Assembly: GCA_009746045.1 (NCBI GenBank)
Contig: RPFO01000389.1
Location: 818,440 to 882,439, forward strand
From: Mesostigma viride
Lineage: Eukaryota > Streptophyta > Mesostigmatophyceae > Mesostigmatales > Mesostigmataceae
Direction of reading: 5' to 3'
Length of the DNA stretch: 64,000 nt
In this document: piece by piece, positions 1-64,000 of the stretch
How positions within the stretch are numbered: the first letter of the stretch is position 1
Layout of the letters: the number at the start of each line of letters is the position of its first letter
Program-made: the position numbers and the translations under genes
Notes under the pieces: model-generated
What the model was told of the DNA's origin: nothing
The model's input: the letters and a program-made list of their open reading frames with translations, nothing else
Database searches by the model: none

Positions 1-867
1 GCACTGAGGCTGCCCATAAAACAAGTAATCTCACACGTCGCTTGCCCTGCCCGCGAGATTCAAGCGCAGATCAACCGCGCATGTGCGCCCGCTGCGCGAG
101 GGAGCACATCAACGGCAACGCCCGCTTTGCGCACACTGATTTCCGGCAGGCACACCTTCAAGGTGAATGGAAGCCTCATACGACGCAGCGACCTACTCGT
201 TGTTAAGCGGCCAGCCGTCACCTGCGGGCAGGGAATGCCGTGGGCACCACACATGCTGGTGAAGGTCCTTGATCTGGAAGGCGATCGCACGGAGCGTGAC
301 AGCATTGTCGCCTCTCCTTACTACGCACCGTCGTGGACGGGCCAGTTTTCTAGAGTGACATTAGGTGGCGGCAGCGCAGGGATGACGGTCCCCATTTCTG
401 ATGTACACCTGCAGCACTGGACAGTGGGCGGTACGGCAGAGGTGCACCAGCCTGAGCTGATCAGTACCGGCAAACTGTCAGCTGCCACGGTGGCGGCGTT
501 GAAAGAGCACCCGCAGATTGACTTTGAGCATTACAAGACTGCCACCGCCGCCAGGGCAGCAGCAAAGGATGACTGCAATGCCTACTTTGCCGAGCATGGA
601 GCACGTGCGCTTATCGGGATGCGCCTGTGTGCCCTGTTTCCGGGGATAGCGAGGAAGAGGGAGCGCTTCCATGGCTGGGTCACTAAGGTTCAGGAAAGGG
701 GAGGTCACCTGCTCATCAAGGCGATGTGGGCTGATGGGCAGTGTGAGGACTATCATGCCCTGGCGGAGGTGACGCAGTTCGTGTGCGGCTGCCCACACCC
801 AGTCGAGGCATTTGGCCGCGCTCGCTTCTTTCCACAGGAGCTAGGCTGGCACCGTGAACGCAGGTGA
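1..867 (+). CDS. Hypothetical protein, 3' part, with Tudor-like segment
   Basis: The frame is open from the first base of the window to a TGA at 865-867, so the N-terminus lies upstream and no start is assigned. I do not recognise the family. The C-terminal third has a stretch (IGMRLCALFPG, then FHGWVTKV and MWADGQCEDY) whose pattern of G-x-R-V, F, G-x-V and D-G-x-x-E-D resembles small Tudor/Agenet-like barrels that often end retroelement polyproteins or chromatin proteins in algae. This is inference from spacing only. The upstream part has no motif I can name. The stop is followed within 50 bp by GA-rich DNA and then by satellite and transposon sequence, so the ORF may be the end of another mobile element rather than a host gene. 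Confidence 0.4.
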   Translation, partial: ALRLPIKQVISHVACPAREIQAQINRACAPAARGSTSTATPALRTLISGRHTFKVNGSLIRRSDLLVVKRPAVTCGQGMPWAPHMLVKVLDLEGDRTERDSIVASPYYAPSWTGQFSRVTLGGGSAGMTVPISDVHLQHWTVGGTAEVHQPELISTGKLSAATVAALKEHPQIDFEHYKTATAARAAAKDDCNAYFAEHGARALIGMRLCALFPGIARKRERFHGWVTKVQERGGHLLIKAMWADGQCEDYHALAEVTQFVCGCPHPVEAFGRARFFPQELGWHRERR

Positions 868-914
868 TGGCACCCACATAGACGATGCCGTCCCTGCTGT
901 GCACAGTGACAGTG

Positions 915-1075
915 AAGGCGGGGAGGAGGAGGAAGAGGGAGAGAAAGAGGGGGAGAAAGAGGGGGAGGAGGGGAGGAGGAGGGAGAGGGGGAGGGAGAGG
1001 GGAGGGAGAATGGGAGGGGGAGGGGGAGGAGGAAGAGGGAGAGGGAGAGGGAGAGGAGGATGCGGAATGGGAGCC
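915..1075. repeat. GA/GGA-rich microsatellite tract
   Basis: About 160 bp almost purely of G and A on the plus strand, built from irregular gag, gga and gaga units. It gives spurious open frames in several phases on both strands (poly-Glu/Gly/Arg one way, poly-Pro/Ser the other), which I do not call as genes. Confidence 0.9.
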
Positions 1076-1525
1076 GGGGATGACTGGTAGATGAGACGGT
1101 GCCATCTACCGGCGCATGGAATGAAGTGGTAGACAAGTTTACTCATGGTTGTCGGCAAGTGGAGCATGCACGCCTGGCCTAGCTGAATTTAAATCAATGA
1201 GTTGAGTTTGGAGAGGCTGCATTTTGCTTGGATGAAGAATGTGTTAGCATGGCCAAACTTTTATGGCTTGTAGCCAAATCCTCTTGGGGTATGTGCACAG
1301 TGTACTAGCGGTGAACATGTGCAATTGCGAGGATTCCTGTCTTGTAGCGATGTGGCCTCTCACCCTGCAGCCTGGTAGATGTGTTGGCATGCAGCCACCC
1401 ATCATTGGTCATCCGATCTGGTGTGATTTGCATTTGCACACCTTGTATTAAGGCCATGATATGATGATGTCTTGTTATTTTTAATGTGTATATGCGAAAA
1501 GAGGCATAATATGCTTGTATATAGT
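1076..1525. other. No gene seen; AT-rich spacer
   Basis: No convincing coding frame, RNA or terminal repeat. The sequence becomes AT-rich and leads into the satellite array. Confidence 0.5.
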
Positions 1526-2340
1526 GCTAGCAAATGTCACTACCTTTACCTATGCCTGACCTTACAAGTTGAGGATGGTCTAATGTAGTGGCAAACAGGT
1601 TATTTACAACAATTCACAGTTTTCTGACATAGTTTGAGGCAACTATACTTACCAAAATGCTTGAAAAAGGCAAAAAATGCACCATTTATGCTAGCAAACG
1701 TCACTATTTTGAGATCAAACTGGGCCCAAACTTGGCCCATGGTCTAATCTAGTGGTGTGTAGGTTGCTTCCAACATTTCATAGCTTTCTGACATAGTTTG
1801 ATATTGTTTAGTAGCTTACACTGAGCAAAATGCTTGAAAATGGCAAAAAATGCACCATTTATGCTAGCAAACGTCACTATTTTGACGTCAGACTGAGCCC
1901 AAACTTGGCCCATGGTCTAATCTAGTGGTGTTTAGGTTGCTTCCAATATTTCATAGCTTTATGACGTAGTTTGATATTGTTTAGTAGCTTACACTTAGCA
2001 AAATGCTTGAAAATGGCAAAAAATGCAGTATTTATGCCAGCAAACGTCACTATTTTGAGTTCAGATTGACCCCAAACTTTGTGCATGGTCTATTCTAGTG
2101 GTAATTAGGTTGCTTGCAAATATCCATGATGGTTTGACGTGATTTAGTACTGTTTCCTATTTATTACTATTTAATTTAATTTAAAATGACAAAAATGTAC
2201 CTTTATTGCTAGCAAATGTCACCAAGATGACGTCCGATCGATACCAAACTTTGTACGAGATCTATTTTGGTTGCAAACATCATGCATGACAATTTTCAGC
2301 ATAAAAAGACAAACTTCGGTACGAAGTACATTTTGCGTGC
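1526..2340. repeat. Tandem satellite, five ~172-bp units
   Basis: The landmark gctagcaaacgtcac, or close variants, recurs at about 1526, 1690, 1863, 2036 and 2208, a spacing of 164, 173, 173 and 172 bp. Each unit also carries a run like caaaaaatgcaccatttatg, a stretch like caaacttggcccatggtctaatctagtgg and catagctttctgacatagtttg. The middle units are closest to one another and the outer ones more diverged, the usual pattern when unequal exchange homogenises the centre of an array. No coding potential. Confidence 0.85.
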
Positions 2341-2368
2341 TGGAGTACATTCTTAATGGCTGGTAGGG

Positions 2369-3928
2369 AGGCAACCCTGCTCCATCGGGGGGACGCCTAG
2401 CAGGGTCCTGTTCACCAGGGCCGCCTAGGTAACCCAGTACCCCTTGGGCAGGTCCAAGGGGTAGGTTGTGTTTCCAGCAAGGGGGGGTGGTTGGAGTCTG
2501 TTTTCATGCATCTGCGTGCCCTATGCCAATAAAATCTGTTTTGATTTTTTCAACACCATGGAATTTCGTTATGCACACCTTCATAGGTGGGCAGGGGATG
2601 TATCTCACATTCTGTCTCCACTAGGGTTGTATGCCTTGGTGGATTGGCCTTGAGCTCAGTGGCTCAGGCGCCTCCCATTCAAGTGGAGGGTCAAAGCTCC
2701 CTTGACAGGTGGTTACCCAGGACCCCAGTTTACTGTGGATCTCTTGGGCCACCTGGCCTCACTGTTCAGTGGCAGTAAAGGCATGGGTGCTGTCATGTTG
2801 TCTAGTACAATGTGTTCAGCCCAGGTGCAGGATGCAATATTCCTGTCACCTGTCACCAGGACTTCAGCCACCACTGTGCAGGGCAGGGGTGGCTGGTCCA
2901 CACACGTTGTGCAGGTGCAACGTGGATAGGTCCAGGATGTCATATTCCTGTCACCTGTCACTCGGACTTCAGCCACCACTGTGCAGGGCAGGGGTGGCTG
3001 GTCCTCACATGTTGTGCAGGTGCAACATGGACAGTGCAGGATGCAATAAACCTGCCTCCTGTCACTCCTCAGGTTGCAGGTGACCTGAGCTCAGTTGACC
3101 CAGCCTGGCTGGGTGTTTTTTCTCTGAGTGGGCGATGATGATGGAACCACATGGAACCTCTTAAACGGTTACCTTGGCATTTTTTACAGTGGCTCTCTTG
3201 GCTGGTGATGCACTCCCTGGATAGGCAGACAGGCATAGCTATCTCCCTTGTGAGCTCGCGAGGAGGAGGAACTCCCCGGGCATGTTGAGCTAAACGTGAT
3301 GCCATCACAAGTATTGCACGAGTTCTGGGGCCCATCTTTTTTCAGTCCAGATGTTGCAGTATGGGTGTCAGTTGCTCAGCACCTCAGTCAGCTTGGAGTC
3401 AGTTTCCTAGCTGGGCAGGATCAGGCTTGAAGTCGCTAGCCTTCAACCTGAAAGGAAAACATAATGGGAGTTAGATGAGATGCTTAGGCTGACACACGGA
3501 TTTCCGGCCTGCGCGCCGCGTAGTGCCTACCGCGGCTGAGCGGGACACCTCAGTACTGTACGGCAGGTCGTACGGTCCTGAGGTGTCATGTGGACTGACG
3601 TGCAGTCAGTGCCAGACTGTTCCTAGGTGCTAGCTCGACCCGCCAGGTCCGGTGTAGCCGGGCCTGACGGGCCGAGTCTTAGCTGGTTGCTAGTGACGTG
3701 GTCGCATGGCATTGCAGTGTCCAGTTGTCCACTGGCAGGTGCTGCAGTGAGCACTGCCATAGGCATATAGGCGTAGCACTGGGGAGTGCCGCAGCACCCG
3801 AGTTTGCCCAGACGTTCCATTCTGAGCCCTCAAGCTTTCACTACATTCCTTGTATTATTGCTAATACAATCGTCATTCTCATTTCCAGCTTTCTACAGTT
3901 GTCCTTCGTCTCTAGACGCGTTCCAACT
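2369..3928 (+). mobile_element. Copia-4 3' end, copy 1: last codons, 3' UTR and LTR
   Basis: This 1.56-kb stretch is repeated at 39415-44409, there split by another transposon. The second copy begins inside the C-terminal codons of a Copia RNase H frame, which identifies the repeat as a Copia 3' end in plus orientation. An AATAAA-type signal lies near 2528 and a tandem ~100-bp subrepeat (gtgcagggcaggggtggctgg) at 2820-3045. The LTR itself is best placed at 3469-3928: it follows a purine-rich tract (gaaaggaaaacataatggg), begins AGTTAGATGAG and ends TTCCAACT, the AGTT...AACT termini seen in other elements here. The 5' part of this copy is missing; satellite DNA abuts its left edge. Confidence 0.75.
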
Positions 3929-4606
3929 GAGCTGGGCTTTGATGTCGGCAGTGGAGGCGGAAATGGCAGTGGAGGTGGCGGTGAGGTGAGGAAGTTCAGC
4001 AGCCAGCGGACCACCCATTGCTGCGACGTCAGCAGCAAGGGGGGTCACGTGCTGCTGAAAGGCTTCCGTGAGGATGGAACGAAGGGCGGGGGCGGAGATG
4101 GATGGAGCCCAGATCTCGCCGTCAGAGCGCTGGGTAAGGGAGTTGAGGATGGTATGCTGGATTTGAGGGCGAGCGCACCCGAACAGCAGGCGGATGTCGT
4201 TCCATCTGCGGCCGTCCCGCCCGTCCGGGAGGAGGAGGCGATTGTTGTCGTGGAGATGGAGGCACAGGTCGTAAAGCGAGGCGTAGTCCCCGAAGAAGAT
4301 GCAGTGCAGAGCATCGGCCGGAGACATGTTGGTCCAGTCGTGATCATCGACCTGGAAAGGTTGGGGCCGAAAGCGCGGTTCAGAGGGGCGGGACCCTCCT
4401 GTTTTGTCGGCTGAGCGGGTGCGTTTCGGGTCAGGCGATGCCGATGGCGAGGCATTAAGCCCGGGAGGTTGCTGGGTGACCACCAGTGCACGACTAGTGT
4501 CACCGCTGCCTGCCGGAGCTGGCACAGCTGCAGCCGCAGCTGCCGCATTTTCATGGCCGAGCGCATCCGCTAAACTGCGTTGCGTCAAAGGACGTTTGCT
4601 CGTCAT
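3929..4606 (-). pseudogene. LINE ORF1-like protein, truncated by Copia-4 LTR
   Basis: The reading frame starts at ATG 4606 and runs about 225 codons until it enters the Copia-4 LTR at 3928. The N-terminus is Ala/Pro-rich with basic patches (SPDPKRTRSADK), followed by a helical middle part and a heptad-like Ala/Leu/Thr tail. The 5' flank (4607-4740) resembles the flank of the better-defined ORF1 at 44410-46362 (shared gctcaaa/gctcaga, gagctccgccgtcagccat), and both proteins share QQPPGL followed by PSASP-x-P-K. That second copy retains an L1-ORF1-type RNA-binding domain, so I infer this one is the coiled-coil half of a related nucleic-acid-binding ORF1p which lost its RNA-binding domain to the LTR insertion. 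Confidence 0.55.
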
Positions 4607-4740
4607 ATATTGCGTTTTAGATTCGGAAAATTATATCAGCATGTGCGTCTTAGAAAGACGAAGCGATAGTGATATTCACGGCTAAATTCGGTGCTCAAAC
4701 GTAAAAGTTATGAGCTCCGCCGTCAGCCATGGCTACCTCG

Positions 4741-5732
4741 TGGCTCGTGGCTCGAGGCTGACGCATGATGCTTCATTATACACCATGATTATGGGCACCT
4801 AGCTGATCTACTTGCACAATCAACGCAGTATAAACCATCAACATCCAATCCTCACGATATATGCACGGCTTGACGACGTATACAGCACCTAAATACTGCA
4901 CAATTGCAACCTGCTATGGCTGACATGCAAGCAACGTCGAGTAGGATGGCGGTCTTAGAGAGGCTGGGCAGAGGTCGGTAGAAATAAGTGGAAAACTGGC
5001 AGAAACTAGATAGAAACACGATATACTTACGCCTGCAAGCACTATTGAGCCGGTGGCAGAGGCCATTTCCAGGAAAATACAGCATACCGTAGCAATAGCC
5101 ACGGTCACGTCTTACGCTATTTGCAGGCACCATCATGCCCGGAGCTACCCAATAAAAGTCTGCACAAATCTCGGTTTAGCCGAGAGTCCGGGCGTTCGGA
5201 AATTATGAATAAACATGTGTTAAGAAGTCGAAACACCATGGAAATACCAAGCATGGTGCCGCAGCAGACCCGAGTCTTGACGTAATAATATGTATGTATG
5301 CCGGTTTCCGGGGTTTCCGCATGAAAGTTGGGTGAGAAACTGGAAAAAACTACGTTTCCTTTGCCCCAGTACCTCAACAAACTCGTAGAAACCTAATTAT
5401 CAACCTTTGAACGCATCATCATGGTCGTGCCACCCAACAGCCACTGAAATTCGCGCGAAAACTGGCGAGATATACCTGCCGCCATCGCCGTCGTCTTCAT
5501 CTTCGTCCCGCAAAAATGCCTGATTTCAGTGGTACATATTTGTTTGCAGCTGTCACAAAAAAAATACCAAAAATACCAGGATTTTTTCTTGAATTCTATG
5601 AGATGTTTCTGACCTATGTTGAAAGTTTCAGACCAAAAATCGCATGTTTAATAGGTTTGCCACGTGTCAGATTACAACGCGATACATCGCGTTCTAACCC
5701 TACAACGCGATGTATGGCGTTGTAAAAAAACA
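4741..5732. other. No gene seen; spacer
   Basis: No supported coding frame. The only structured feature is a hairpin near 5674-5723, listed separately. Short open frames on both strands lack recognisable motifs. Confidence 0.4.
5674..5723. repeat. Inverted repeat, ~20-bp arms
   Basis: ACAACGCGATACATCGCGTT is followed after about 8 bp by its near-exact reverse complement (ACAACGCGATGTATGGCGTTGT read on the same strand). The CGCGATACATCGCG core is itself palindromic. It could be a small foldback-element relic or a terminator-like hairpin; function unknown. Confidence 0.7.
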
Positions 5733-5889
5733 CGGGTTAATTAGACTCGTGCTCCCGTTGGGGAGTCACGGAGCATTAACCCCGATGGATGGATGGATGG
5801 GTGCAAGCAGTCCTACCGGTCTAATCTATCTACAACAGCTACCTACAACATCTATCTAAAGCTGTCAACATCAACTCAGACTACCCTAG
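5733..5889 (-). repeat. LINE-A 3' tail with conserved hairpin
   Basis: Read on the minus strand this is the end of LINE-A: (ccat)n, then a conserved block whose plus-strand form is gtgctcccgttggggagtcacggagcattaacccc. GCTCCCGT and ACGGAGC pair imperfectly, giving a small stem-loop. The same tail recurs at 49315-49600 (three times) and 55336-55395, so it is a hallmark of the family and probably the site its reverse transcriptase recognises. Confidence 0.7.
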
Positions 5890-7604
5890 CTAGGGGAGCT
5901 GTCTGGCGCCGTGCCTCCCGCGGGTTTGCACACGCGCGGGCGCTTCCCCACGGGGGGGGGCTCGTTGTCCTCTGACCTGGGCCCACTTGGCCTTGTCCAT
6001 CATCTTTTTCCAAATCACGGAGAGGCCTAGGCCCCCCATGTCCTCTACTAGCTGTTCTTTGAAGGTGCGGGCCTTGCGGCGTCTAGCATCACGGGGCCCG
6101 GCCCACGTCAGGAGGTGCCGGCCAGGCTGAGCTGGTCGCAGTCCCGCCGGCGGGGGGGGCACGTGAGGTGTCTACCTGGTTGGTGCGAGCTAGGTGCCCT
6201 ACGAGCTGCAGGCGCCGCTGCTTAATGGTGCTGGTGATATATGGCATGCCAAGGTAAAGGTCCTCATTGCGGACATGAGCAGCATTTCCTACTCTGAAAA
6301 TGGATCGCAGCATGTTGGTGACCGCACCGTCCAGCTTGCGGGCCAGGTCGGCGGTGAGGGTCCACGTCTCGGCCCCATACGTAAGAACAGGAAGGACGAG
6401 GACCTTAAACAGGTCCTGTTTCTCGATCTTGCCAAGGGGCTTGCGCCACAGGGCCCGGGTATGGCGTAAAGCGTGCCAGGCGAGGGAGATGCGGTGGTCC
6501 ACATCAGCCTCGCAGCTGGGAAGCAGGCTGCCCAGCAGCTTGACACGGTCCCGATACAGGACCCGAGAGCCGTCAAGGAGATAGAGGTTTGGCGGTACGT
6601 GGGTGGGTGAGCCCAATCGCCAGAGCCTCTGTCTTCTTGCTGACCTCAAGGCCCTGCATGGCACTGCACGGGCCTCGATAGCCAGGCAGTCAAGCCACGT
6701 CCGCACGTGCCCAGTGTCCTCGAAGAGGGTGGTGTCGTCTGCGTACAGTAGATGATGTCCGCCAGCCGAATCTCCGTTTCCGCTCCGCCATGCCAGAAGT
6801 GGTTGGCAACCTGCACCCCTGGTTCCCTAACCACGATGCGGGCAAATCGCTTGCGCGCCTGAATCATTACGTATTCGACCACAATAATGAACAGGTAGGG
6901 CGACAGCACGCAGCCCTGCCACACACCCTTCTGTAAAGGGCATGGTGGCGTGGTCCCGTAAGAAGTGCGCACCGAAGTGGTGGACCCTTCATACAGGTTG
7001 CGGATGACAGCAATAAGGGGGCGGGGGATCCGGAACAGCTCGAGGATGTCCCATAGCGCAGGCCAGAAAACCGCATCGAAGGCTTTTATGAAGTCCACCA
7101 GCACAAGGTGCAAAGGGGACTCACCAGGCTGAAGGCGTTGCAGTTCCTCCACAAGTCGGCGAGTAGTGAAGAGCGCCTGTACTGTGTTGCGACCTGAACG
7201 GAAGCCGTGCTGAGTCTCGCTGAGGTGACCGTCCAGGGCCGTGCGCAGGCGGTTCAGGATGAGCCGCATAAGAAGCTTGAGGAGGGCACTTTGGATGCAC
7301 ATCCCTCTGTAGTTGCCGGGGTCGGCTGGCGACCCCTTGTTGTTGTACAGCATCGTGCGGAAACTGTGTTGCCAGGCCGCTGGAGGCGGTTGCGACGACA
7401 GCAGAAGGCGGTTGCAGATATCCCGGAAGAGCAGCATAACACCGGTGTCCTCAAATTCGGCTGCAAGTTTCACAACTGCGGCAGGAATCTCGTCGCAGCC
7501 GGTGGCTGCGTCATAACACAGACGCTGGACCGCCTCCGTGACCTCGCGAGAGGTGAAAGGAGGCATGTCTGACGGGTCGCCAAGTGGGCGGATCAGCGGG
7601 GGGA
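5890..7604 (-). pseudogene. LINE-A1 reverse transcriptase, frameshifted
   Basis: Read from 7604 leftwards, the RT frame gives PPFTSREVTEAV, the fingers (NYRGMCIQSALLKLL), motif HGFRSGRNT, motif A (LVLVDFIKAFDAV) and motif B (KGVWQGCVLSPYLF). The catalytic YADD box is hit by a few inserted bases at about 6735-6752; the frame after it resumes as DDTTLFEDTGHVRTWLDCLAIEA. The thumb and the LINE signature YGAETWTLTADLARKLDG follow at 6706-6089, and the C-terminus (to 5890) is in a third frame. The element is therefore dead. Its 5' part continues on the far side of Copia-1 at 24998-25450. Related fragments lie at 50041-50830 and 55336-55905. Confidence 0.85.
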
Positions 7605-7609
7605 CTAGG

Positions 7610-8190
7610 TGTTATATTATAGGTTTCAGCTCGCAGTCACATGGAAATAATTAATGATCGTGTGCCGGTACTTAGCCGTTTTGCGGTTCGAGGCGTTCGG
7701 GTTAATTCGGCGCGTTGGGACTTAGCCGTTTTGAGGTTCGGCTGAATTTCGGCTTGTGTGATCCACAACGATTAAGTTACGCTGTGTGCGTTATGCCTCG
7801 TGAGTTACGCCCTAGACTTTGGCTGTGCAGCACTGGTCCGGTACTGAGGTGCGGACTAGGATTCTGGGTACTGCCGGCCGTCGTGACAAGTGGTGAGATA
7901 CTGGTGTGTGTCGATTGGTCGGTACTCGGCTGGTGTGTTGTAACGGAGATGTGTAACGGAGATGCGTTCCCAGGCTTGCGTCGGTGCCTAGCGCCGCAGG
8001 CTAGCCTAGCCGCCTGACAGACGATGATGATCCAAAAGCCAGCATTGTGTTGCGGCGGTCCAACGGTTGTTGCTGCTATGCTGGCAATGGCTATGGTTGC
8101 GCTGGTAAATTAAGCTGGGGGCTTGGCTCTGAGTCTGTAACCTGATTACCGTAAATTATCATTTAATAAAATTCGAACTCAATTTCAACA
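7610..8190 (+). repeat. Copia-1 5' LTR
   Basis: 581-bp direct repeat with TG...CA ends, about 99% identical to 24417-24997. Of the five differences seen, three are CG in this copy against TG or CA in the other. It ends with an AATAAA (near 8165) and would contain promoter and polyadenylation signals. An open frame within it is LTR sequence, not a gene. Confidence 0.92.
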
Positions 8191-8234
8191 TGTACTAGGA
8201 CGGGGTTAATTAATAATTAAGGGAAAACGTAGCA

Positions 8235-8851
8235 ATGTCGGATCAAGAACAAGAAGAGACGGATTCGAGAAAGCGTACTGGGTGGAAGGATTTAAGAAAT
8301 GAGAAGAATTTGATAGAGCTGTGCAAAACACGAGTCGGGACAATTCCTCTTGATGCGGCAGTGACATTGGTAGAGGATTTCTGTGACAGGTTTGAGGCGT
8401 TTGTGGCGGATCATGCAGATAAAACCGAGGATCTGTATGGGCTATTCCGGGATGCCGGAATGTTTAGAGCCGACAACGCCATTCTAGTAAATTGCCTGCG
8501 CTCCTGCCGTGACGAGAAAATCGAGGGCGCTGCAATTGGAGGTAGGTTGCGTGCAGCACTTCTTGAATCGAAAGCATCTGCCAAGTCTCGTCATGTTGGC
8601 ATTTATAATTGGGTGCCGAAGCGTCCCTACACACTCGACCTTCTCGCTTTGAGAAATGCGAGAAACGAGAGTGTAAAGGATGGCATTCCGGTGGTGGAAC
8701 TGGCGGTGGTGGACCGTTATGTTCGCAATGCCAAGGACCTTAATTTCCAGAATGCCATGGCAGCTCTCAAGCGTGAGAAAGCCGAGGATGATCTCAATAA
8801 GGCGATTGAGGTTATCACGGGCATTGTCGAGGGTGAGGAGAGGGACATGGT
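8235..8851 (+). CDS. gag: Copia-1 Gag, N-terminal part
   Basis: Starts at ATG 8235, 44 bp after the 5' LTR (MSDQEQEETDSRKR). About 205 charged, helix-rich residues follow with no zinc knuckle, as expected for the capsid part of a retrotransposon Gag. The true frame is broken by the Gypsy insertion at 8852, where translation would run into 25 foreign codons and a stop. Joining 8851 to 19442 keeps the frame (the split codon becomes a Val), so this and 19442-20051 are one gene. Gag would assemble the cytoplasmic particle packaging the element's RNA. The assignment rests on position and on the zinc knuckles in the second half. Confidence 0.75.
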
Positions 8852-9689
8852 TGTCGCGTCTGCGTGCCACAATCTCCGGCGCCACCATGGCGGCTGGCCA
8901 CTCAGCTTAATTTGGTAAAACTCAAATGAGCTGAGCTGACGTGCCTGCCTTAACTGCATGCCCTGTGGGGTGGGCGAGGACCTGTCCCATGATTCCAGTT
9001 GCCGTCCTGGCTTTCTACCACACATGCCAACAAAAGCAGGAAGGCATCCCGACAAATCTAAATTGCTACCCTCTTGCCGATCTCATCTCCTAGAGGCTCC
9101 GGCATTTCTGTCCCTGGGAATGTCCGGCATTGAGTCACGTCCACCAAGGTCGAAGCATAATATCCTTCAGACAATCTGCACGCTCACACCTTGCGTGTGA
9201 GTGGCCCAGCAAACATTGCGTCTAATCGTTCCTTTCTAGAAGAAATCCCTTTGTAGGGCTGCCAGCGATTTCGCATTCATTCCAGCGATCTGGCTGCGCA
9301 CCGCAAATTGTCCTTTTCCATTTTCTGTCCAGTCCTCATAACGTTGACCCGCTATTCTACACCACAAAGACACCTGGCCTGTCAATAGCCTCGGCGCTGT
9401 TGAAGTCCAGCAGTCCAGCTTCAGCTCCAGCTGTCCACTAACACGCGTATGATCCTCTCGACGCTGCGCACTTGTGCTGCCGTCCGCTCAAGTCAGTGCT
9501 GCGCGCCCAGCTGTGCCTGGCCCGGCGCGCATGCACGTACACTTTCGTCCGCTCTTATGCTGCAAGTGCTAGTGTCCCCCCCGGTCACTAGCCTTTGTCG
9601 AAAATGCGTAGAAAACAAATTCCTTGCGCACGTCACCGGTCTTGTGCATAGTGGGCGCCGCCCGGATGACATAGCTCGCGTCCGTGACA
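8852..9689 (-). repeat. Gypsy 3' terminal repeat A2-B2 (838 bp)
   Basis: Minus-strand order is A2 (9689-8992) then B2 (8996-8852), with the attcc at 8992-8996 shared. The unit starts TGTCACGG and ends CGCGACA on the minus strand, like an LTR. A reappears without B at 18739-19437, and B without A at 9692-9836. Confidence 0.85.
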
Positions 9690-9691
9690 GC

Positions 9692-9836
9692 TGTCGCGTC
9701 TGCGTGCCACAATCTCCGGCGCCACCATGGCGGCTGGCCACTCAGCTTAATTTGGTAAAACCCAAATGAGCTGAGCTGACGTGCCTGCCTTAACTGCATG
9801 CCCTGTGGGGTGGGCGAGGACCTGTCCCATGATTCC
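9692..9836 (-). repeat. Gypsy repeat B1 (145 bp)
   Basis: Copy of 8852-8996 with a single difference (aaaccc against aaactc). It sits between the end of pol and the A2-B2 repeat, separated from A2 by only gc (9690-9691). It ends at attcc, which recurs at 18739-18743 at the inner edge of A1. Confidence 0.85.
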
Positions 9837-9860
9837 CCCCCTCGCTGGCGACCGGCCCCA

Positions 9861-12800
9861 TCACGAAGACAGCGATCGTACCAAGACAAGGGCAGCGGTG
9901 ACCGCAGTCAAGCTGCGGGAGGTAAACTGCGCAGCGGTGCACACTGGACAAAACCAATCCCCCTCCGGAATGCTGGTGACCACTGGCTGCAAGCACTGCA
10001 TGTGCCAACCACAGTTACACTGATCACACAATAACATGGACTCCGCCTGATCGACCCGGTGACAAACCTGACACTGGGCGTCCTTGACTCGGCGAGACGT
10101 GTGCGGTTGGAGGTCGTGGACCAAATTGGGCAGCGAGCAGGGACTGAGATTGCTGAGGTTGTCAGTCGTACGGCTCCCGTCGGCGCCCTCCAAAATTGCC
10201 ACTCCCGATGGTTTGATAGCCACAATGCGCAAAATGGTGGGCCCCGCCTCCACATCCAAAGTGTGCTTCAGCTGAGTGCGCAGGAAAACATACTGCCCTG
10301 GCCTAAACCGCAGCTGGCGAGCCATGTATGCGCCCCCCCGGCGCTGAGCGTAGCGCAGGGAGTCCCTGTGCTGAGCAATGAACAAGTTGTTCATCGCGAT
10401 GGGCATGACCTTCTTAAAAGTCTCTGCCCTGGCCAGCACCTCAACCAAAAATTGCTGAGCGTTGTCGAAGGCCATGGGTTCGGGGTGCGCAACCTGTGCC
10501 TCCGTAGGCAAAAGAGGATTACGCCCGAACAGAAGGAAATACGGGGAGAAGGTAGCGAGAGACTCCTGGGGAGACATGCGATAACCCATGGCAATCCATG
10601 CCAACTCGCGATCCCACCTGGCCGACTCCGGCACCTGCAGGCTCCACTTGCGCAGCGCCTGCTTGACGGTCTGCACCAATCTCTCAGCCAAACCATTGGC
10701 CTGAGGATGCTCCCGAGAAGTGCGACGGTGATCAATAAGACATCCATCCAGCAACTCCTGGAACTCACCCCTGAACTCACCACCCTGGTCCGTGACTACC
10801 TCCGCGGGAGCCCCAAACCTGGTTATGATGTCCGCAAAATGCTTCGCTGTGGTAGCGGCATGCTTGTCAGCAATGGGGATCAACTCAACCCATTTGCTAA
10901 AGCTCTCCACGCATACCATGACATAGAGGTTGCCGTCAGGGCTCTCCTGAAACGGCCCGCACAGATCGACGTGCCAGCGATAAAACAAGCCCTTGATGGG
11001 AAGCGACATCAGCTCCTTGGCACCATGATCTGCGCTAAAGTTAGCCTTGGTTCGAGCACACGGGACACAGCTGGCCACTACCTGGGCCACCGTGTGTCGC
11101 ATGTTATTCCACCAATAGCTGGTCCGTACGAGGCTGAGCGTGCGATTGCCACCCAAGTGACCATACCGCTCGTGGTACGCCTGCACTATAGCAACGCGCT
11201 TGTCAGGCGGTGGGACGACCACCCTACGCTTGCCCAACAGCTTGTACAAAACCCCATCTTCCCAACCATAGGTTGCAGCCCTGTGCTGCACCCTGTTCAA
11301 CTCCGTTGCCTTCTGAGCAGGAGTCCAATCGACTGGAGTAGGAGTCAAGACAGCACCCTGCACTTGCTCCAACACTCGACCATCTAGCCAGATATCAGCG
11401 GTGTAGCAATCAGCAAGAGAGCTACGCGCTAAGAGAGCCTGCACAGCGATCAGCTGCTGCAGAGAAGGATCAATGTCAAAGGACAGAGACCTACCCTCTT
11501 CCATAGCGCACACAGCTTTGGATGGCGTGAATGGCGACGGCCGCACCGGGTCGTCGCTGATGCCGAAGTCCGCCACAGAGTACTCGACACTGCGCCACCA
11601 CGCCTCCTCCTCATCGTCGGCCGCATACCCAGCAGCGTTCACAAAGACCACAGAACCAGACGAGCCCTCGGCACCCATGGCCCGGGCTCCAGTGTGGTCA
11701 ACAGTGGTAGGCATGGCGTATCGGGATAGCACATCGGCGTTGACATGGTCCTTGCCGGCCCGATGCACAATGGTCATGTGGTACTCCTGGATAATCATGG
11801 CCCATCGGGCGAGCTTACCCGTCAGGTTGGTGTTGGTCATTAGCCACTGAAGCGGCTGGTGGTCTGTCACCAGAGTAAACACGCGCCCAAATAAATACGG
11901 GCGAAAGTGCTTGATGGCCCACACCACAGCCAGTGCCTCCCCCTCATAGGAAGAATACCGGCTCTCCGCTGGGTTGTTGCTGCGACTAGCATAAGCAATA
12001 ACGTGCTCGCGCCCATCACCATCCTTTTGCGCCAAGACCGCACCCAGTCCTACCTTGGACCAGTCGGTATATAACACAAATGGCAAAGCATAGTCAGGGG
12101 CGCGCAGAATCGGTGCCGACGTGAGCTCCTGCTTGATTGTCTCGATGGCGCGTTGCTGTGCGGGACCCCACGCCCACACGCACCCCTTCTTGAGTAACTC
12201 GGTCAAGGGCTTCACCTTGCTGCTGAAGTTCTCAATGTAACCTCGGTAATAGCCAGCCAAACCCAAATACGCCCGCACCCCTGAGACATCCGTGGGTACG
12301 GCGGCCTGCGCAATGGATTCGACCTTGGCGGCATCAGGCGTCCGGCCACCCGGCACAATCTGATGACCAAGGAATGAGAGGGTCCGCTGGGCGAACTTGC
12401 ACTTCTCAGGGTGCAGCCGCATATTATGCTCCTCGAGAGCCAAGCGAACCTGCTCCAAGTGCGCCAGGTGCTCCTCAAATGTCGCGCTAAAGACGATTAC
12501 ATCATCAATGTAACAAGCGGCGAAAGGAAGACCTGCAAGCACTTTGTCCATAGCTCGTTGGAAAACAGCACTAGCGTTGCGGTGCCCAAAGGGCATGCGC
12601 ACCCACTCATACAAATTGCCGCCCCCCCAGAATGCAAGCTTCCGCTGATCCTCCGGCGCAACTGCGATCTGATGAAAGCCGCTACGCAGGTCCAGCGAGG
12701 ACACAAACTTCACATGAGGAGATATCTTATCCAGGACATCATCCACACGTGGCATGGGGTAACGGTCCACGGGTGTGTGTGCATTCAGCAACCGCAGATC

Positions 12801-13889
12801 GGTGGCCATGCGCATACCCGTCCATGCCCCGGTGATAGCGTCCTTCTTGGGCGCAACGACAACGGCAGCAGCATAGCTGGAGGAAGATTGCCTGATGATA
12901 CCGGCATCCTCTAACTCCTTGCATTGCTCGGCTACAAAATCCAACTCGGCCTGACTCAGGCGATGCTGGCGTCGGAACAAAGGAGTGTCAGTGTCCAATG
13001 GAACACGCATGGTCCCACCATTGAAACACCCCAGTTCATCACTTGTGAAAGCGAAGGCCCCCCTTGCAGTGCCTAGCCACTTTAGCATGGCTGAGCGCTG
13101 CGCATCAGAAAGGTGTTCGCCAATAGCCCAGGGGTGCGTATCCGCGGGATCACCCACAGCTACCGCATGTGCCTCAAGATGCGGCGCCCTAGCCGCATCG
13201 TCGTGGAACAAGGAAAAGGCTGCCACACCTGGTGTGACACCCACCGCCGGAGCCTCGCGTGCCGCACGGTGTATTACCCGATGCAGCGTGGGCTCGCCGG
13301 CCAGCACGGTGCTGGTCAGCAGGGCGGTCATGAGAATGATAGTCCACACCTGTCGCAGACGCCACCCCCATGCTGATGAAGTCCCCGTCGCTGCAGGGCG
13401 CTTCAGTTTGGCTGCGCGCGCCTCAACCTGCTGAGGCGGATTGGCTGGGGACGCCCCCCCAGACTGGCGCACGGCAACCGATGCAAGCAGCACATACCCG
13501 ACCTGCAACACCGACATAGCCTGGCCTATCAAAGACCAGCGCTCACTCTCGAGCACGCCCGGCAGCGCCGAGGCCCCGACATGAAAACCCATGCTGGCCT
13601 CACGAAATTCTGCGGGTGGCTGCACCAACAGACCGGTGGTAGTGTCCCAAACGAGACCCTTACCCCGATCACGGTATGCTGTCGACCCTTGGTAACTGAC
13701 CAGGGTCGGCAGTGCACACATGGGGCTCCCGACCCGGTTGACGCGTGCATACGGTGGGCGATCCTCGCTATCCACCTTCTGCGTGACTAGGTGGGAAGGC
13801 AATGCTACCTCCGCAGACACACTCGGATGCTGCCTTGCGACGGCCCCAAGACCGCCTGCACACCGGTCGCACACGCCACGTTGGTCCAA
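9861..13889 (-). CDS. pol: Gypsy Pol: MTase C-term, RT, RNase H, integrase, PHD finger
   Basis: A frame of about 1,340 codons with no obvious ATG at its start; it overlaps the preceding frame by 85 bp, suggesting expression by frameshifting. Residues ~50-135 carry the methyltransferase C-terminus (ALPTLVSYQGS; LIGQAMSV as motif X). A hydrophobic segment (VWTIILMTALLTSTVLAG) follows at ~185-205. RT: motif A SSLDLRSGFHQI, YIDD at about 12500. RNase H: LYTDWSK, YEGEALAVVWAI, TDHQPL. Integrase: H-H-C-C finger (HERYGHLGG...CVPCARTK) and core D-D-E (WHVDLCGPF, VVTDQGGEF, NGLAERLVQ). The C-terminus has a C4HC3 PHD finger (CQVC, CDQC, H-x2-C, W-x-CPVC) instead of a chromodomain. All catalytic residues are present. 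The frame stops 24 bp before repeat B1. Confidence 0.92.
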   Translation of the reverse strand: MDQRGVCDRCAGGLGAVARQHPSVSAEVALPSHLVTQKVDSEDRPPYARVNRVGSPMCALPTLVSYQGSTAYRDRGKGLVWDTTTGLLVQPPAEFREASMGFHVGASALPGVLESERWSLIGQAMSVLQVGYVLLASVAVRQSGGASPANPPQQVEARAAKLKRPAATGTSSAWGWRLRQVWTIILMTALLTSTVLAGEPTLHRVIHRAAREAPAVGVTPGVAAFSLFHDDAARAPHLEAHAVAVGDPADTHPWAIGEHLSDAQRSAMLKWLGTARGAFAFTSDELGCFNGGTMRVPLDTDTPLFRRQHRLSQAELDFVAEQCKELEDAGIIRQSSSSYAAAVVVAPKKDAITGAWTGMRMATDLRLLNAHTPVDRYPMPRVDDVLDKISPHVKFVSSLDLRSGFHQIAVAPEDQRKLAFWGGGNLYEWVRMPFGHRNASAVFQRAMDKVLAGLPFAACYIDDVIVFSATFEEHLAHLEQVRLALEEHNMRLHPEKCKFAQRTLSFLGHQIVPGGRTPDAAKVESIAQAAVPTDVSGVRAYLGLAGYYRGYIENFSSKVKPLTELLKKGCVWAWGPAQQRAIETIKQELTSAPILRAPDYALPFVLYTDWSKVGLGAVLAQKDGDGREHVIAYASRSNNPAESRYSSYEGEALAVVWAIKHFRPYLFGRVFTLVTDHQPLQWLMTNTNLTGKLARWAMIIQEYHMTIVHRAGKDHVNADVLSRYAMPTTVDHTGARAMGAEGSSGSVVFVNAAGYAADDEEEAWWRSVEYSVADFGISDDPVRPSPFTPSKAVCAMEEGRSLSFDIDPSLQQLIAVQALLARSSLADCYTADIWLDGRVLEQVQGAVLTPTPVDWTPAQKATELNRVQHRAATYGWEDGVLYKLLGKRRVVVPPPDKRVAIVQAYHERYGHLGGNRTLSLVRTSYWWNNMRHTVAQVVASCVPCARTKANFSADHGAKELMSLPIKGLFYRWHVDLCGPFQESPDGNLYVMVCVESFSKWVELIPIADKHAATTAKHFADIITRFGAPAEVVTDQGGEFRGEFQELLDGCLIDHRRTSREHPQANGLAERLVQTVKQALRKWSLQVPESARWDRELAWIAMGYRMSPQESLATFSPYFLLFGRNPLLPTEAQVAHPEPMAFDNAQQFLVEVLARAETFKKVMPIAMNNLFIAQHRDSLRYAQRRGGAYMARQLRFRPGQYVFLRTQLKHTLDVEAGPTILRIVAIKPSGVAILEGADGSRTTDNLSNLSPCSLPNLVHDLQPHTSRRVKDAQCQVCHRVDQAESMLLCDQCNCGWHMQCLQPVVTSIPEGDWFCPVCTAAQFTSRSLTAVTAALVLVRSLSS

Positions 13890-15187
13890 TAGGCACGCAA
13901 ACGATGCGTGAGCCCACCCAGCCCTGCGTTGTCACACACGATGGGCTCCCCCAGGAGTGCCACGATTGTAGCCCAGTCCTCCCGCACCGCCTGATGTGGG
14001 CTGTCACCCGCCACAACGTTCTCAAACAGATACGCAGGCGGATGGGGCTGACGCGACTGCAACAGTCCCACCACACGCAACAGTTCCCAGAACAGCGCGC
14101 TACGCGGATCGGCTAGCCCCCGCCCTTGCCCTGCCTGGCTCAGGCCCTGGCACTCCCAACCCGCAATTACCAAGTCGATGGCATGATGCCTGCGCAACAA
14201 CTGCTGCACCTGCACCTCACCGATGGCTCGGATATCTTGAGGACATTCCCCAAACGGGTCACGCCATGCTGATGGCGGAAACTGCGCGGGATACTCTCGC
14301 GACAACACGCCACAGTGACTGAAGTACACCTGACGCGCCTTGTGCGATGGCTCTACCGCGATGAGTTTACGGCACACGCCGCCTGCGGCCAAAAAGCCTG
14401 CAATGCCCCCTCCGATCCCCGCAAACAGTTCCAACACTACCGCACCCTTGGCAAAATCAGGGGCCTGCGGTAAGATTGCAGCAGAAAAATTACCTTGGGC
14501 CTCCGAGACACCCGGTTGCACCAAAGTGAGGCCATGGCTGGCCATCTGAGGAATGGTGATGACGGCTTCAGTCACCCGCTTGCGCATAGCCAGCTGCCGC
14601 GTGGACGTCACAGCATCCAGCGACCACTGCGTGCGCATCTTGGCAATGCTCGCCGTTGGCTGAGGCAGCACCGTCCGATGCTTGTCCCACGCCGATGAGC
14701 CCGCCGCCCGTACCTCCACCATGCTGACCTCCACCACGCCCGCAGCCGCGGAAGGGTTGAGGCGTGCAGCCCCGGCTGAAGAACTGAAGCATGAGACCGG
14801 CACACTGGCCCGCTTCAGGCCAGCCCCATCCCAATCAGGGATGTAAGATGCCTCCTCCGCCCTATAGTCCACCTGAACCATGGCGCGAGCAAGGACATCC
14901 ACCCCGAGTAGTGCGGAATATCCACACTTGTTGACCACCAGCGCATACGCGGACACGGTGGTCATGCTAGAGGCGCGCAACGGATTGAAAATCACGTTGA
15001 CTTTAACCGCCGTCATAGCGTACGGCTTACTAGCCGGACCCTGCCAACCTGACACAGACACGGGGCTTTCTACTAAGCCACCGTTCTCGTAGGTCAGGTT
15101 CAGCATGGTGGCCAAGTCTGTGCTGATGACTAGCGGCTGAGCACCGCTATCAAGCTTGACTGCGCCAACCAACGGACATGTCACCAT
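13805..15187 (-). CDS. Gypsy protease fused to C5 cytosine DNA methyltransferase
   Basis: From ATG 15187 the protein opens with a retropepsin: LDSGAQPLVIS (D-S-G) and, about 75 residues on, SALLGVDVLA. From about residue 250 it is a C5-cytosine methyltransferase: motif I LELFAGIGGGIAGF, motif IV AGWECQGLSQAG with the catalytic Cys but Glu in place of the usual Pro of PCQ, DPRSALFWELLRVV, motif VI FENV, and THRLRAYW in the place of motif VIII. The target-recognition part and motifs IX-X lie in the next frame, so the complete enzyme needs a frame change in the 13805-13889 overlap. The expected reaction is transfer of methyl from AdoMet to C5 of cytosine in DNA. The frame is open upstream of 15187 and may be reached from Gag by frameshift. 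I consider the family assignment strong and activity unproven. Confidence 0.88.
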   Translation of the reverse strand: MVTCPLVGAVKLDSGAQPLVISTDLATMLNLTYENGGLVESPVSVSGWQGPASKPYAMTAVKVNVIFNPLRASSMTTVSAYALVVNKCGYSALLGVDVLARAMVQVDYRAEEASYIPDWDGAGLKRASVPVSCFSSSAGAARLNPSAAAGVVEVSMVEVRAAGSSAWDKHRTVLPQPTASIAKMRTQWSLDAVTSTRQLAMRKRVTEAVITIPQMASHGLTLVQPGVSEAQGNFSAAILPQAPDFAKGAVVLELFAGIGGGIAGFLAAGGVCRKLIAVEPSHKARQVYFSHCGVLSREYPAQFPPSAWRDPFGECPQDIRAIGEVQVQQLLRRHHAIDLVIAGWECQGLSQAGQGRGLADPRSALFWELLRVVGLLQSRQPHPPAYLFENVVAGDSPHQAVREDWATIVALLGEPIVCDNAGLGGLTHRLRAYWTNVACATGVQAVLGPSQGSIRVCLRR

Positions 15188-15228
15188 GTCGCTCCATACA
15201 TCTCCACAGGCTCCAACTGCTTGGAACG

Positions 15229-17913
15229 CTATGGACGGCTCACCATTGGGGTATGGAACACCGTGGGAACCTGGGGAACTGCACTAGTGCGCTGCTGGCT
15301 ACTTGTGCTGACCACTCCCGCTTGCACCACGGGCACTGCGGCTTCTACCGGCTGACGCCCGTAGGTGACGGACTCAGAATTGCGCAAGGTGCGCACATCA
15401 TGCCCATCTGCGAACAACTGGATCTCGGACACAACCGACCCCAGCCACTCAACCCCCTTCTGCCCGAAGGTGTCGACCACCTGCCGTGCTGAAAACATGG
15501 GTACGTCCACAATGAACGGCATTGGGTACACAGGCGCCAATCGCCTACGCTGCTCCAGCCCAGCAGGGTTCGCATGCTCAAAAGCAGATTGCACCCCAGC
15601 CAGCGGCATGGAAAAGGACGCGGGCAACTGCCCGGCAGGCAACATGGGTGCCTGCTGAAAAGAAAGCGGGCTGCGTGCCTGCTTGCCTTTGGTAGCCTCC
15701 GCAGCGTTGATCTCGACGTCACCCGGCATGGGCGCCCAGAATGGGTCCTCCCGGTACACCGTCGCGAATTGGTTGGGGGGCGCCGTCGCCTCCTCACCAT
15801 GCTTGATGGCAGCCACCTGGGCTTCCATCGAGTCGGTCTTGCCCGCCATCTCGGCGAAGTGGACCGTCTTGATGCCCGCGGCTGGACACTTGTTCATCAG
15901 GTGCCACTTCGTGTCTGCCCCATGCGGCTTCGTGCAGCGGCTTGGACACTCGCGACTAAGGTGCCCATCCTTGTCGCAAAGGTAACATTTACCGCGTGAC
16001 GGGGTGGGTGCGCCCAGCGCGCCTTGCACGCCCTGCGCCTCCTGAGTCCCATCCGATGACGGCGGACGACCGCCTCCGCCTCGACCACCACCGCGACCCC
16101 GACCACCGTAGCCACTGCCGCCGCCACCACGACTGACACCGCCACTGCCACCCTGACCGCCACCGCCGCTGCCACCCTGACCGCCACCGCCGCTGCCCCC
16201 GTGACCGGCGTTGCCACCACCCTGAGTGCCGACATATTCACCGCGCCCCGCACCAGGCAGCCGCTGGCCACCCTTGACCGCGATGGCCTTCTCCATCTCA
16301 GCCATCTTCTTGCGCATCTCAGCCAGCTCAGACGAGATACCCTTCTCGCCTTCCGCACGCTTCCTGAGCAGCCGCTTGAATGCTGCACAGAGAGTCACCA
16401 AAGTCCACTCCCCACCGGGCGGCTCCGGAAGATCGATGGCCAGCAGGGGCACTGCACTCCGCCATAACCGGCAAGCCTTGGTCTGCGTATAATCAGGCAC
16501 TTTGCCCGCAAACGCGAGAAGCCGGTCAAGGGAGAAAGCCGGATCCTCACCCTCGGCGACGGTGAACGCTCCATTCCATTCCGCGATGGCCTTGACGTGC
16601 TCAACTGGGTACTCCAGCCGCAGTTGCTGCCACAGCTGCTCTGCCGGGTCGACATCGAAGATGATCGAGTCGAGATCCGGTGTGCCCATGTCCGTGAGCG
16701 CAAACCATATGTCCGTGCGATGACATCGGTCCACGAGCGCTCGGTAATGCTGGACCAAAACCTGGACCTTCTTCTTGGTCAGGTCATGGAAAAAAAGGTG
16801 AATAAAATCCATCACCATCTCATGGCGAAGAGGATACCCCGAGGCATAACGATAAGTGTTACAATGAGCTCGGAAGAGCTCATAGGCTTCCTCTAAAGTC
16901 GCACCCGTGCCTGCTGAGGTGAACTTCTCGCGAAGCTCCACCTTGGGCAGCGATGGCACACGAGTGGATTCGCCATGCACGCCGTACGGCATGCGGTGGG
17001 GTCGCTGGACGTCGTCGCCCTCACCCCATGGTATGCTGGCTACCTCCCGATCGACTTGGCCCCAGCCGAAGTCTGACCGAGTGCCGCCAAGCCTGGGCCG
17101 CCCTGCGGTGCCACCCAACGGCGTTGCTGCCGCCGTCATGGGTGGCCGACCTGTGCTAAACAAGCCACCTGATGCTCCCCCCCTGGGGGCTGCACCATAC
17201 CCGCCGCGCCACGATAACGTGCCTTGGTTGGGTGCCCGTAGGTTCCCCCCCAGCGTATAAGATGCGTCGGCAGTCGACCGGGTGCCTACCCGACCGACGT
17301 TCGGCTGCAGCTCGTCATCCTGCGCCATTTCCCCGTCGCCCCGCCGTTGACCGCTTGGTCCGACGCGTGGCTGACTGGGCTCAACGTTGCGTAGTGGACC
17401 TGTCCCACTGCGCTCTTCGTCGAAGTGTCCGCGTTGGTCGCGCAGCGCCTCATGTCGCCGCGCTTCCTCGGCAGCGGCCTCCTCGTCGGCAGCCTGCCTG
17501 GCCTCGGCGTCGCGTTGGGCCGCAGCTTGGCAGGCGCGTGCAGCTTCCGTGGTTGCCTCCGCCTGCCGCCGTTGCTCAGCGCGCTCCGTAGCACGCCTCG
17601 CTTCAGCCGTAGATTCCGCGCGCTCCAAAGCAAGTCGCACAGTTTCTTCAACAAGCGTCGCCTGTTGCGATAACTGCGTCGCTTGCTGAGCTCGGAGTGC
17701 CGCCAGCTCTGCCGCTTGCTCTTGCAGCAGGCGCAGCACTTGGGTAAGAGCACCACCGTCCCCTGCCGAAGAAAGGGAAGGCGCTCCATTACCTAACAAA
17801 GCGGTGTCCGCACTAGTGCCGAGACGACCGCTGGGCGGGTCAGTTGCTTGACCGCCCGTAGCTGCCGGCGCTGACCCACCACTGCCTGATGCTGTGGGGT
17901 CAGTTCCTGACAT
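15229..17913 (-). CDS. gag: Gypsy Gag with CCHC zinc knuckle
   Basis: I choose ATG 17913 (MSGTDPTASGSGG) as start; the same frame is open to 18039 with further ATGs, so a longer form is possible. The order is a Ser/Ala/Gly-rich N-terminus, a long Ala/Glu/Arg coiled coil (about residues 60-160), a capsid-like region (ELFRAHCNTYRYASGYP... and following), a Gly-rich linker with GGSGGGGQ repeats at about 16090-16210, then one CCHC knuckle (CYLCDKDGHLSREC) and a Cys/His-containing extension. It would form the particle shell and bind the element's RNA. The protein ends at 15229 and the protease frame begins at or before 15187, an arrangement typical of frameshift-controlled Gag-Pol ratios. Confidence 0.85.
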   Translation of the reverse strand: MSGTDPTASGSGGSAPAATGGQATDPPSGRLGTSADTALLGNGAPSLSSAGDGGALTQVLRLLQEQAAELAALRAQQATQLSQQATLVEETVRLALERAESTAEARRATERAEQRRQAEATTEAARACQAAAQRDAEARQAADEEAAAEEARRHEALRDQRGHFDEERSGTGPLRNVEPSQPRVGPSGQRRGDGEMAQDDELQPNVGRVGTRSTADASYTLGGNLRAPNQGTLSWRGGYGAAPRGGASGGLFSTGRPPMTAAATPLGGTAGRPRLGGTRSDFGWGQVDREVASIPWGEGDDVQRPHRMPYGVHGESTRVPSLPKVELREKFTSAGTGATLEEAYELFRAHCNTYRYASGYPLRHEMVMDFIHLFFHDLTKKKVQVLVQHYRALVDRCHRTDIWFALTDMGTPDLDSIIFDVDPAEQLWQQLRLEYPVEHVKAIAEWNGAFTVAEGEDPAFSLDRLLAFAGKVPDYTQTKACRLWRSAVPLLAIDLPEPPGGEWTLVTLCAAFKRLLRKRAEGEKGISSELAEMRKKMAEMEKAIAVKGGQRLPGAGRGEYVGTQGGGNAGHGGSGGGGQGGSGGGGQGGSGGVSRGGGGSGYGGRGRGGGRGGGGRPPSSDGTQEAQGVQGALGAPTPSRGKCYLCDKDGHLSRECPSRCTKPHGADTKWHLMNKCPAAGIKTVHFAEMAGKTDSMEAQVAAIKHGEEATAPPNQFATVYREDPFWAPMPGDVEINAAEATKGKQARSPLSFQQAPMLPAGQLPASFSMPLAGVQSAFEHANPAGLEQRRRLAPVYPMPFIVDVPMFSARQVVDTFGQKGVEWLGSVVSEIQLFADGHDVRTLRNSESVTYGRQPVEAAVPVVQAGVVSTSSQQRTSAVPQVPTVFHTPMVSRP

Positions 17914-18039
17914 GTTGATGGTGGTATCGACCCTGGAGAGCTCCTGCCCGTCGGTGTCGACGCCCGTGTTGGCACAGCCTGCGTGGCTTGCCAAAAACGC
18001 TGTGACCGACCTAGTGTGATATGACATAAACTGCCACAA

Positions 18040-18738
18040 CCACTACCAAGTAGCAACGGTCTAATCTGAAAGACTTAATGGTTGATCAGGCCACTATGTG
18101 TGCTAGTCTTCCCCAGAAAACTGCACACCGTCTCTCTTTGCTGAAATGAAAATGTTCCTTTGCAGATGGAGCTAGTCTCTTCGAGTAATGAAAAGAGGGC
18201 TCTCAGCCGAGGACAAGGAACTGTCCCTCGTGCCTGATGACCACCTTCTTGATCCCCTTGTGTACCGTCGCGTGCCGCGTTTGAATATCCTTGCTGGGGC
18301 GTTAGCTAGACGCTCCAACTACTCTAATTGCGACAATATGATGGTGCAAGAGGGTGCTTTTGCCTCCCCTGCTATAGAACAATGCTTTCACAACACACAC
18401 TTTGCACAGTCTGATGATGAAGCCGCACATGCGGAATTTATTGAGAAAGTTAATACAATTACAACACGTTGATAGTCTCAATATCGATGCACTCCATGCT
18501 CACGAGCCCGCAGTTAGGCAGCGCTCCATGACATGCTACCGGCCTTGCTCCCAAGGAAAGGGAGAAACACGAAGGCCACTAACGAGAGACTCGAAGAGAC
18601 TACACGCTGCGTGAGAGTCCTCTTCGACTATGAACCAAACCATTCGTCATGCCACACGCATGACACACGCCACACTTGTCAGTCCAGCCAGGAATGCCAA
18701 AACTATCTTGCTGCCTGAACCATGCAAATAGAAACCGC
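18040..18738 (-). other. Gypsy 5' leader between A1 and gag
   Basis: About 700 bp separating repeat A1 from the Gag frame. No tRNA primer site could be assigned with confidence next to A1 (minus strand begins gcggtttctatttgcatgg). On the opposite strand a 94-codon frame (18188-18472, starting MKRGLSAEDKELSL) looks protein-like in composition but matches nothing I recognise. Confidence 0.5.
18188..18472 (+). CDS. Small hypothetical ORF antisense to Gypsy leader
   Basis: 94 residues from an ATG, with balanced composition (MKRGLSAEDKELSLVPDD... ending ...EKVNTITTR) and no low-complexity bias. It lies wholly within the Gypsy leader in the opposite orientation to gag-pol. No domain recognised. 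It could be an antisense accessory product, captured sequence or chance; there is no ribosome-context or homology evidence. Confidence 0.25.
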   Translation: MKRGLSAEDKELSLVPDDHLLDPLVYRRVPRLNILAGALARRSNYSNCDNMMVQEGAFASPAIEQCFHNTHFAQSDDEAAHAEFIEKVNTITTR

Positions 18739-19437
18739 ATTCCAGTTGCCGTCCTGGCTTTCTACCACACATGCCAACAAAAGCAGGAAGGCATCCCGAC
18801 AAATCTAAATTGCTACCCTGTTGCCGATCTCATCTCCTAGAGGCTCCGGCATTTCTGTCCCTGGGAATGTCCGGCATTGAGTCACGTCCACCAAGGTCGA
18901 AGCATAATATCCTTCAGACAATCTGCACGCTCACACCTTGCGTGTGAGTGGCCCAGCAAACATTGCGTCTAATCGTTCCTTTCTAGAAGAAATCCCTTTG
19001 TAGGGCTGCCAGCGATTTCGCATTCATTCCAGCGATCTGGCTCCGCACCGCAAATTGTCCTTTTCCATTTTCTGTCCAGTCCTCATAACGTTGACCCGCT
19101 ATTCTACACCACAAAGACACCTGGCCTGTCAATAGCCTCGGCGCTGTTGAAGTCCAGCAGTCCAGCTTCAGCTCCAGCTGTCCACTAACACGCGTATGAT
19201 CCTCTCGACGCTGCGCACTTGTGCTGCCGTCCGCTCAAGTCAGTGCTGCGCGCCCAGCTGTGCCTGGCCCGGCGCGCATGCACGTACACTTTCGTCCGCT
19301 CTTATGCTGCAAGTGCTAGTGTCCCCCCCCGGTCACTAGCCTTTGTCGAAAATGCGTAGAAAACAAATTCCTTGCGCACGTCACCGGTCTTGTGCATAGT
19401 GGGCGCCGCCCGGATGACATAGCTCGCGTCCGTGACA
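18739..19437 (-). repeat. Gypsy 5' terminal repeat A1
   Basis: 699 bp, near-identical to 8992-9689 (one C-run length change and a few substitutions). It lacks the 145-bp B part that follows A in the 3' copy. Its outer end, CGTGACA, abuts the 4-bp target duplication cggt. Confidence 0.88.
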
Positions 19438-19441
19438 CGGT

Positions 19442-19795
19442 GGCCCAACTGCGGGCCCAAGGTAAGCTCAATGAGCTGGGTCTGATTTCCCCTGCATTAC
19501 CGCCTGTCGCTGTGAATTCCATTCCTTCTTCTGGTGGTGCCCAAGGTGGTGCTGCTAAAGCGCCGGATGGAGGCAAGGTGGCCGCCATTGCGGGCGGTGG
19601 TGGCTCTAGCGGCGCGGGGCCCAGCGGGCCTCGTGACAATGGGGGCCCGATGCGTAGGGGCAATAAGGGCAGCTTCAGCCGAGCGCAGCGCATGCCTGGG
19701 AAGCGATGGCAGCAAGGTAGGCAGCAGCCATACCCGCAGCAGCAGCAGCATGCACAACAGCCAGCTGCGCCGCCGTATCAGCAGCAACAGCGCTC

Positions 19796-19840
<45 letters not shown>

Positions 19841-20051
19841 TGCACAGCCGGCAGTGCATGGGGCATGCTTTGTGTGTGGGAAGTCGGGACACATGGCAGC
19901 CAACTGCTATCACAGGCACAAGGACACTCTCCAGGCACGCAGCAACGCCAACTCGCAAGCACCAGCGGTGTGTCACAGGTGTGGGCAGCCAGGGCACTTT
20001 GCGAGGGACACTCACCTGTGCCCAGCGGCCCAGGGCGGTGGCCGTAGGTGA
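19442..20051 (+). CDS. gag: Copia-1 Gag, C-terminal part with two zinc knuckles
   Basis: Continuation of 8235-8851 after the Gypsy element (VAQLRAQGKLNELGL...). It carries a Gly/Ala-rich linker, a poly-Gln run encoded by an uninterrupted CAG tract (about 19796-19838), a CCHC knuckle (CFVCGKSGHMAANC) and a second knuckle-like C-H motif (CHRCGQPGHFARDTHLC, with altered spacing at the end). These bind nucleic acid in retrotransposon particles. The frame ends at TGA 20049-20051, 15 bp before the next frame starts. Integrase and RT follow in the same direction. Confidence 0.85.
19796..19838 (+). repeat. CAG trinucleotide repeat within gag
   Basis: About 14 consecutive CAG units giving poly-Gln in the Copia-1 Gag frame, flanked by shorter CAG-rich stretches from 19737. 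Probably length-variable between copies. Confidence 0.9.
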
Positions 20052-20066
20052 CTAGGTGAGGTTGGC

Positions 20067-21516
20067 ATGCGGGCTGGTGCAGGGGAGGCCAGCTCGACCC
20101 CCCAGGTGTACTCACCCTACCTGGGTGCTCAGGTGGCGGTGCTAGCAGGCACTAGGGAGAAGGGGGGCCACCTGGAGCATGGGACAGCTGCAGAAGGGGG
20201 AAGGGCAGTGTCTCAGGGGATGGGGAATGAGTGGGTTGGAGGCGCTGCAGGGGGGCACACCGCAGCGGGCGGGCCGCCGGTAGGTAGTACCTCACCAGAC
20301 CCTAGTTCAGCACATGTGAATGGTGCGGCGTGCGGTGAGGCAGCCGGGTCGCTCAGTGTGGCCACACGGTTACACAAAGCACTAGGGCATGGGCATGCGG
20401 GTGAGGAGTGGGCAGCCATGCTAGCTAGGGTTCACAGACTTAGTGGATATGTGCAAGCAGGTGTGGTTAAGGTGTCGCAAATGTCAGGAGCGGGCACCCA
20501 AACCGCACAAGTTCCATGCACGTAGGCCAGAGTTTGAGCGAGGTGTGGTGCAGTGTGATGTATTCATGTATGACGACAGAGACTACGTGCTTGCAGTGGG
20601 CAGGTTCTCCAGGTACAAGGTCATGGTGCCACTTGAGCGCAAGCTGAAGGAGCACTTGTGTGATGCATTGCGTCTCATCAGGTCCAAGTTTGGTGTGGCA
20701 TCTGTGTTGGAGTGCGATCAGCAGTTTGAGTGCTGTGTGGGTGAGCCGGGTGTGGGGAAGATAGAACTTGCTGGGGTAGCTGACCACGAGCACCAGGGTC
20801 TTGTCGAGCGCCACATACAGACATCGAAGCAGGTGATGGCATGCATGGAGAAGATGAGAACAGGCTCGTATCGTGAGAGGCTGGTGATCTGCAATGAGAT
20901 AGAGCAATGTCTCAACAACCGTGTAATGGTCAAGGTGTTGGGTGGGCAGGTGGCAGTCACGCCTAAGAGAGTGGAGATGGGCTTGTTGTCACCTGAGGCT
21001 GTGGAAGAATACAGGGATTATTTGAGCGATCGTTACGTGCGCATGGTAAAGATGGACCTGCGACGTGGACAGGTTTATGTGCCGTGCGTGAACGCCAGGG
21101 TCTGGGCCTACGCGGAGGGCAGTCATGGAAAACGGGGCCTATGGAGAGGTCCCGGTGTGGTCAAGGAGATCGATCCTGATCACATGCTTGCTTCGGTAGC
21201 GCTAGATGACAGTTGCTACGACAAGCTGCTAGCGTGGAAACACCTGCGCCCCTACTATGACGGGCTGGGGCCGCCAGACCCACCCGCTGAGGAAGGTGTT
21301 AGGGACCCCAGTGTGCAGGCTGGGGGTGAGGCGGGGGATCCCGGGGCTGCAGGGGGGGTGAGGGAGGGGGGTGGGCCTGATCAACCCGTACTCGCTCCCT
21401 TTCGCCGGAAGCTGGGTTGCCACCTTCCAAGGGCGGTCCCGCTAGCGTGGGGTCGGGCGGTTCGGGGGTTGCCCCAGCCGTTGACGACCAGGAGAAGCAG
21501 CGCGCCGCGGTACTAG
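20067..21516 (+). CDS. Copia-1 integrase, one frameshift
   Basis: The first frame (ATG 20067 to 20525) holds a Gly-rich leader and the His pair of the integrase finger (LHKALGHGHAGEEW). The Cys pair (RCRKCQERAPKPHK) and core are in the frame of 20443-21516, so one frameshift lies near 20445-20520. The core D-D-E is visible as VVQCDVFMYDDRDY, VLECDQQFE and HQGLVERHIQTSKQ. A C-terminal beta-rich part (VWAYAEGSHGKRGLWRGPGVV) follows. The enzyme would join cDNA to host DNA. No retropepsin motif occurs between the Gag knuckles and this domain, unlike standard Copia elements where protease precedes integrase. Confidence 0.82.
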
Positions 21517-23942
21517 CCCGCCTAGTGGAGCGCCTGCAGGAAGCTCGACGCGCTGCCACGGTGGGCGAGCAGCGGCAGTTGGGGGGCAACATCTCGCGGG
21601 CCGGCAAGGAGCGGGTGGCCGAAGGTGGGATGGTACCACGGTCCGGTGAGGCGGGTGAGCCAGCCGAAGGTGGGGTTGCACGGGCCGGCGATGCTGGGGC
21701 ATTGACCGCAGGTGCGGGGCAGCAGGCTGGTGGCGTTGGCGGGTTGGCCGGCACGGGGCCTGCATTGCCGAGTGAGGACGATAGCCCCATGGGCGACAGC
21801 GAGGCTGTCGAGGAGAGAGGTGAGCCAGGTGAGCTGGTGGCTGCGGTCTCTAAGCTTGCCAACTGGTATTCGGACGGGCTGGGTAGTTGTCGATTGGAAG
21901 TGGACACTGACGCGGTGGTGTGCTTGCTGGGTGAGGGAGTAGCCAGGCATCTGCCGTGCACTGCGTCCAAGTGGAGGTATGTGGAGGACTTCTCCGGGTT
22001 AGTGAGGATGCCGGTGCGGGGTGAGGTAATGCTGACGATCTTGGGGAGGGAGACGCCGTTTTGCGTGCTCGAGGGGTATGATGGACCCGCCATTTTGGGA
22101 CTTCCTTTCCTGGACCATCCTGATGTGCGGATTCAGAGCTCATTGCTAACCCGAGTAGGTCACGGGTCGATAGAGCTACAGTCTTACAAGTCAGTCGAGC
22201 CTCTCAGTCGCATTTGCAGCACAGTGGCTAGGCTAGCAGCACTGTCGGGTACGGAGGGTGTAGCGTGGGGCGCTGATCTCCCGCCAGCTGCTGACCTGGT
22301 TATGCCTGCATTACTGCATCCCAACAGCTTAGGAATCACTGAGAGGGACATAGCCGCACATTCCCCGATCACATTCCCTGAGCTTGTACTGCAGATGTCA
22401 ACGCCTAGTGGGTTCTCGAGCTGGTGGTGTGCATTCCGTAAGGCACTTGAGGAGTGGCAGGGCTACGGGGTGTATGAACCGCTTGACACGGTGCCGAAGG
22501 GGGCTAGGGTGCTTCCGCTGAAGATGGTGCTGTCCCACAAGGTGAAGGCAGGTGTGGAGATCTGCTACGTGAGGCCGGTATCGCAAGAGTTTGCAGGTAC
22601 TAGCCCGCTGGCCAAGGAGGAGCTCTATACCCCAGGGATGGCATGGGACACGTTCAGGATGGTTAGCATGACTTTTCTTAGCTTTCTGGACGAAGGCAAG
22701 GACTACGCGTGTGCGTCCATTGATGTCAAGCGCGCATTCCCTAACTCTAGCGAGGAGGTGGCGCAAGAGGTGTGGGAGGGTACTCCGCCTCTAGTGGTGC
22801 AGACGCCGTCGTTCTGGAAGGAGGTGGTCACGTCTGAGTTCATGGGTCTGTGCAAGGCTATAGAGGGTCTGCAGAGCGCGTCGATTGTTTGGAGGATAAC
22901 CCTCATGTGTGCGTTGGGTGAGATCGCAGAGTTTGAGGTATCTCCCTACGACCCATCGTTGTTCGTGGCGCGGATGCCGTCTGGTCCTATGTTTGTACAA
23001 CTGCATGGGGATGACTTGCGTGTCATTGCTTCGCGGTCAGCCTTGCATGCATTCTATGCTGACATTGGGCGGCGGTTCCCAGTGGGTGAGTTGCAGCAAT
23101 TGGGGCCGCAGACGCCACGGGTGTTTTGCGGGGTGGTGCAAACCCTGCGGGTGGTGTCGGGTAAGCACCGGATGCACTTGGGTATTCCTGACAAGTACAG
23201 GGAGGAGCTCATGCGCGATGTGGAGGAGTTGTGCGCCAAGGGTTTGTGGAGCAGATTGCGTGGCAAGCTCGGCTGGATGGCAGCGGTGTGTGGGCCTGAC
23301 CTGCTGGTGTTAAGCAGGACTGTGGATGAGGTGTTGGCTCTCGTTTCTCCGTCTGTGATCAAGCAGTATGTTGCTGAGAGCCAGGGTGTAGTACTTTCTG
23401 GTTTGTCTCTTTCTCAGCCGATTGTGTTGCATTGCTTTGCTGACACGTCTGGCGAGGGCAGGGAGCTCACCAAGACGAGAGCTCGCATGGGCGGCTTGTT
23501 TGTGCTCTCCAACCTCAAGGGCAATGGTTCGCTCTGTGGGTGGTACTCAAGGTTGTGTCGCAGGGTGGCAGTTGGATCGGATACCAATGAGTGTCGTGGG
23601 GTGTGTGAGTGTATCAAGGCGTCCATGTATTTAGAGCAATTTCTGCGCTGGATGGGCAAGTGGCTGGATGCTCGTTTGGTACTGACCACGACTGTGCATA
23701 CCGACAGTCAGCCGCTTGTGAGTTTCATTCTCAACAGCCTGTCCAGGACGCGCGACCTGGATTTCCTACTACTCAAGGAGCTGTCATACGCAGTGAGCGT
23801 GCTTCATCTACCTGGGAAGCTCAACCCGGCTGATGCGCTGACCAAGCTGTTCGCTGGGGCGCGAGACCAGTATCGCCTCCTGCGGATGGTCATGGGGGGC
23901 TCTCTCGGGGATCTGCAAGGACTGCTGGATGGTTTGATGTAG
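21417..23942 (+). CDS. pol: Copia-1 protease-like domain, reverse transcriptase and RNase H
   Basis: An uninterrupted 841-codon frame overlapping the integrase frame by about 100 bp. After a Gly/Ala-rich leader, residues ~155-240 form a retropepsin-like domain: RLEVDTDAVVCLL (D-T-D where DTG is usual) and VLEGYDGPAILGLPFLD. RT follows: ELYTPGMAWDTFRM, motif A IDVKRAFPN, and a catalytic box HGDD (about 22998-23020) in place of YVDD. RNase H-like features follow (CFADTSGEG, HTDSQPLVSF), then SRTRDLDFLLLKELSYAVSVLHLPGKLNPADALTKLF, the typical Copia C-terminus. The frame is intact to TAG 23940-23942. If the DTD site is inactive, particle maturation would need a protease supplied in trans. Confidence 0.88.
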   Translation: MPPSKGGPASVGSGGSGVAPAVDDQEKQRAAVLARLVERLQEARRAATVGEQRQLGGNISRAGKERVAEGGMVPRSGEAGEPAEGGVARAGDAGALTAGAGQQAGGVGGLAGTGPALPSEDDSPMGDSEAVEERGEPGELVAAVSKLANWYSDGLGSCRLEVDTDAVVCLLGEGVARHLPCTASKWRYVEDFSGLVRMPVRGEVMLTILGRETPFCVLEGYDGPAILGLPFLDHPDVRIQSSLLTRVGHGSIELQSYKSVEPLSRICSTVARLAALSGTEGVAWGADLPPAADLVMPALLHPNSLGITERDIAAHSPITFPELVLQMSTPSGFSSWWCAFRKALEEWQGYGVYEPLDTVPKGARVLPLKMVLSHKVKAGVEICYVRPVSQEFAGTSPLAKEELYTPGMAWDTFRMVSMTFLSFLDEGKDYACASIDVKRAFPNSSEEVAQEVWEGTPPLVVQTPSFWKEVVTSEFMGLCKAIEGLQSASIVWRITLMCALGEIAEFEVSPYDPSLFVARMPSGPMFVQLHGDDLRVIASRSALHAFYADIGRRFPVGELQQLGPQTPRVFCGVVQTLRVVSGKHRMHLGIPDKYREELMRDVEELCAKGLWSRLRGKLGWMAAVCGPDLLVLSRTVDEVLALVSPSVIKQYVAESQGVVLSGLSLSQPIVLHCFADTSGEGRELTKTRARMGGLFVLSNLKGNGSLCGWYSRLCRRVAVGSDTNECRGVCECIKASMYLEQFLRWMGKWLDARLVLTTTVHTDSQPLVSFILNSLSRTRDLDFLLLKELSYAVSVLHLPGKLNPADALTKLFAGARDQYRLLRMVMGGSLGDLQGLLDGLM

Positions 23943-24416
23943 ATCTGGGCAATGGACCATGTGGCATGAGAATTTCAGGCTGGCAGGCGTTGGGACGCAT
24001 TATATGTGGGCTGGGGATGACCCCTGGATCGAGCCCGTCTCAGGATGACCCAGTACGGTTGGATAACTCTATCTTGGTGGGGATGTACCCGATGGGATGG
24101 TCCTGGGTTGAGGACCTGATCGGAGGCGGGGACTGTGGTTGGTGATGTGTGAAAGTCCGTGGGTTCAGGGTGTGGTTGGTGTTGGAGCCGAGGGTGGTCT
24201 TTTGATCAGTCTTGTATTCTTGCTTGCTTACTTGACTTACTGACAGATGCTGGTTGTACTGCCGGGGCGTGAATGGGCGCCAAGTGAGGGGTGCGGACTC
24301 CCCTAGTACATAGCGTCCTGTGTTAGTGCTTCCTGGTGAGGTGTCTGTCGGTTACTCTCGAGCTGAGTGAGATAATGATTGGTGGGATGTGTGACTGCTC
24401 GGGAAAAAGCGGCTGG
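23943..24416 (+). other. Copia-1 3' untranslated region and polypurine tract
   Basis: 474 bp without coding signal between the pol stop and the 3' LTR. It ends in gggaaaaagcggctgg immediately before the LTR TG, a plausible plus-strand primer. Confidence 0.7.
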
Positions 24417-24997
24417 TGTTATATTATAGGTTTCAGCTCGCAGTCACATGGAAATAATTAATGATCGTGTGCCGGTACTTAGCCGTTTTGTGGTTCGAGG
24501 CGTTCGGGTTAATTCGGCGCATTGGGACTTAGCCGTTTTGAGGTTCGGCTGAATTTTGGCTTGTGTGATCCACAACGATTAAGTTACGCTGTGTGCGTTA
24601 TGCCTCGTGAGTTACGCCCTAGACTTTGGCTGTGCAGCACTGGTCCGGTACTGAGGTGCGGACTAGGATTCTGGGTACTGCCGGCCGGCGTGACAAGTGG
24701 TGAGATACTGGTGTGTGTCGATTGGTCGGTACTCGGCTGGTGTGTTGTAACGGAGATGTGTAACGGAGATGCGTTCCCAGGCTTGCGTCGGTGCCTAGCG
24801 CCGCAGGCTAGCCTAGCCGCCTGACAGACGATGATGATCCAAAAGCCAGCATTGTGTTGCGGCGGTCCAACGGTTGTTGCTGCTATGCTGGCAATGGCTA
24901 TGGTTGCGCTGGTAAATGAAGCTGGGGGCTTGGCTCTGAGTCTGTAACCTGATTACCGTAAATTATCATTTAATAAAATTCGAACTCAATTTCAACA
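24417..24997 (+). repeat. Copia-1 3' LTR
   Basis: 581 bp, TGTTATATT...TTCAACA, partner of 7610-8190. Followed directly by the target duplication ctagg. Confidence 0.92.
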
Positions 24998-25002
24998 CTA
25001 GG

Positions 25003-25450
25003 TAGTCCGCCGCTGACCTACGCGGGGCCGGGGGCCCAGCGGGGCCGGCCAGGGCAGCCGGGCGGGCGGCGGCGGCTGGGAGCAGGGGCGGGGGCGGCGC
25101 AGCTGTCCCCCCGACCTCGGACGTGGCCGCGGCCCAGGTACGAAGCCGCTTGGCTGGGGCGCCAGGAACGCCGTGGCGGTGGGGCCGGCCGAGGCCGTCC
25201 GGGTGCCCGAGGCGCTTGTACCAGAACCCGAGCCCCCCTTGCCGTCGTGCTTCTGCTGGCAGCTGCGCAGGTCCTTGACCATCTGCTGAGCGTCGGCCTT
25301 CTCAGCCTGCTCGTAGGCGACCCGCAGAGAGGCTTGCAGCCCAGGTTTGGCGGTCGGGTCCCTGTTGCGGCGGAGCATCTGGCTACTAGCAGCGACCACT
25401 GTCGGTGCGTGGCGGTTGTTGCGTGCCCGACCCTTGGAACGGGCGCAACA
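25003..25450 (-). pseudogene. LINE-A1, part upstream of the Copia-1 insertion
   Basis: Minus-strand frame (to about 25399) with QASLRVAYEQAEKADAQQM, a charged helical stretch of the kind that lies just before RT in LINE ORF2 proteins, then a Pro/Gly/Arg-rich linker. Across the Copia-1 target site the RT frame stays open (ADYLVPPLIRPLGDPSDMPPF), supporting continuity with 5890-7604, although the frame of the upstream ORF differs by a shift. No endonuclease domain is visible, so the LINE appears 5'-truncated near 25450. Confidence 0.55.
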
Positions 25451-26740
25451 ATGGAATAAATTATGTATTTTGGCTTGTTGTCATAGTCCGTAGGACTTTG
25501 GGACTCATTCGGGACTTAATTTGGGAATTGTCCCTTGGTCAGGACTTTTGTATGGAAATTATGACATTTGTGTGATTCGGACTAGTAGTTATTTTGGGCC
25601 TAGGTTGATGTATGAGATCTTCTACATAGAGGCCGGTGCAGTCGCGCCGCGCTGCGTACTTTATAGCTGGTTGAGATATTGTACTCATGCGTGGATTCTG
25701 TAGCCTGGCGAGGGTCGATGTCGACCCGAGGATCCTGTGTGGACTGCATGTTTCGGAATTCTCTGGAAGGTCGGCGCCATGTCGGCGCCCCTTGCCAGCT
25801 TGGTGGCAGGCCTAGGTGAAATTGGTCCGAGGACGAGAGTCTCGTCCTCTTGGTTCGGAATGAAGAGTGTGTTATCACCTATCTGAACCTGGGGCATAAT
25901 TCCAACTGCATTTGGTAGCTCTATCCTAAATGTAGGTTGTGTAGATTAATGCATCATCGTGAGCCGTAACAGGCCTAAAGCCACGCCTGTTCCGTTAAGC
26001 CCACTCCCAAAGAGTGGTCGTGGTTATTAGCACTTAGCCAAGAAACCGGTAATAACCTACCTTAACCCAAACAATAGGATCTTTCGCACGACCCGGATGG
26101 GTTCGTTACACTGGTTATCGGAGGCTAGGTTAGGGTGGTTTAACAGGGCGGCCCAAAGCCGGATTTAGCTTAGCGAAGGCCCAAAGCCGACCGGCATCAT
26201 CCCGCCCAGCATAGGCGGTTGCCAGATCCCGGTGACGCTCAGGACAGCTATAGCCACAGCCGGGGCGCCATCCAAGACATCTTAACCCTTTGAGGGGTGT
26301 CTAAGGACGCTATAGACGTCCATGCAAGTGGTAAGATTTCCCTGATTTCCTTCTTGCCCCCCCCCTGTCTTACCCACGCGCGTAGAAACGGGGTTTTTGT
26401 TCTTTGTCGTAATCCGTTTTCATGTCTGTAAACGTTTGTGAGCGGGTTGTCCCAAAGACAGCCCTCGTGAGCCGTGGGTGGACCCCCAAAGGGCAACGCT
26501 GCCTACGGCTCGAGGGTAGTCACCGGCTGGCCGTTGCCTAACTGTGTTGCCGGTGGCTGGACCTCAACGTCTTTCGTACTGTTTGTGAACGTTTTGTTTC
26601 TGCCTTGTGTTTCTCTCTCGCTGTGAGCACGTCACCTGCACGTAGAGGTATCCTGGGTGGGCTTTCCTCCCTTTCTTTCCCCTTCCTGCATTTCATGCTT
26701 CAATACCGTGTGATATTGCTTTATACCTAATCGGTAGTTC
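25451..26740. other. No gene assigned; possible 5' region of LINE-B
   Basis: About 1.3 kb with no domain-bearing frame. The left half is AT-rich. From about 25945 the sequence is GC-richer with short inverted motifs (gtggtcg...gagtgg, ggcccaaagccgga twice near 26150-26190). It could be an upstream region of the LINE at 26830 or unrelated DNA. Confidence 0.35.
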
Positions 26741-26829
26741 ATGGGAACCTCTCGCAGCAGACGTAATAATGAAGGAGGATATAGACGTACCCCTTTTTCT
26801 GCCCGCCCCTCGCAGCGGGTGAGACCTCG

Positions 26830-28865
26830 GTGCATGGCGGCCCAGCTGGGGGTGACGACTCCAGGCGGGGCGGATATCCTCATCCATTCGGTGCAGGCCT
26901 ACCTCGAGGCCCACCCCACCCACGCTGTCGTCAAGGTCGACTGCCACAACGCGTTCAACAGTCTGTCCCGCGCCAGCATGTTTGCGGCCGTCATGGAGTC
27001 CTTCGAGGACTTGTACGCTTGGACAGCCGTGTGCTACGGCCAGCCCGGCCAGCTGGTTCACATCATGGAGGACGGCACTCGCGGCGGCCTGCTGTCGCGG
27101 TCGGGCACCCAGCAAGGGGACCCCCTGGGACCCCTGTACTTTGCCGCCCCCCTCCAGGGTTGCCTCCAAGCGGTCCATGCTGCCCACCCGGCGGTCGCTA
27201 TTCAGGCCTACTTGGATGATATCTACCTTCTGGGCCCTGTGCCGGACACCCCCGCGGCTCTGCTGGCACTGCAGACCGCGGTGGCCGACATCAACCTCCA
27301 GTTGACCCTGGCCAAGTGCGCGGTGTACTCGCCCCAAGGTGATTGCTCCGGCTTTCCGCCCCAGCTCTTGGGCCGGGACGAGCGCCTCCATGGGTTGGAT
27401 GTCCTCGGCGTTCCGGTTGGCGACCCCGCGTTTGTCATCGATGCTCTGCGGGCCGCCCTCGAGGCACGCACTGAGGTACTGCCCTTGATTGCGCGCCTTC
27501 ATGATTCGCAGACCAAGGGTCTGCTTCTGTGGTTTTGCGCTCACCCTCGCGTCGTTCACTGGCTCCGGGGCGCTCTTCCGGCTCAGGTCCGGCTGGCCGC
27601 CGCGGGCCACGACGAACGCATCCAGTCGGCCTTGGCGCAGCTGGTCCCGGGCCCCGACCTCCCGCCACATGCTATTCGCATTGCCTCCCTGCCTGCACGG
27701 ATGGGTGGCTGCGGTCTGACTCGTGCCGCCCGGCTGGCCCCAGCAGCATTTTTGGGCTCCGTGGCTCAGTCGTGGGCGGAAAGCTGCCGGCTCCTGCCCC
27801 TTTTGGCAACGGCAGCGCCTGACCTCCTGGACCCCAGCAGCCCTTTGCCCTTCGTCACCGCCATCCAGGAGGCCTATGCTGAGATCCAGCAGGCCTGTTC
27901 TCCCGTCCGTGCCGCTCAGGCGGTACAGCGCCACCTCCCTCGCGGCACTCCCTCGGTCGCCTCCGTTCAATCTCCCGCCGCATTCCCTGCTCGCGTCATC
28001 GATAAACACCAGAAAACCTACGCGGGTATTCTGCACACGGCTGATTGGATTGCTCTTTTCGCGGACCTCAACGCCCAGGGACGTGCGTGGCTGTTCTCGC
28101 TTTCCTTGCGGAGTGTGGGCTCGGCGTACCTTCGTGCTCTTCCCATGGCCCCCCCATTCGCCTTGGCTCCCAGCCACTACTCGGTGGCGCTCCGGCACCA
28201 GCTATTTGCCCCGCAGCCTCTTGTTCCGGCCGGGCGGCCTTGTGGTAGCTGTGGGCAGCCGCTGGATCCCACGGGGACTCACTACCTTGCCTGCATGGGG
28301 GGCCAACAGAATCAGAACTGGTATTTGTATTTGCACACTGTCCTCCTGACGGTGGTGCTAGCCATGATTCGGTCGGTTTTCCCTCACGCGAACATCCGGT
28401 CCGAGGATGCGGATGGCGCTGCCTTCTATTCCCCCAACCACCGGCCTGACATCGTGGTGCTGGACTTTGAGGGGGGTGGCCGGCATCTGCTTATTGACGT
28501 TTCGGTGGCGCGGCCCTTGGCTCTTAGCCACGTGGCTGGGGCCTCCCTCACGGCAGGTTACACGGCGGACCGGGCGGAGCGGGCCAAGCTCCTGGCCTAC
28601 GGCGACGTCGGGCACCATCGTGTGGTGCCCTTTGTCCTGGAGGAGTTTGGGGCCATGGGGCCCCTGACCTCCGCCTAAGTTCTTCAAGGAGTGTTGCCGG
28701 CTCCGGGAGGACCGGCTGGACCTGGAGGGCCAGCGGGCCCCATGGTCGGCGCGGACCTGGACGTCATATTGGCGTCAGCGCTTGTCGGTGGCGCTGACTC
28801 GGGCCATGGCTGACATCATGCTCCGCCGTACGCGGGCTGATTTTGCGGTGCAGCAGGGCTATTAG
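26830..28865 (+). pseudogene. LINE-B (R2-like) RT and restriction-like endonuclease
   Basis: A frame open from 26741 becomes recognisable at about 26834 (MAAQLGVTTPGGADILIHS). RT motif A (VVKVDCHNAFNSLSR), motif B (GTQQGDPLGPLYFA) and the catalytic YLDD (near 27208) are intact, but the N-terminal fingers motifs are missing, so the copy is 5'-truncated. A C-terminal finger (CGSCGQPLDPTGTHYLAC) and RPDIVV...LLIDVSV, spaced like the PD-(D/E)xK core of R2-type restriction-like endonucleases, follow. A stop at 28678 interrupts the end; the next frame continues plausibly (KFFKECCRLREDRLDLEG...) to TAG at 28865. No AP-endonuclease domain is seen. Such enzymes nick target DNA and prime reverse transcription there. 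Confidence 0.78.
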
Positions 28866-29033
28866 GTTCCTCCCGTTAGGCGTTTCCATTGGTCTTATCG
28901 TAGTATAGAGCTTTGACATGGCTCTGTATATAGGTTTATAGCTGGGCGTTTGCTTTGGTTTGAGTGATTTCACTCTGCTGTAAGTAATTATATTTTTTAT
29001 ATATATAGACGTATTAATGGAGGTAGATCCCAA
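28866..29033 (+). other. Spacer after LINE-B
   Basis: AT-rich with a (ta)n stretch near 28990-29008. Likely LINE-B 3' UTR. Confidence 0.35.
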
Positions 29034-29315
29034 TACCTATACTATGCAGTAGCACACGACGGGGCCACAGGCCAACCAGGCATTTTCTATAGTTGGGCTG
29101 CGTGTAGCAATCATATTAAGGATAAAGTCTTACTCCCAGCGTCGTTAGCTAAATGGCAGGGATTTAATACATTAGCTGAGGCAGATCAGTTTATTAGGGA
29201 TAATATGCCCCTCCCAGAAGGGCTGCACCAGACTAGGCGTGGCACCCAGTTACCTGCACAGGATGTGTTGCGTGCACTGGAGCAGCTTCACCTGGGCCCA
29301 GTCGCTAGGGCATAA
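29034..29315 (+). pseudogene. RNase H1-type hybrid-binding domain fragment
   Basis: In-frame sequence without a clear ATG: YYAVAHDGATGQPGIFYSWA, then CSNHIKDK and WQGFNTLAEADQFI. The pattern Y-A-V-x-x-G...G-I-x-x-S-W...F-x-T-x-x-E-A matches the small N-terminal RNA/DNA hybrid-binding domain of eukaryotic RNase H1 (also called Cauli_VI in domain databases). About 35 further residues end at TAA 29313-29315. No RNase H catalytic domain follows; Copia-2 is inserted 99 bp downstream. It may be part of a retroelement Gag/Pol or a captured host fragment. Confidence 0.5.
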
Positions 29316-29414
29316 GCACTACTACCGCTACTAGATACTAGTATAGAGTGAGACTGCCAATAGCTTAGATACAATAGTTAGTAGATAATATTAGTACCAT
29401 TAATTAATTAGTAC

Positions 29415-30079
29415 AGTTAGCATATTGGGACGCCAATGTGCTAGTTGGATGCAGGATGAGGAGACCTTTCTAACGCCGTGCTGACCGCCTGAAACAGACA
29501 AGGGACGTGAGAGTTATCAGGTCCCGAAGTACTGCCGACCGGCGGCGGCGGCAGTGCACACCGAGGTCGCCGTGGACAGGACACGTGGCAGGCAGGGCCT
29601 GCACAGGCTTAGCCTGGACCATCACGTGACTAAGGTCCACGGAGGCTGAGGACGCAACGGTCCTGTGGCTAAGTAGAGACCAGTAGGCCAGTCGCGGGCT
29701 CTGCAAGGATACGCATCCGTGCAGAGCTGTGACAGGAACTGGTGATACCTAGTCACGGGATGTCAGAGGTCCTTAACGCTGCCTGCAGCAAGGATGCAAG
29801 GTAGCGGTAAGCTGAGCTCTGGCAAGGTAGCGGTGCACTGTGCGAGGCCGACGGGAGATGCCTTAGGGCACCATGGAAATGAGGTAACATAAAGCTATGG
29901 CCTAAGGCAGGTCAAGGCAGTTCTTTGCCGACGCACCGTGGTTGTCACTTGGAGTGAGCAAGCCAGCGAGAGCGTTACCTGGGGCGAGGAGCAAAGGTTG
30001 CAAGCTACGCGACCTAGGTCCTAACAGTTGCGACAAGGACCAGGAGCTCACAGCAGCTGCCTGGCCGGCGTCGCTAAAT
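29415..30079 (+). repeat. Copia-2 5' LTR
   Basis: 665 bp, non-canonical AGTT start. It is followed directly by cgtatta, which also follows the LTR of Copia-3 on the minus strand (63923 downwards), so this may be a shared primer-binding site. The open frames inside the LTR are non-coding. Confidence 0.92.
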
Positions 30080-30963
30080 CGTATTATTGTTCCGGGTTTT
30101 TGAGAAGAGCTCCGGGAGCAGTGGTTTCTGCTCTGCGACAGGCACGAGAAGCAATGACGCCAGGCGAGCTAGGCTGCAGGCGGTTATTTTCCTCGGTGCT
30201 CGGCAGGGCGGAGACAGTGTTATAATATGATGTCGAGACGGCCTGATTGACGGGTTTGGTGGTCTTGCTACGTGCTCGGGACTTTCTTGGGCGAAGTTGC
30301 TGTGATGTCGCTAGGTGGCGCCAGGTGTTTGCTTGCGTCGTGGCTAGTTAAAGCTATGGCGAAGGGGCTTTGGTGACGCTAGCGGTAGTGAAAGCGGCAA
30401 GCGAGACAACCCGTGCGTTTCGGCAGCCAGATCTGTCCAGTCGGCGAGGAATTGAGCTTTGCCTGGACTGGTGTGGGTTTGAGGATTTATAGTCTGTGCC
30501 CTCGTTGCTTGGCAGCATTTCCGGATGAGCGTTTTGGTCGGCATATTCGTCAGAGCCAGGAGCAGCCTGTCGTTTTCCCTGCCACGCTTGAGGTGGTAGA
30601 GGTCTGCAAGGGCTGGACGTCAAGGACGTGTATTGCGGCTTGTAGAACGACTGAGACCGGAAAGAGCAACTGCAGCTGTCAGAGTGGCAGCAAGCGACTG
30701 GTAGCGGCATCGTCACGGCAGTGGTCTACAAAGAGAGCGGTGGACATTGTGGCGAAGCTTGAGACCTGTGCGGGGAAATCATGCAGGGTGCGTGGTTTGG
30801 TATGAGCTCCTTCTGAGGCTTTGTCAACTGTCGAGCGCCTGGAAGAAAGGCGACCAGTAAGCCGGTGTTGGGGCTAGTTCCTCTGCTTGCAGGATCAGTT
30901 CGGCCTACGTCTCTTCGGTCCGGGCGTTGCTTTCATTGCTGCCACCTTGTATCTGTGTCCATA
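30080..30963 (+). other. Copia-2 leader
   Basis: About 880 bp between the LTR and the Gag ATG. No domain seen. The corresponding region of Copia-3 carries a protein-like frame that is not evident here. Confidence 0.5.
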
Positions 30964-32187
30964 ATGCTTAAGGGCAAGAACGGGGTCGGCGGCGGGAGCA
31001 AGGCGGTTGCGACGGAGGGTGAGAGGCGGAAAGCGTCAGTGCCAGCAGTCGGCCAGCCAGAAGGGGAGACGATTCCCACGATGGAGGGCGTGGCGGGGCA
31101 AAAGACGCGGTACCGGAAGCGAAAGGAGGAAGCACGGGGGAAGGAGCGCGCAGAAGGGCCATCGGACAGCTTTGAGCTGGCTGGAGGAGGCCAAGGGGAG
31201 GGGATGCAGGCCAACGGTGGTAAGACGGCCCGTGTGGCCGAGGCAGTCGTTCCTCCTCATGTTTCTGTAGACGCTTGGGCTGGGGGTGCTGGGGCTTCTG
31301 CTGTGGGTAGTGATGCTCGCGCGTTGCCAGGAACTAGACCCCACATAAGTGCTGTAGCCGTGATGAACGGCCAGAAGCCTCTGAAGCCACCCGTGAGTCA
31401 GGAGGAGTTAGACAAGTGGTTAGAGGATATGGAGCTAGTCACCTACTCCGTAGATCCCACTGTCAATCTCGTCCAGGTGTTCCATGCTTCCTCAGTGAAT
31501 AGGGATTCTTCTGAGCGTGTGAGGGACAAAGCCAGGTCTGCAGTGAAGGATAAGCTCTCTTGGGAGCAGTTTCTCCTGGGCCTGCGTCAGGAGTTTTCTG
31601 ACAAAGTCCTCAACCTCACTAATCACTACAAGCTGGCCTATGATGCGTTTGAGATCAGGGGCTCAGTGTGGATGGTCGCAATGCAGCTAGGCTGTTTGCA
31701 GATCAGACAGATGGGTCGCTGGCTGCCTTAGAGAGGGTAGTCTTGAGCATTCGCCCATCTGCCCCTGCTTGTAAACCCATTCAGACCTCAGGTGCTTCAG
31801 CCTCCGCTAGCCAGGTGCAGGGGGATGCCCCAGGGCAGGCAGCCCAGGGAGGTCCTCATCCTAGCAGGCGTCAGAGGGCTGGGAGGCGCAGGGGGGTTGG
31901 AAACCAAGGTGGCAAGGGCCAGCAGCAAGGGGCTCAGAACAAGGGTCAGAAGCAGGCTGGTGGTCACCAAGGGGGGCAGCAGGGGGGGAGGTAGCCAAGG
32001 GCAAGGCAAGAGCCAGGGCCAAGGCAACCAGAATAAGCCAGGCAACCAGAACCAGGGGGGTCAGAGGAAGGCCCAGGCTGGGAAGGAGGATAAGTGCTTT
32101 GGCTGTGGTAAGACAGGTCACTGGCACCGTGATTGCCCTGATCTGGCCAATGCTGCAGGAGCAGGTGGTCAGTCCAGGAAGCCGTGA
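30964..32187 (+). pseudogene. gag: Copia-2 Gag, frameshifted
   Basis: From ATG 30964 (MLKGKNGVGGGSKAV) the frame gives a basic N-terminus and a capsid-like part (ELDKWLEDMELVTYSVDPT..., LSWEQFLLGLRQEFSDKVLN). It shifts near 31660 into a Gln/Gly-rich linker and again near 31980, then reaches a CCHC knuckle (CFGCGKTGHWHRDC) in the last frame, ending at 32187. Two frameshifts mean no full-length Gag from this copy. Confidence 0.75.
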
Positions 32188-33500
32188 CTTAGTGCAGTGC
32201 CCCATGTAAATAGTCAGTCACCCCAGGTGGGGCAGGTGGCACTTGTAAATATGGATGATAGGGGTGCACCTCCTGTTCAGCAGCAGGGGGTTGGGAATAC
32301 TGATGGGTTTGTTCTTCCACATGATTGCAATGTCGCTGCTGCAGCAGTGCAATTCCCTGGGCCTGTGGCAGGTACAGGGTCTTCAGTGAGTGTTGGCTCT
32401 GGGAGTCAAGCAGCTCAGCTGGAAAGTCCTGCTGGCGCCGAGGGAACCACTGTTGGCTCTGGGAGTCAAGCTGTGGAGGTCCCTGGTTCCAAGGAGCAGG
32501 AGGTGGGTCGTGCGGTCCCGCGCACACAGCCAAGTCCTAGTTCCTCCTTATGCAGTGAGACTGATAGGGGGTTGAGCTATGCAGCCGCTGGGCATACTCT
32601 ATACCATGTATTTGGGCACTCTAAACAGGCAGAAATGTTTGCTTGAAAGCTAGGTAAGCAGCCTCTGTTGGAGTCCTGCACTGCAGCTGCTGAGAACTGT
32701 GTCTGTCAGGAGAATCAGATTCACCCACCACGGTCCCACGCTAGAGAGCCTGCTAGAGAGCGGGGAGATATCCAAGTAGATATACAGCACATGCGTGGTT
32801 TGTATCTGTTGGTGGGGGTGGATAGGTTCAGCCGGTATGGGCTGTTGACCATCCTGCCTGGCATGGATGAGCATCACTTGTTGTTGGGTCTCCAGTCTTT
32901 GTTGCCATGCTTTGGGGTGTACACCTTGGTGCAAGCTGACTTGCAGTTTGACTGCTTGAGAAAGCATGCTGATCAGCTTCCGTGTAAGCTGGTAGTGGTC
33001 CCTAGAGAGAGTCATGGGCAGCAGGGGCTGTAGAGAGATCTATCCGTGAGGTAAAGACAGTGGTGCTAGCAGCAAAGACTGTGCCAGTGGTAGCATCTGC
33101 TTTGGAAAAGGCAGCCTGGTGCAAGGGGATTGAGGAACAGCTTAACCACAGGGTAAACTATTACTATGATGGTGTGGCAGTCTCTCCCTTAGCAGCGCAG
33201 TTTGGGTTGTTGTCCCCAGAGGTAGTGGGTGCCTGCCTGAGAAAGGCAGATAGAGTGTTTGCTCGGCTGAGGCGCAAGGACAAGGGCTGGAAAAATGCTG
33301 AGGCCCCTTGTGGGAATGGGGGTCAGGATGTGGAAGGAGCCATCAATACCAGGCAAGCGTGGCAAGTGGCAGGATGGGCTGGTAACCCAGTTGGATGAGG
33401 CCAACCATTCTTGTCTGGTAGCCTTGGACAGGATCCTAGGCGCGTGTACAGGTTGTCCTGGGCTCACATCCGAGAGAAAAGGCCAAGTGCAATCTGGCCT
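32188..33500 (+). pseudogene. Copia-2 integrase, with stops
   Basis: The finger His pair (HTLYHVFGH) lies at the end of the frame 32197-32646. After a stop the core begins: IQVDIQHMRGLYLLVGVDRFSRY, then LVQADLQFD, then RESHGQQG followed by an in-frame stop and RSIREVK. The motif order D-D-E is clear by comparison with Copia-3. The C-terminal part (NYYYDGVAVSPLAAQFGLLSP, RRKDKGW) is followed by further shifts to about 33500. Confidence 0.78.
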
Positions 33501-33639
33501 GTAGACGGCCCTGAGCCTCCCTTGGAGGTTGAGGCTCAGGAGGAGAGCCAGGCAGTAGATGCTAACCCTCCATGCTTGGATGATGGTCTGTCCTGGATGG
33601 ACGAGGGTGAGCTGGAATCTGCTGCATCAACTGTCACAA

Positions 33640-35400
33640 GGCCAGTAGGGGGCCAGGGCTGGACCAAAGCCCAAGGGGCTCCTCATGGCGGACGTCATCC
33701 GGGCATTGATGAGCGGCAAGCGTGATCCCAAGGTATCTAAGCTCACGGGGTGGGGGTCATGCTGGGCAGCAACATTAGAGGTGGATACCAACTCGCAGGT
33801 GTCCATTCTGAGGGCTGAGGATGCTGCAGGGTTGCAGATGTCTGTAGCCGGTTGCCCAGCCGTGTCTGATTTCTCGAGGAATGTGTCCATGAAAGTTCTG
33901 GGGGAGGTGAGTGTGCCTATTCTGGGGGTGCCCACGGTGTTCTGTGTGGTAGAGGGCTATGAGGGTCCAGCCATACTGGGGCAGAATTTCTTATGCCAGC
34001 CGGGGTGACGATAACCTCTGAGGAATTGGCACTAGAAGGGCAGGGTAGTTTACCCCTCCAGAGATATCGCTACTCCCAGGGACTTAGTGTGGCTGTAAGG
34101 GCTGTGAAGGGTGTTGCAGTGGAGGGGCCTGATTCTAAGGAGCCCATTGCTAAGGACCTGCTGATCATCCCAACTACGTTTGACCCACGCCAGTTGGGGG
34201 TGCAGAGGTACCAGATCCCTGGAACGAGTCCTGTACCTTGGCGCAAGCTAGTGGAGATGATGCAAAGCCCCAAGATGGCTAAGGCATGGACTCCTGGCTT
34301 CGTTGCTTCTGGGCATGAGTGGATGATTGCCAACTGTGCAGAGCCTGTAGAGGTCCTCCCTGAGGATCACCAGCTGCTCAGATTGATGTTTGTCCTCAAG
34401 CTCAAACAGGTAGATGGTGTCGAGGTGCCACATGTCAGACCAATTGCAACCGAGTACCATGGCACTAGACAGATAGCAGATGAGGAGCTCTATACACCAG
34501 GGATGCTGCATGACACGTGGAGAATGTTGTTGTGTGTTTTCTTATCCTTCCTGGTCAAAGGCATTGCCTATGGCTCTGCTTTGATAGATTTCAAGGGGGC
34601 TTTTCTCAAGGGTGACCAGGAAGAGGCTAGGGAGACATGGCGAACAATACCACCTTTCTTTGATAAGTGTGCCTGCTGTGTTAAGTGTCCCTGCAGGAGC
34701 CCATTACCCGGCCAAGGGGTGCTACCATACGCGGTATGTTGGCATGGTTGGCTAGCATTTGTGCGCCTGACCTGCTGGTCTTGAGTCGGTTGACAGATTC
34801 CCAGCTGGTCGAGGTGGGTGTTGAGAGTGTGATGCAATCTGTGAGGATGTCTCCACCTCTCATCTTGGGTCCTTTGGATTAGTACAGGCCCTTTGACATG
34901 GTTCTCTATGTGGACAGTTCTATGGATAGTAGGAAGGTCACAGAGGTCAGGGGGCGGGCAGCAGCATTAATCACCCTGGTGCAGGAACAGTCCTCTCTGG
35001 TCTGCTGGTACAGTCGGTTGCAGAATAGGGTAACCCCAGCAGTGACATTGCTGAGTGCAGGGCAATCTGTGAGGGGCTGCACACAGCCCTTTACTTGAGG
35101 GAGCTTTTCTACCAGCTATGTAAGGTAGCTTCCTGTCGGTTGCAGATGCACACACTGGTGAAAACTGGCAGCATGGGCATGGTGCAGTTCGTGCACAGGC
35201 AGCTGGCCAGAAGCAGGGACCTTGATTATCTGTTGCTCAAGGCACTGTCCTGCTTGCTGACATTGAATATGTGGCTGGCCTGGACAACCCTGCAGATGCT
35301 CTCACCAAGCTTGAGGAGAAGGCCGTGCAGCAGTACCCTCTGCTCCGTGGGCTCATGGGCCCCATGGTGGGGTGCTAGGGAGACCAACGCCTTGCTCTGA
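33640..35400 (+). pseudogene. pol: Copia-2 protease-like domain and RT/RNase H remnants
   Basis: The protease-like part (33770-34000) shows LEVDTNSQVSIL and VEGYEGPAILGQNFL. The RT N-terminal half follows (RLMFVLKLKQVDGVEV, ELYTPGMLHDTWRMLL, IDFKGAFLKGDQEE). At about 34650-34700 the sequence jumps to GMLAWLASICAPDLLVLSR, which in Copia-1 and Copia-3 lies about 150 residues further on, so the segment with the HGDD box is deleted. The RNase H part (YVDSSMDSRKV, LARSRDLDYLLLKAL, NPADALTKL) is spread over several frames to about 35380. Confidence 0.8.
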
Positions 35401-36322
35401 GGTGGGATGTGTCCCGGTGGGCTGGGTAGCCAGAAATGGCTGACAGCAGGTTCTTCAGGGTTCGTACACCCTGCTGAACAGGGGTCAGGGTGGAGTCACT
35501 CCCCTGGCTGAGAATATCGCCTGGCCCTGTCATGGGGTTGCAGAAGGGTCTTAAGGACCTTGTAACCGGCCTTGGGTCTTCATGGAATGGACCCTGAAAG
35601 GGCAGCCCAAATGTTGGCTCTTACAGGTTGCTGTACATTTGTTTATATTCTCTGTAACCAACCTGTTGCATGCTAATAAAACCCTGGTTGTGTGACCATG
35701 TTGGACGTGGTTGCCAGGGAGCCTCATTATGGGTTATTCTCTCTATATTAATAAGTCATAATCGTGTTATCTCCATTTCATGTTTGTTTGTAATGTACAG
35801 TTCCAGGAGCTGTTCCAAACCTGGAGGATATGGGGTGGGGTTCGATTCCCCAGCTGACCACAGCCTGGCATGTGTGAATCCTGAGTTTATCCCTCAGTGA
35901 GGACATGGGCTCCCCAGCTTGGCAAGCATTAACTGGGCTCTATCCGTGTCTGTTGAATGAAAAGGAAGGGGAATGGTTGTGAGCGGGCGCCTCTGATACG
36001 GGCGCCTGTGATAACTGGAAAGGACCAGGAACTCACAATAATACGTATCATAACTTCCTCTGTCCAAGTTCAGCTGCCTGGATGTAGAGACCTCACTTTT
36101 CTCCTCAACCAGGTTCCCAAAAGAAAGGGTTGGGGGCTGACATCTGGGTCAGGGCTGGGCCTTGGAACCAATGTTGGCTCTGGACTAATCTTTGGGTAAA
36201 ACCTCAAGTTCCAAAAGAAGGGCAGCCCTGGCCTCTGGGAGAGGTCAGGAGTCTGTGGCATGAGTGAGCATGGCTGATTGGAATCTCAGGCTGGTCCAGC
36301 CTCCAAAACAAGAAAGGGTTGG
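35401..36322 (+). other. Copia-2 3' untranslated region and polypurine tract
   Basis: About 920 bp without coding signal. It ends caagaaagggttgg immediately before the 3' LTR. An AATAAA-like signal occurs near 35675. Confidence 0.65.
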
Positions 36323-36987
36323 AGTTAGCATATTGGGACGCCAATGTGCTAGTTGGATGCAGGATGAGGAGACCTTTCTAACGCCGTGCTGACCGCCTGA
36401 AACAGACAAGGGACGTGAGAGTTATCAGGTCCCGAAGTACTGCCGACCGGCGGCGGCGGCAGTGCACACCGAGGTCGCCGTGGACAGGACACGTGGCAGG
36501 CAGGGCCTGCACAGGCTTAGCCTGGACCATCACGTGACTAAGGTCCACGGAGGCTGAGGACGCAACGGTCCTGTGGCTAAGTAGAGACCAGTAGGCCAGT
36601 CGCGGGCTCTGCAAGGATACGCATCCGTGCAGAGCTGTGACAGGAACTGGTGATACCTAGTCACGGGATGTCAGAGGTCCTTAACGCTGCCTGCAGCAAG
36701 GATGCAAGGTAGCGGTAAGCTGAGCTCTGGCAAGGTAGCGGTGCACTGTGCGAGGCCGACGGGAGATGCCTTAGGGCACCATGGAAATGAGGTAACATAA
36801 AGCTATGGCCTAAGGCAGGTCAAGGCAGTTCTTTGCCGACGCACCGTGGTTGTCACTTGGAGTGAGCAAGCCAGCGAGAGCGTTACCTGGGGCGAGGAGC
36901 AAAGGTTGCAAGCTACGCGACCTAGGTCCTAACAGTCGCGACAAAGACCAGGAGCTCACAGCAGCTGCCTGGCCGGCGTCGCTAAAT
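36323..36987 (+). repeat. Copia-2 3' LTR
   Basis: 665 bp, partner of 29415-30079; differences seen only at cagtcgcgacaaag against cagttgcgacaagg. Followed by the target duplication agtac. Confidence 0.92.
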
Positions 36988-37106
36988 AGTACCATTAGAA
37001 GCATTAGTTGTGGCTGCCTCTTTTCTCTCGTGCTTGCTTGTGTTTGGGGAGGTACTGTGTATTGTGTACCTAGTACGGTGCTGGTGAGGCGGGTACGTGG
37101 GCCCAA

Positions 37107-38490
37107 ATGCCCCCTAAGAAGAAAGGTACAGTTGGCACACGGTCCCCAAAGGACCCTAGGCTGTCCCCAAAGGACGTTAGGGAAGAACAGCAGGAAGTGG
37201 CGAGCAAGTCCAGTCAGGGTTCCAGAAGATCTAGCAAGTCCAGTAGGAGCTCCCGAGGCTCCCGGCGATCCGATGCAGCCGCTAGGGTTACCGCAGAACG
37301 GCAGGCGACCCTGGAGTCGCAGCTAGAGCAAGCTGCCCTAGGGTTTGATCAGCAACCGCAGTCACCGCAGCGACAGCCTCAGTATCAGCAGTCGCCGCAG
37401 CGACAGCCTCAGTCTCAGCAGTCGCCGCAGCGACAGCCTCAGTCTCAGCAGTCGCCGTCGTCGCGACAGACGCGGCAGCAGCAGCAGACGCAGCAGCAGC
37501 AGACGCAGCAGCAGCCGCGACCGCCATTGACCCAGCATATGGGCAACTGGGACAGGGTACCTCCTACGCAGCGACCACCATCTGTGGAAGTCGTGCAGGA
37601 GGAGGATGAGGAGATAGAGGCCGCGGGTAGCTCGGTAGCTCGCCGTTTGCCCCTCCGCCTGAGTTCGTGCAGTCCTCCCAATTGGGGGCATACGCGCGTG
37701 GCCGCCCGCGCCTGACCCACCCTTGGGCAGGGCGTGGCCGCGGCGGGTCGGGGCTGGGTCCTGGAAGGGATCCCCGTCGGGTCTCCTTTGGAGCAAATGA
37801 GAGCTGGTCTAGGCCCCCGCCACAGGCGTCAGGGTCGGCTCACGTGCAGACCGATCCTGAGGAGGAGGACTGCGATCCCCCGGGTCCCTTTCCCAATGTA
37901 CCCACTTGCCTCCCAGCAAGGAGCGCGCCCACTAACGCCAACTTCAGTCGGCTGCCCCTGGACGACCCCGGTTATGAGCATCCCACATCCGTTCGCGTTC
38001 GGCGTGAGTCAGCCCCCTTTGCGTCACAGCGGGTGTCCGTTGACTACGCGCCCCGCCGAGAGTCCGGCAACCCCGATCCCGAGCGCGAGGAGGACACCTT
38101 TGTGTCCCAACGTGGGCATGACCAGACTACAGGACGGGGCTCCCAACAGGAGATGCGGGCGCGGCGTCACGAGCCCCTCACCTTTTCCAGCCCCGCGCGT
38201 ACTGCAGGAAGGGCGGCCCCTTGCGAGCTGACCCTGTCAAGGCCCCGCCTATGCCAGATATTAAGGCGGTGCCCAAGCTCCATGCGGGCATGACTCCCCG
38301 TGAGATCGACGAGTGGGCTCGTACGTGGCAACAGTTGTACACCGTATGGTGTGAGCACCATGAGTGGCAGCTGGCCACCAAGGTTCTGATCCCCTACGTG
38401 GTGGTGAAGTGTATGGACCCATCAGTGGTAGGGAAGTTAGAAAGAGCTCCCAGCGGATGTGAGCTCTTGGTCTTTCACAGCACGGCTTAG
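37107..38490 (+). pseudogene. gag: Retrotransposon Gag-like gene, frameshifted
   Basis: Starts at ATG 37107 (MPPKKKGTVGTRSPKDPRLS) with a Ser/Arg-rich N-terminus, a coiled-coil-like part and a tandem 30-33-bp repeat encoding QSPQRQPQSQ units (about 37360-37460). It then shifts frame near 37670 (Arg/Pro-rich) and again near 38220, giving a capsid-like segment (LHAGMTPREIDEWARTWQQLY, VLIPYVVVKCMDPS). No knuckle or pol follows before other debris at 38500. Copia-2 sits directly upstream, so the promoter region of this element was separated from it. Family not assigned; similarity to the other Gags is in layout only. Confidence 0.5.
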
Positions 38491-38839
38491 CCAAAGTTGC
38501 AAGGCAGCAACCTTAAATCTGTGCACCAGGCCACGACCACGGTGGGCACTTCCACGACCAATGTGGCACCCACGGTTCGTGCTTGCCAAGATAGCTGGTC
38601 ATCCCCATGACCAAGCTATATCCTCTTCGTTGTTCCTTGTTCCCATCGGCGTGACGAGGCACGTGCAGGCGTGCAAGCAAATCTCCAACGTCCACTGGCA
38701 TCAGTGCAGAGCCAGGACAAGCTGGATTTGCCTAGACTCCTGCAACCTAGGAAGTATACAGGACCTGTCACAAGCCTGCAAGTTCTAGTATCCTTGCAGC
38801 CCTGTGCCAGCTCCTGTACCCCACCAGTCACAGGCTGCT

Positions 38840-39110
38840 GCTCCTCCTGGTCTACGTGGACCACAGTCACGTGATAGACAGGCTAAGCCTGTGCAGGCAC
38901 GGCCTGCCACGTGCCCTGTCCACTATACCAGAGGACTGCACCCTAGTCAGCCACGGACGGCTAGGACCTCGGGACCTCATATCTTTCTTGTCCCTTGTCT
39001 GTTTCAGGCGGTCAGCACGGCGTTGGAATTAAGGTCTTTCCAAACTGCATCCACTTAGCATATTGATTGCCCAAAATGCTAACTCCAACCCTTTCTTCTT
39101 GTGGAGCTGG
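38840..39110 (-). repeat. Degraded inverted fragment of a Copia-2-type LTR
   Basis: Reverse complement of the beginning of the Copia-2 LTR and the few bases preceding it: gtctgtttcaggcggtcagcacggcgtt and aatgctaactccaaccctttcttcttg correspond to the 5' LTR edge and its polypurine tract. It is considerably diverged, hence an older insertion than Copia-2. Confidence 0.7.
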
Positions 39111-39219
39111 ACCAGCTTGAAACACGCCTAACCTAGCTTGTGCCCACTCAGCCACAGACCGCTTGGTCCCTTGAGGTTGATCAGACCTGTCAGGGCCCAG
39201 GTTCCTGCCCGCTCAGTTT

Positions 39220-39443
39220 CCTTGCTAACCCTTATGCTGTGCACACTGATCTTGACTGGGTGGTCCTTAAACAGGAGTCCACCTACTGGGAGTCCACCCG
39301 TCACGTGGAGGACAAGCACAACGCTGCTGATGCACTCACCCCAAACCAAAGTGCCTCAGCAGGCAGCTGATCAATATCAGCTGTTGTACCACATGATGAA
39401 CCCGTATGGCAAGCAGGCAACCCTGCTCCATCGGGGGGACGCC
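39220..39443 (+). pseudogene. Copia-4 RNase H C-terminus remnant
   Basis: The frame reads VEDKHNAADALT, then, after a one-base shift, DQYQLLYHMMNPYGKQATLL and HRGDA before a stop at 39443. It aligns with the C-termini of Copia-2 (NPADALTKLEEKAVQQYPLL) and Copia-3 (NPADALTKLVQKAAVQYKVL). This anchors the orientation of the repeat that follows. Confidence 0.65.
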
Positions 39444-40581
39444 TAGCAGGGTCCTGTTCACCAGGGCCGCCTAGGTAACCCAGTACCCCTTGGGCAGGTC
39501 CAAGGGGCAGGTTGTGCTTCCAGTAAGGGGGGTTGGTTGGAGTCTGTTTTTATGCACCTGCGTGCCCTATGCCAATAAAATCTGTTTTGATTTTTTCACA
39601 CCCATGGAATTTCGTGATGCCCACCTTCATAGGTGGGCAGGGGATGTATCTCACATTCTTTCTCCACTAGGGTTGTATGCCTTGGTGGATTGGCCTTGAG
39701 CTCAGTGGCTCAGGTGCCTCCCATAATTCAAGTGGAGGGTCAAACCTCCCTTGACAGGTGGTTACCCAGGACCCCAGTTTACTGTGGATCTCTTGGGCCA
39801 CCTGGCCTCACTGTTCAGTGGCAGTAAAGGCATGGGTGCTGTCATGTTGTCTAGTACAATGTGTTCAGCCCAGGTGCAGGATGCAATATTCCTGTCACCT
39901 GTCACCAGCACTTCAGCCACCACTGTGCAGGGCAGGGGTGGCTGGTCCACACACGTTGTGCAGGTGCAACGTGGACAGGTCCAGGATGTCATATTCCTGT
40001 CACCTGTCACTAGGACGTCAGCCACCACTGTGCAGGGCAGGGGTGGCTGGTTCTCACATGTTGTGCAGGTGCAACATGGACAGTGCAGGGTGCAATAAAC
40101 CTGCCTACTGTCACTTCTCAGGTTGCAGGTGACCTGAGCTCAGTTGACCCAGCCTGGCTGGGTGTTTTTTTTTCTGAGTGGGCGATGATGATGGAACCAT
40201 ATGGAACCTCTTAAACGGTTTACCTTGGCATTTTTTTTACAGTGGCTCTCTTGGCTGGTGATGCACTCCCTGGATAGGCAGACAGGCATAGCTATCTCCC
40301 TTGTGAGCTCGCGAGGAGGAGGAACTCCCCGGGCATGTTGAGCTAAACTTGATGCCACCAGAAGTATTGCACGAGTTCTGGGGCCCATCTTTTTCAGTCC
40401 AGATGTTGCAGTATGGGTGTCAGTTGCTCAGCACCTCAGTAGGCTTGGAGTCAGTCTCCTAGCTGGGCAGGATCAGGCTTGAAGTTGCTAGCCTTCAACC
40501 TGAAAGGAAAACATAATGGGAGTTAGATGAGATGCTTAGGCTGACACACGGATTTCCGGCCTGCGCGCCGCGTATTGCCTA
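39415..40581 (+). mobile_element. Copia-4 3' end, copy 2 (left part)
   Basis: Near-identical to 2369-3530: 3' UTR with the ~100-bp subrepeats and AATAAA signal, then the LTR start AGTTAGATGAG at 40521 after the same purine tract. The LTR is interrupted after 40581 by the TIR element and resumes at 44007. Confidence 0.85.
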
Positions 40582-41097
40582 CAGGGGTCACCCGCAGTAT
40601 CGCAACAAGAATCGCAACTACGCAACTTTCCAGGAGGACCAAAAAACACTTTTGTTGCGATTCTTGCGAGGACCGATTTGGACGAAAAGTTGCGAAACGG
40701 CAAACGCGTGGTATCGCAACTAAAGATACACCCCGACGTGAAGTATGTCACTCCTTGGCTGACCGGCGCGAAGAATCAACCGAACTGAAATGAGCGGCGT
40801 CAGAAAAATGCTATAGCCGCAGTCGCGCAACATCTAATGATGCGCACATTATGTCGGGCTGGTTTTTACTTTTTACTGCGTCTACACGCGTTAATCATCA
40901 CGGGGGTGACGATGAAAGGCAGCACTTGTTATTAGCTTCTGTATCATTGAAATTTTCGCAACCAGTAGTTTTCGTATGATGTATTTCGCGTATTTCATCA
41001 TCGTTCAGGGCCAGGAAAGTCTCGACGCCGTGATGAGATTGCCTTTCTGTCATGAGATTGCTAGCTTTCCGCTAGCCTTCTTTTTGCGGTTTCGGCA

Positions 41098-41300
41098 TGG
41101 CGCAGTTTAGTGTACCTGCGGATACCGTCAACAAGGTAAAGTCGTTATATCATTCGGTAAGTAATCTCGGACACGTTGTTGAAGGTTTGTGGTGTTAAGT
41201 TCGCTAACTTACTACTCCTGTGTACTAGTTTGTGGTTGTGGTTTTGTACAACCGTCGTCGTAAGATTTTCATCAGTTTTGTTCATGATTAGCTGCGTCTG
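41098..41300 (+). other. Possible two-exon ORF inside the TIR element
   Basis: ATG at 41098 opens MAQFSVPADTVNKVKSLYHS followed directly by a GTAAGT donor-like site at 41158. A ctaac...tactag branch/acceptor-like sequence ends near 41229, after which the frame continues about 20 codons. It could be a small gene or a captured exon. Evidence is only the splice-like signals, so confidence is low. Confidence 0.2.
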
Positions 41301-42329
41301 TACCTAATTTTCTAGAATGACGATTGATTTAACATCTAAAGGAGTTGTAGATGGTAGCACGATGGTTTCTATTGCCTAAATTCTTCAGGAAAGATGGTAT
41401 CATGGCCAGTTTTTTGTCAGCCTTTTGGCTTTGCTAGTAAAGGACGCCTGTGCAGTTGTGCAGTCCGTGCAACATCTATGGAGGCCCCAGTGCCTTGCTG
41501 ACGTAGAAAAGAAGTTCGATGCAGTGTTTGTATATTTTCATCCTAGGCATGCAAATGGAGGTCATTTCTCATGTTCTGGATGCATGGGTAACACCGCCCC
41601 TTGCACCCCCTTGCTACGTGTGCATTTGGGCCTTGGTTTGTGAAGACGTCCAATATTGCATTATCACTTAACATTGCATTGTAAGTGTCTTTTTTATCGC
41701 ACCCGTGCACCCCCTGAGATTAGTGCTGTATTTAGCACCCATAGGACATATAGGACATTGCAACATGACTAATGACATGACCCCGAAGTAACTCCCTATA
41801 TGCGTGTGCTTTGGTCCCAGTATGGACACTAGATTGTTATCAGGCTGGTTTCTGGACATTATCATGCAAGGTGCAACCAGCCATAATTAGGGGTAGAGTT
41901 ACACACTGGTCATCCAAGGGCTAAGTGCAGGCCAGCACGCGGTAAAATGGTGACTGTGCATTAATATTAAAAATTAAATTACGACACGCAGACGCTACGC
42001 GTTGATCAGGCGTCGCGTGACCGCCATGCGAACATTAATAGTTGTCGCGTATATTACATCCTCAATGATGTGGAGGCGGAGATGGAATGAGTATCTATAA
42101 TGTAACCTTGAGTGACAGGGTTGCTGACACCACGGCCCGAATCACTGTTATTACACTTGTACTGAATTGGGTCACATGCATACCCCCACCGACTTGGGGT
42201 TGGTATCCTTTATATATCCTGCCATGGACTGGAATCGTTGTCTCCTTGAATACATGTATAACTCACATGGGTCAGGGGGCCTGCCCATATTCACCACTAT
42301 ATTAATCCCTAAAAGGTGCTTACACTGTC

Positions 42330-42985
42330 CTCGGTCGCATTCATGCATGCATTCGCGTATCCATGCATGCAATCACTTCCATCCCTGCAAGCATTCACGC
42401 ATCCATGCATGCAAACACCATCCATCCACGCAAGCATTCACGTATCCATGCATGCAAACACCATCCACCCCAAGCATTCACACATTCATGCATGCAAACA
42501 CCATCCATCCATGCTAGCATTCACGTATCCATGCATGCAAACACCACCCATCCGTGCAAGCATTCACGTATCCATGCATGCAAACACCATCCACCCAGGC
42601 AAGCATTCACGTATCCATGCATGCAAACACCACCCATCCGTGCAAGCATTCACGCATCCATGCATGCAAACACCATCCACCCATGCAAGCATTCACGTAT
42701 CCATGCATGCAAACACCATCCACCCCAAGCTTTCAGGTATCCATGCATGCAAACACCACCCATCCATGCATGCAAACACCATCCACCCATGCAAGCATTC
42801 ACACATTCATGCATGCAAACACCATCCATCCCTGCAAGCATTTACGTATCCATGCATGCAAACACCACCCATCCCTGCAAGCATTCACGTATCCATGCAT
42901 GCAAACACCATCCATCCCTGCAAGCATTCACGTATCCACGCATGCAAACACCATCCATCCCTGCAAGCATTAATGCAATATCGAT
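42330..42985. repeat. 43-bp minisatellite, about 15 units
   Basis: Repeats of gcatgcaaacaccatcca plus tgcaagcattcacgtatcc, about 43 bp long. Because 43 is not a multiple of three, the open frames through it rotate between the same three peptide phases, so they are not a protein. Units vary by a few substitutions and occasional truncation. It lies inside the TIR element. Confidence 0.88.
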
Positions 42986-44006
42986 TCGTGTAATTAGCAC
43001 CCATCCTGCGAGCATCCATGCAATTACCACCCATCCTGCGAACATTCACGTGCAATCCATGCATGCAGACACCGCCATCCATTCGATGCAAGCATTCACG
43101 TTTCCATGCAGCCACCCATCCTCGGCCCGCAGCATCAGGGTGAACACAGCATTTCCCTTGCCCGGCCTGCGGCCGGACTGTAACACTGGACTGTCTCACC
43201 GCTTTAACAAAGACGGTTCAGGGCGATATATGTAGTCGCCTCAAAGTTGCACCCGCACGGCCAGCAAATGCTGGGCCGCTGCCATCCCCACTTCACAAAC
43301 ACACCCTCTTTCAGAATCTGTCCAGTATTGTTGCCTAATGCATCCCCGTTCGAAAGAGCGACATAATGAAACCACACTGTGAATGAAACAACGCAGTTTG
43401 TTTAACATGCCACGGCGCCGACTATACCTCAAGACCATAGCTGTGTAATGTCGGCGGGACAATGACGGGGTAATGACGCGCAATGACGAGACGATGACGC
43501 GCGTGATGATTAGGGAACTGTTTGATAACGAAAGGTTAGTGGTTGTAGACTAATTATAGGTCGTTGATTATTCAATGAAGAGGCGGCACACTTATGTTTT
43601 TGTTCATTATTGCACTGACTTCCGCGCGATGAATCCCACTGAACTGAACTGAACACCGCGCGGCCAATCAATCGTCAACGGCGGTAACTATTGCAAGTAC
43701 ATATCGGATCCTGCACGCCGATTGGCGACAATTCATTCCTTCCGGCGCACGTGTACGGCGTACTTTTGGTATACTTGCCAGGTTTGTTGCGATTCTGTTG
43801 CATTGCGGAAATCTAGAATTGGTGGGTTTTCAGTTGCGGAACTAGGTGTTGCGATACTCGAGCACGCTCCCATTTTTCATCCAAACATCACTTTTGAAAA
43901 GTGAAGGTGCCATGGTGTGCCCATACCTGCCCTTAATCGAAGTGGATGATAAAATTTTTTTTTTTGAGTTGCGATTCTTGTTGCGATACTGCGGGTGACC
44001 CCTGTA

Positions 44007-44409
44007 CCGCGGCTGAGCGGGACACCTTAGTACTGTACGGCAGGGCGTACGGTCCTGCGGTGTCATGTGGACGGACGTGCAGTCACTGAGTGCCAGACTG
44101 TTCCTAGGCTCTAGCTTGACCTGCCAGATCCGGTGTAGCCGGGTCTGACGGGCCAAGTGTTAGCTGGTTGCTAGTGACGTGGTCACATGGCATTGCAGTG
44201 TACAGTCATTGTCCACTGGTAGGCGCTGCAGGTAGCGCTGCCATAGGCATATAGGCGTAGCACTGGGGAGTGCCGCAGCACCCGAGTTTGCCCAGTTCCA
44301 TCCTGAGCCCTCAAGCTTTCACTACATTCCTTGTATTATTGCTAATACAATCGTCATTCTCATTTCCAGCTTTCGTCAGTTGTCCTACGTCTCACGACGC
44401 ATTCCAACT
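44007..44409 (+). mobile_element. Copia-4 LTR, copy 2 (right part)
   Basis: Resumes the LTR after the TIR element (ccgcggctgagcggg) and ends ATTCCAACT at 44409, matching 3533-3928. It abuts a LINE ORF1 on the minus strand, as copy 1 does. Confidence 0.85.
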
Positions 44410-46362
44410 CCGGCCACACTGGTCGCGTCGCTGCTGTTGCTGAGCGGGGGTTAGGTCGTCATCCAGCGTCCAGGTGAGGTCGTGCAACCGCTTGCGACGA
44501 GAGAGGAACCGCTGCTTATCCTCAGGGGAGAGGAAGGTGAGCAGGACTGCATGGTGGGGGAGCCGCCTTGTCCCGTGAGTGGGGAAGGCGGTGGCACCCA
44601 CGCAGTTCTACCTCACCTACCAGGCCCATGAGGGTAAGAAGCTGGTTCTTGAGCTCGTCAGCAAGGGAGGTTGACGTCTCACCTGGCTTCTGGGGGAAGC
44701 GACGTAGCACCACTCGGCACTCGCGGCGAGCGCGATCGGTGACCTCCCGTTGCTGGGCCTGGCGGTGGTCCTCCAGCTCCTGGAGCTTCGTGGCGATGGC
44801 GTCGGTGGTTGAGGCGGTCGCTGACCACAGCAGGTCCGCATAGGAGAGCGGCGGGAGGTCACCAGCATCCTGCCGGGGTGGCTGGGAGGCAATGGTGGCC
44901 GTCTGCTCCGCTAGCTTTGGGACCTGAGTTATATACAAAGATTCCTTACGGAATCGATACTAAGCGCTTAGTATCGATTCCGCAGGAATCGATGTAGATA
45001 ACTAAGACTGTTGCGACACGCCGGCATCCCGGGTTCGAATCCCGCTAGGATCGTTCCGGGGGTGGATTTTTCGCCTAGAAATGCGAATAACGTTGCGGAC
45101 GCTAATCGTTCGGCCTAATATGTTAATCGAATAAGGCAAGTGCTCTCCGCTGACTATAGGCGGAGTACCAGCGCTAGCAATTCGACTGATATGCTGTGCT
45201 CAACCGGCTAATCATCTGTGTTGTTCGACGTCGCTCCGAAAATCGGCTAAGTCCCCAAAATCGGCTAATTTCCACGCGATGTCTCGCTATAATCGACTAG
45301 GCCTAGTTCGGTGGCTCGCTGGGCGCCGAGTATGATAGCCCGCTGGCCTCTGACCCCCTGTCGACTAGGAAATTTCGACACTCGAATAAGGAAAATTCGA
45401 TAATCAAAAAAAGGAAAGTTCGATGGTCGAATAGGCAACTTCGATAATCGAATAGCCAATTCGATGACCCGACTAGTATCGGCCTTAGCCTTGCCGGCGC
45501 AAGCAAAAGTTTTAGTTATATACAACGATTCCTTACGGAATCGATACTAAGCGCTTAGTATCGATTCCGCAGGAATCGATGTATATAACTACCTGTGTGG
45601 CCAGGGCCTCTGTGTGGGCGGTGATGGCCTCAAGCTTCTTCATGAGCACGCCGCACTTGCCCTCCACCTGGTTAAGGCGAGAGACAAGTGCAGCATGCGT
45701 TTCCGAAGCCTGCGCCGCGGTGTGTAGCGCCGTGAACTGTGGTTGTAGCTTGTGGACGACCTTGGTTTCCACGTTGGAGACCCGGGCCTCGACCGTGTTG
45801 AGTGTGGTGTTCAGCGAGGTCATCTTCTCGGCCAGCGGCCAGGTCACGTGCTCCTCCAGCACTGCGCGGATGTCATCCTTGCAGAGGGAGGAATCCGATG
45901 GGGCTGCCGGCTGTGCGGGGGCTGGGGCGTTGAGTGCGTTGAGTGCTCTGCTGATGTCGCCGAAGCTGCGCTGGTAGTAGCTGGTCAAGATAGCCATGCG
46001 TTGGCGGGATTCGTCATAGGTGTAGAGCCAGGACGTGTTGCGGTAGTCGATAGCCGCCCCCCCCTGCATGAGCACGAAGAGCTTCCGCTCCTGTGTGAGG
46101 AACTGGAGAACTTCGACGACTTCCTGCGGCGACAGCTTCTGCCACTCGAGGAGGGAGAACCGTCGGTCGCCGCGGGCAAGAATAGGCTCCATTTGTGGCG
46201 ATCGTGGCATGGTTTATTGGGCTCAGGCGAGGCGCTTGGCAATGGGTCTGCTGGCGGTGGGTTGGCGAGCCCAGGCGGCTGGGCAAGAACGATGGCGAGA
46301 GGGTTGGGCTGGGAGCCGGTAAGCTCCTTTTCCAAACCCTGTTTTGCTTTAGGGGTCGTCAT
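44410..46362 (-). pseudogene. LINE ORF1 (L1-type), split by a 664-bp insertion
   Basis: Start ATG at 46362 (MTTPKAKQGLEKEL, QPPGLANPPPADPLPSASP), then a frameshift near 46200 into the main frame (RRFSLLEWQKLSPQEVVEVL). A coiled-coil stretch follows (TSLNTTLNTVEARVSNVETK). At 45591 the gene is interrupted by the palindromic-end element. Removing 44922-45590 (the element plus one acctg) restores the frame into KLAEQTATIAS. The C-terminal part is an L1-ORF1p-like RNA-binding domain (ECRVVLRRFPQKPGETSTSLA, then after a frameshift near 44570 HHAVLLTFLSPEDKQRFL and LDDDLTPAQQQQRRDQ). The end is cut by the Copia-4 LTR at 44409. The product would be the nucleic-acid-binding partner of a LINE RT. Confidence 0.75.
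44927..45590. mobile_element. 664-bp element with palindromic 77-bp ends, TSD acctg
   Basis: 44927-45003 and 45514-45590 are near-identical 77-bp sequences (AGTTATATACA...GTATATAACT). Each is itself an almost perfect palindrome centred on taagcgctta, so they are direct and inverted repeats at once. Target duplication acctg at 44922-44926 and 45591-45595. The 510-bp interior has no ORF of note. It contains a perfect tRNA-like B box (GGTTCGAATCC, about 45032-45042) and many tcga/aatcg motifs. Class not recognised: a foldback/MITE-like element is the nearest description. Confidence 0.85.
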
Positions 46363-47207
46363 AGCTGCTTGTCACGTGATAACTTTGGAAATACTGCGTT
46401 TCAGCCGTAACCGATTATACTGGCGGGTGCGTCTCAAAAAAGCGCATCGAATGCAAGTGGTCTGACCGAATTTGGGGCTCAGATGCAAAAGATCTGAACT
46501 CCACCGTCAGCCATACCGCCGTCAGCCATTTTCGTACCGACCATGGCGTCAAGACGGATGGCATCAATACGGATGCTCGTGGTCTGTACACTGGGCACTG
46601 GCCGGAACTTGGCAGCTTTTTGTACCAACTTTAAGACCGTTTTGCCCAAAACCAGCCCTGCGGCACCTGAAATTTCAAAATCTAGGGTCTCGTGATCTTA
46701 AACCTGAGAATCTTAAACGTGAGACTGGGGGTGTATCCTCGGCCGAATGTTCCGTGTTGGATATTTCGTATGACTGAATCCAGTTCTAGATGCATTGTAT
46801 GCCGTGTTAGTTGCTTGACATCTGGCGTTCTCCTAATCGTCAATTGTATAATCGACAGCTGGCAACTTGTGCAGAATATTCTAGAACGTGCACCGCTGCC
46901 CCAATGTGCCTTGATAAGGAAGTGATACACCTACGTTGCACTTACCTTGCAGTCCGAGCCCAGTGTGGCTATGGATGCTATGGTCCCCACCCGGGAACCG
47001 CACCATCATGGCTTTGGCGGTGAAACGTGGGCAGTCCGTAACCTAAATATACAATGAATAAACTGTCTATCAGTTGTCTCAATCAGTCTTGACGACCAAG
47101 GAATTAAATGAAAATTTCTGACACAAAGCCACTACAGAATTCACCCTATGGACGTCAATTAGCGAGACCCGCCTGAAAATGGCGAGAGACGTAATGTATT
47201 TCATGAA
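46363..47207. other. LINE ORF1 5' flank and spacer, no gene
   Basis: 46363-46560 resembles the 5' flank of the ORF1 at 4606 (gctcaga, gaactccaccgtcagccat) and is probably its 5' UTR. The remainder shows no supported coding frame. Confidence 0.4.
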
Positions 47208-47435
47208 TTACTGCATCATGAATTGAATTACATGGAATGGATCGTCGTCACGCCCTCTACCTAAAGTTCCTCCGAGTCCATTGTTACGACTCAGTCCTCT
47301 ACCTCCGCCTCTACCTCTAACTGGTCTAATGCTACCTAAACTAGTGAGGCCGCCTCTAGTCAAACCCCGAGCGAAAGACGAACGCGACGATCCAGATCTC
47401 AGTGCATTTACGTAAGTACTACTGTAATACGCCAT
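47208..47435 (-). CDS. Small Arg/Gly-rich ORF, hypothetical
   Basis: 75 codons from ATG 47435 (MAYYSSTYVNALRSGSSR) with RGGLTSLG, RGRGGGRGLS and TLGRGRDDDP. RG-rich segments of this kind bind RNA in many eukaryotic proteins, but the frame is short, isolated and could be one exon or chance. Confidence 0.22.
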   Translation of the reverse strand: MAYYSSTYVNALRSGSSRSSFARGLTRGGLTSLGSIRPVRGRGGGRGLSRNNGLGGTLGRGRDDDPFHVIQFMMQ

Positions 47436-48479
47436 AAGCCATTTACATAACCCCCGTTTATTCCAGGAATAGAGAAAGGAAACACTACTACACTGCCATG
47501 ACCCTAGCTATATGTGTCAATTCATTAACACACGCCGAGTGCCAACACGAGGGGTAGAACGTGCATAAATGATCACCAACGGTCCAGCATGCTCGGGCCG
47601 ACACGGCCCTCGCCTACAAATGCACAGATGCACGCTGGTCCACTACATTCTACCCAAAGGATAAGGACTACTACTAAAGTACGCGGCGCGACGCCAAAAG
47701 CATCCAATGCACCACGGTACTGGGACAACAGTGTCCACCAGTACAAACTACACGTAAATCAGAATACACGTAAACCTAGGGACGACTGAGGCAAAGGACC
47801 TAATTTACGTCCGTAACTGCGACAGATTGTTACGCGACGTAACATCCGTGTCAGACGCTGAAGTACTTCCAGAAACCGCGGTCTAGAATAGCCCAGTGCA
47901 GGCGGAGCGCGTTGTCGCCGCCAGCATACCAGGTGATACTGGTGCTAGTTGTCAGAAGTATCGACACACCTGCCTGAAACTAGTACTTATAGTTTAGTGC
48001 TAGCTCTGGACTGCATGGACAGGCATGTGCATGCCGCATGTTTAAGTTCTGTTCCAAAAGTGACCCAGTCATTCTGTGACTGACCTTGAACTTTGGTCAT
48101 GAATGGTTGGCTTGAGATCACGTTATCAAGGAGACAACCAGCGCAGGCCAGAAATCGGGAGAATCCGGACCATGGTAGCTCGAGCCTGCCGTTATCTTAT
48201 CCGCGTGTTCGTGTCGTTCAGGATGATGAAGATGAATGGTGATGGAAATGTGTATCCTTGTGCATTGAAATTATGGCTGGCTTACGTGTAGAGCGACTAG
48301 ATGACCTAGACGGTGGGGCCGGAAACAGCATGCTTGATCAGGGCGTGTGTTTCGAGCCTAACTGGCCGAGAGTGTCTAGTGGTGAGCACCATCGCTGCGA
48401 TCGCTCTCCCACCATTTACGAGGAAATACCCGCAAATGGAAAACCACTGAAAAGGTAGCTAGTCAGTCATCACGTTAGC
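47436..48479. other. No gene seen
   Basis: Mixed-composition sequence without convincing frames or repeats. Confidence 0.35.
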
Positions 48480-48840
48480 CATGCCATGATTCCAAACGTC
48501 CAAGAACTGCACACGGTGCAAAGGCAAAAAGCCGGAGGACAGCACTTTCAAATGTGCGGCGGGAACCAAAAGCCCGCGGATGCCAGAAAACATCGTGTTG
48601 CTGCAGCGACGCGACGATGTGGACAACGAATCCAGTGCCAAGCTCGGAACGGCCGCAAAGGAGATCTGGCATCACAGGGTTCAGATGTGCGGAGATACTA
48701 TGCGATCCAGCCGGTCCACGACCTGTTTGTAGAGCTTGTGCCAAGGGGCAGCACCGAACAGATGTGGGTTATGATTGTAACTGCCACACAGTCAGAAAAG
48801 ACCCGGTTTGGTGTGGCCACGTTGTAGGTAGATCATAACT
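48480..48840 (+). pseudogene. Cys-rich C-terminal fragment, possibly transposase zinc finger
   Basis: One frame gives NCTRCKGKKPEDSTFKCAAG from about 48505; a second, overlapping frame ends with CRACAKGQHRTDVGYDCNC and VWCG at 48838. Paired CxxC motifs separated by a short Thr/Tyr-containing loop recall the Cys-rich C-terminus of PiggyBac-like transposases. An AATAAA signal follows at about 48978. No catalytic domain is seen upstream, so this is a tentative reading. Confidence 0.25.
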
Positions 48841-49026
48841 GTTACCCAGTAGCTGAGCCTGGAATTGTTTAAAAGGCGAAGCTACGCACCTTGTTTGCTC
48901 TCTCAGTACCTCACACCTCACACACTCCTGTGGTGGAACTAGCAGCCGGCCAGCTGCCGACTGAGACTTATCTGAGTGAAATAAAGTAAAACTTCGTGGC
49001 AAACATTGTTTTCTCACTCTCTAACA

Positions 49027-49110
49027 CTAGTACAGTCATTCACGATTAAGTTGGGTTGGGTCGCAGTTGGCTGTATGGCGAACCCAACTTAAGGCTGCTG
49101 GCTGTACTAG
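49027..49110. repeat. Imperfect hairpin, ~30-bp arms
   Basis: ctagtacag...aagttgggtt is followed by aacccaactt...ctgtactag with about 23 bp between. It could be a foldback relic. A further aacccaactt lies at about 49117. Confidence 0.7.
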
Positions 49111-49314
49111 CGAAAACCCAACTTCAGGCGTGACCTGGCTTCTAGTGTGGTGTGGCACTGTTTTTGACTGCCGCGACTTGTGGGTGGTCGCCAGCCCGCG
49201 CCACCCTGCCCACCCAACACTTGTAACCTAGAATTTACTGCGGATCTTGGTCATTTGTTGCTGATTCTGTCATCATTGTCGGTATTCTATTATTACATTA
49301 TTAATTAACCTAAG

Positions 49315-49600
49315 TAAGTAAACTCATGCTCCCGTTGGGGTGAGTCCGTCACGGAGCATTGGGACGTTAACAGCCCGGATCAATGGACGGATGGATGGAT
49401 TAATTAATTGAACTCGTGCTCCCGTTGGGGAGTCACCGCGGAGCATATATTAACCCCGATGGATGGATGGATGAATGGATGGATGGATGAATTCATTAGT
49501 TACTTAAACTGGTGCTCCCGTTTGGGAGTCGGTCACGGAGCATTAACCCCGATGGATGGATGCCGGATGGCCAGGTACTGTCACGCAATCCTACCGTTCT
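49315..49600 (-). repeat. Three tandem LINE-A 3' tails
   Basis: The tail block (gtgctcccgttggggagtca...cggagcatta...cgatggatgg) occurs three times, starting near 49327, 49412 and 49512, each with its own (ggat)n run and separated by taattaa-type AT stretches. They match 5733-5800 and 55336-55395. Probably repeated insertions of extremely 5'-truncated LINE-A copies into each other's tails, or local duplication. Confidence 0.75.
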
Positions 49601-50040
49601 AAGCTAGCTAGCTACAAGCCATCTACTGAAACAGTCCTATAACTATGGTGCCCGCGACCCTAGGGGTCTTGTCTAGCATGCCTCCCACGTGTGCAAACGC
49701 GCGGCTTCCCCACGGTTGGATGGATGGATGGGTACACGCAATCTTAATTACCGGTCTTTCAAATTAGCCAAGCTCTGCCTATGCAGAGAGATGCTCTGAT
49801 CTGCTGAGAAGCCATGCCCTAGCCATTGTTTAGCCACGATGATTTTCCACCCTCTGTCCGCACCTCAGGTGCTGGAATACATAGTGGTGCAGGTGCACTT
49901 TGTGCACCCAGAGCAGGCGTAGTTTACACCCTACCCTTGCAGGAAGTAGCCCAGAATGTATTAAAAGGCATATGCCCCTTCTCAGGGATATGTGATACAT
50001 GTATCCCGACGGAGATATGTTACAATTTAATTTAATTTTA
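49601..50040. repeat. Second LINE-like tail repeat (copy 1) and LINE-A debris
   Basis: 49630-49760 resembles the LINE-A 3' UTR (ggggtcttgtctagcatgcctccc, acgcgcggcttccccac). 49880-50040 (gcacccagagcaggcgtag..., tattaaaaggcatatgccccttctcagggatatgtg) recurs at 56370-56490 and ends in an AT-rich taattaa/aatttaatttaa tail, the mark of a different non-LTR family. Confidence 0.6.
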
Positions 50041-50830
50041 CCGGTCTGTTCTATCTAGGTACAAACAATCCTACTCTATCTTATGTGCCCCAGACCCTAG
50101 TAGGGGTCTTGCCTAGCATGCTTCCCGCGTTTGCAAACACGCGGCTTCCCCACTGAAGGGGGGTCGCGGTTGTTCTCTATAACCTGAGCCTACTTGGCCT
50201 TGTCCAATCCATCATCTTTTTCCAAATCACGGAGGGGCCTCGTAGGCTCCCCATGTCCTCTTCTAGATGCTCTTTGAAAGTGCGGGCCTTGCAGCGGCGT
50301 CTAGCATAATTTGCTGGGCCCGTCCCACGTGACTGAGGAGGTGCCTGCCAGGCTGAGCAGGTCGCAGCCCTGCGGACTAGGGGCCACGTGATGTGTCTAC
50401 CTGGTTGGTGCGAGCTAAGTGCCCTACAACTAGCTGCAGGCGCCGCCGCTTGATGGTGCTGCCTAACTAGTGGCATGCCTATAGGTACAAGTTCTCCTTG
50501 CGGACGTGAGCAGCATAGCCCACACGCGGACGTGAGCAGCATAGCCCACATTTACACGGAAAATTGACCGCGGCATGTTGGTGACCGTGCCGTCCAGCTT
50601 TTTGGCAAGGTCAGCTGTGAGGGTCCACGTCTCGGCCCCATACGTGAGAACAGGAAGGACCAGGACCTGAAACCGGTCCTGTTTCTCTAGCTTGCCCAAG
50701 GGCTTGCGCCAAAGGGCCCTGTATTTGCGTAAAGCGTGCCAGGCGAGGGAGATACGGTGGTCAACGTCGGCCTAGCTCGCAGATGGGGAGTAAGCTACCC
50801 AAGAACTTGACGCGGTATTGTATACATGGG
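50041..50830 (-). pseudogene. LINE-A2 C-terminal fragment
   Basis: Minus-strand frames give GKLEKQDRFQVLVLPVLTYG and AETWTLTADLAKKLDGTVTN, then RRCKARTFKEHLEEDMGSLRG, closely matching LINE-A1. A 30-bp tandem duplication (acgcggacgtgagcagcatagcccac, about 50505-50550) and other shifts break it. The RT catalytic region is absent: 5'-truncated near 50830. Confidence 0.75.
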
Positions 50831-51219
50831 CAAACGGCTTCAGTCATGCACATGCTGTAGTCGGTTCAAAGGCGTTCGTCACATTTGAACCCATCATATG
50901 CGACCCAACAACTAAGTAATGGCCGACAAAACTGATGATAAGGCCAAATGGAACGAACTGTTTTCGGGCAACGGGGCAGCGTCCAACGAAAAGCAGAAAC
51001 GAGACACCACAGGCGAGAAGGCGGGTAGCAAGGCCAAGCAAGCTCTCAAACCAGCAACACGGCACTGTTTACGATTACTCATAAATGAACGCGCATGCCC
51101 TATGTAGCACACCAAGTTAGGCAGGTTTGGCTAGCACTACCGTGTTGTGTGGGGCTTCACCTGCCGGCTACAGCCGTTTTGATGACTTGCATCCTAGTTT
51201 CGACCCGAAATACGACCTT
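50831..51219. other. No certain gene; short ORF 50919-51107
   Basis: A 62-codon plus-strand frame (MADKTDDKAKWNELFSGNGA...) is Lys/Ala-rich and unrecognised. Nothing else is seen. Confidence 0.2.
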
Positions 51220-51815
51220 GGGGGTGAATTCTATAACTGGGTTTTCACACTCGGTTTTTTTTCGGTCGAATTTCCGTGTTGGCCGGTAAAAATTCGACGA
51301 AACTTTTTCACACTGGGTTTTTCCGGTCCAAAACGGAAAAACGGGTCATTTCCGTTAATCCACCGTAATACCACTGAATTTGGCCAAATCAGGTGGAATT
51401 CACCCCCAAATGGGTCTACCACCCAATACCACTGGGATTCCACCCCAATTGTGGCCGGGGGGGCGCCGCACCACAAATTTTTACTTGTCCGACCCAATAG
51501 GATGCGTCCACCTGGACGGTCGAAATTCCCTTCGCATCAGGTTCGCATGCCCAATTCTGAACATGTTCGACCAGCCCACGGAAACAGCCGTAAAAAACTT
51601 GCCATTTTATCGCAGCCCGTACAGCGTGTCAAGCCCGGCGCGTGCACGGCCCTGTTCCGGCGCATACCACTTTTGGCCGAAAGTCCGCCAAATTTCGCCG
51701 TCCGGAGCGTCCAAACAATTCGACCGAAAAAAACCCGAGTGAGAAAACCCTGTAAGTGCAGTTCGATCGGCCTTGGAGAATATTTTTTTCACTCATGAGT
51801 TAAAAACTCACCCCC
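51220..51815. mobile_element. ~600-bp MITE-like element
   Basis: Outer ends GGGGGTGAATT (51220) and AACTCACCCCC (51815) are inverted. Inside them, gggttttcacactcggtttttt near 51239 is complementary to aaaaaacccgagtgagaaaaccc at 51727-51750. The middle has several short internal repeats (accactg, ggtggaattcaccccc). No target duplication could be assigned and no ORF is convincing; the long plus-strand frame across it is derived from the repeats. Confidence 0.55.
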
Positions 51816-52637
51816 GGACCAGAATCAGACCGGGGATCGCCGCCGCGCCTGGTTGCGAGCTACTCCAAGCAGGCCGTGGACTGCCCTAGCGGCGTATCCA
51901 GACGGGAAGTCTGCGTAACCAGCGTAAACCAGACTCCAGCCTCAACTTACGTCGGTAGGTGTACGAATGTAGCCATGCCGTAAGTACAGGTAAAAGCTGT
52001 TAAAACCCTATGCCAGAGACAGCTGCTGCCAAAGTTACAGAGCAGCGGGCACCCCCGGCAGCCATAGCGGGAAGGATATTCCGGAAATTAACGGGGGCGG
52101 CATGGATGCTTATTAAACGTAGATTGACGCTTCCATATCTTGTTGCTAAGAGTATGACAAGGTAGCGTTATCTGCAATCCAATAAATGAGGCATTGTAGC
52201 GTGGATTTTCTCCAGAGCTTTACCGTGTTTGTCGTGGCAGAATGTTCCAATGCAGTAGATCAAGTGACGCCATTACTATCCATTGTTCCTTCGCATTACT
52301 GCATCTGCCAATTGATTTTCACTTAAAAGATTGATATTGCCTTGTTATGTCGCCAGGCGGACCGATATCCAGGCGAGTTACGGGCGACTCTGCTCGCCAT
52401 AAACAAGTGTAAACTGGCGAGCGGGGTCGCTGGCAACAGTTGTAACATGCAACTGGCGAGCGGGGTTTGCTGGTGTTATTTTCTTTCCTGCGAGCTGTCT
52501 TGAATCTTCCGCGTTGTCCATCGTTGGTCGATGAATGTAGGAGCGCGCGTAAAACCGGACTTGCTTTGGGTCAGGTCCCGATGGTGCATGCGTTGGTGAG
52601 CGAGAGCCCATCAAGCACGCGTTAGTGTTGGTTATGG
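51816..52637. other. No gene seen
   Basis: Short motif repetition (actggcgagcggggt twice near 52410-52465) but no coding frame with support. Confidence 0.4.
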
Positions 52638-53576
52638 TTGCATACTTGTGTTGATGATGTTATTGTTCGCTCCTGGGCAGTCATTGCCGCCATGGCCATT
52701 GCGGCTGTCCTTGTGCTGTCTTGGCTGTCCTTGCTGTCATGGCTTTCAGCTTTCATGGCTGTCATGGCTGTCATGGCTGTCATGGCTGTCATGGCTGTCA
52801 TGGCTGTCATGGCTGTCATGGCTGTCATGGCTGTCATGGCTGTCATGGCTGTCATGGCTGTCATGGCTGTCATGGCTGTCATGGCTGTCGTGGCTGTCGT
52901 GGCTGTCGTGGCTGTCGTGGCTGTCGTGGCTGTCGTGGCTGTCGTGGCTGTCGTGGCTGTCGTGGCTGTCGTGGCTGTCGTGGCTGTCGTGGCTGTCGTG
53001 GCTGTCGTGGCTGTCGTGGCTGTCGTGGCTGTCGTGGCTGTCGTGGCTGTCGTGGCTGTCGTGGCTGTCGTGGCTGTCATGGCTGTCATGGCTGTCGTGG
53101 CTGTCGTGGCTGTCGTGGCTGTCGTGGCTGTCGTGGCTGTCATGGCTGTCATGGCTGTCATGGCTATCATGGCTGTCATGGCTGTCATGGCTGTCATGGC
53201 TATCATGGCTGTCGTCGCTGTCATGGCCATTGCGGCTGTCCTTGTGCTGTCTTGGCTGTCCTTGCTGTCATGGCTTTCAGCTTTCATGGCTGTCCTTGCT
53301 GTCTTGGCTGTCATGGCTGTCATGACTGCCATGACTGCCTTGGTTGTCGCCACAAGGAGGTCATTGCATGCATTAATACTGACTAAGCGGCTTGCATCGC
53401 TGACTTGTGCCTACTTGTTTTTCTGGGTTATTTGCATAGCTGTATTGCTTGCATTGGTGGCTGTCTTTGATTGTTTGCCTTGCTGGCGCAAGTTATTGAT
53501 GGAACCTAAGCCTCTGTTGAGAGGTCACGGAGCACTCAAGTGCTGTAAAGAATGTGGGGCGATTTTTGGCAGGTAA
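52638..53576 (+). CDS. Hypothetical ORF spanning a 9-bp minisatellite
   Basis: 312 codons from ATG 52638. The middle is a 9-bp repeat read here as MAV/VAV. The C-terminal 65 residues are not repetitive: a hydrophobic stretch ([21 protein letters not shown]) likely to span a membrane, then a basic Cys-containing tail ([11 protein letters not shown]). Because 9 is divisible by three, three plus-strand phases and the reverse phase are all open across the repeat, so length alone is no evidence for coding. The unique C-terminus makes this phase the best candidate if any is translated. Confidence 0.25.
52680..53330. repeat. 9-bp minisatellite (tggctgtca/tggctgtcg)
   Basis: About 55 tandem units between 52750 and 53220, in blocks: tca units, then a long run of tcg units, then mixed. 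The array is bordered by two copies of a ~70-bp segment (gccatggccattgcggctgtccttgtgctg... at 52690 and again at 53225), giving a higher-order symmetry. Confidence 0.92.
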
Positions 53577-54109
53577 CCACCCAACATTTTTCGAATCCAA
53601 CCCTAGCCTTTGAACACCTTAGCAGGCCCCACCCGCAGCCTCAGCTAGGTATCTACTATCTAGGGATTGGCAGATTGGGGGTGTGATATCATCACCGTGG
53701 TAGGTGTTTGTTGTGCTTGCTGCATGTTTGCTGGCTTGCGTTGGCATGTCGGTGGCTTGATGGCTTTTTTGCAGGCATCATTTGCATCTCTCACGTTGCT
53801 GATGTGAACAGCCATGTCTGTGCTACATTCGGTTCACAAGTGATGTTCAGTGTTTCCATTATACCTTGGCCAGAGCTGAGCTGATGGTGCTGCGCGCCAA
53901 TAACTAGCTAGCCTGACGGCCAGCATATAAAAGTCACATGTGCTGCCTACCTCAATCCTGAACTGGCTGCCTGCATTAGAGTGTGACCATGTAATTCACT
54001 TTGTTGGAATAATGCCGTGTATCTGTGGGTTTCTCGCCCTTACTCTGTATACAACTTCTTCAAGACATCTTCTTCAAGACAACCAAGTGCACACCCAAAT
54101 TAAATTAAA
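53577..54109. other. No gene seen
   Basis: No supported frame. It ends in (aatta)n/(attaa)n simple sequence at about 54095-54122, the tail of LINE-C. Confidence 0.4.
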
Positions 54110-55322
54110 TTAAATTAAATTATAACATGCCTCCGTGGGGAGGTCATGTAGCACATATTCCATGATGGATGGGGTGGAGGAAGCCGCGTGATCGAACTAT
54201 CCTAACTCTAAGCTATCTAGAAAATCCTAACTACACTACTCATCAAAACGCCTCCGCCGCTTGGGGGGAGGTGGCTTGCCCACAGGGTCGGGCGTGTGCG
54301 CCTTGACAATCTTCTTCCACCGCGTCTTGTCCTGCATGGCAGTCCAAAGACGGGAGAGAGAGTGGATGCGGTGCTCAAACTGGGCTGGGACCACTAGGTC
54401 GTCCAGCAACATCTGAACGTAGTTCGTGACAGGTTTCCCTACCCTTTTGGGAATGTCCTCGGGGCCAGGCCAGGTCAGAATGTGCCGCCCTGGCTGGCCA
54501 AGCCGCTGGGGGCCGGCCAGACCGAGGGTGGTGTCGACCTGGCTGGTGCGAGCAAGGTGTCCTACAAATGCTATCCTACGCTGCCTAATCTCGTCCGAAA
54601 CACGAGGCATGCCATGATACAAAGACTCTGATGACGGACGCTCGGAAAAACCTACGTTAAGGACCTGTCGGAGCATCCTGTAAACCGTGCCGTCTAGCCT
54701 AGCTGCCAGTTTGGGTGGGAGGGTCTACGCCTCGGCGCCATACGTGAGCACCGTGAGGACGAGGACCTTGAAGAGCATGCGCTTGCGGTGCCCGCCCAGG
54801 CCCTTCGAGCGCCAGTAGGGTGTGAGCGAACGGAGCTTGGCCCAGGCAAGGCCGATGCGGGTGTCCACATCGTCGGCGGTGTCAGGAAGCCAGCTCCCCA
54901 ACAGCTTGAAGCGGTCGCGGAACGGGACCTCCGTCCCGTCGAGCAGGCGCGGCAGCGGTGGTTTACTGGAGGCCCCAATCACCATCGCCTCGGTTTTGAC
55001 ACTAATCTCCCGACCCCACCGCCCGCGCCTCCAGGCCCAGGCAGTCCAGCCAGGTCTGAATGTGCTCGGGGCTCTCGATGAGGGTGGTATCATCCGCATA
55101 AATCAGGTCGGCAAGGCGGTAACCAGGTCTAACCCCGCCGTGCTCTTTCACGTTAAGGACCCAAATGCTAGGCTGTTTTATTGTTGTACTTTTTATTGTT
55201 GTAGTTGATGTCCCAAGAACATAGTAATACTGCGACATACCATCTGCATATCCCATGGAGAAGTCCTCATTGCTTGCATGCCTGATTCTCCCCCCCCCCC
55301 GCCAGTTCCGGTAGAGATCCAC
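54110..55322 (-). pseudogene. LINE-C, RT C-terminal part, frameshifted
   Basis: Read from 55322 leftwards: RLADLIYADDTTLIESPEHI carries an intact YADD (about 55081-55110); then, in a second frame, FRDRFKLLGSWLPDTADDVD and LFKVLVLTVLTYGAEA; and in a third, LDGTVYRMLRQVL-like sequence continuing QRRIAFVGHLARTSQVDTTL to a basic C-terminus (PPPPKRRRRFDE) at 54236. It is related to LINE-A but clearly a different family, with an (aattaa)n 3' tail at 54095-54122 and its own tail hairpin (cctccgtggggagg). 5' truncated at about 55322. Confidence 0.75.
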
Positions 55323-55335
55323 TACATTAATTAAT

Positions 55336-55905
55336 TAGACTCGTGCTCCCGTTGGGGAGTCACGGAGCATTAACGGCCCGATGGATGGATGGGTGGGTGC
55401 AAACAGTCCTACCGGTCTAATCTATCTATATCAGCTACCTACAACCACTATCTAACAGCATTACTACCACGGCTATCTAAACAGCATCACGCTGCCCTAG
55501 TAGGGGAGCTGTCTGGCATGCCTCCCGTGGGTTCGCACACGCGGGCGCTTCCCCACAGGGGGGGGCTCGTTGTCCTCTATGACCTGGGCCCACTTGGCCT
55601 TGTCCATCATCTTCTTCCAAATCACGGAGAGGCCTAGGCCCCCCATGTCCTCTACTAGCTGTCCTTTGAAGGTGCGGGCCTAGCTTGCGGCGTCTAACAT
55701 CAGGGGGCCCGGCCCACGTCAGGAGGTGCCGGCCAGGCTGAGCTGGGCGCAGTCCTGCGGGGGGGCCACGTGAGGTGTCTACCTGGTTAGTGCGAGCTAG
55801 GTGCCCTACGAGCTGCAGGCGCCGCTGGTGATATATGGCATGCCCTGGTACAGGTCCTCATTGCGGACATGAGCAGCACTGTATCCTACATGCATCTCCA
55901 CTACA
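55336..55905 (-). pseudogene. LINE-A3, 3'-terminal fragment
   Basis: Closely matches 5733-6300: the tail hairpin block, (ggat)n, then the C-terminal coding remnant (gacctgggcccacttggccttgtccatcat). Several small deletions. It inserted next to, or into, LINE-C. Confidence 0.78.
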
Positions 55906-56727
55906 TGCATATCCACTACATGCATTGCCCTTGTGAAGCATATATCAAGAGTACCCACTATAGCTGTGCATATTAAGTGAGACAACTATGCTCACAGATG
56001 GTGCACGTAATCTCAGTTCCATTTTCTTCACGTGACTTATGTGAGACACACCACTTAAATAAGCTGCTTGCAAACCACTTGATAGAGCCTGCATATTTGC
56101 CTAATCATTACTGTGCATGATTACTGTGCATGCAGGCCGGAGCAAACTAGCTAGCCCTGTAGACAACAATAGGATATGTCGGTCAGTTGTACGCCGCTTG
56201 TCACATGCAACTTATTCAGCACGTAGACTGCGTCACGTGCATGTATGGGTTCCCGTAAGCCAGCTATAATTTCAATGAACAAGGCTACACATTCTTCCTC
56301 CCCCGTGCCAGGATCCCCCCCTTAGGCGGGTTGAACCTGAGACAGCATGGTGGTGCCGGTGCCCTGGTGCACCTAGAGCAAGGGTAGCTTACATTCCCAC
56401 CCTTGCATGAAGTAGCCTAGGATGTATTAAAAGCCATATGCCCCTTCTCAGGGATATGTGCTACATTGACTCCCAACGGAGTGATGTTCCTAATTAATTA
56501 ATTAATTAATTAATTAATTAATTAATTAATTAATTAATTAATTAATTAAGGCTACACATTAATTTCCATCTCCATGCATTCTTTATTCCATTTTTGTTTT
56601 TGTTATAATTATTACTCTTTACTTTGTCTTTATTTATTATTGTTTGTATGACTACCATTTACGTTTTCTTTTCTTTTTTCTTTCTTTGCTTTCCCTTTTT
56701 CTTTTTCCCTCTGTAATGTACATATAC
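55906..56727. repeat. Spacer with LINE-like tail (copy 2) and ATTA microsatellite
   Basis: 56360-56490 is the second copy of the tail repeat at 49880-50040. It runs into an uninterrupted taat/atta repeat at about 56493-56549. The rest is AT-rich without coding signal. Confidence 0.6.
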
Positions 56728-57344
56728 AGTTGTGAGGGTGAGAATGCCACGAATTCCGCCATGGTTCTTGCAGGAAGTTGCCTTTATTAATAACAAGGAA
56801 ACACAGACGTAAGTCACGTCACTTCCAAGACTGCACGCAGCACAGGCGACAGGGTCGCAGTGCCAAGAGAACGTGCACGCAAGAACTAGCGTCCCGGTGT
56901 GACCAAGTCACTCATATAGCTTGCTAGGGACGCGTCCAAGTATTCAGCTGCACTGTCACAGCTGAACTGTCAATCAATTGATTACACAGACTCTGGCACG
57001 CCTTTGGCGCGCAGATCTATCAATTGTCCATACGGCTAGTCCTGTGGACCTATCCGTACACTAGTCAGCATCAATTGTCTCATAGGTCCTGGCGCGCTAC
57101 AGCACGCCTACCTATCAATTGACCATCAAGTCCTGTACAAGTCCTGTCAACGTCCTGCGGACTATCAAAGTGACACTTGTACATCCTGTGTCCGTACGCG
57201 CCCACAGTGGCGCGCCGGGTACTGTCGGCACAGCCTAGGAAACGTCATAACTTTTACGTTCCTTAACCAAATGAGGCGTTCAAGGTGCCGTTGGAAAGAG
57301 CGTAACAATCTCTATCCATCTAACGTAAATCCTTTACGTTAACT
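56728..57344 (-). repeat. Copia-3 3' LTR
   Basis: 617 bp by its termini. The outer boundary was set by homology to 63924 onward and the inner boundary by the polypurine tract and AGTT terminus. Confidence 0.8.
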
Positions 57345-58294
57345 CCAATCCCTTCTTTTCTTTAGGGATCACATCCCCTGCCAGGGACCCTTGAAGTAGC
57401 TTGAAATGTCCTTCACTCCAGCTTGAAGCTTGAACAGATGTCTTTAATGGCCATTGCCATTCCCCCAGCCCTTTCTTTTAAGGAACTGGAAAAGAAACAG
57501 ATCTGCCACAGGGAAAACCATTCCATGAGAAATGGATAAAAACCTATGGAAGTGGCATTACAGAGTACCACCAGATATTAGAAGCACACAAAATTAAATA
57601 CATACAGGTTAATTCTATGAGGTCTTCTCCAGGAATTAATCCCATCACCTCGGTAGAGCCTCCAGTACAATGACCTTCTGGCGGTGAGTTACATTAATCC
57701 CAGATACTAATCCCATAAAACCCAGTACATATTCAATATAAGTACAATAAATCCATGACAATTAAAATACCACTTGACAAAGTAAGGCGTATTACAATAG
57801 TTTGCCTGTCATTCTCTCAACAGGGGTCTATTGGCGCCCGTCTTACGGCGCCCGTCTACTTGCCAGATGGTAAACTGCCACAGCAAACAAATGACAAAAT
57901 GAAACACATAGGCAACAATTAAATCCTGCCCTGGGGAACTAGGGAAGTCTGAACAGGCAAACACCTGAACAGGCCAGCTTGTAGAAACATAATACCAGGG
58001 AATCGAACCCCGCCCTATAAACCCCAGAATAAAGGTTCCCAGACCATTGTGAGAAGTATGTACAAATATACATTTCTTTTAAAATAGAATACATGGTCTG
58101 TAATGGACCTGTCAACCTTGTGTAGTCAACAGCATGAACCCCAGCCAAAACCTGGCTGTATCCTGATTAAAATCAGAGTGAGTGTACCATGGTCCATGAG
58201 CCTTAGTACAGACTAAAATACAGGTATTATGCCAGTCACAATGCTGACACTACCACACAATCTGCTCTCCAATGCCCTATAACCATGCACCAGC
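57345..58294 (-). other. Copia-3 3' untranslated region
   Basis: About 950 bp between the RNase H stop and the polypurine tract; AT-rich, no coding frame. Similar in size to the Copia-2 3' region. Confidence 0.6.
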
Positions 58295-59556
58295 TTAGAC
58301 AGCTTGCTGAGATGGGTCCATCAGAGACTGAAGAACCTTGTATTGCACTGCTGCCTTCTGCACTAGCTTGGTCAAAGCATCAGCAGGATTGTCAACCCCA
58401 GGGATATGCTCAATATTGGCCAAGGAGGACAACTCCTTAAGAAGGAGATAATCCAAGTCCCTACTTCTGGCCATCTGCCTGTGCACAAACTGCACCATCC
58501 CCATGGAGTCTGTTTTTAGAAGAGTGGTAACCTGAAGTGGCCAAGGAGTGTTAGAAGTCATCTGATGAAGCAACTCCTTCAGATAAAGGCTTGTGTGAAT
58601 GCCTTCACAAATAGCCCTGCATTCTGCCACATCACTGCTGACAGCCACCCGTTTGTGCAGGCGACTAAACCAGCTCACCAAACTCCCCAGGCCTTCCTGT
58701 CTGAGCACAAAGAGCCCTGCAGCCCTGCCCCTGACCTTGGAGACCTGCCTGCTGTCCATTGAGCTATCCACATACAGCTCCATGCAAATGGGTTGTGATA
58801 AATCCACTGCAGACAACAGAATGCCAGATGAAGCCCTGACCTGATCAGCCACCTTGGCAGACCCTAGCTCCACCAGCATGTCATCAGGCAACCTGGCTAT
58901 GACCATAAGGTCTGGCCTGGAAATGCCTGCCACCCAAGCAACCATGCCCCTCACCATGGGACACAGTGCCTGTGTGATGGTTGGAGGAAGCTTGCTAATG
59001 AGGGTCTCTTGATAATCATTGCCCCCCACCAGCAGCATACGCCACTCCCCCCCTTCTTCACCAGTGTGGCCTCCATGCCCACAAACAGCAGAGGCTCATT
59101 CTCCACCTGCCATTGCTCCCTACCCAGAGGAAACTTGGACTTAATGATGGAGATCAGCTCCTTAAGCCACGACGTGGGAGCTATCAGATGTAGGTCATCC
59201 CCGTGCAGCGAAGCATACACTGGCAGGCCTTCCCATTGCCCCAGAAACAGACAGGGGTCTACAGGAGAGACCTTCAAGTTGCAATGCTCCTTCAGGAAAC
59301 GGTTGAGAGTCTCCCTCCAGATTATTGGACTTGACCTCAGGCCCTCCAGGCCCTTGAGGATTTTAAGGAACTCCGTGTGGATGTCCCTTTTCCATACAGC
59401 AGGCACCCTAACATAGAAAGGCGTCTTGCCCTCCCACTTTTCCTGTGCCACATCTGCATCCCCTCCAGAAATGCCCTCTTGAAGTCTACCACCACTGAGC
59501 CATAGTCCAAGCCCTTGTTGAGAAGGCCTAGAAATACACACAGCAGCAGCCTCCAA
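58295..59556 (-). pseudogene. pol: Copia-3 RT C-terminal half and RNase H, frameshifted
   Basis: The frame 59556-58951 continues RT after a shift at about 59470: KWEGKTPFYVRVPAVWKRDI, LKGLEGLRSSPIIWRETLNR, and the catalytic LHGDDLHLIAP (about 59190-59212). A second shift near 59020 leads to 59038-58295: GMVAWVAGISRPDLMVIARL, then RNase H (ELYVDSSMDSRQV, ECRAICEGIHTSLYL, LKTDSMGMVQFVHRQMARSR, NPADALTKL). Both shifts lie inside conserved blocks and so are mutations, not programmed sites. Confidence 0.83.
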
Positions 59557-61730
59557 GTATCATGCAGCATGCCAGGGGTATACAACTCCTCAGCAGTGCA
59601 CTCACCAGTACCCTTGAACTCATTCAGCACTGGCCTGACATGTGGTACCTTGACCCCGTCCACCTCCTTCATCTTGATGACAAACTTGAGCTTGAGTAGA
59701 CGTCGTGCAGGAGGCAGGTCATTGACAGGTTCCACGCATTTCTTGGAGATCCAGTCCTCCCCAGATTTAATCAGACCCAGTGTGACCTGGGGACACATAA
59801 TGGGAGAGGACATGAGCTTCACCAGGCCTTGGTAGTTGATAGGGCTGTGTCCAGCAAGTGAGTGAGGACCAATGCCCAAACTGCTTGGATGACTAGCAGC
59901 TGGCAGTATGAGGTCATCAACCAAGGGCTCCTGCCCCTGGCACACTTGCACACGCTTAACCGACCTGGTTACTGCACGTGATAGGTGAGTGGTCCTGAAA
60001 TTAATCAGTGGGACCTGACCAGCCCCTTCCTTAGTCAGGAGAGAGGACGTGATCACTACCCCATCCTGGCATAGGAAATTCTGCCCCAGAAGAGCAGGTC
60101 CTTGATAGCCCTCCAAGACACAAAAAGCAGTGTCCTGTCCAAGGATAGGAATGAATACCTCACCCAGTACCTTCACGTGTACCCCGCCACTGAAGTCAGA
60201 CACAAACTGATAGCTGGGTTCAGACATGCTGTACCCTGCTGCAGCCCTGGTCCCAATGATGGAAACCTGAGAATTAGTGTCTACCTCTAAGGCAGTGTCC
60301 AGCCCCAGATTGCCATGCCACCTGAGCTTGGCTACCTTGGGCTGCTTCTTGGCCCTTTGTAGAGCCCCAATCAATCCAGCCAAACTTGTCCCCCTGGGCT
60401 TGGTTAGTGCCTTGGGCTTGACAGTTGACTCCCCAGCTGTTGACCTTGCAGCCTGTTCAACAAGTACCTCTGCAACCTGGCCAGGGCTGACAGATTCCCC
60501 TGCAACAGATGTGGTCGTTGCGTCAGTGATGTCACCTGGGACCTGAAAATCCTGCAGATCCTGTGAGCCTTGTGCCTGACTGCCCTCATTCATCAGGTTA
60601 GGCTTGACATATGACCAACTCAGCCGGTGTACATGCTTTGGTTCGTCCTCCATGCTGACCAAGCATGCGTGGCTAGCTTCATCAACCTGGGTAACCACCC
60701 CAGGACTCCAGCTACCACGTTTGCCATAAAGGCTAGGTTCCTTCCAAGCTAGGACCTTCTGACCCACTTGTGGCTCCAGCATCTTCCAACCCCGGTCCTT
60801 CTCCCTCAGCTTGGCAAAGGTGACATGTGCAGCATGTTTCCAGCCCTCCAGCACATGTGGTGGGCACAGGCCATGATATAGACCCATTGGGCTGACAGCA
60901 ACTCCATCATAGTAGAAGTTAACCCTGCTGTTCAGCTGCTGCTCCACGTTCCTCAGCCATGCACTCCTGACAAGTGCAGGTGCAGACAAGGGTACCCAGT
61001 CTTCAGAGATGATCAATTTCTTGACCTCCTGGATTGCCCTCTCGATAGCACCCTGCTGCCCATGAGCCTCCCTAGGTGTAACCAGCAACTCAGGAAGGGT
61101 AGGATCACCCTTGAGATGCTGAAACTGCATGTCCACCTGGATCCTTGTGGTAGGAAACTTGGCTCTTACATTCTGCAGGGCAGCCAGCAAGTACCTGTTC
61201 TTCATAGAAGGTAAATGCTCCAGCACCTTGTATTTCGTGTACCTGTCCACGCACACCAACAGTTGCATGCCCCTGATGTGTTGGATATCACACTGCAGAT
61301 CACCAATGCTCTGAGGTAGAGCTTTGGCATGTGATTTCCTGGGCTTGTTGGAGGACAACTGGCACTTACACCGTGAGGCAGCTTGCTGACACGCCTTAAG
61401 AAGGGGTGCCCTGCCCATACGGAAGGCAAAGTTGTTTGACAGAGAAGTGGCATGCCCAAACATGTTGTGGATTCGGGCACCCAACTCCTGGTACACAGAG
61501 GAAGCAGTCCCTGGCACAGTCAGGACTGTGCTGTCAGGTTGTCCAGCATCACCATGCTGACTTCCATCCTGTTCTGACTCAGAGCCTGAGTCACCCTGCT
61601 CATGCCCAACACCTGGACCGCCAGCAGGGACCACATGCATACCACCAGAGGCCTTCACACCCCTCTGTGGTTGTACATTGGTTTCTCTCAAAATGAGAGG
61701 TCCACCCTCGTGCCCAGCACGAGGATGCAT
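59337..61730 (-). CDS. pol: Copia-3 integrase, protease-like domain and RT N-terminus
   Basis: A 797-codon frame from ATG 61730. After a Gly/Ser-rich leader the integrase finger (HNMFGHATSL, CQQAASRCKC) and core appear: LQCDIQHIRGMQLLVCVDRY, TRIQVDMQFQ and QGAIERAIQEVKK (D-D-E). The C-terminal part has REKDRGWKMLEPQVGQKV and a conserved RGSWSPGVVTQVD block. The protease-like domain follows the integrase: ALEVDTNSQVSIIG (about 60270-60300) and VLEGYQGPALLGQNFL. The RT begins with LLKLKFVIKMKEVDGVKVPH, ELYTPGMLHDTWRLLLCVFL and VVDFKRAFLEG, after which a frameshift breaks the frame; the last ~35 codons are out of phase. Integrase and protease-like parts are the best preserved of the three families. 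Confidence 0.87.
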   Translation of the reverse strand: MHPRAGHEGGPLILRETNVQPQRGVKASGGMHVVPAGGPGVGHEQGDSGSESEQDGSQHGDAGQPDSTVLTVPGTASSVYQELGARIHNMFGHATSLSNNFAFRMGRAPLLKACQQAASRCKCQLSSNKPRKSHAKALPQSIGDLQCDIQHIRGMQLLVCVDRYTKYKVLEHLPSMKNRYLLAALQNVRAKFPTTRIQVDMQFQHLKGDPTLPELLVTPREAHGQQGAIERAIQEVKKLIISEDWVPLSAPALVRSAWLRNVEQQLNSRVNFYYDGVAVSPMGLYHGLCPPHVLEGWKHAAHVTFAKLREKDRGWKMLEPQVGQKVLAWKEPSLYGKRGSWSPGVVTQVDEASHACLVSMEDEPKHVHRLSWSYVKPNLMNEGSQAQGSQDLQDFQVPGDITDATTTSVAGESVSPGQVAEVLVEQAARSTAGESTVKPKALTKPRGTSLAGLIGALQRAKKQPKVAKLRWHGNLGLDTALEVDTNSQVSIIGTRAAAGYSMSEPSYQFVSDFSGGVHVKVLGEVFIPILGQDTAFCVLEGYQGPALLGQNFLCQDGVVITSSLLTKEGAGQVPLINFRTTHLSRAVTRSVKRVQVCQGQEPLVDDLILPAASHPSSLGIGPHSLAGHSPINYQGLVKLMSSPIMCPQVTLGLIKSGEDWISKKCVEPVNDLPPARRLLKLKFVIKMKEVDGVKVPHVRPVLNEFKGTGECTAEELYTPGMLHDTWRLLLCVFLGLLNKGLDYGSVVVDFKRAFLEGMQMWHRKSGRARRLSMLGCLLYGKGTSTRSSLKSSRAWRA

Positions 61731-61918
61731 GGGTCAGACATTCTTACAGCTGCATCAGCTGTCAAGGACGTCTTCATAGGAACCTGTACCTCTCCAGGTG
61801 ACCTGGGGCCACACTGAACCTGGAGATCACCCTCTTGTTGCCCAGATATAAAATCTGCATTGGAGCACCTGGCCTCCCCCTTGGGTGAATTAAGGTGTGT
61901 AGGGGTTGCCTCAGACAG

Positions 61919-63027
61919 TCACTGCTCCTTGTTGTCTTCTTGCTGACTGCCCTTTGAAGGCTGGCCTGCCTGGGACTTGTTGTTGTTCTTCTTGTTGTTG
62001 TTGTTATTCTTGTTGCTGCCCTGGCCCTGGGACTTCTTGAAGCTGGGACACTCCTTCTTGATGTGCCCCCACCCCTTGCACAGGTAGCATTGTATCTTGG
62101 ACTTGCCCTGGCCACTGCCCCCATTGTCAGACGCGTTGCCCTGCTTGGGCTGACCACCCACCCGCCTGAACACCGACTTGGAGTGTGACCTCCTGTCAGA
62201 ATCAGGTGAATGATCTCCCTTGCGCTTGTTATGGTTGCCCCTACGCCCTCCTTGGCTTCGGTCAGCCTCAGACGTCTTGGAGCCACCCTGGGTACGCCCG
62301 CCTGCCTGGGTAGCCTTCACTGCTGGCACTCCACCCTCAAACAGCTCCTCTGCCTCGAGTGCTTGTTTAATGATGACCTTGTAGGCCTTCAGGGTAGAGT
62401 GTGGGGCACACATGACTTTTAAGGAGCCACGTGTCGCCTTATCCAGCCCAGAAACCTTGAGCCAGTTGGTTAGGGCTATGTTATCAGCGACATTAAAGCC
62501 GTGAGCCCTGCCCTCCTCAACCATCTTACAATAGTTGAGAAAGTTCTGGATCAGGTCCCCCTTGACCTCCCACCCTGGTATTTATCCTGCCAATGGATCC
62601 CCACTTTCTTCCTCTGATCCTCCAGCAGCTCCTTCAGCTCAGCCACGTACAGTGCCCAGGCCTTATTGGCCTTTTACTCCCTGGTTAGGTCCTTAATCTG
62701 GTCAGTACACTTGCCAAAAGTGCTACTGCCTATCCAGATTTGATAGTAATTTGTACCACCGTACAAGCTAGGGAACCCTTCCAATCCCTCCACAAACTCT
62801 TCAGCCTGCTTAGGCTTGGAGTCTGAGGTTACAGGCTGCAACTGATTGACAATTAAAAGACCCTGTGTGGTAAGATCAAAGCCATGAATAGCTTGTGCAT
62901 TATTATTATTGTGAGGAAGGTTGGTAATCTCTCCGGTAAGCCCCACGTCATCTACGTGAGCGGTTCCACTACCAGCACCCCCATTATTCCCACTGGCTGG
63001 ACCCTTGCTACGGCGTCCCTCAGCCAT
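61919..63027 (-). pseudogene. gag: Copia-3 Gag with CCHC knuckle, one stop and one frameshift
   Basis: ATG 63027 opens MAEGRRSKGPASGNNGGAGS and reads to an in-frame TAA at 62674. The same frame continues (KANKAWALYVAELKELLED...) to about 62560, where a shift leads to VEEGRAHGFNVADNIALTNW and ALEAEELFEGGVPAV. A basic linker, one knuckle (CYLCKGWGHIKKEC) and an Asn/Lys/Gln-rich tail end at 61919. The layout equals that of Copia-2 Gag. Confidence 0.8.
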
Positions 63028-63192
63028 CCTGCACTACCAGCTATTCAAAGAACACCTTAACAAAGCAGCAGAAAATATGTACAAAATTTTTGTGTCGCAC
63101 TGCCGCCTGCGCCGGTGTCGCCCGCCCCGCGAATTGCCGCTGAAAATTCGACAAAAAAATGTCGACGAGTACTGCAAAGAAAATTAGGCCGA

Positions 63193-63905
63193 CTAGTAGT
63201 CAAGGCCCCTGAAGTCGCAGTACGTGTATACGAACTCACGATCCTCCATATCCAGCTCCGGACCTGCACCGGTATGAATTAAAACCGGTGTGCTCCCCGC
63301 CGCGTAAGTTGCGACGCGCCGACGCGCGACGAGGCGCAGAGGATGTGTAAAGATCGTCAATAATTCCCACCCCGCGGGAATCCACTCTCGCACAGAGGCG
63401 AGAAATGCCACCAGGTTAATTAAAACCTGGCGCTCGCGACTGCGTACGCCGCGAGTGAGCAGCGATAGCAGCGCGAGATCCTGAAACAAATTTGTCGACA
63501 CCGCCGGCGCGCCCCCCGTGCGTAGCGATGCCCAGTTTTGCAGGTTTCTCTGGTAACCGGTGAGTGAAGAGAGGACGTTGTCCAACTCCTCAATGGCAGT
63601 CGTGACTTCGGTCACCGACCGCAAACCTCCCCGCACCTGGACCGTAAATGTCGATAAAATGTTGCGAATCTGGTCCAACAGGCGCGATTGCCGGCACCAG
63701 TGCTGGCAAATCGGGGTCCTCGGGGTTATCCCCGAGCAATGCGTGAGCTGCACGCTGCTGACGATGAAGCTCGTCGAGCGAGACGTACTTCGTCGAGCAA
63801 TTGCTGCCACGACGGCGCAGTCGGTCTTGACGAAGAACCAGCCGGCGGAGCGGCTATTTCCTCATCGTCCGGAATCCGAAATTCTTCCGAATTTGGCATC
63901 TTTTT
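63193..63905 (-). pseudogene. Copia-3 leader ORF of unknown function
   Basis: Just inside the 5' LTR an ATG at about 63900 opens MPNSEEFRIPDDEEIAAPPA and a helical stretch (WQQLLDEVRLARR). After apparent shifts the protein-like text continues (RAAHALLGDNPEDPDLPALV) and then as VTEVTTAIEELDNVLSSL, NLFQDLALLSLLTRGVRSRE and VLINLVAFLASVREWIPAG, ending at 63193. Composition is that of a real helical protein, but I recognise no domain. It precedes Gag, where Copia elements normally have only a leader. Confidence 0.4.
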
Positions 63906-63923
63906 GACAGAGCGTGTAATACG

Positions 63924-64000
63924 AGTTGTGAGGGTAAGAATGCCACGAATTCCGCCATGGTTCTTGCAGGAAGTTGCCTTTATTAATAACAGGAAACACA
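63924..64000 (-). repeat. Copia-3 5' LTR, partial
   Basis: 77 bp of LTR before the window ends, near-identical to 56728-56805 (gagggtaagaatg against gagggtgagaatg; a one-base indel at aacaaggaaac). Directly inside it, on the minus strand, lies cgtatta, as after the Copia-2 LTR. Confidence 0.85.

Follow-up and report, generated by a model that had tools for sequence, protein, structure and literature searches.

Architecture of the element

The stretch of Mesostigma viride DNA analyzed here (the window, 64,000 nucleotides) contains a Ty3/Gypsy-type element on the minus strand, nested within a Copia element (Table 1). Its domain content comprises gag, protease, C5-methyltransferase, reverse transcriptase (RT), RNase H, integrase, and a PHD finger, and the order of protease, RT, RNase H, and rve integrase is that of Ty3/Gypsy in the Pfam scan. 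The pol ORF spans 13889-9861 on the minus strand; PF00628, to which its PHD finger belongs, is also listed for some relatives. At a threshold of 0.01, the Pfam scan gave no phage-integrase (tyrosine recombinase) match in the three ORFs of the element and zero protease matches in the aspartic protease region. The initial annotation had described a Gypsy-type element with a C5-methyltransferase located between a DSG protease and the RT. The PF00145 match (3.3e-12) and those of RT, RNase H, and rve bear out this identification, and the methyltransferase indeed lies between the KLDSGAQPLVI protease motif and the RT. The accompanying description of the pol domains as intact holds for RT, RNase H, and integrase, the frames of which are open in the window copy, but not for the methyltransferase, the frame of which is broken. 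Two -1 frame changes occur in this copy, one from gag to protease and the other within the methyltransferase between motifs VIII and X.

Table 1. Features of the element and its flanks in the window
Feature	Position	Strand	Evidence
Whole element	8852..19437	-	self-BLAST; boundaries checked against other copies
Segment B1 (element 5' end)	18735..19437	-	99.57% identity to B2 across 699 bp (self-BLAST)
Gag-like ORF with CCHC zinc knuckle (15940-15993)	15229..18039	-	PF00098 1.2e-4
Aspartic protease region (KLDSGAQPLVI), opens pro-MTase ORF	14798..15187, limits approximate	-	sequence; alignment with P0001
C5-methyltransferase, N-terminal part (motifs I, IV, VI, VIII)	13841..14470	-	PF00145 3.3e-12
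C5-methyltransferase, C-terminal part (LPTLVSY, MGF, motif X LIGQAMSV), pol frame	13470..13820	-	MTase profile 1.4e-29
Reverse transcriptase	12357..12851	-	PF00078 7.1e-28
RNase H	11781..12095	-	PF17917 6.6e-39
Integrase zinc-binding H2C2	11043..11213	-	PF17921 1.5e-16
Integrase core (rve, DDE type)	10704..10982	-	PF00665 7.1e-11
PHD finger, C-terminus of pol	9939..10073	-	PF00628 5.5e-9
Segment A1, precedes second B	9692..9836	-	99.3% identity to A2 (self-BLAST)
A1-GC-B2 junction GACAGCTGTC, palindromic, termini abutted with 2 bp between	9686..9695	.	
Segment B2	8992..9689	-	self-BLAST
Segment A2 (element 3' end)	8852..8996	-	self-BLAST
Target-site duplication, one side, TGGT on + strand	8848..8851	.	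sequence
Target-site duplication, other side, CGGT	19438..19441	.	sequence; one mismatch vs TGGT

Two identical LTRs flanking the internal region are absent from the element, which carries split direct repeats instead. On the sense strand, the order is B1, internal region, A1, GC, B2, and A2, with TGTC...GACA termini. The near-identity of the B segments fits a young copy, in agreement with the age initially proposed. Perfect 4-bp target duplications are present in all five of the other copies in which both ends were read; this count leaves out L119, L121, L123, L128, and L130 (5' boundary missed), L120, L122, L124, L129, L131, and L132 (3' ends with no paired 5' end), and the copies in L075, L077, and L079 (5' end alone read). 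Genome-wide, the 27-bp junction pattern occurs 243 times with at most one mismatch and its reversed form 0 times, while B starts and A ends number 571 and 579, respectively, with 0 for the reversed controls. Visual inspection of the genome also revealed a few solo-like B...A units (1.1-1.4 kb); from these units, B..A seems to correspond to an LTR. An inverted-repeat scan detected a 12-bp inverted repeat around TTGACA-TCTT-TGTCAA in the metagenome relative L137. In the window, it returned another repeat and not the A1-GC-B2 junction; the scan is no test of this junction, because the four-base junction arms fall below its arm threshold of five.

The methyltransferase domain

The minus strand contains every motif named in the initial annotation. 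The ORF at 15187-13805 encodes motif I (VVLELFAGIGGG), motif IV (AGWECQGLSQAG), FENV, and THRLRAYW, and motif X (LIGQAMSV) is located at 13532-13509, inside the pol ORF. The features of a C5-methyltransferase are found in full, namely motifs I, IV with the Cys, VI (ENV), VIII, and X, here distributed over two frames. The profile search proposed in the annotation gave PF00145 for the ORF at 15187-13805, with a score of 46.9 bits where the cut-off is 22. Although encoded in a different frame, the C-terminal part is genuine, because a homologue-based methyltransferase profile recognizes the beginning of the pol ORF; the alignment behind this profile includes the window's ORF 15187-13805 and excludes its pol ORF. 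In P0002, the N- and C-terminal parts are continuous.

The top PDB matches in the profile search are DNMT3A/B at 1e-16, with HaeIII at 5e-9 and HhaI at 1.5e-7. The predicted model of the domain of the relative L036 has a pLDDT of 93.8, and among the matches listed for it, 50 of 50 PDB entries are DNMT3. When the window sequence alone served as the query, DNMT3B was reached only at 0.009, and bacterial enzymes and 4onj, presumably a DRM, outscored DNMT3. On the methyltransferase profile, viral enzymes of the marine type reach similar scores, up to 70.6 bits, and they group with DNMT3A in the methyltransferase tree, where the DNMT3A link consists of a single partial sequence on a long branch under a midpoint root. 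We favor a Dnmt3-like assignment on the basis of the profile and, for the homologue L036, of the predicted fold. By these two measures, the catalytic domains of DNMT3A and DNMT3B are the closest solved structures, although the identity is only about 20% and their motif IV is PCN, as compared with ECQ or PCQ in the retrotransposon clade. The ADD and PWWP domains of DNMT3A/DNMT3B, neither of which was sought by name, have no match in the Pfam scan of the element.

Copies, families, and selection

The best 92 of 556 candidate places for the ORF at 15187-13805 were scored, and all of them, including the window, show at least 98% identity and are spread over many contigs. Homologous domains also occur in Gypsy polyproteins of other assemblies, and two further families in the Mesostigma genome carry the methyltransferase; the expectation that other copies would share the domain is thus borne out. 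A methyltransferase-less sister family in the same genome was sought through the RT (150 of 2,791 candidates scored), and the idea was abandoned, since the most divergent matches (86% identity, 14 of the 150), which constitute the third family, carry the domain in all three stretches fetched of the 14. The frame of the methyltransferase is broken in two of these three. The EukProt proteins P0001 and P0002 bear names with 'Mesvir1', read as Mesostigma viride, and P0001 is present in the genome at 97-99% (C2134).

A split-frame sublineage comprises at least 32 near-identical places, including the window (32 of the 92 scored), and all 30 copies fetched from it encode the methyltransferase in two separate frames. 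In the larger copy group, motifs VIII and X share one frame in 19 of the 20 copies sampled (of 60), and the region from gag to motif VIII is open in eight of the nine sampled copies that have the gag marker; a tenth, L071, is without it. The split-frame sublineage still multiplied, and an intact domain in cis may therefore not be needed in every round.

Both frame changes in the window are -1, which prompted the idea of a programmed frameshift inside the methyltransferase. The shared frame of motifs VIII and X in the larger group, together with the open stretch from gag to motif VIII in most sampled copies, rules this out as a family-wide feature; a programmed -1 frameshift may serve the split-frame sublineage.

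Between the window and family 3, the dN and dS values are 0.215 and 2.52 for the N-terminal part of the methyltransferase, 0.182 and 3.6 for the C-terminal part, and 0.483 and 1.76 for the protease plus linker; the start of the RT has a dN of 0.191 with saturated dS. No dN/dS ratio is given for the window against family 2, where dS is saturated. These sequence comparisons indicate that the methyltransferase is under purifying selection, like the RT. The family 2 copy L111 gives methyltransferase dN/dS ratios near 1 (0.96-1.01) against L113, L115, and L118, and is taken as a decayed copy because it contains three stops. Among copies, 36 of 70 transitions are of the CpG type against about 31% expected, a moderate enrichment that could be attributable to host enzymes. 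The CpG O/E of the element is 0.86, as compared with 0.60-0.73 in the rest of the window; a higher value is expected of young copies, and nothing in it points to heavy local methylation.

Origin, proposed role, and known relatives

The tree check envisaged in the initial annotation was realized in part: the 23 retrotransposon rows form one clade (support 100/99) against 40 viral, bacterial, and DNMT3A rows, while streptophyte host Dnmt3, DRM, and CMT are not included. None of these 40 rows nests inside the retrotransposon clade, which led us to reject a recent phage origin; 93 phage records match, all below 60% identity, and no phage was found with P0002, which has the C-terminal half, as the query. 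The RT tree, in which some rows carry Gypsy-type names (P0054, for instance, is named 'transposon 297'), places all 19 rows that bear a methyltransferase together in a 26-row clade (support 99/91) and has 0 of them among the 51 rows opposite. Across 12 elements, methyltransferase distances rise with RT distances (Mantel r 0.778, a value reached in 0 of 2000 permutations). Part of the clade has the domain ahead of the RT; in the remainder, it is placed after RT-RNase H and before the integrase, and the seven rows with the latter order form one RT subclade (100/100). Seven pol rows of the RT clade show no methyltransferase, but in all of them the RT begins at residue 119 or earlier, which leaves too little sequence before it for the domain. 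The next row outside the clade, P0024, has room before the RT and gives no methyltransferase match. Since one RT clade holds all methyltransferase rows and the two domains diverge together, the methyltransferase was probably acquired once, long ago, and would have been inherited and constrained like the RT across the Gypsy clade. The Gypsy form appears to be one old clade that includes Mesostigma, Closterium, and environmental sequences; a liverwort, Calypogeia fissa (P0007), joins them on the evidence of its RT alone. No sequence named for Klebsormidium nitens is among the matches listed (120 of 176 in one search), many of which are nameless.

We consider it fairly probable that an old Gypsy-type clade, mainly of streptophyte algae, acquired a Dnmt3-like enzyme, probably in a single event, and that selection has since maintained it within Gag-Pro-MTase-Pol, where it would be packaged and methylate the element's own cDNA. 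Packaged with RT, RNase H, and integrase, the methyltransferase would modify new cDNA either ahead of integration or while it proceeds, with CG as the main target site, and this cDNA would then look like the CG-methylated DNA of the host. The cDNA would pass through, or be templated from, a form with abutted termini, GACA-GC-TGTC, a putative intermediate deduced from the genomic junctions alone, and the integrase would insert the TGTC...GACA ends at target cuts staggered by 4 bp. Bacterial transposon circles integrate from abutted ends, to which the proposed retrotransposon form may be likened, and split-repeat elements with a DDE integrase offer a test case for integration starting from joined ends. 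A broader formulation, which we advance tentatively, is that of an ancient, streptophyte-wide clade combining a Gypsy polymerase, a DDE integrase, and DIRS-type split repeats, which would integrate from the palindromic abutted-termini form after methylation of that DNA by the once-captured Dnmt3-like enzyme. M. viride DNA bears 5mC, and CG is its most abundant site according to PMC6947507. PMC5890265 reports de novo CG methylation in yeast by two SymbioDIRS-Dnmt3 domains, and no methylation by the K. nitens enzyme, a result that its authors call inconclusive. With its published methylome and its hundreds of insertions, M. viride is an alga in which the purpose of the enzyme can be put to the test.

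The initial annotation had suggested that the element could silence competitors, mark its own cDNA, or escape host surveillance. The role we consider most likely is that of a Pol subunit by which the cDNA of the element itself would be methylated. The enzyme might instead act on integrated DNA and, with the PHD finger, mark chromatin at or near insertions, thereby silencing rivals or limiting its own spread. This we regard as rather unlikely: the PHD finger of the same polyprotein and of some relatives, the lean of transitions toward CpG, and a self-limiting function discussed in PMC5890265 speak for it, but the embedding of the domain in the polyprotein at either position favors work on nucleic acid in the particle, and the CpG O/E of the element exceeds that of its surroundings. 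Motif IV raises another alternative, since it reads ECQ and not PCQ in the window, and the replacement of Pro by Glu beside the catalytic Cys could change DNA methylation activity or eliminate it. ECQ is found in 11 of the 23 clade rows, including the window, and in 0 of the 40 viral, bacterial, and DNMT3A rows; together with the inconclusive inactivity of the K. nitens domain in yeast (PMC5890265), this would suit an enzyme that works on element RNA or as a nucleic-acid-binding subunit, with C5-DNA catalysis lost in part of the clade. However, the catalytic Cys, ENV, R.R, and motif X are conserved in the window and nearly all aligned relatives, PCQ is kept in 12 of the 23 rows, and the domain is under purifying selection, making such a role unlikely.

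The two positions within pol, before the RT and after RT-RNase H, as well as the acquisition in the K. nitens lineage of which PMC5890265 speaks, might reflect independent captures by separate Gypsy lineages that only resemble one clade. Against this stand the well-supported methyltransferase and RT clades, the single subclade of the RT-MTase order, and the co-divergence of both domains; one capture followed by one position shift is simpler, and separate captures seem quite improbable. That the window holds a one-off chimera or an assembly artefact, as its two frame changes might suggest, has a negligible probability, being refuted by the 92 near-identical places on many contigs and the homologues in other assemblies.

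A Gypsy element of this kind is already known from one related alga; the present analysis gives a clearer view of how old and how widespread the kind is, and of its unusual ends. The precedents initially cited, in dinoflagellates and a charophyte alga, are correct; in the available portions of PMC5890265, methylation-writing retrotransposons are presented as separate captures in two algal lineages. The closest known element, compared by description only, is KnitGypsy-Dnmt3 of K. nitens, which shares Gypsy-type domains, a Dnmt3-related methyltransferase in Pol under purifying selection, and repeats described as 'the same as that of a DIRS retrotransposon', split likewise here (PMC5890265). The 4-bp target duplication, abutted-end junction, ECQ motif, and change in domain position observed in the present analysis go unmentioned for it in those portions, and the Mesostigma host belongs to another streptophyte class. 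SymbioDIRS-Dnmt3 of Symbiodinium resembles the Mesostigma element in its Dnmt3-type domain in Pol with RT, its split direct repeats, and its two Pol domain orders, but encodes a tyrosine recombinase (PMC5890265), in contrast to the rve (DDE) integrase and target duplications found here.

The Mesostigma element shares with Metaviridae-type Ty3/Gypsy elements the protease-RT-RNase H-integrase order, H2C2, rve, TG...CA ends, and a short target duplication, and differs in its extra methyltransferase and in the absence of an ordinary identical LTR pair. DIRS/PAT-type retrotransposons carry a tyrosine recombinase and are not known to produce a target duplication; the element resembles them in its split direct repeats and differs in having rve and target duplications. 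The literature searched, outside which most subscription papers lie, holds no earlier report of the element in Mesostigma or Closterium. In PMC12344493, known methyltransferase-bearing elements are placed in the Copia and DIRS families, and the K. nitens element is called Gypsy in PMC5890265; the domains of the Mesostigma element are those of Gypsy.

Organization of the element and its split repeats

The initial annotation had placed a C5-methyltransferase between protease and reverse transcriptase (RT). Every motif that it named is present, on the minus strand, and the profile check that it proposed matches PF00145 to the protease–methyltransferase ORF (table). The C-terminal part of the domain forms the start of the pol ORF (1.4e-29 with a homologue-built profile). 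The window copy contains two −1 frame changes, one between gag and protease and the other between methyltransferase motifs VIII and X. The Gypsy-type element is nested in a Copia-like element, whose internal region, by position, it interrupts. The direct repeats enclosing the latter are perhaps the ends of an older LTR element around it, which would make the nesting threefold; the second repeat pair is likely a further young LTR element.

Features of the element and its surroundings in the window
Feature	Position	Strand	Evidence
Whole element	8852–19437	minus	contains the initially annotated region, 13509–14480
gag-like ORF	18039–15229	minus	CCHC match 1.2e-4
Protease and methyltransferase ORF	15187–13805	minus	PF00145 3.3e-12
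pol ORF	13889–9861	minus	RT, RNase H, H2C2, rve, PHD
Copia-like element	7610–24997		ends 7608–8190 and 24415–24997, 99.1% identity over 583 bp; CTAGG flanks both sides
RVT_2 of Copia-like element	21417–23942
Direct repeat	2369–3530 / 39415–40582		1.17 kb, 96.7%; encloses Copia-like element
Direct repeat	29415–30083 / 36323–36991		99.55% over 669 bp, spaced 6.9 kb
645-aa ORF	26741–28678		PF00078 reverse transcriptase match 1.1e-9; LINE-like look
Tandem repeat arrays	42338–43121; 52676–53349		latter shifts by 9-bp steps

The end segments A and B are arranged on the plus strand as A, B, A, internal region, B, and the element reads B1–internal–A1–GC–B2–A2 in the sense direction. B1 and B2 share 99.57% identity across 699 bp. 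Allowing at most one mismatch, the genome contains 571 B starts, 579 A ends, and 243 A–GC–B junctions, counts that pool families, with several junctions adjoining 86% RT matches; the reversed control patterns of all three occur nowhere in the genome. If every junction consumes one B start and one A end, about 330 outer ends of either kind are left. Most copies may have a longer 3' repeat unit than the window copy. Among 100 of the 579 A-end places, 29 spacings between successive A ends were read by eye, with 13 near 1281 and 12 near 1394, compared with 840 in the window copy; by these two recurrent lengths, the unit is longer in most readable pairs. The extra length is explained by a stretch of internal region preceding A, as in copy C113, where B is followed by ~550 bp of internal region and then A. 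Two fetched stretches (L090 and L072) also have 3' units in which the beginning of the internal region lies ahead of A, and copy C1668 is a variant without the junction at its 3' end.

The target duplications are perfect in all five other copies with both ends read: ACCA (C1668), AGCA (C1468), GGTT (C113), ATTC (C1), and CACC (C2, with ends 27 kb apart). The window copy has ACCG/ACCA. These 4-bp duplications indicate that the TGTC...GACA ends insert into targets with a 4-bp stagger, in the manner of a DDE integrase. The repeats, in contrast, have the split arrangement of DIRS elements. The Fig. 4 legend of PMC5890265 describes a Klebsormidium nitens element with Gypsy content and DIRS repeat structure. 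This element, KnitGypsy-Dnmt3, has, as described, the same layout as the Mesostigma element, which places the latter with the K. nitens kind as an additional member.

Phylogeny and kind of the methyltransferase

Polyproteins bearing the domain were found in Closterium (P0008, P0018, P0023, P0025, and P0034), in EukProt entry P0133, and in further, mostly short contigs. In the midpoint-rooted tree of 63 methyltransferase domains, 23 retrotransposon rows group together (support 100/99). DNMT3A, on a long branch, groups with seven viral rows (97/88), and these join the retrotransposon clade (99/96). The RT tree comprises 78 rows, the 75 best plus three, from 111 with sufficiently long RT. All 19 methyltransferase-bearing rows fall within a 26-row group (99/91), and none of the 51 rows on its other side carries the domain; P0024, the next row outside, gave no match to the methyltransferase profile. 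In the seven other rows of the group, RT begins at residue 119 or earlier. These include P0007 from the liverwort Calypogeia fissa (41.7-Mb contig), whose gene model begins too late to show a methyltransferase. Methyltransferase and RT distances among 12 elements correlate at 0.778, a value reached by 0 of 2000 permutations. The domain follows RT in one seven-row RT subclade and precedes it in the remaining rows. A single capture plus one change of position accounts for this pattern. The conclusion in PMC5890265 was acquisition in the K. nitens lineage; the clade found here suggests an older event.

A 9,285-bp contig (L036/L137) filed under a cyanobacterial metagenome genome encodes gag–protease–methyltransferase and pol, followed by a PHD-like stretch (by eye); we read it as a misfiled eukaryotic element. 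Its first 127 bp are identical to its last 127 bp, as expected for circular assembly of a repeated unit, and a circular contig alone fits split repeats or LTRs alike. The 1,974 bp scanned between pol and gag contain a single CA-ended inverted repeat of at least 5 bases, with 12-bp arms around TTGACA-TCTT-TGTCAA (mean of 0.5 in mononucleotide shuffles); the scan misses the window's own junction, whose arms are below its threshold. We read this inverted repeat as putative abutted termini.

In the profile comparison, the closest solved structures are DNMT3A/B (1e-16), HaeIII (5e-9), 4onj (2e-8; titled DNA methyltransferase, presumably a DRM), and HhaI (1.5e-7). The single window sequence as query ranks 4onj first (2.6e-5), with DNMT3B only at 0.009. 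The predicted structure of the L036 domain, a PCQ relative of the window's ECQ domain, has a pLDDT of 93.8. All 50 PDB matches listed, of 225 at 0.001, are DNMT3 entries, with E values starting at 1.2e-19 and TM to target reaching 0.83, and the best viral model matches at 2.9e-16. For motif IV, the 23 clade rows divide into 11 with ECQ and 12 with PCQ, and the other 40 tree rows have PCQ or PCN.

Copies, constraint, and possible function

The genome (439.9 Mb, 2,243 contigs) was searched with the window's protease–methyltransferase ORF. Scoring covered the best 92 of 556 candidates, and all 92, the window's own place included, match at 98% identity or more, which speaks against the one-off chimera considered initially. 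The matches extend through residue 460, where the window's frame stops, at 32 places, and diverge from the query after residue 449 at 60. The frame break is present in 30 of 30 fetched copies of the former group (window included). Motifs VIII and X share one frame in 19 of 20 copies fetched from the latter; 12 are open as far as a marker before RT, six shift frame between motif X and this marker, and two, one of them with the motif VIII–X change, have no visible marker. The copies with a two-frame methyltransferase form a sublineage comprising at least 32 places. That this sublineage has multiplied suggests that the function is supplied in trans or that frameshifting occurs now and then.

Among 2,827 candidates restricted by length and shared words, the initial protein search yielded only two matches, EukProt 'Mesvir1' proteins that we attribute to Mesostigma viride (63% and 69% identity). 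One of these, P0001, is found in the genome at 97–99% identity (C2134). The P0001-like family 2 carries the domain, with 61–63% identity over its last part. In family 3 (RT at 86%), the domain occurs in three of three fetched stretches, with frames broken in two. Pairwise Nei-Gojobori comparison of the window with a family 3 stretch (L134), at dS values near saturation, gave dN 0.215 and dS 2.52 for the N-terminal part of the methyltransferase (203 codons), 0.182 and 3.6 for its C-terminal part (105 codons), 0.191 and saturated dS for the RT start (71 codons), and 0.483 and 1.76 for the protease and linker (200 codons). These values indicate that constraint on the methyltransferase is about equal to that on RT and above that on the protease region. 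Against family 2, methyltransferase dS is saturated. L111, a family 2 copy with three stops, shows ratios near 1 against other copies of its family, as fits a decayed copy.

Protease and the domain are encoded in one reading frame, which in many copies continues into pol; the domain is thus probably translated within the polyprotein. It could then be packaged with RT and integrase, and would most likely methylate new cDNA. When expressed in yeast, two SymbioDIRS domains methylated CG and the K. nitens domain gave no methylation (PMC5890265). M. viride DNA methylation is mostly at CG (PMC6947507), so methylated cDNA would resemble native DNA. Transitions between copies lean mildly toward CpG (36 of 70 versus about 31% expected), evidence at most for methylation of integrated copies.

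Another, bacterial-like C5-methyltransferase was seen in a fetched stretch (L133, G000:C35:13500-21500), where it adjoins a cysteine-desulfurase-like frame (by eye). Ten places have equal score and a 364-aa frame, and other groups have 313 and 325 aa. This type might represent endogenous giant-virus DNA in many copies.
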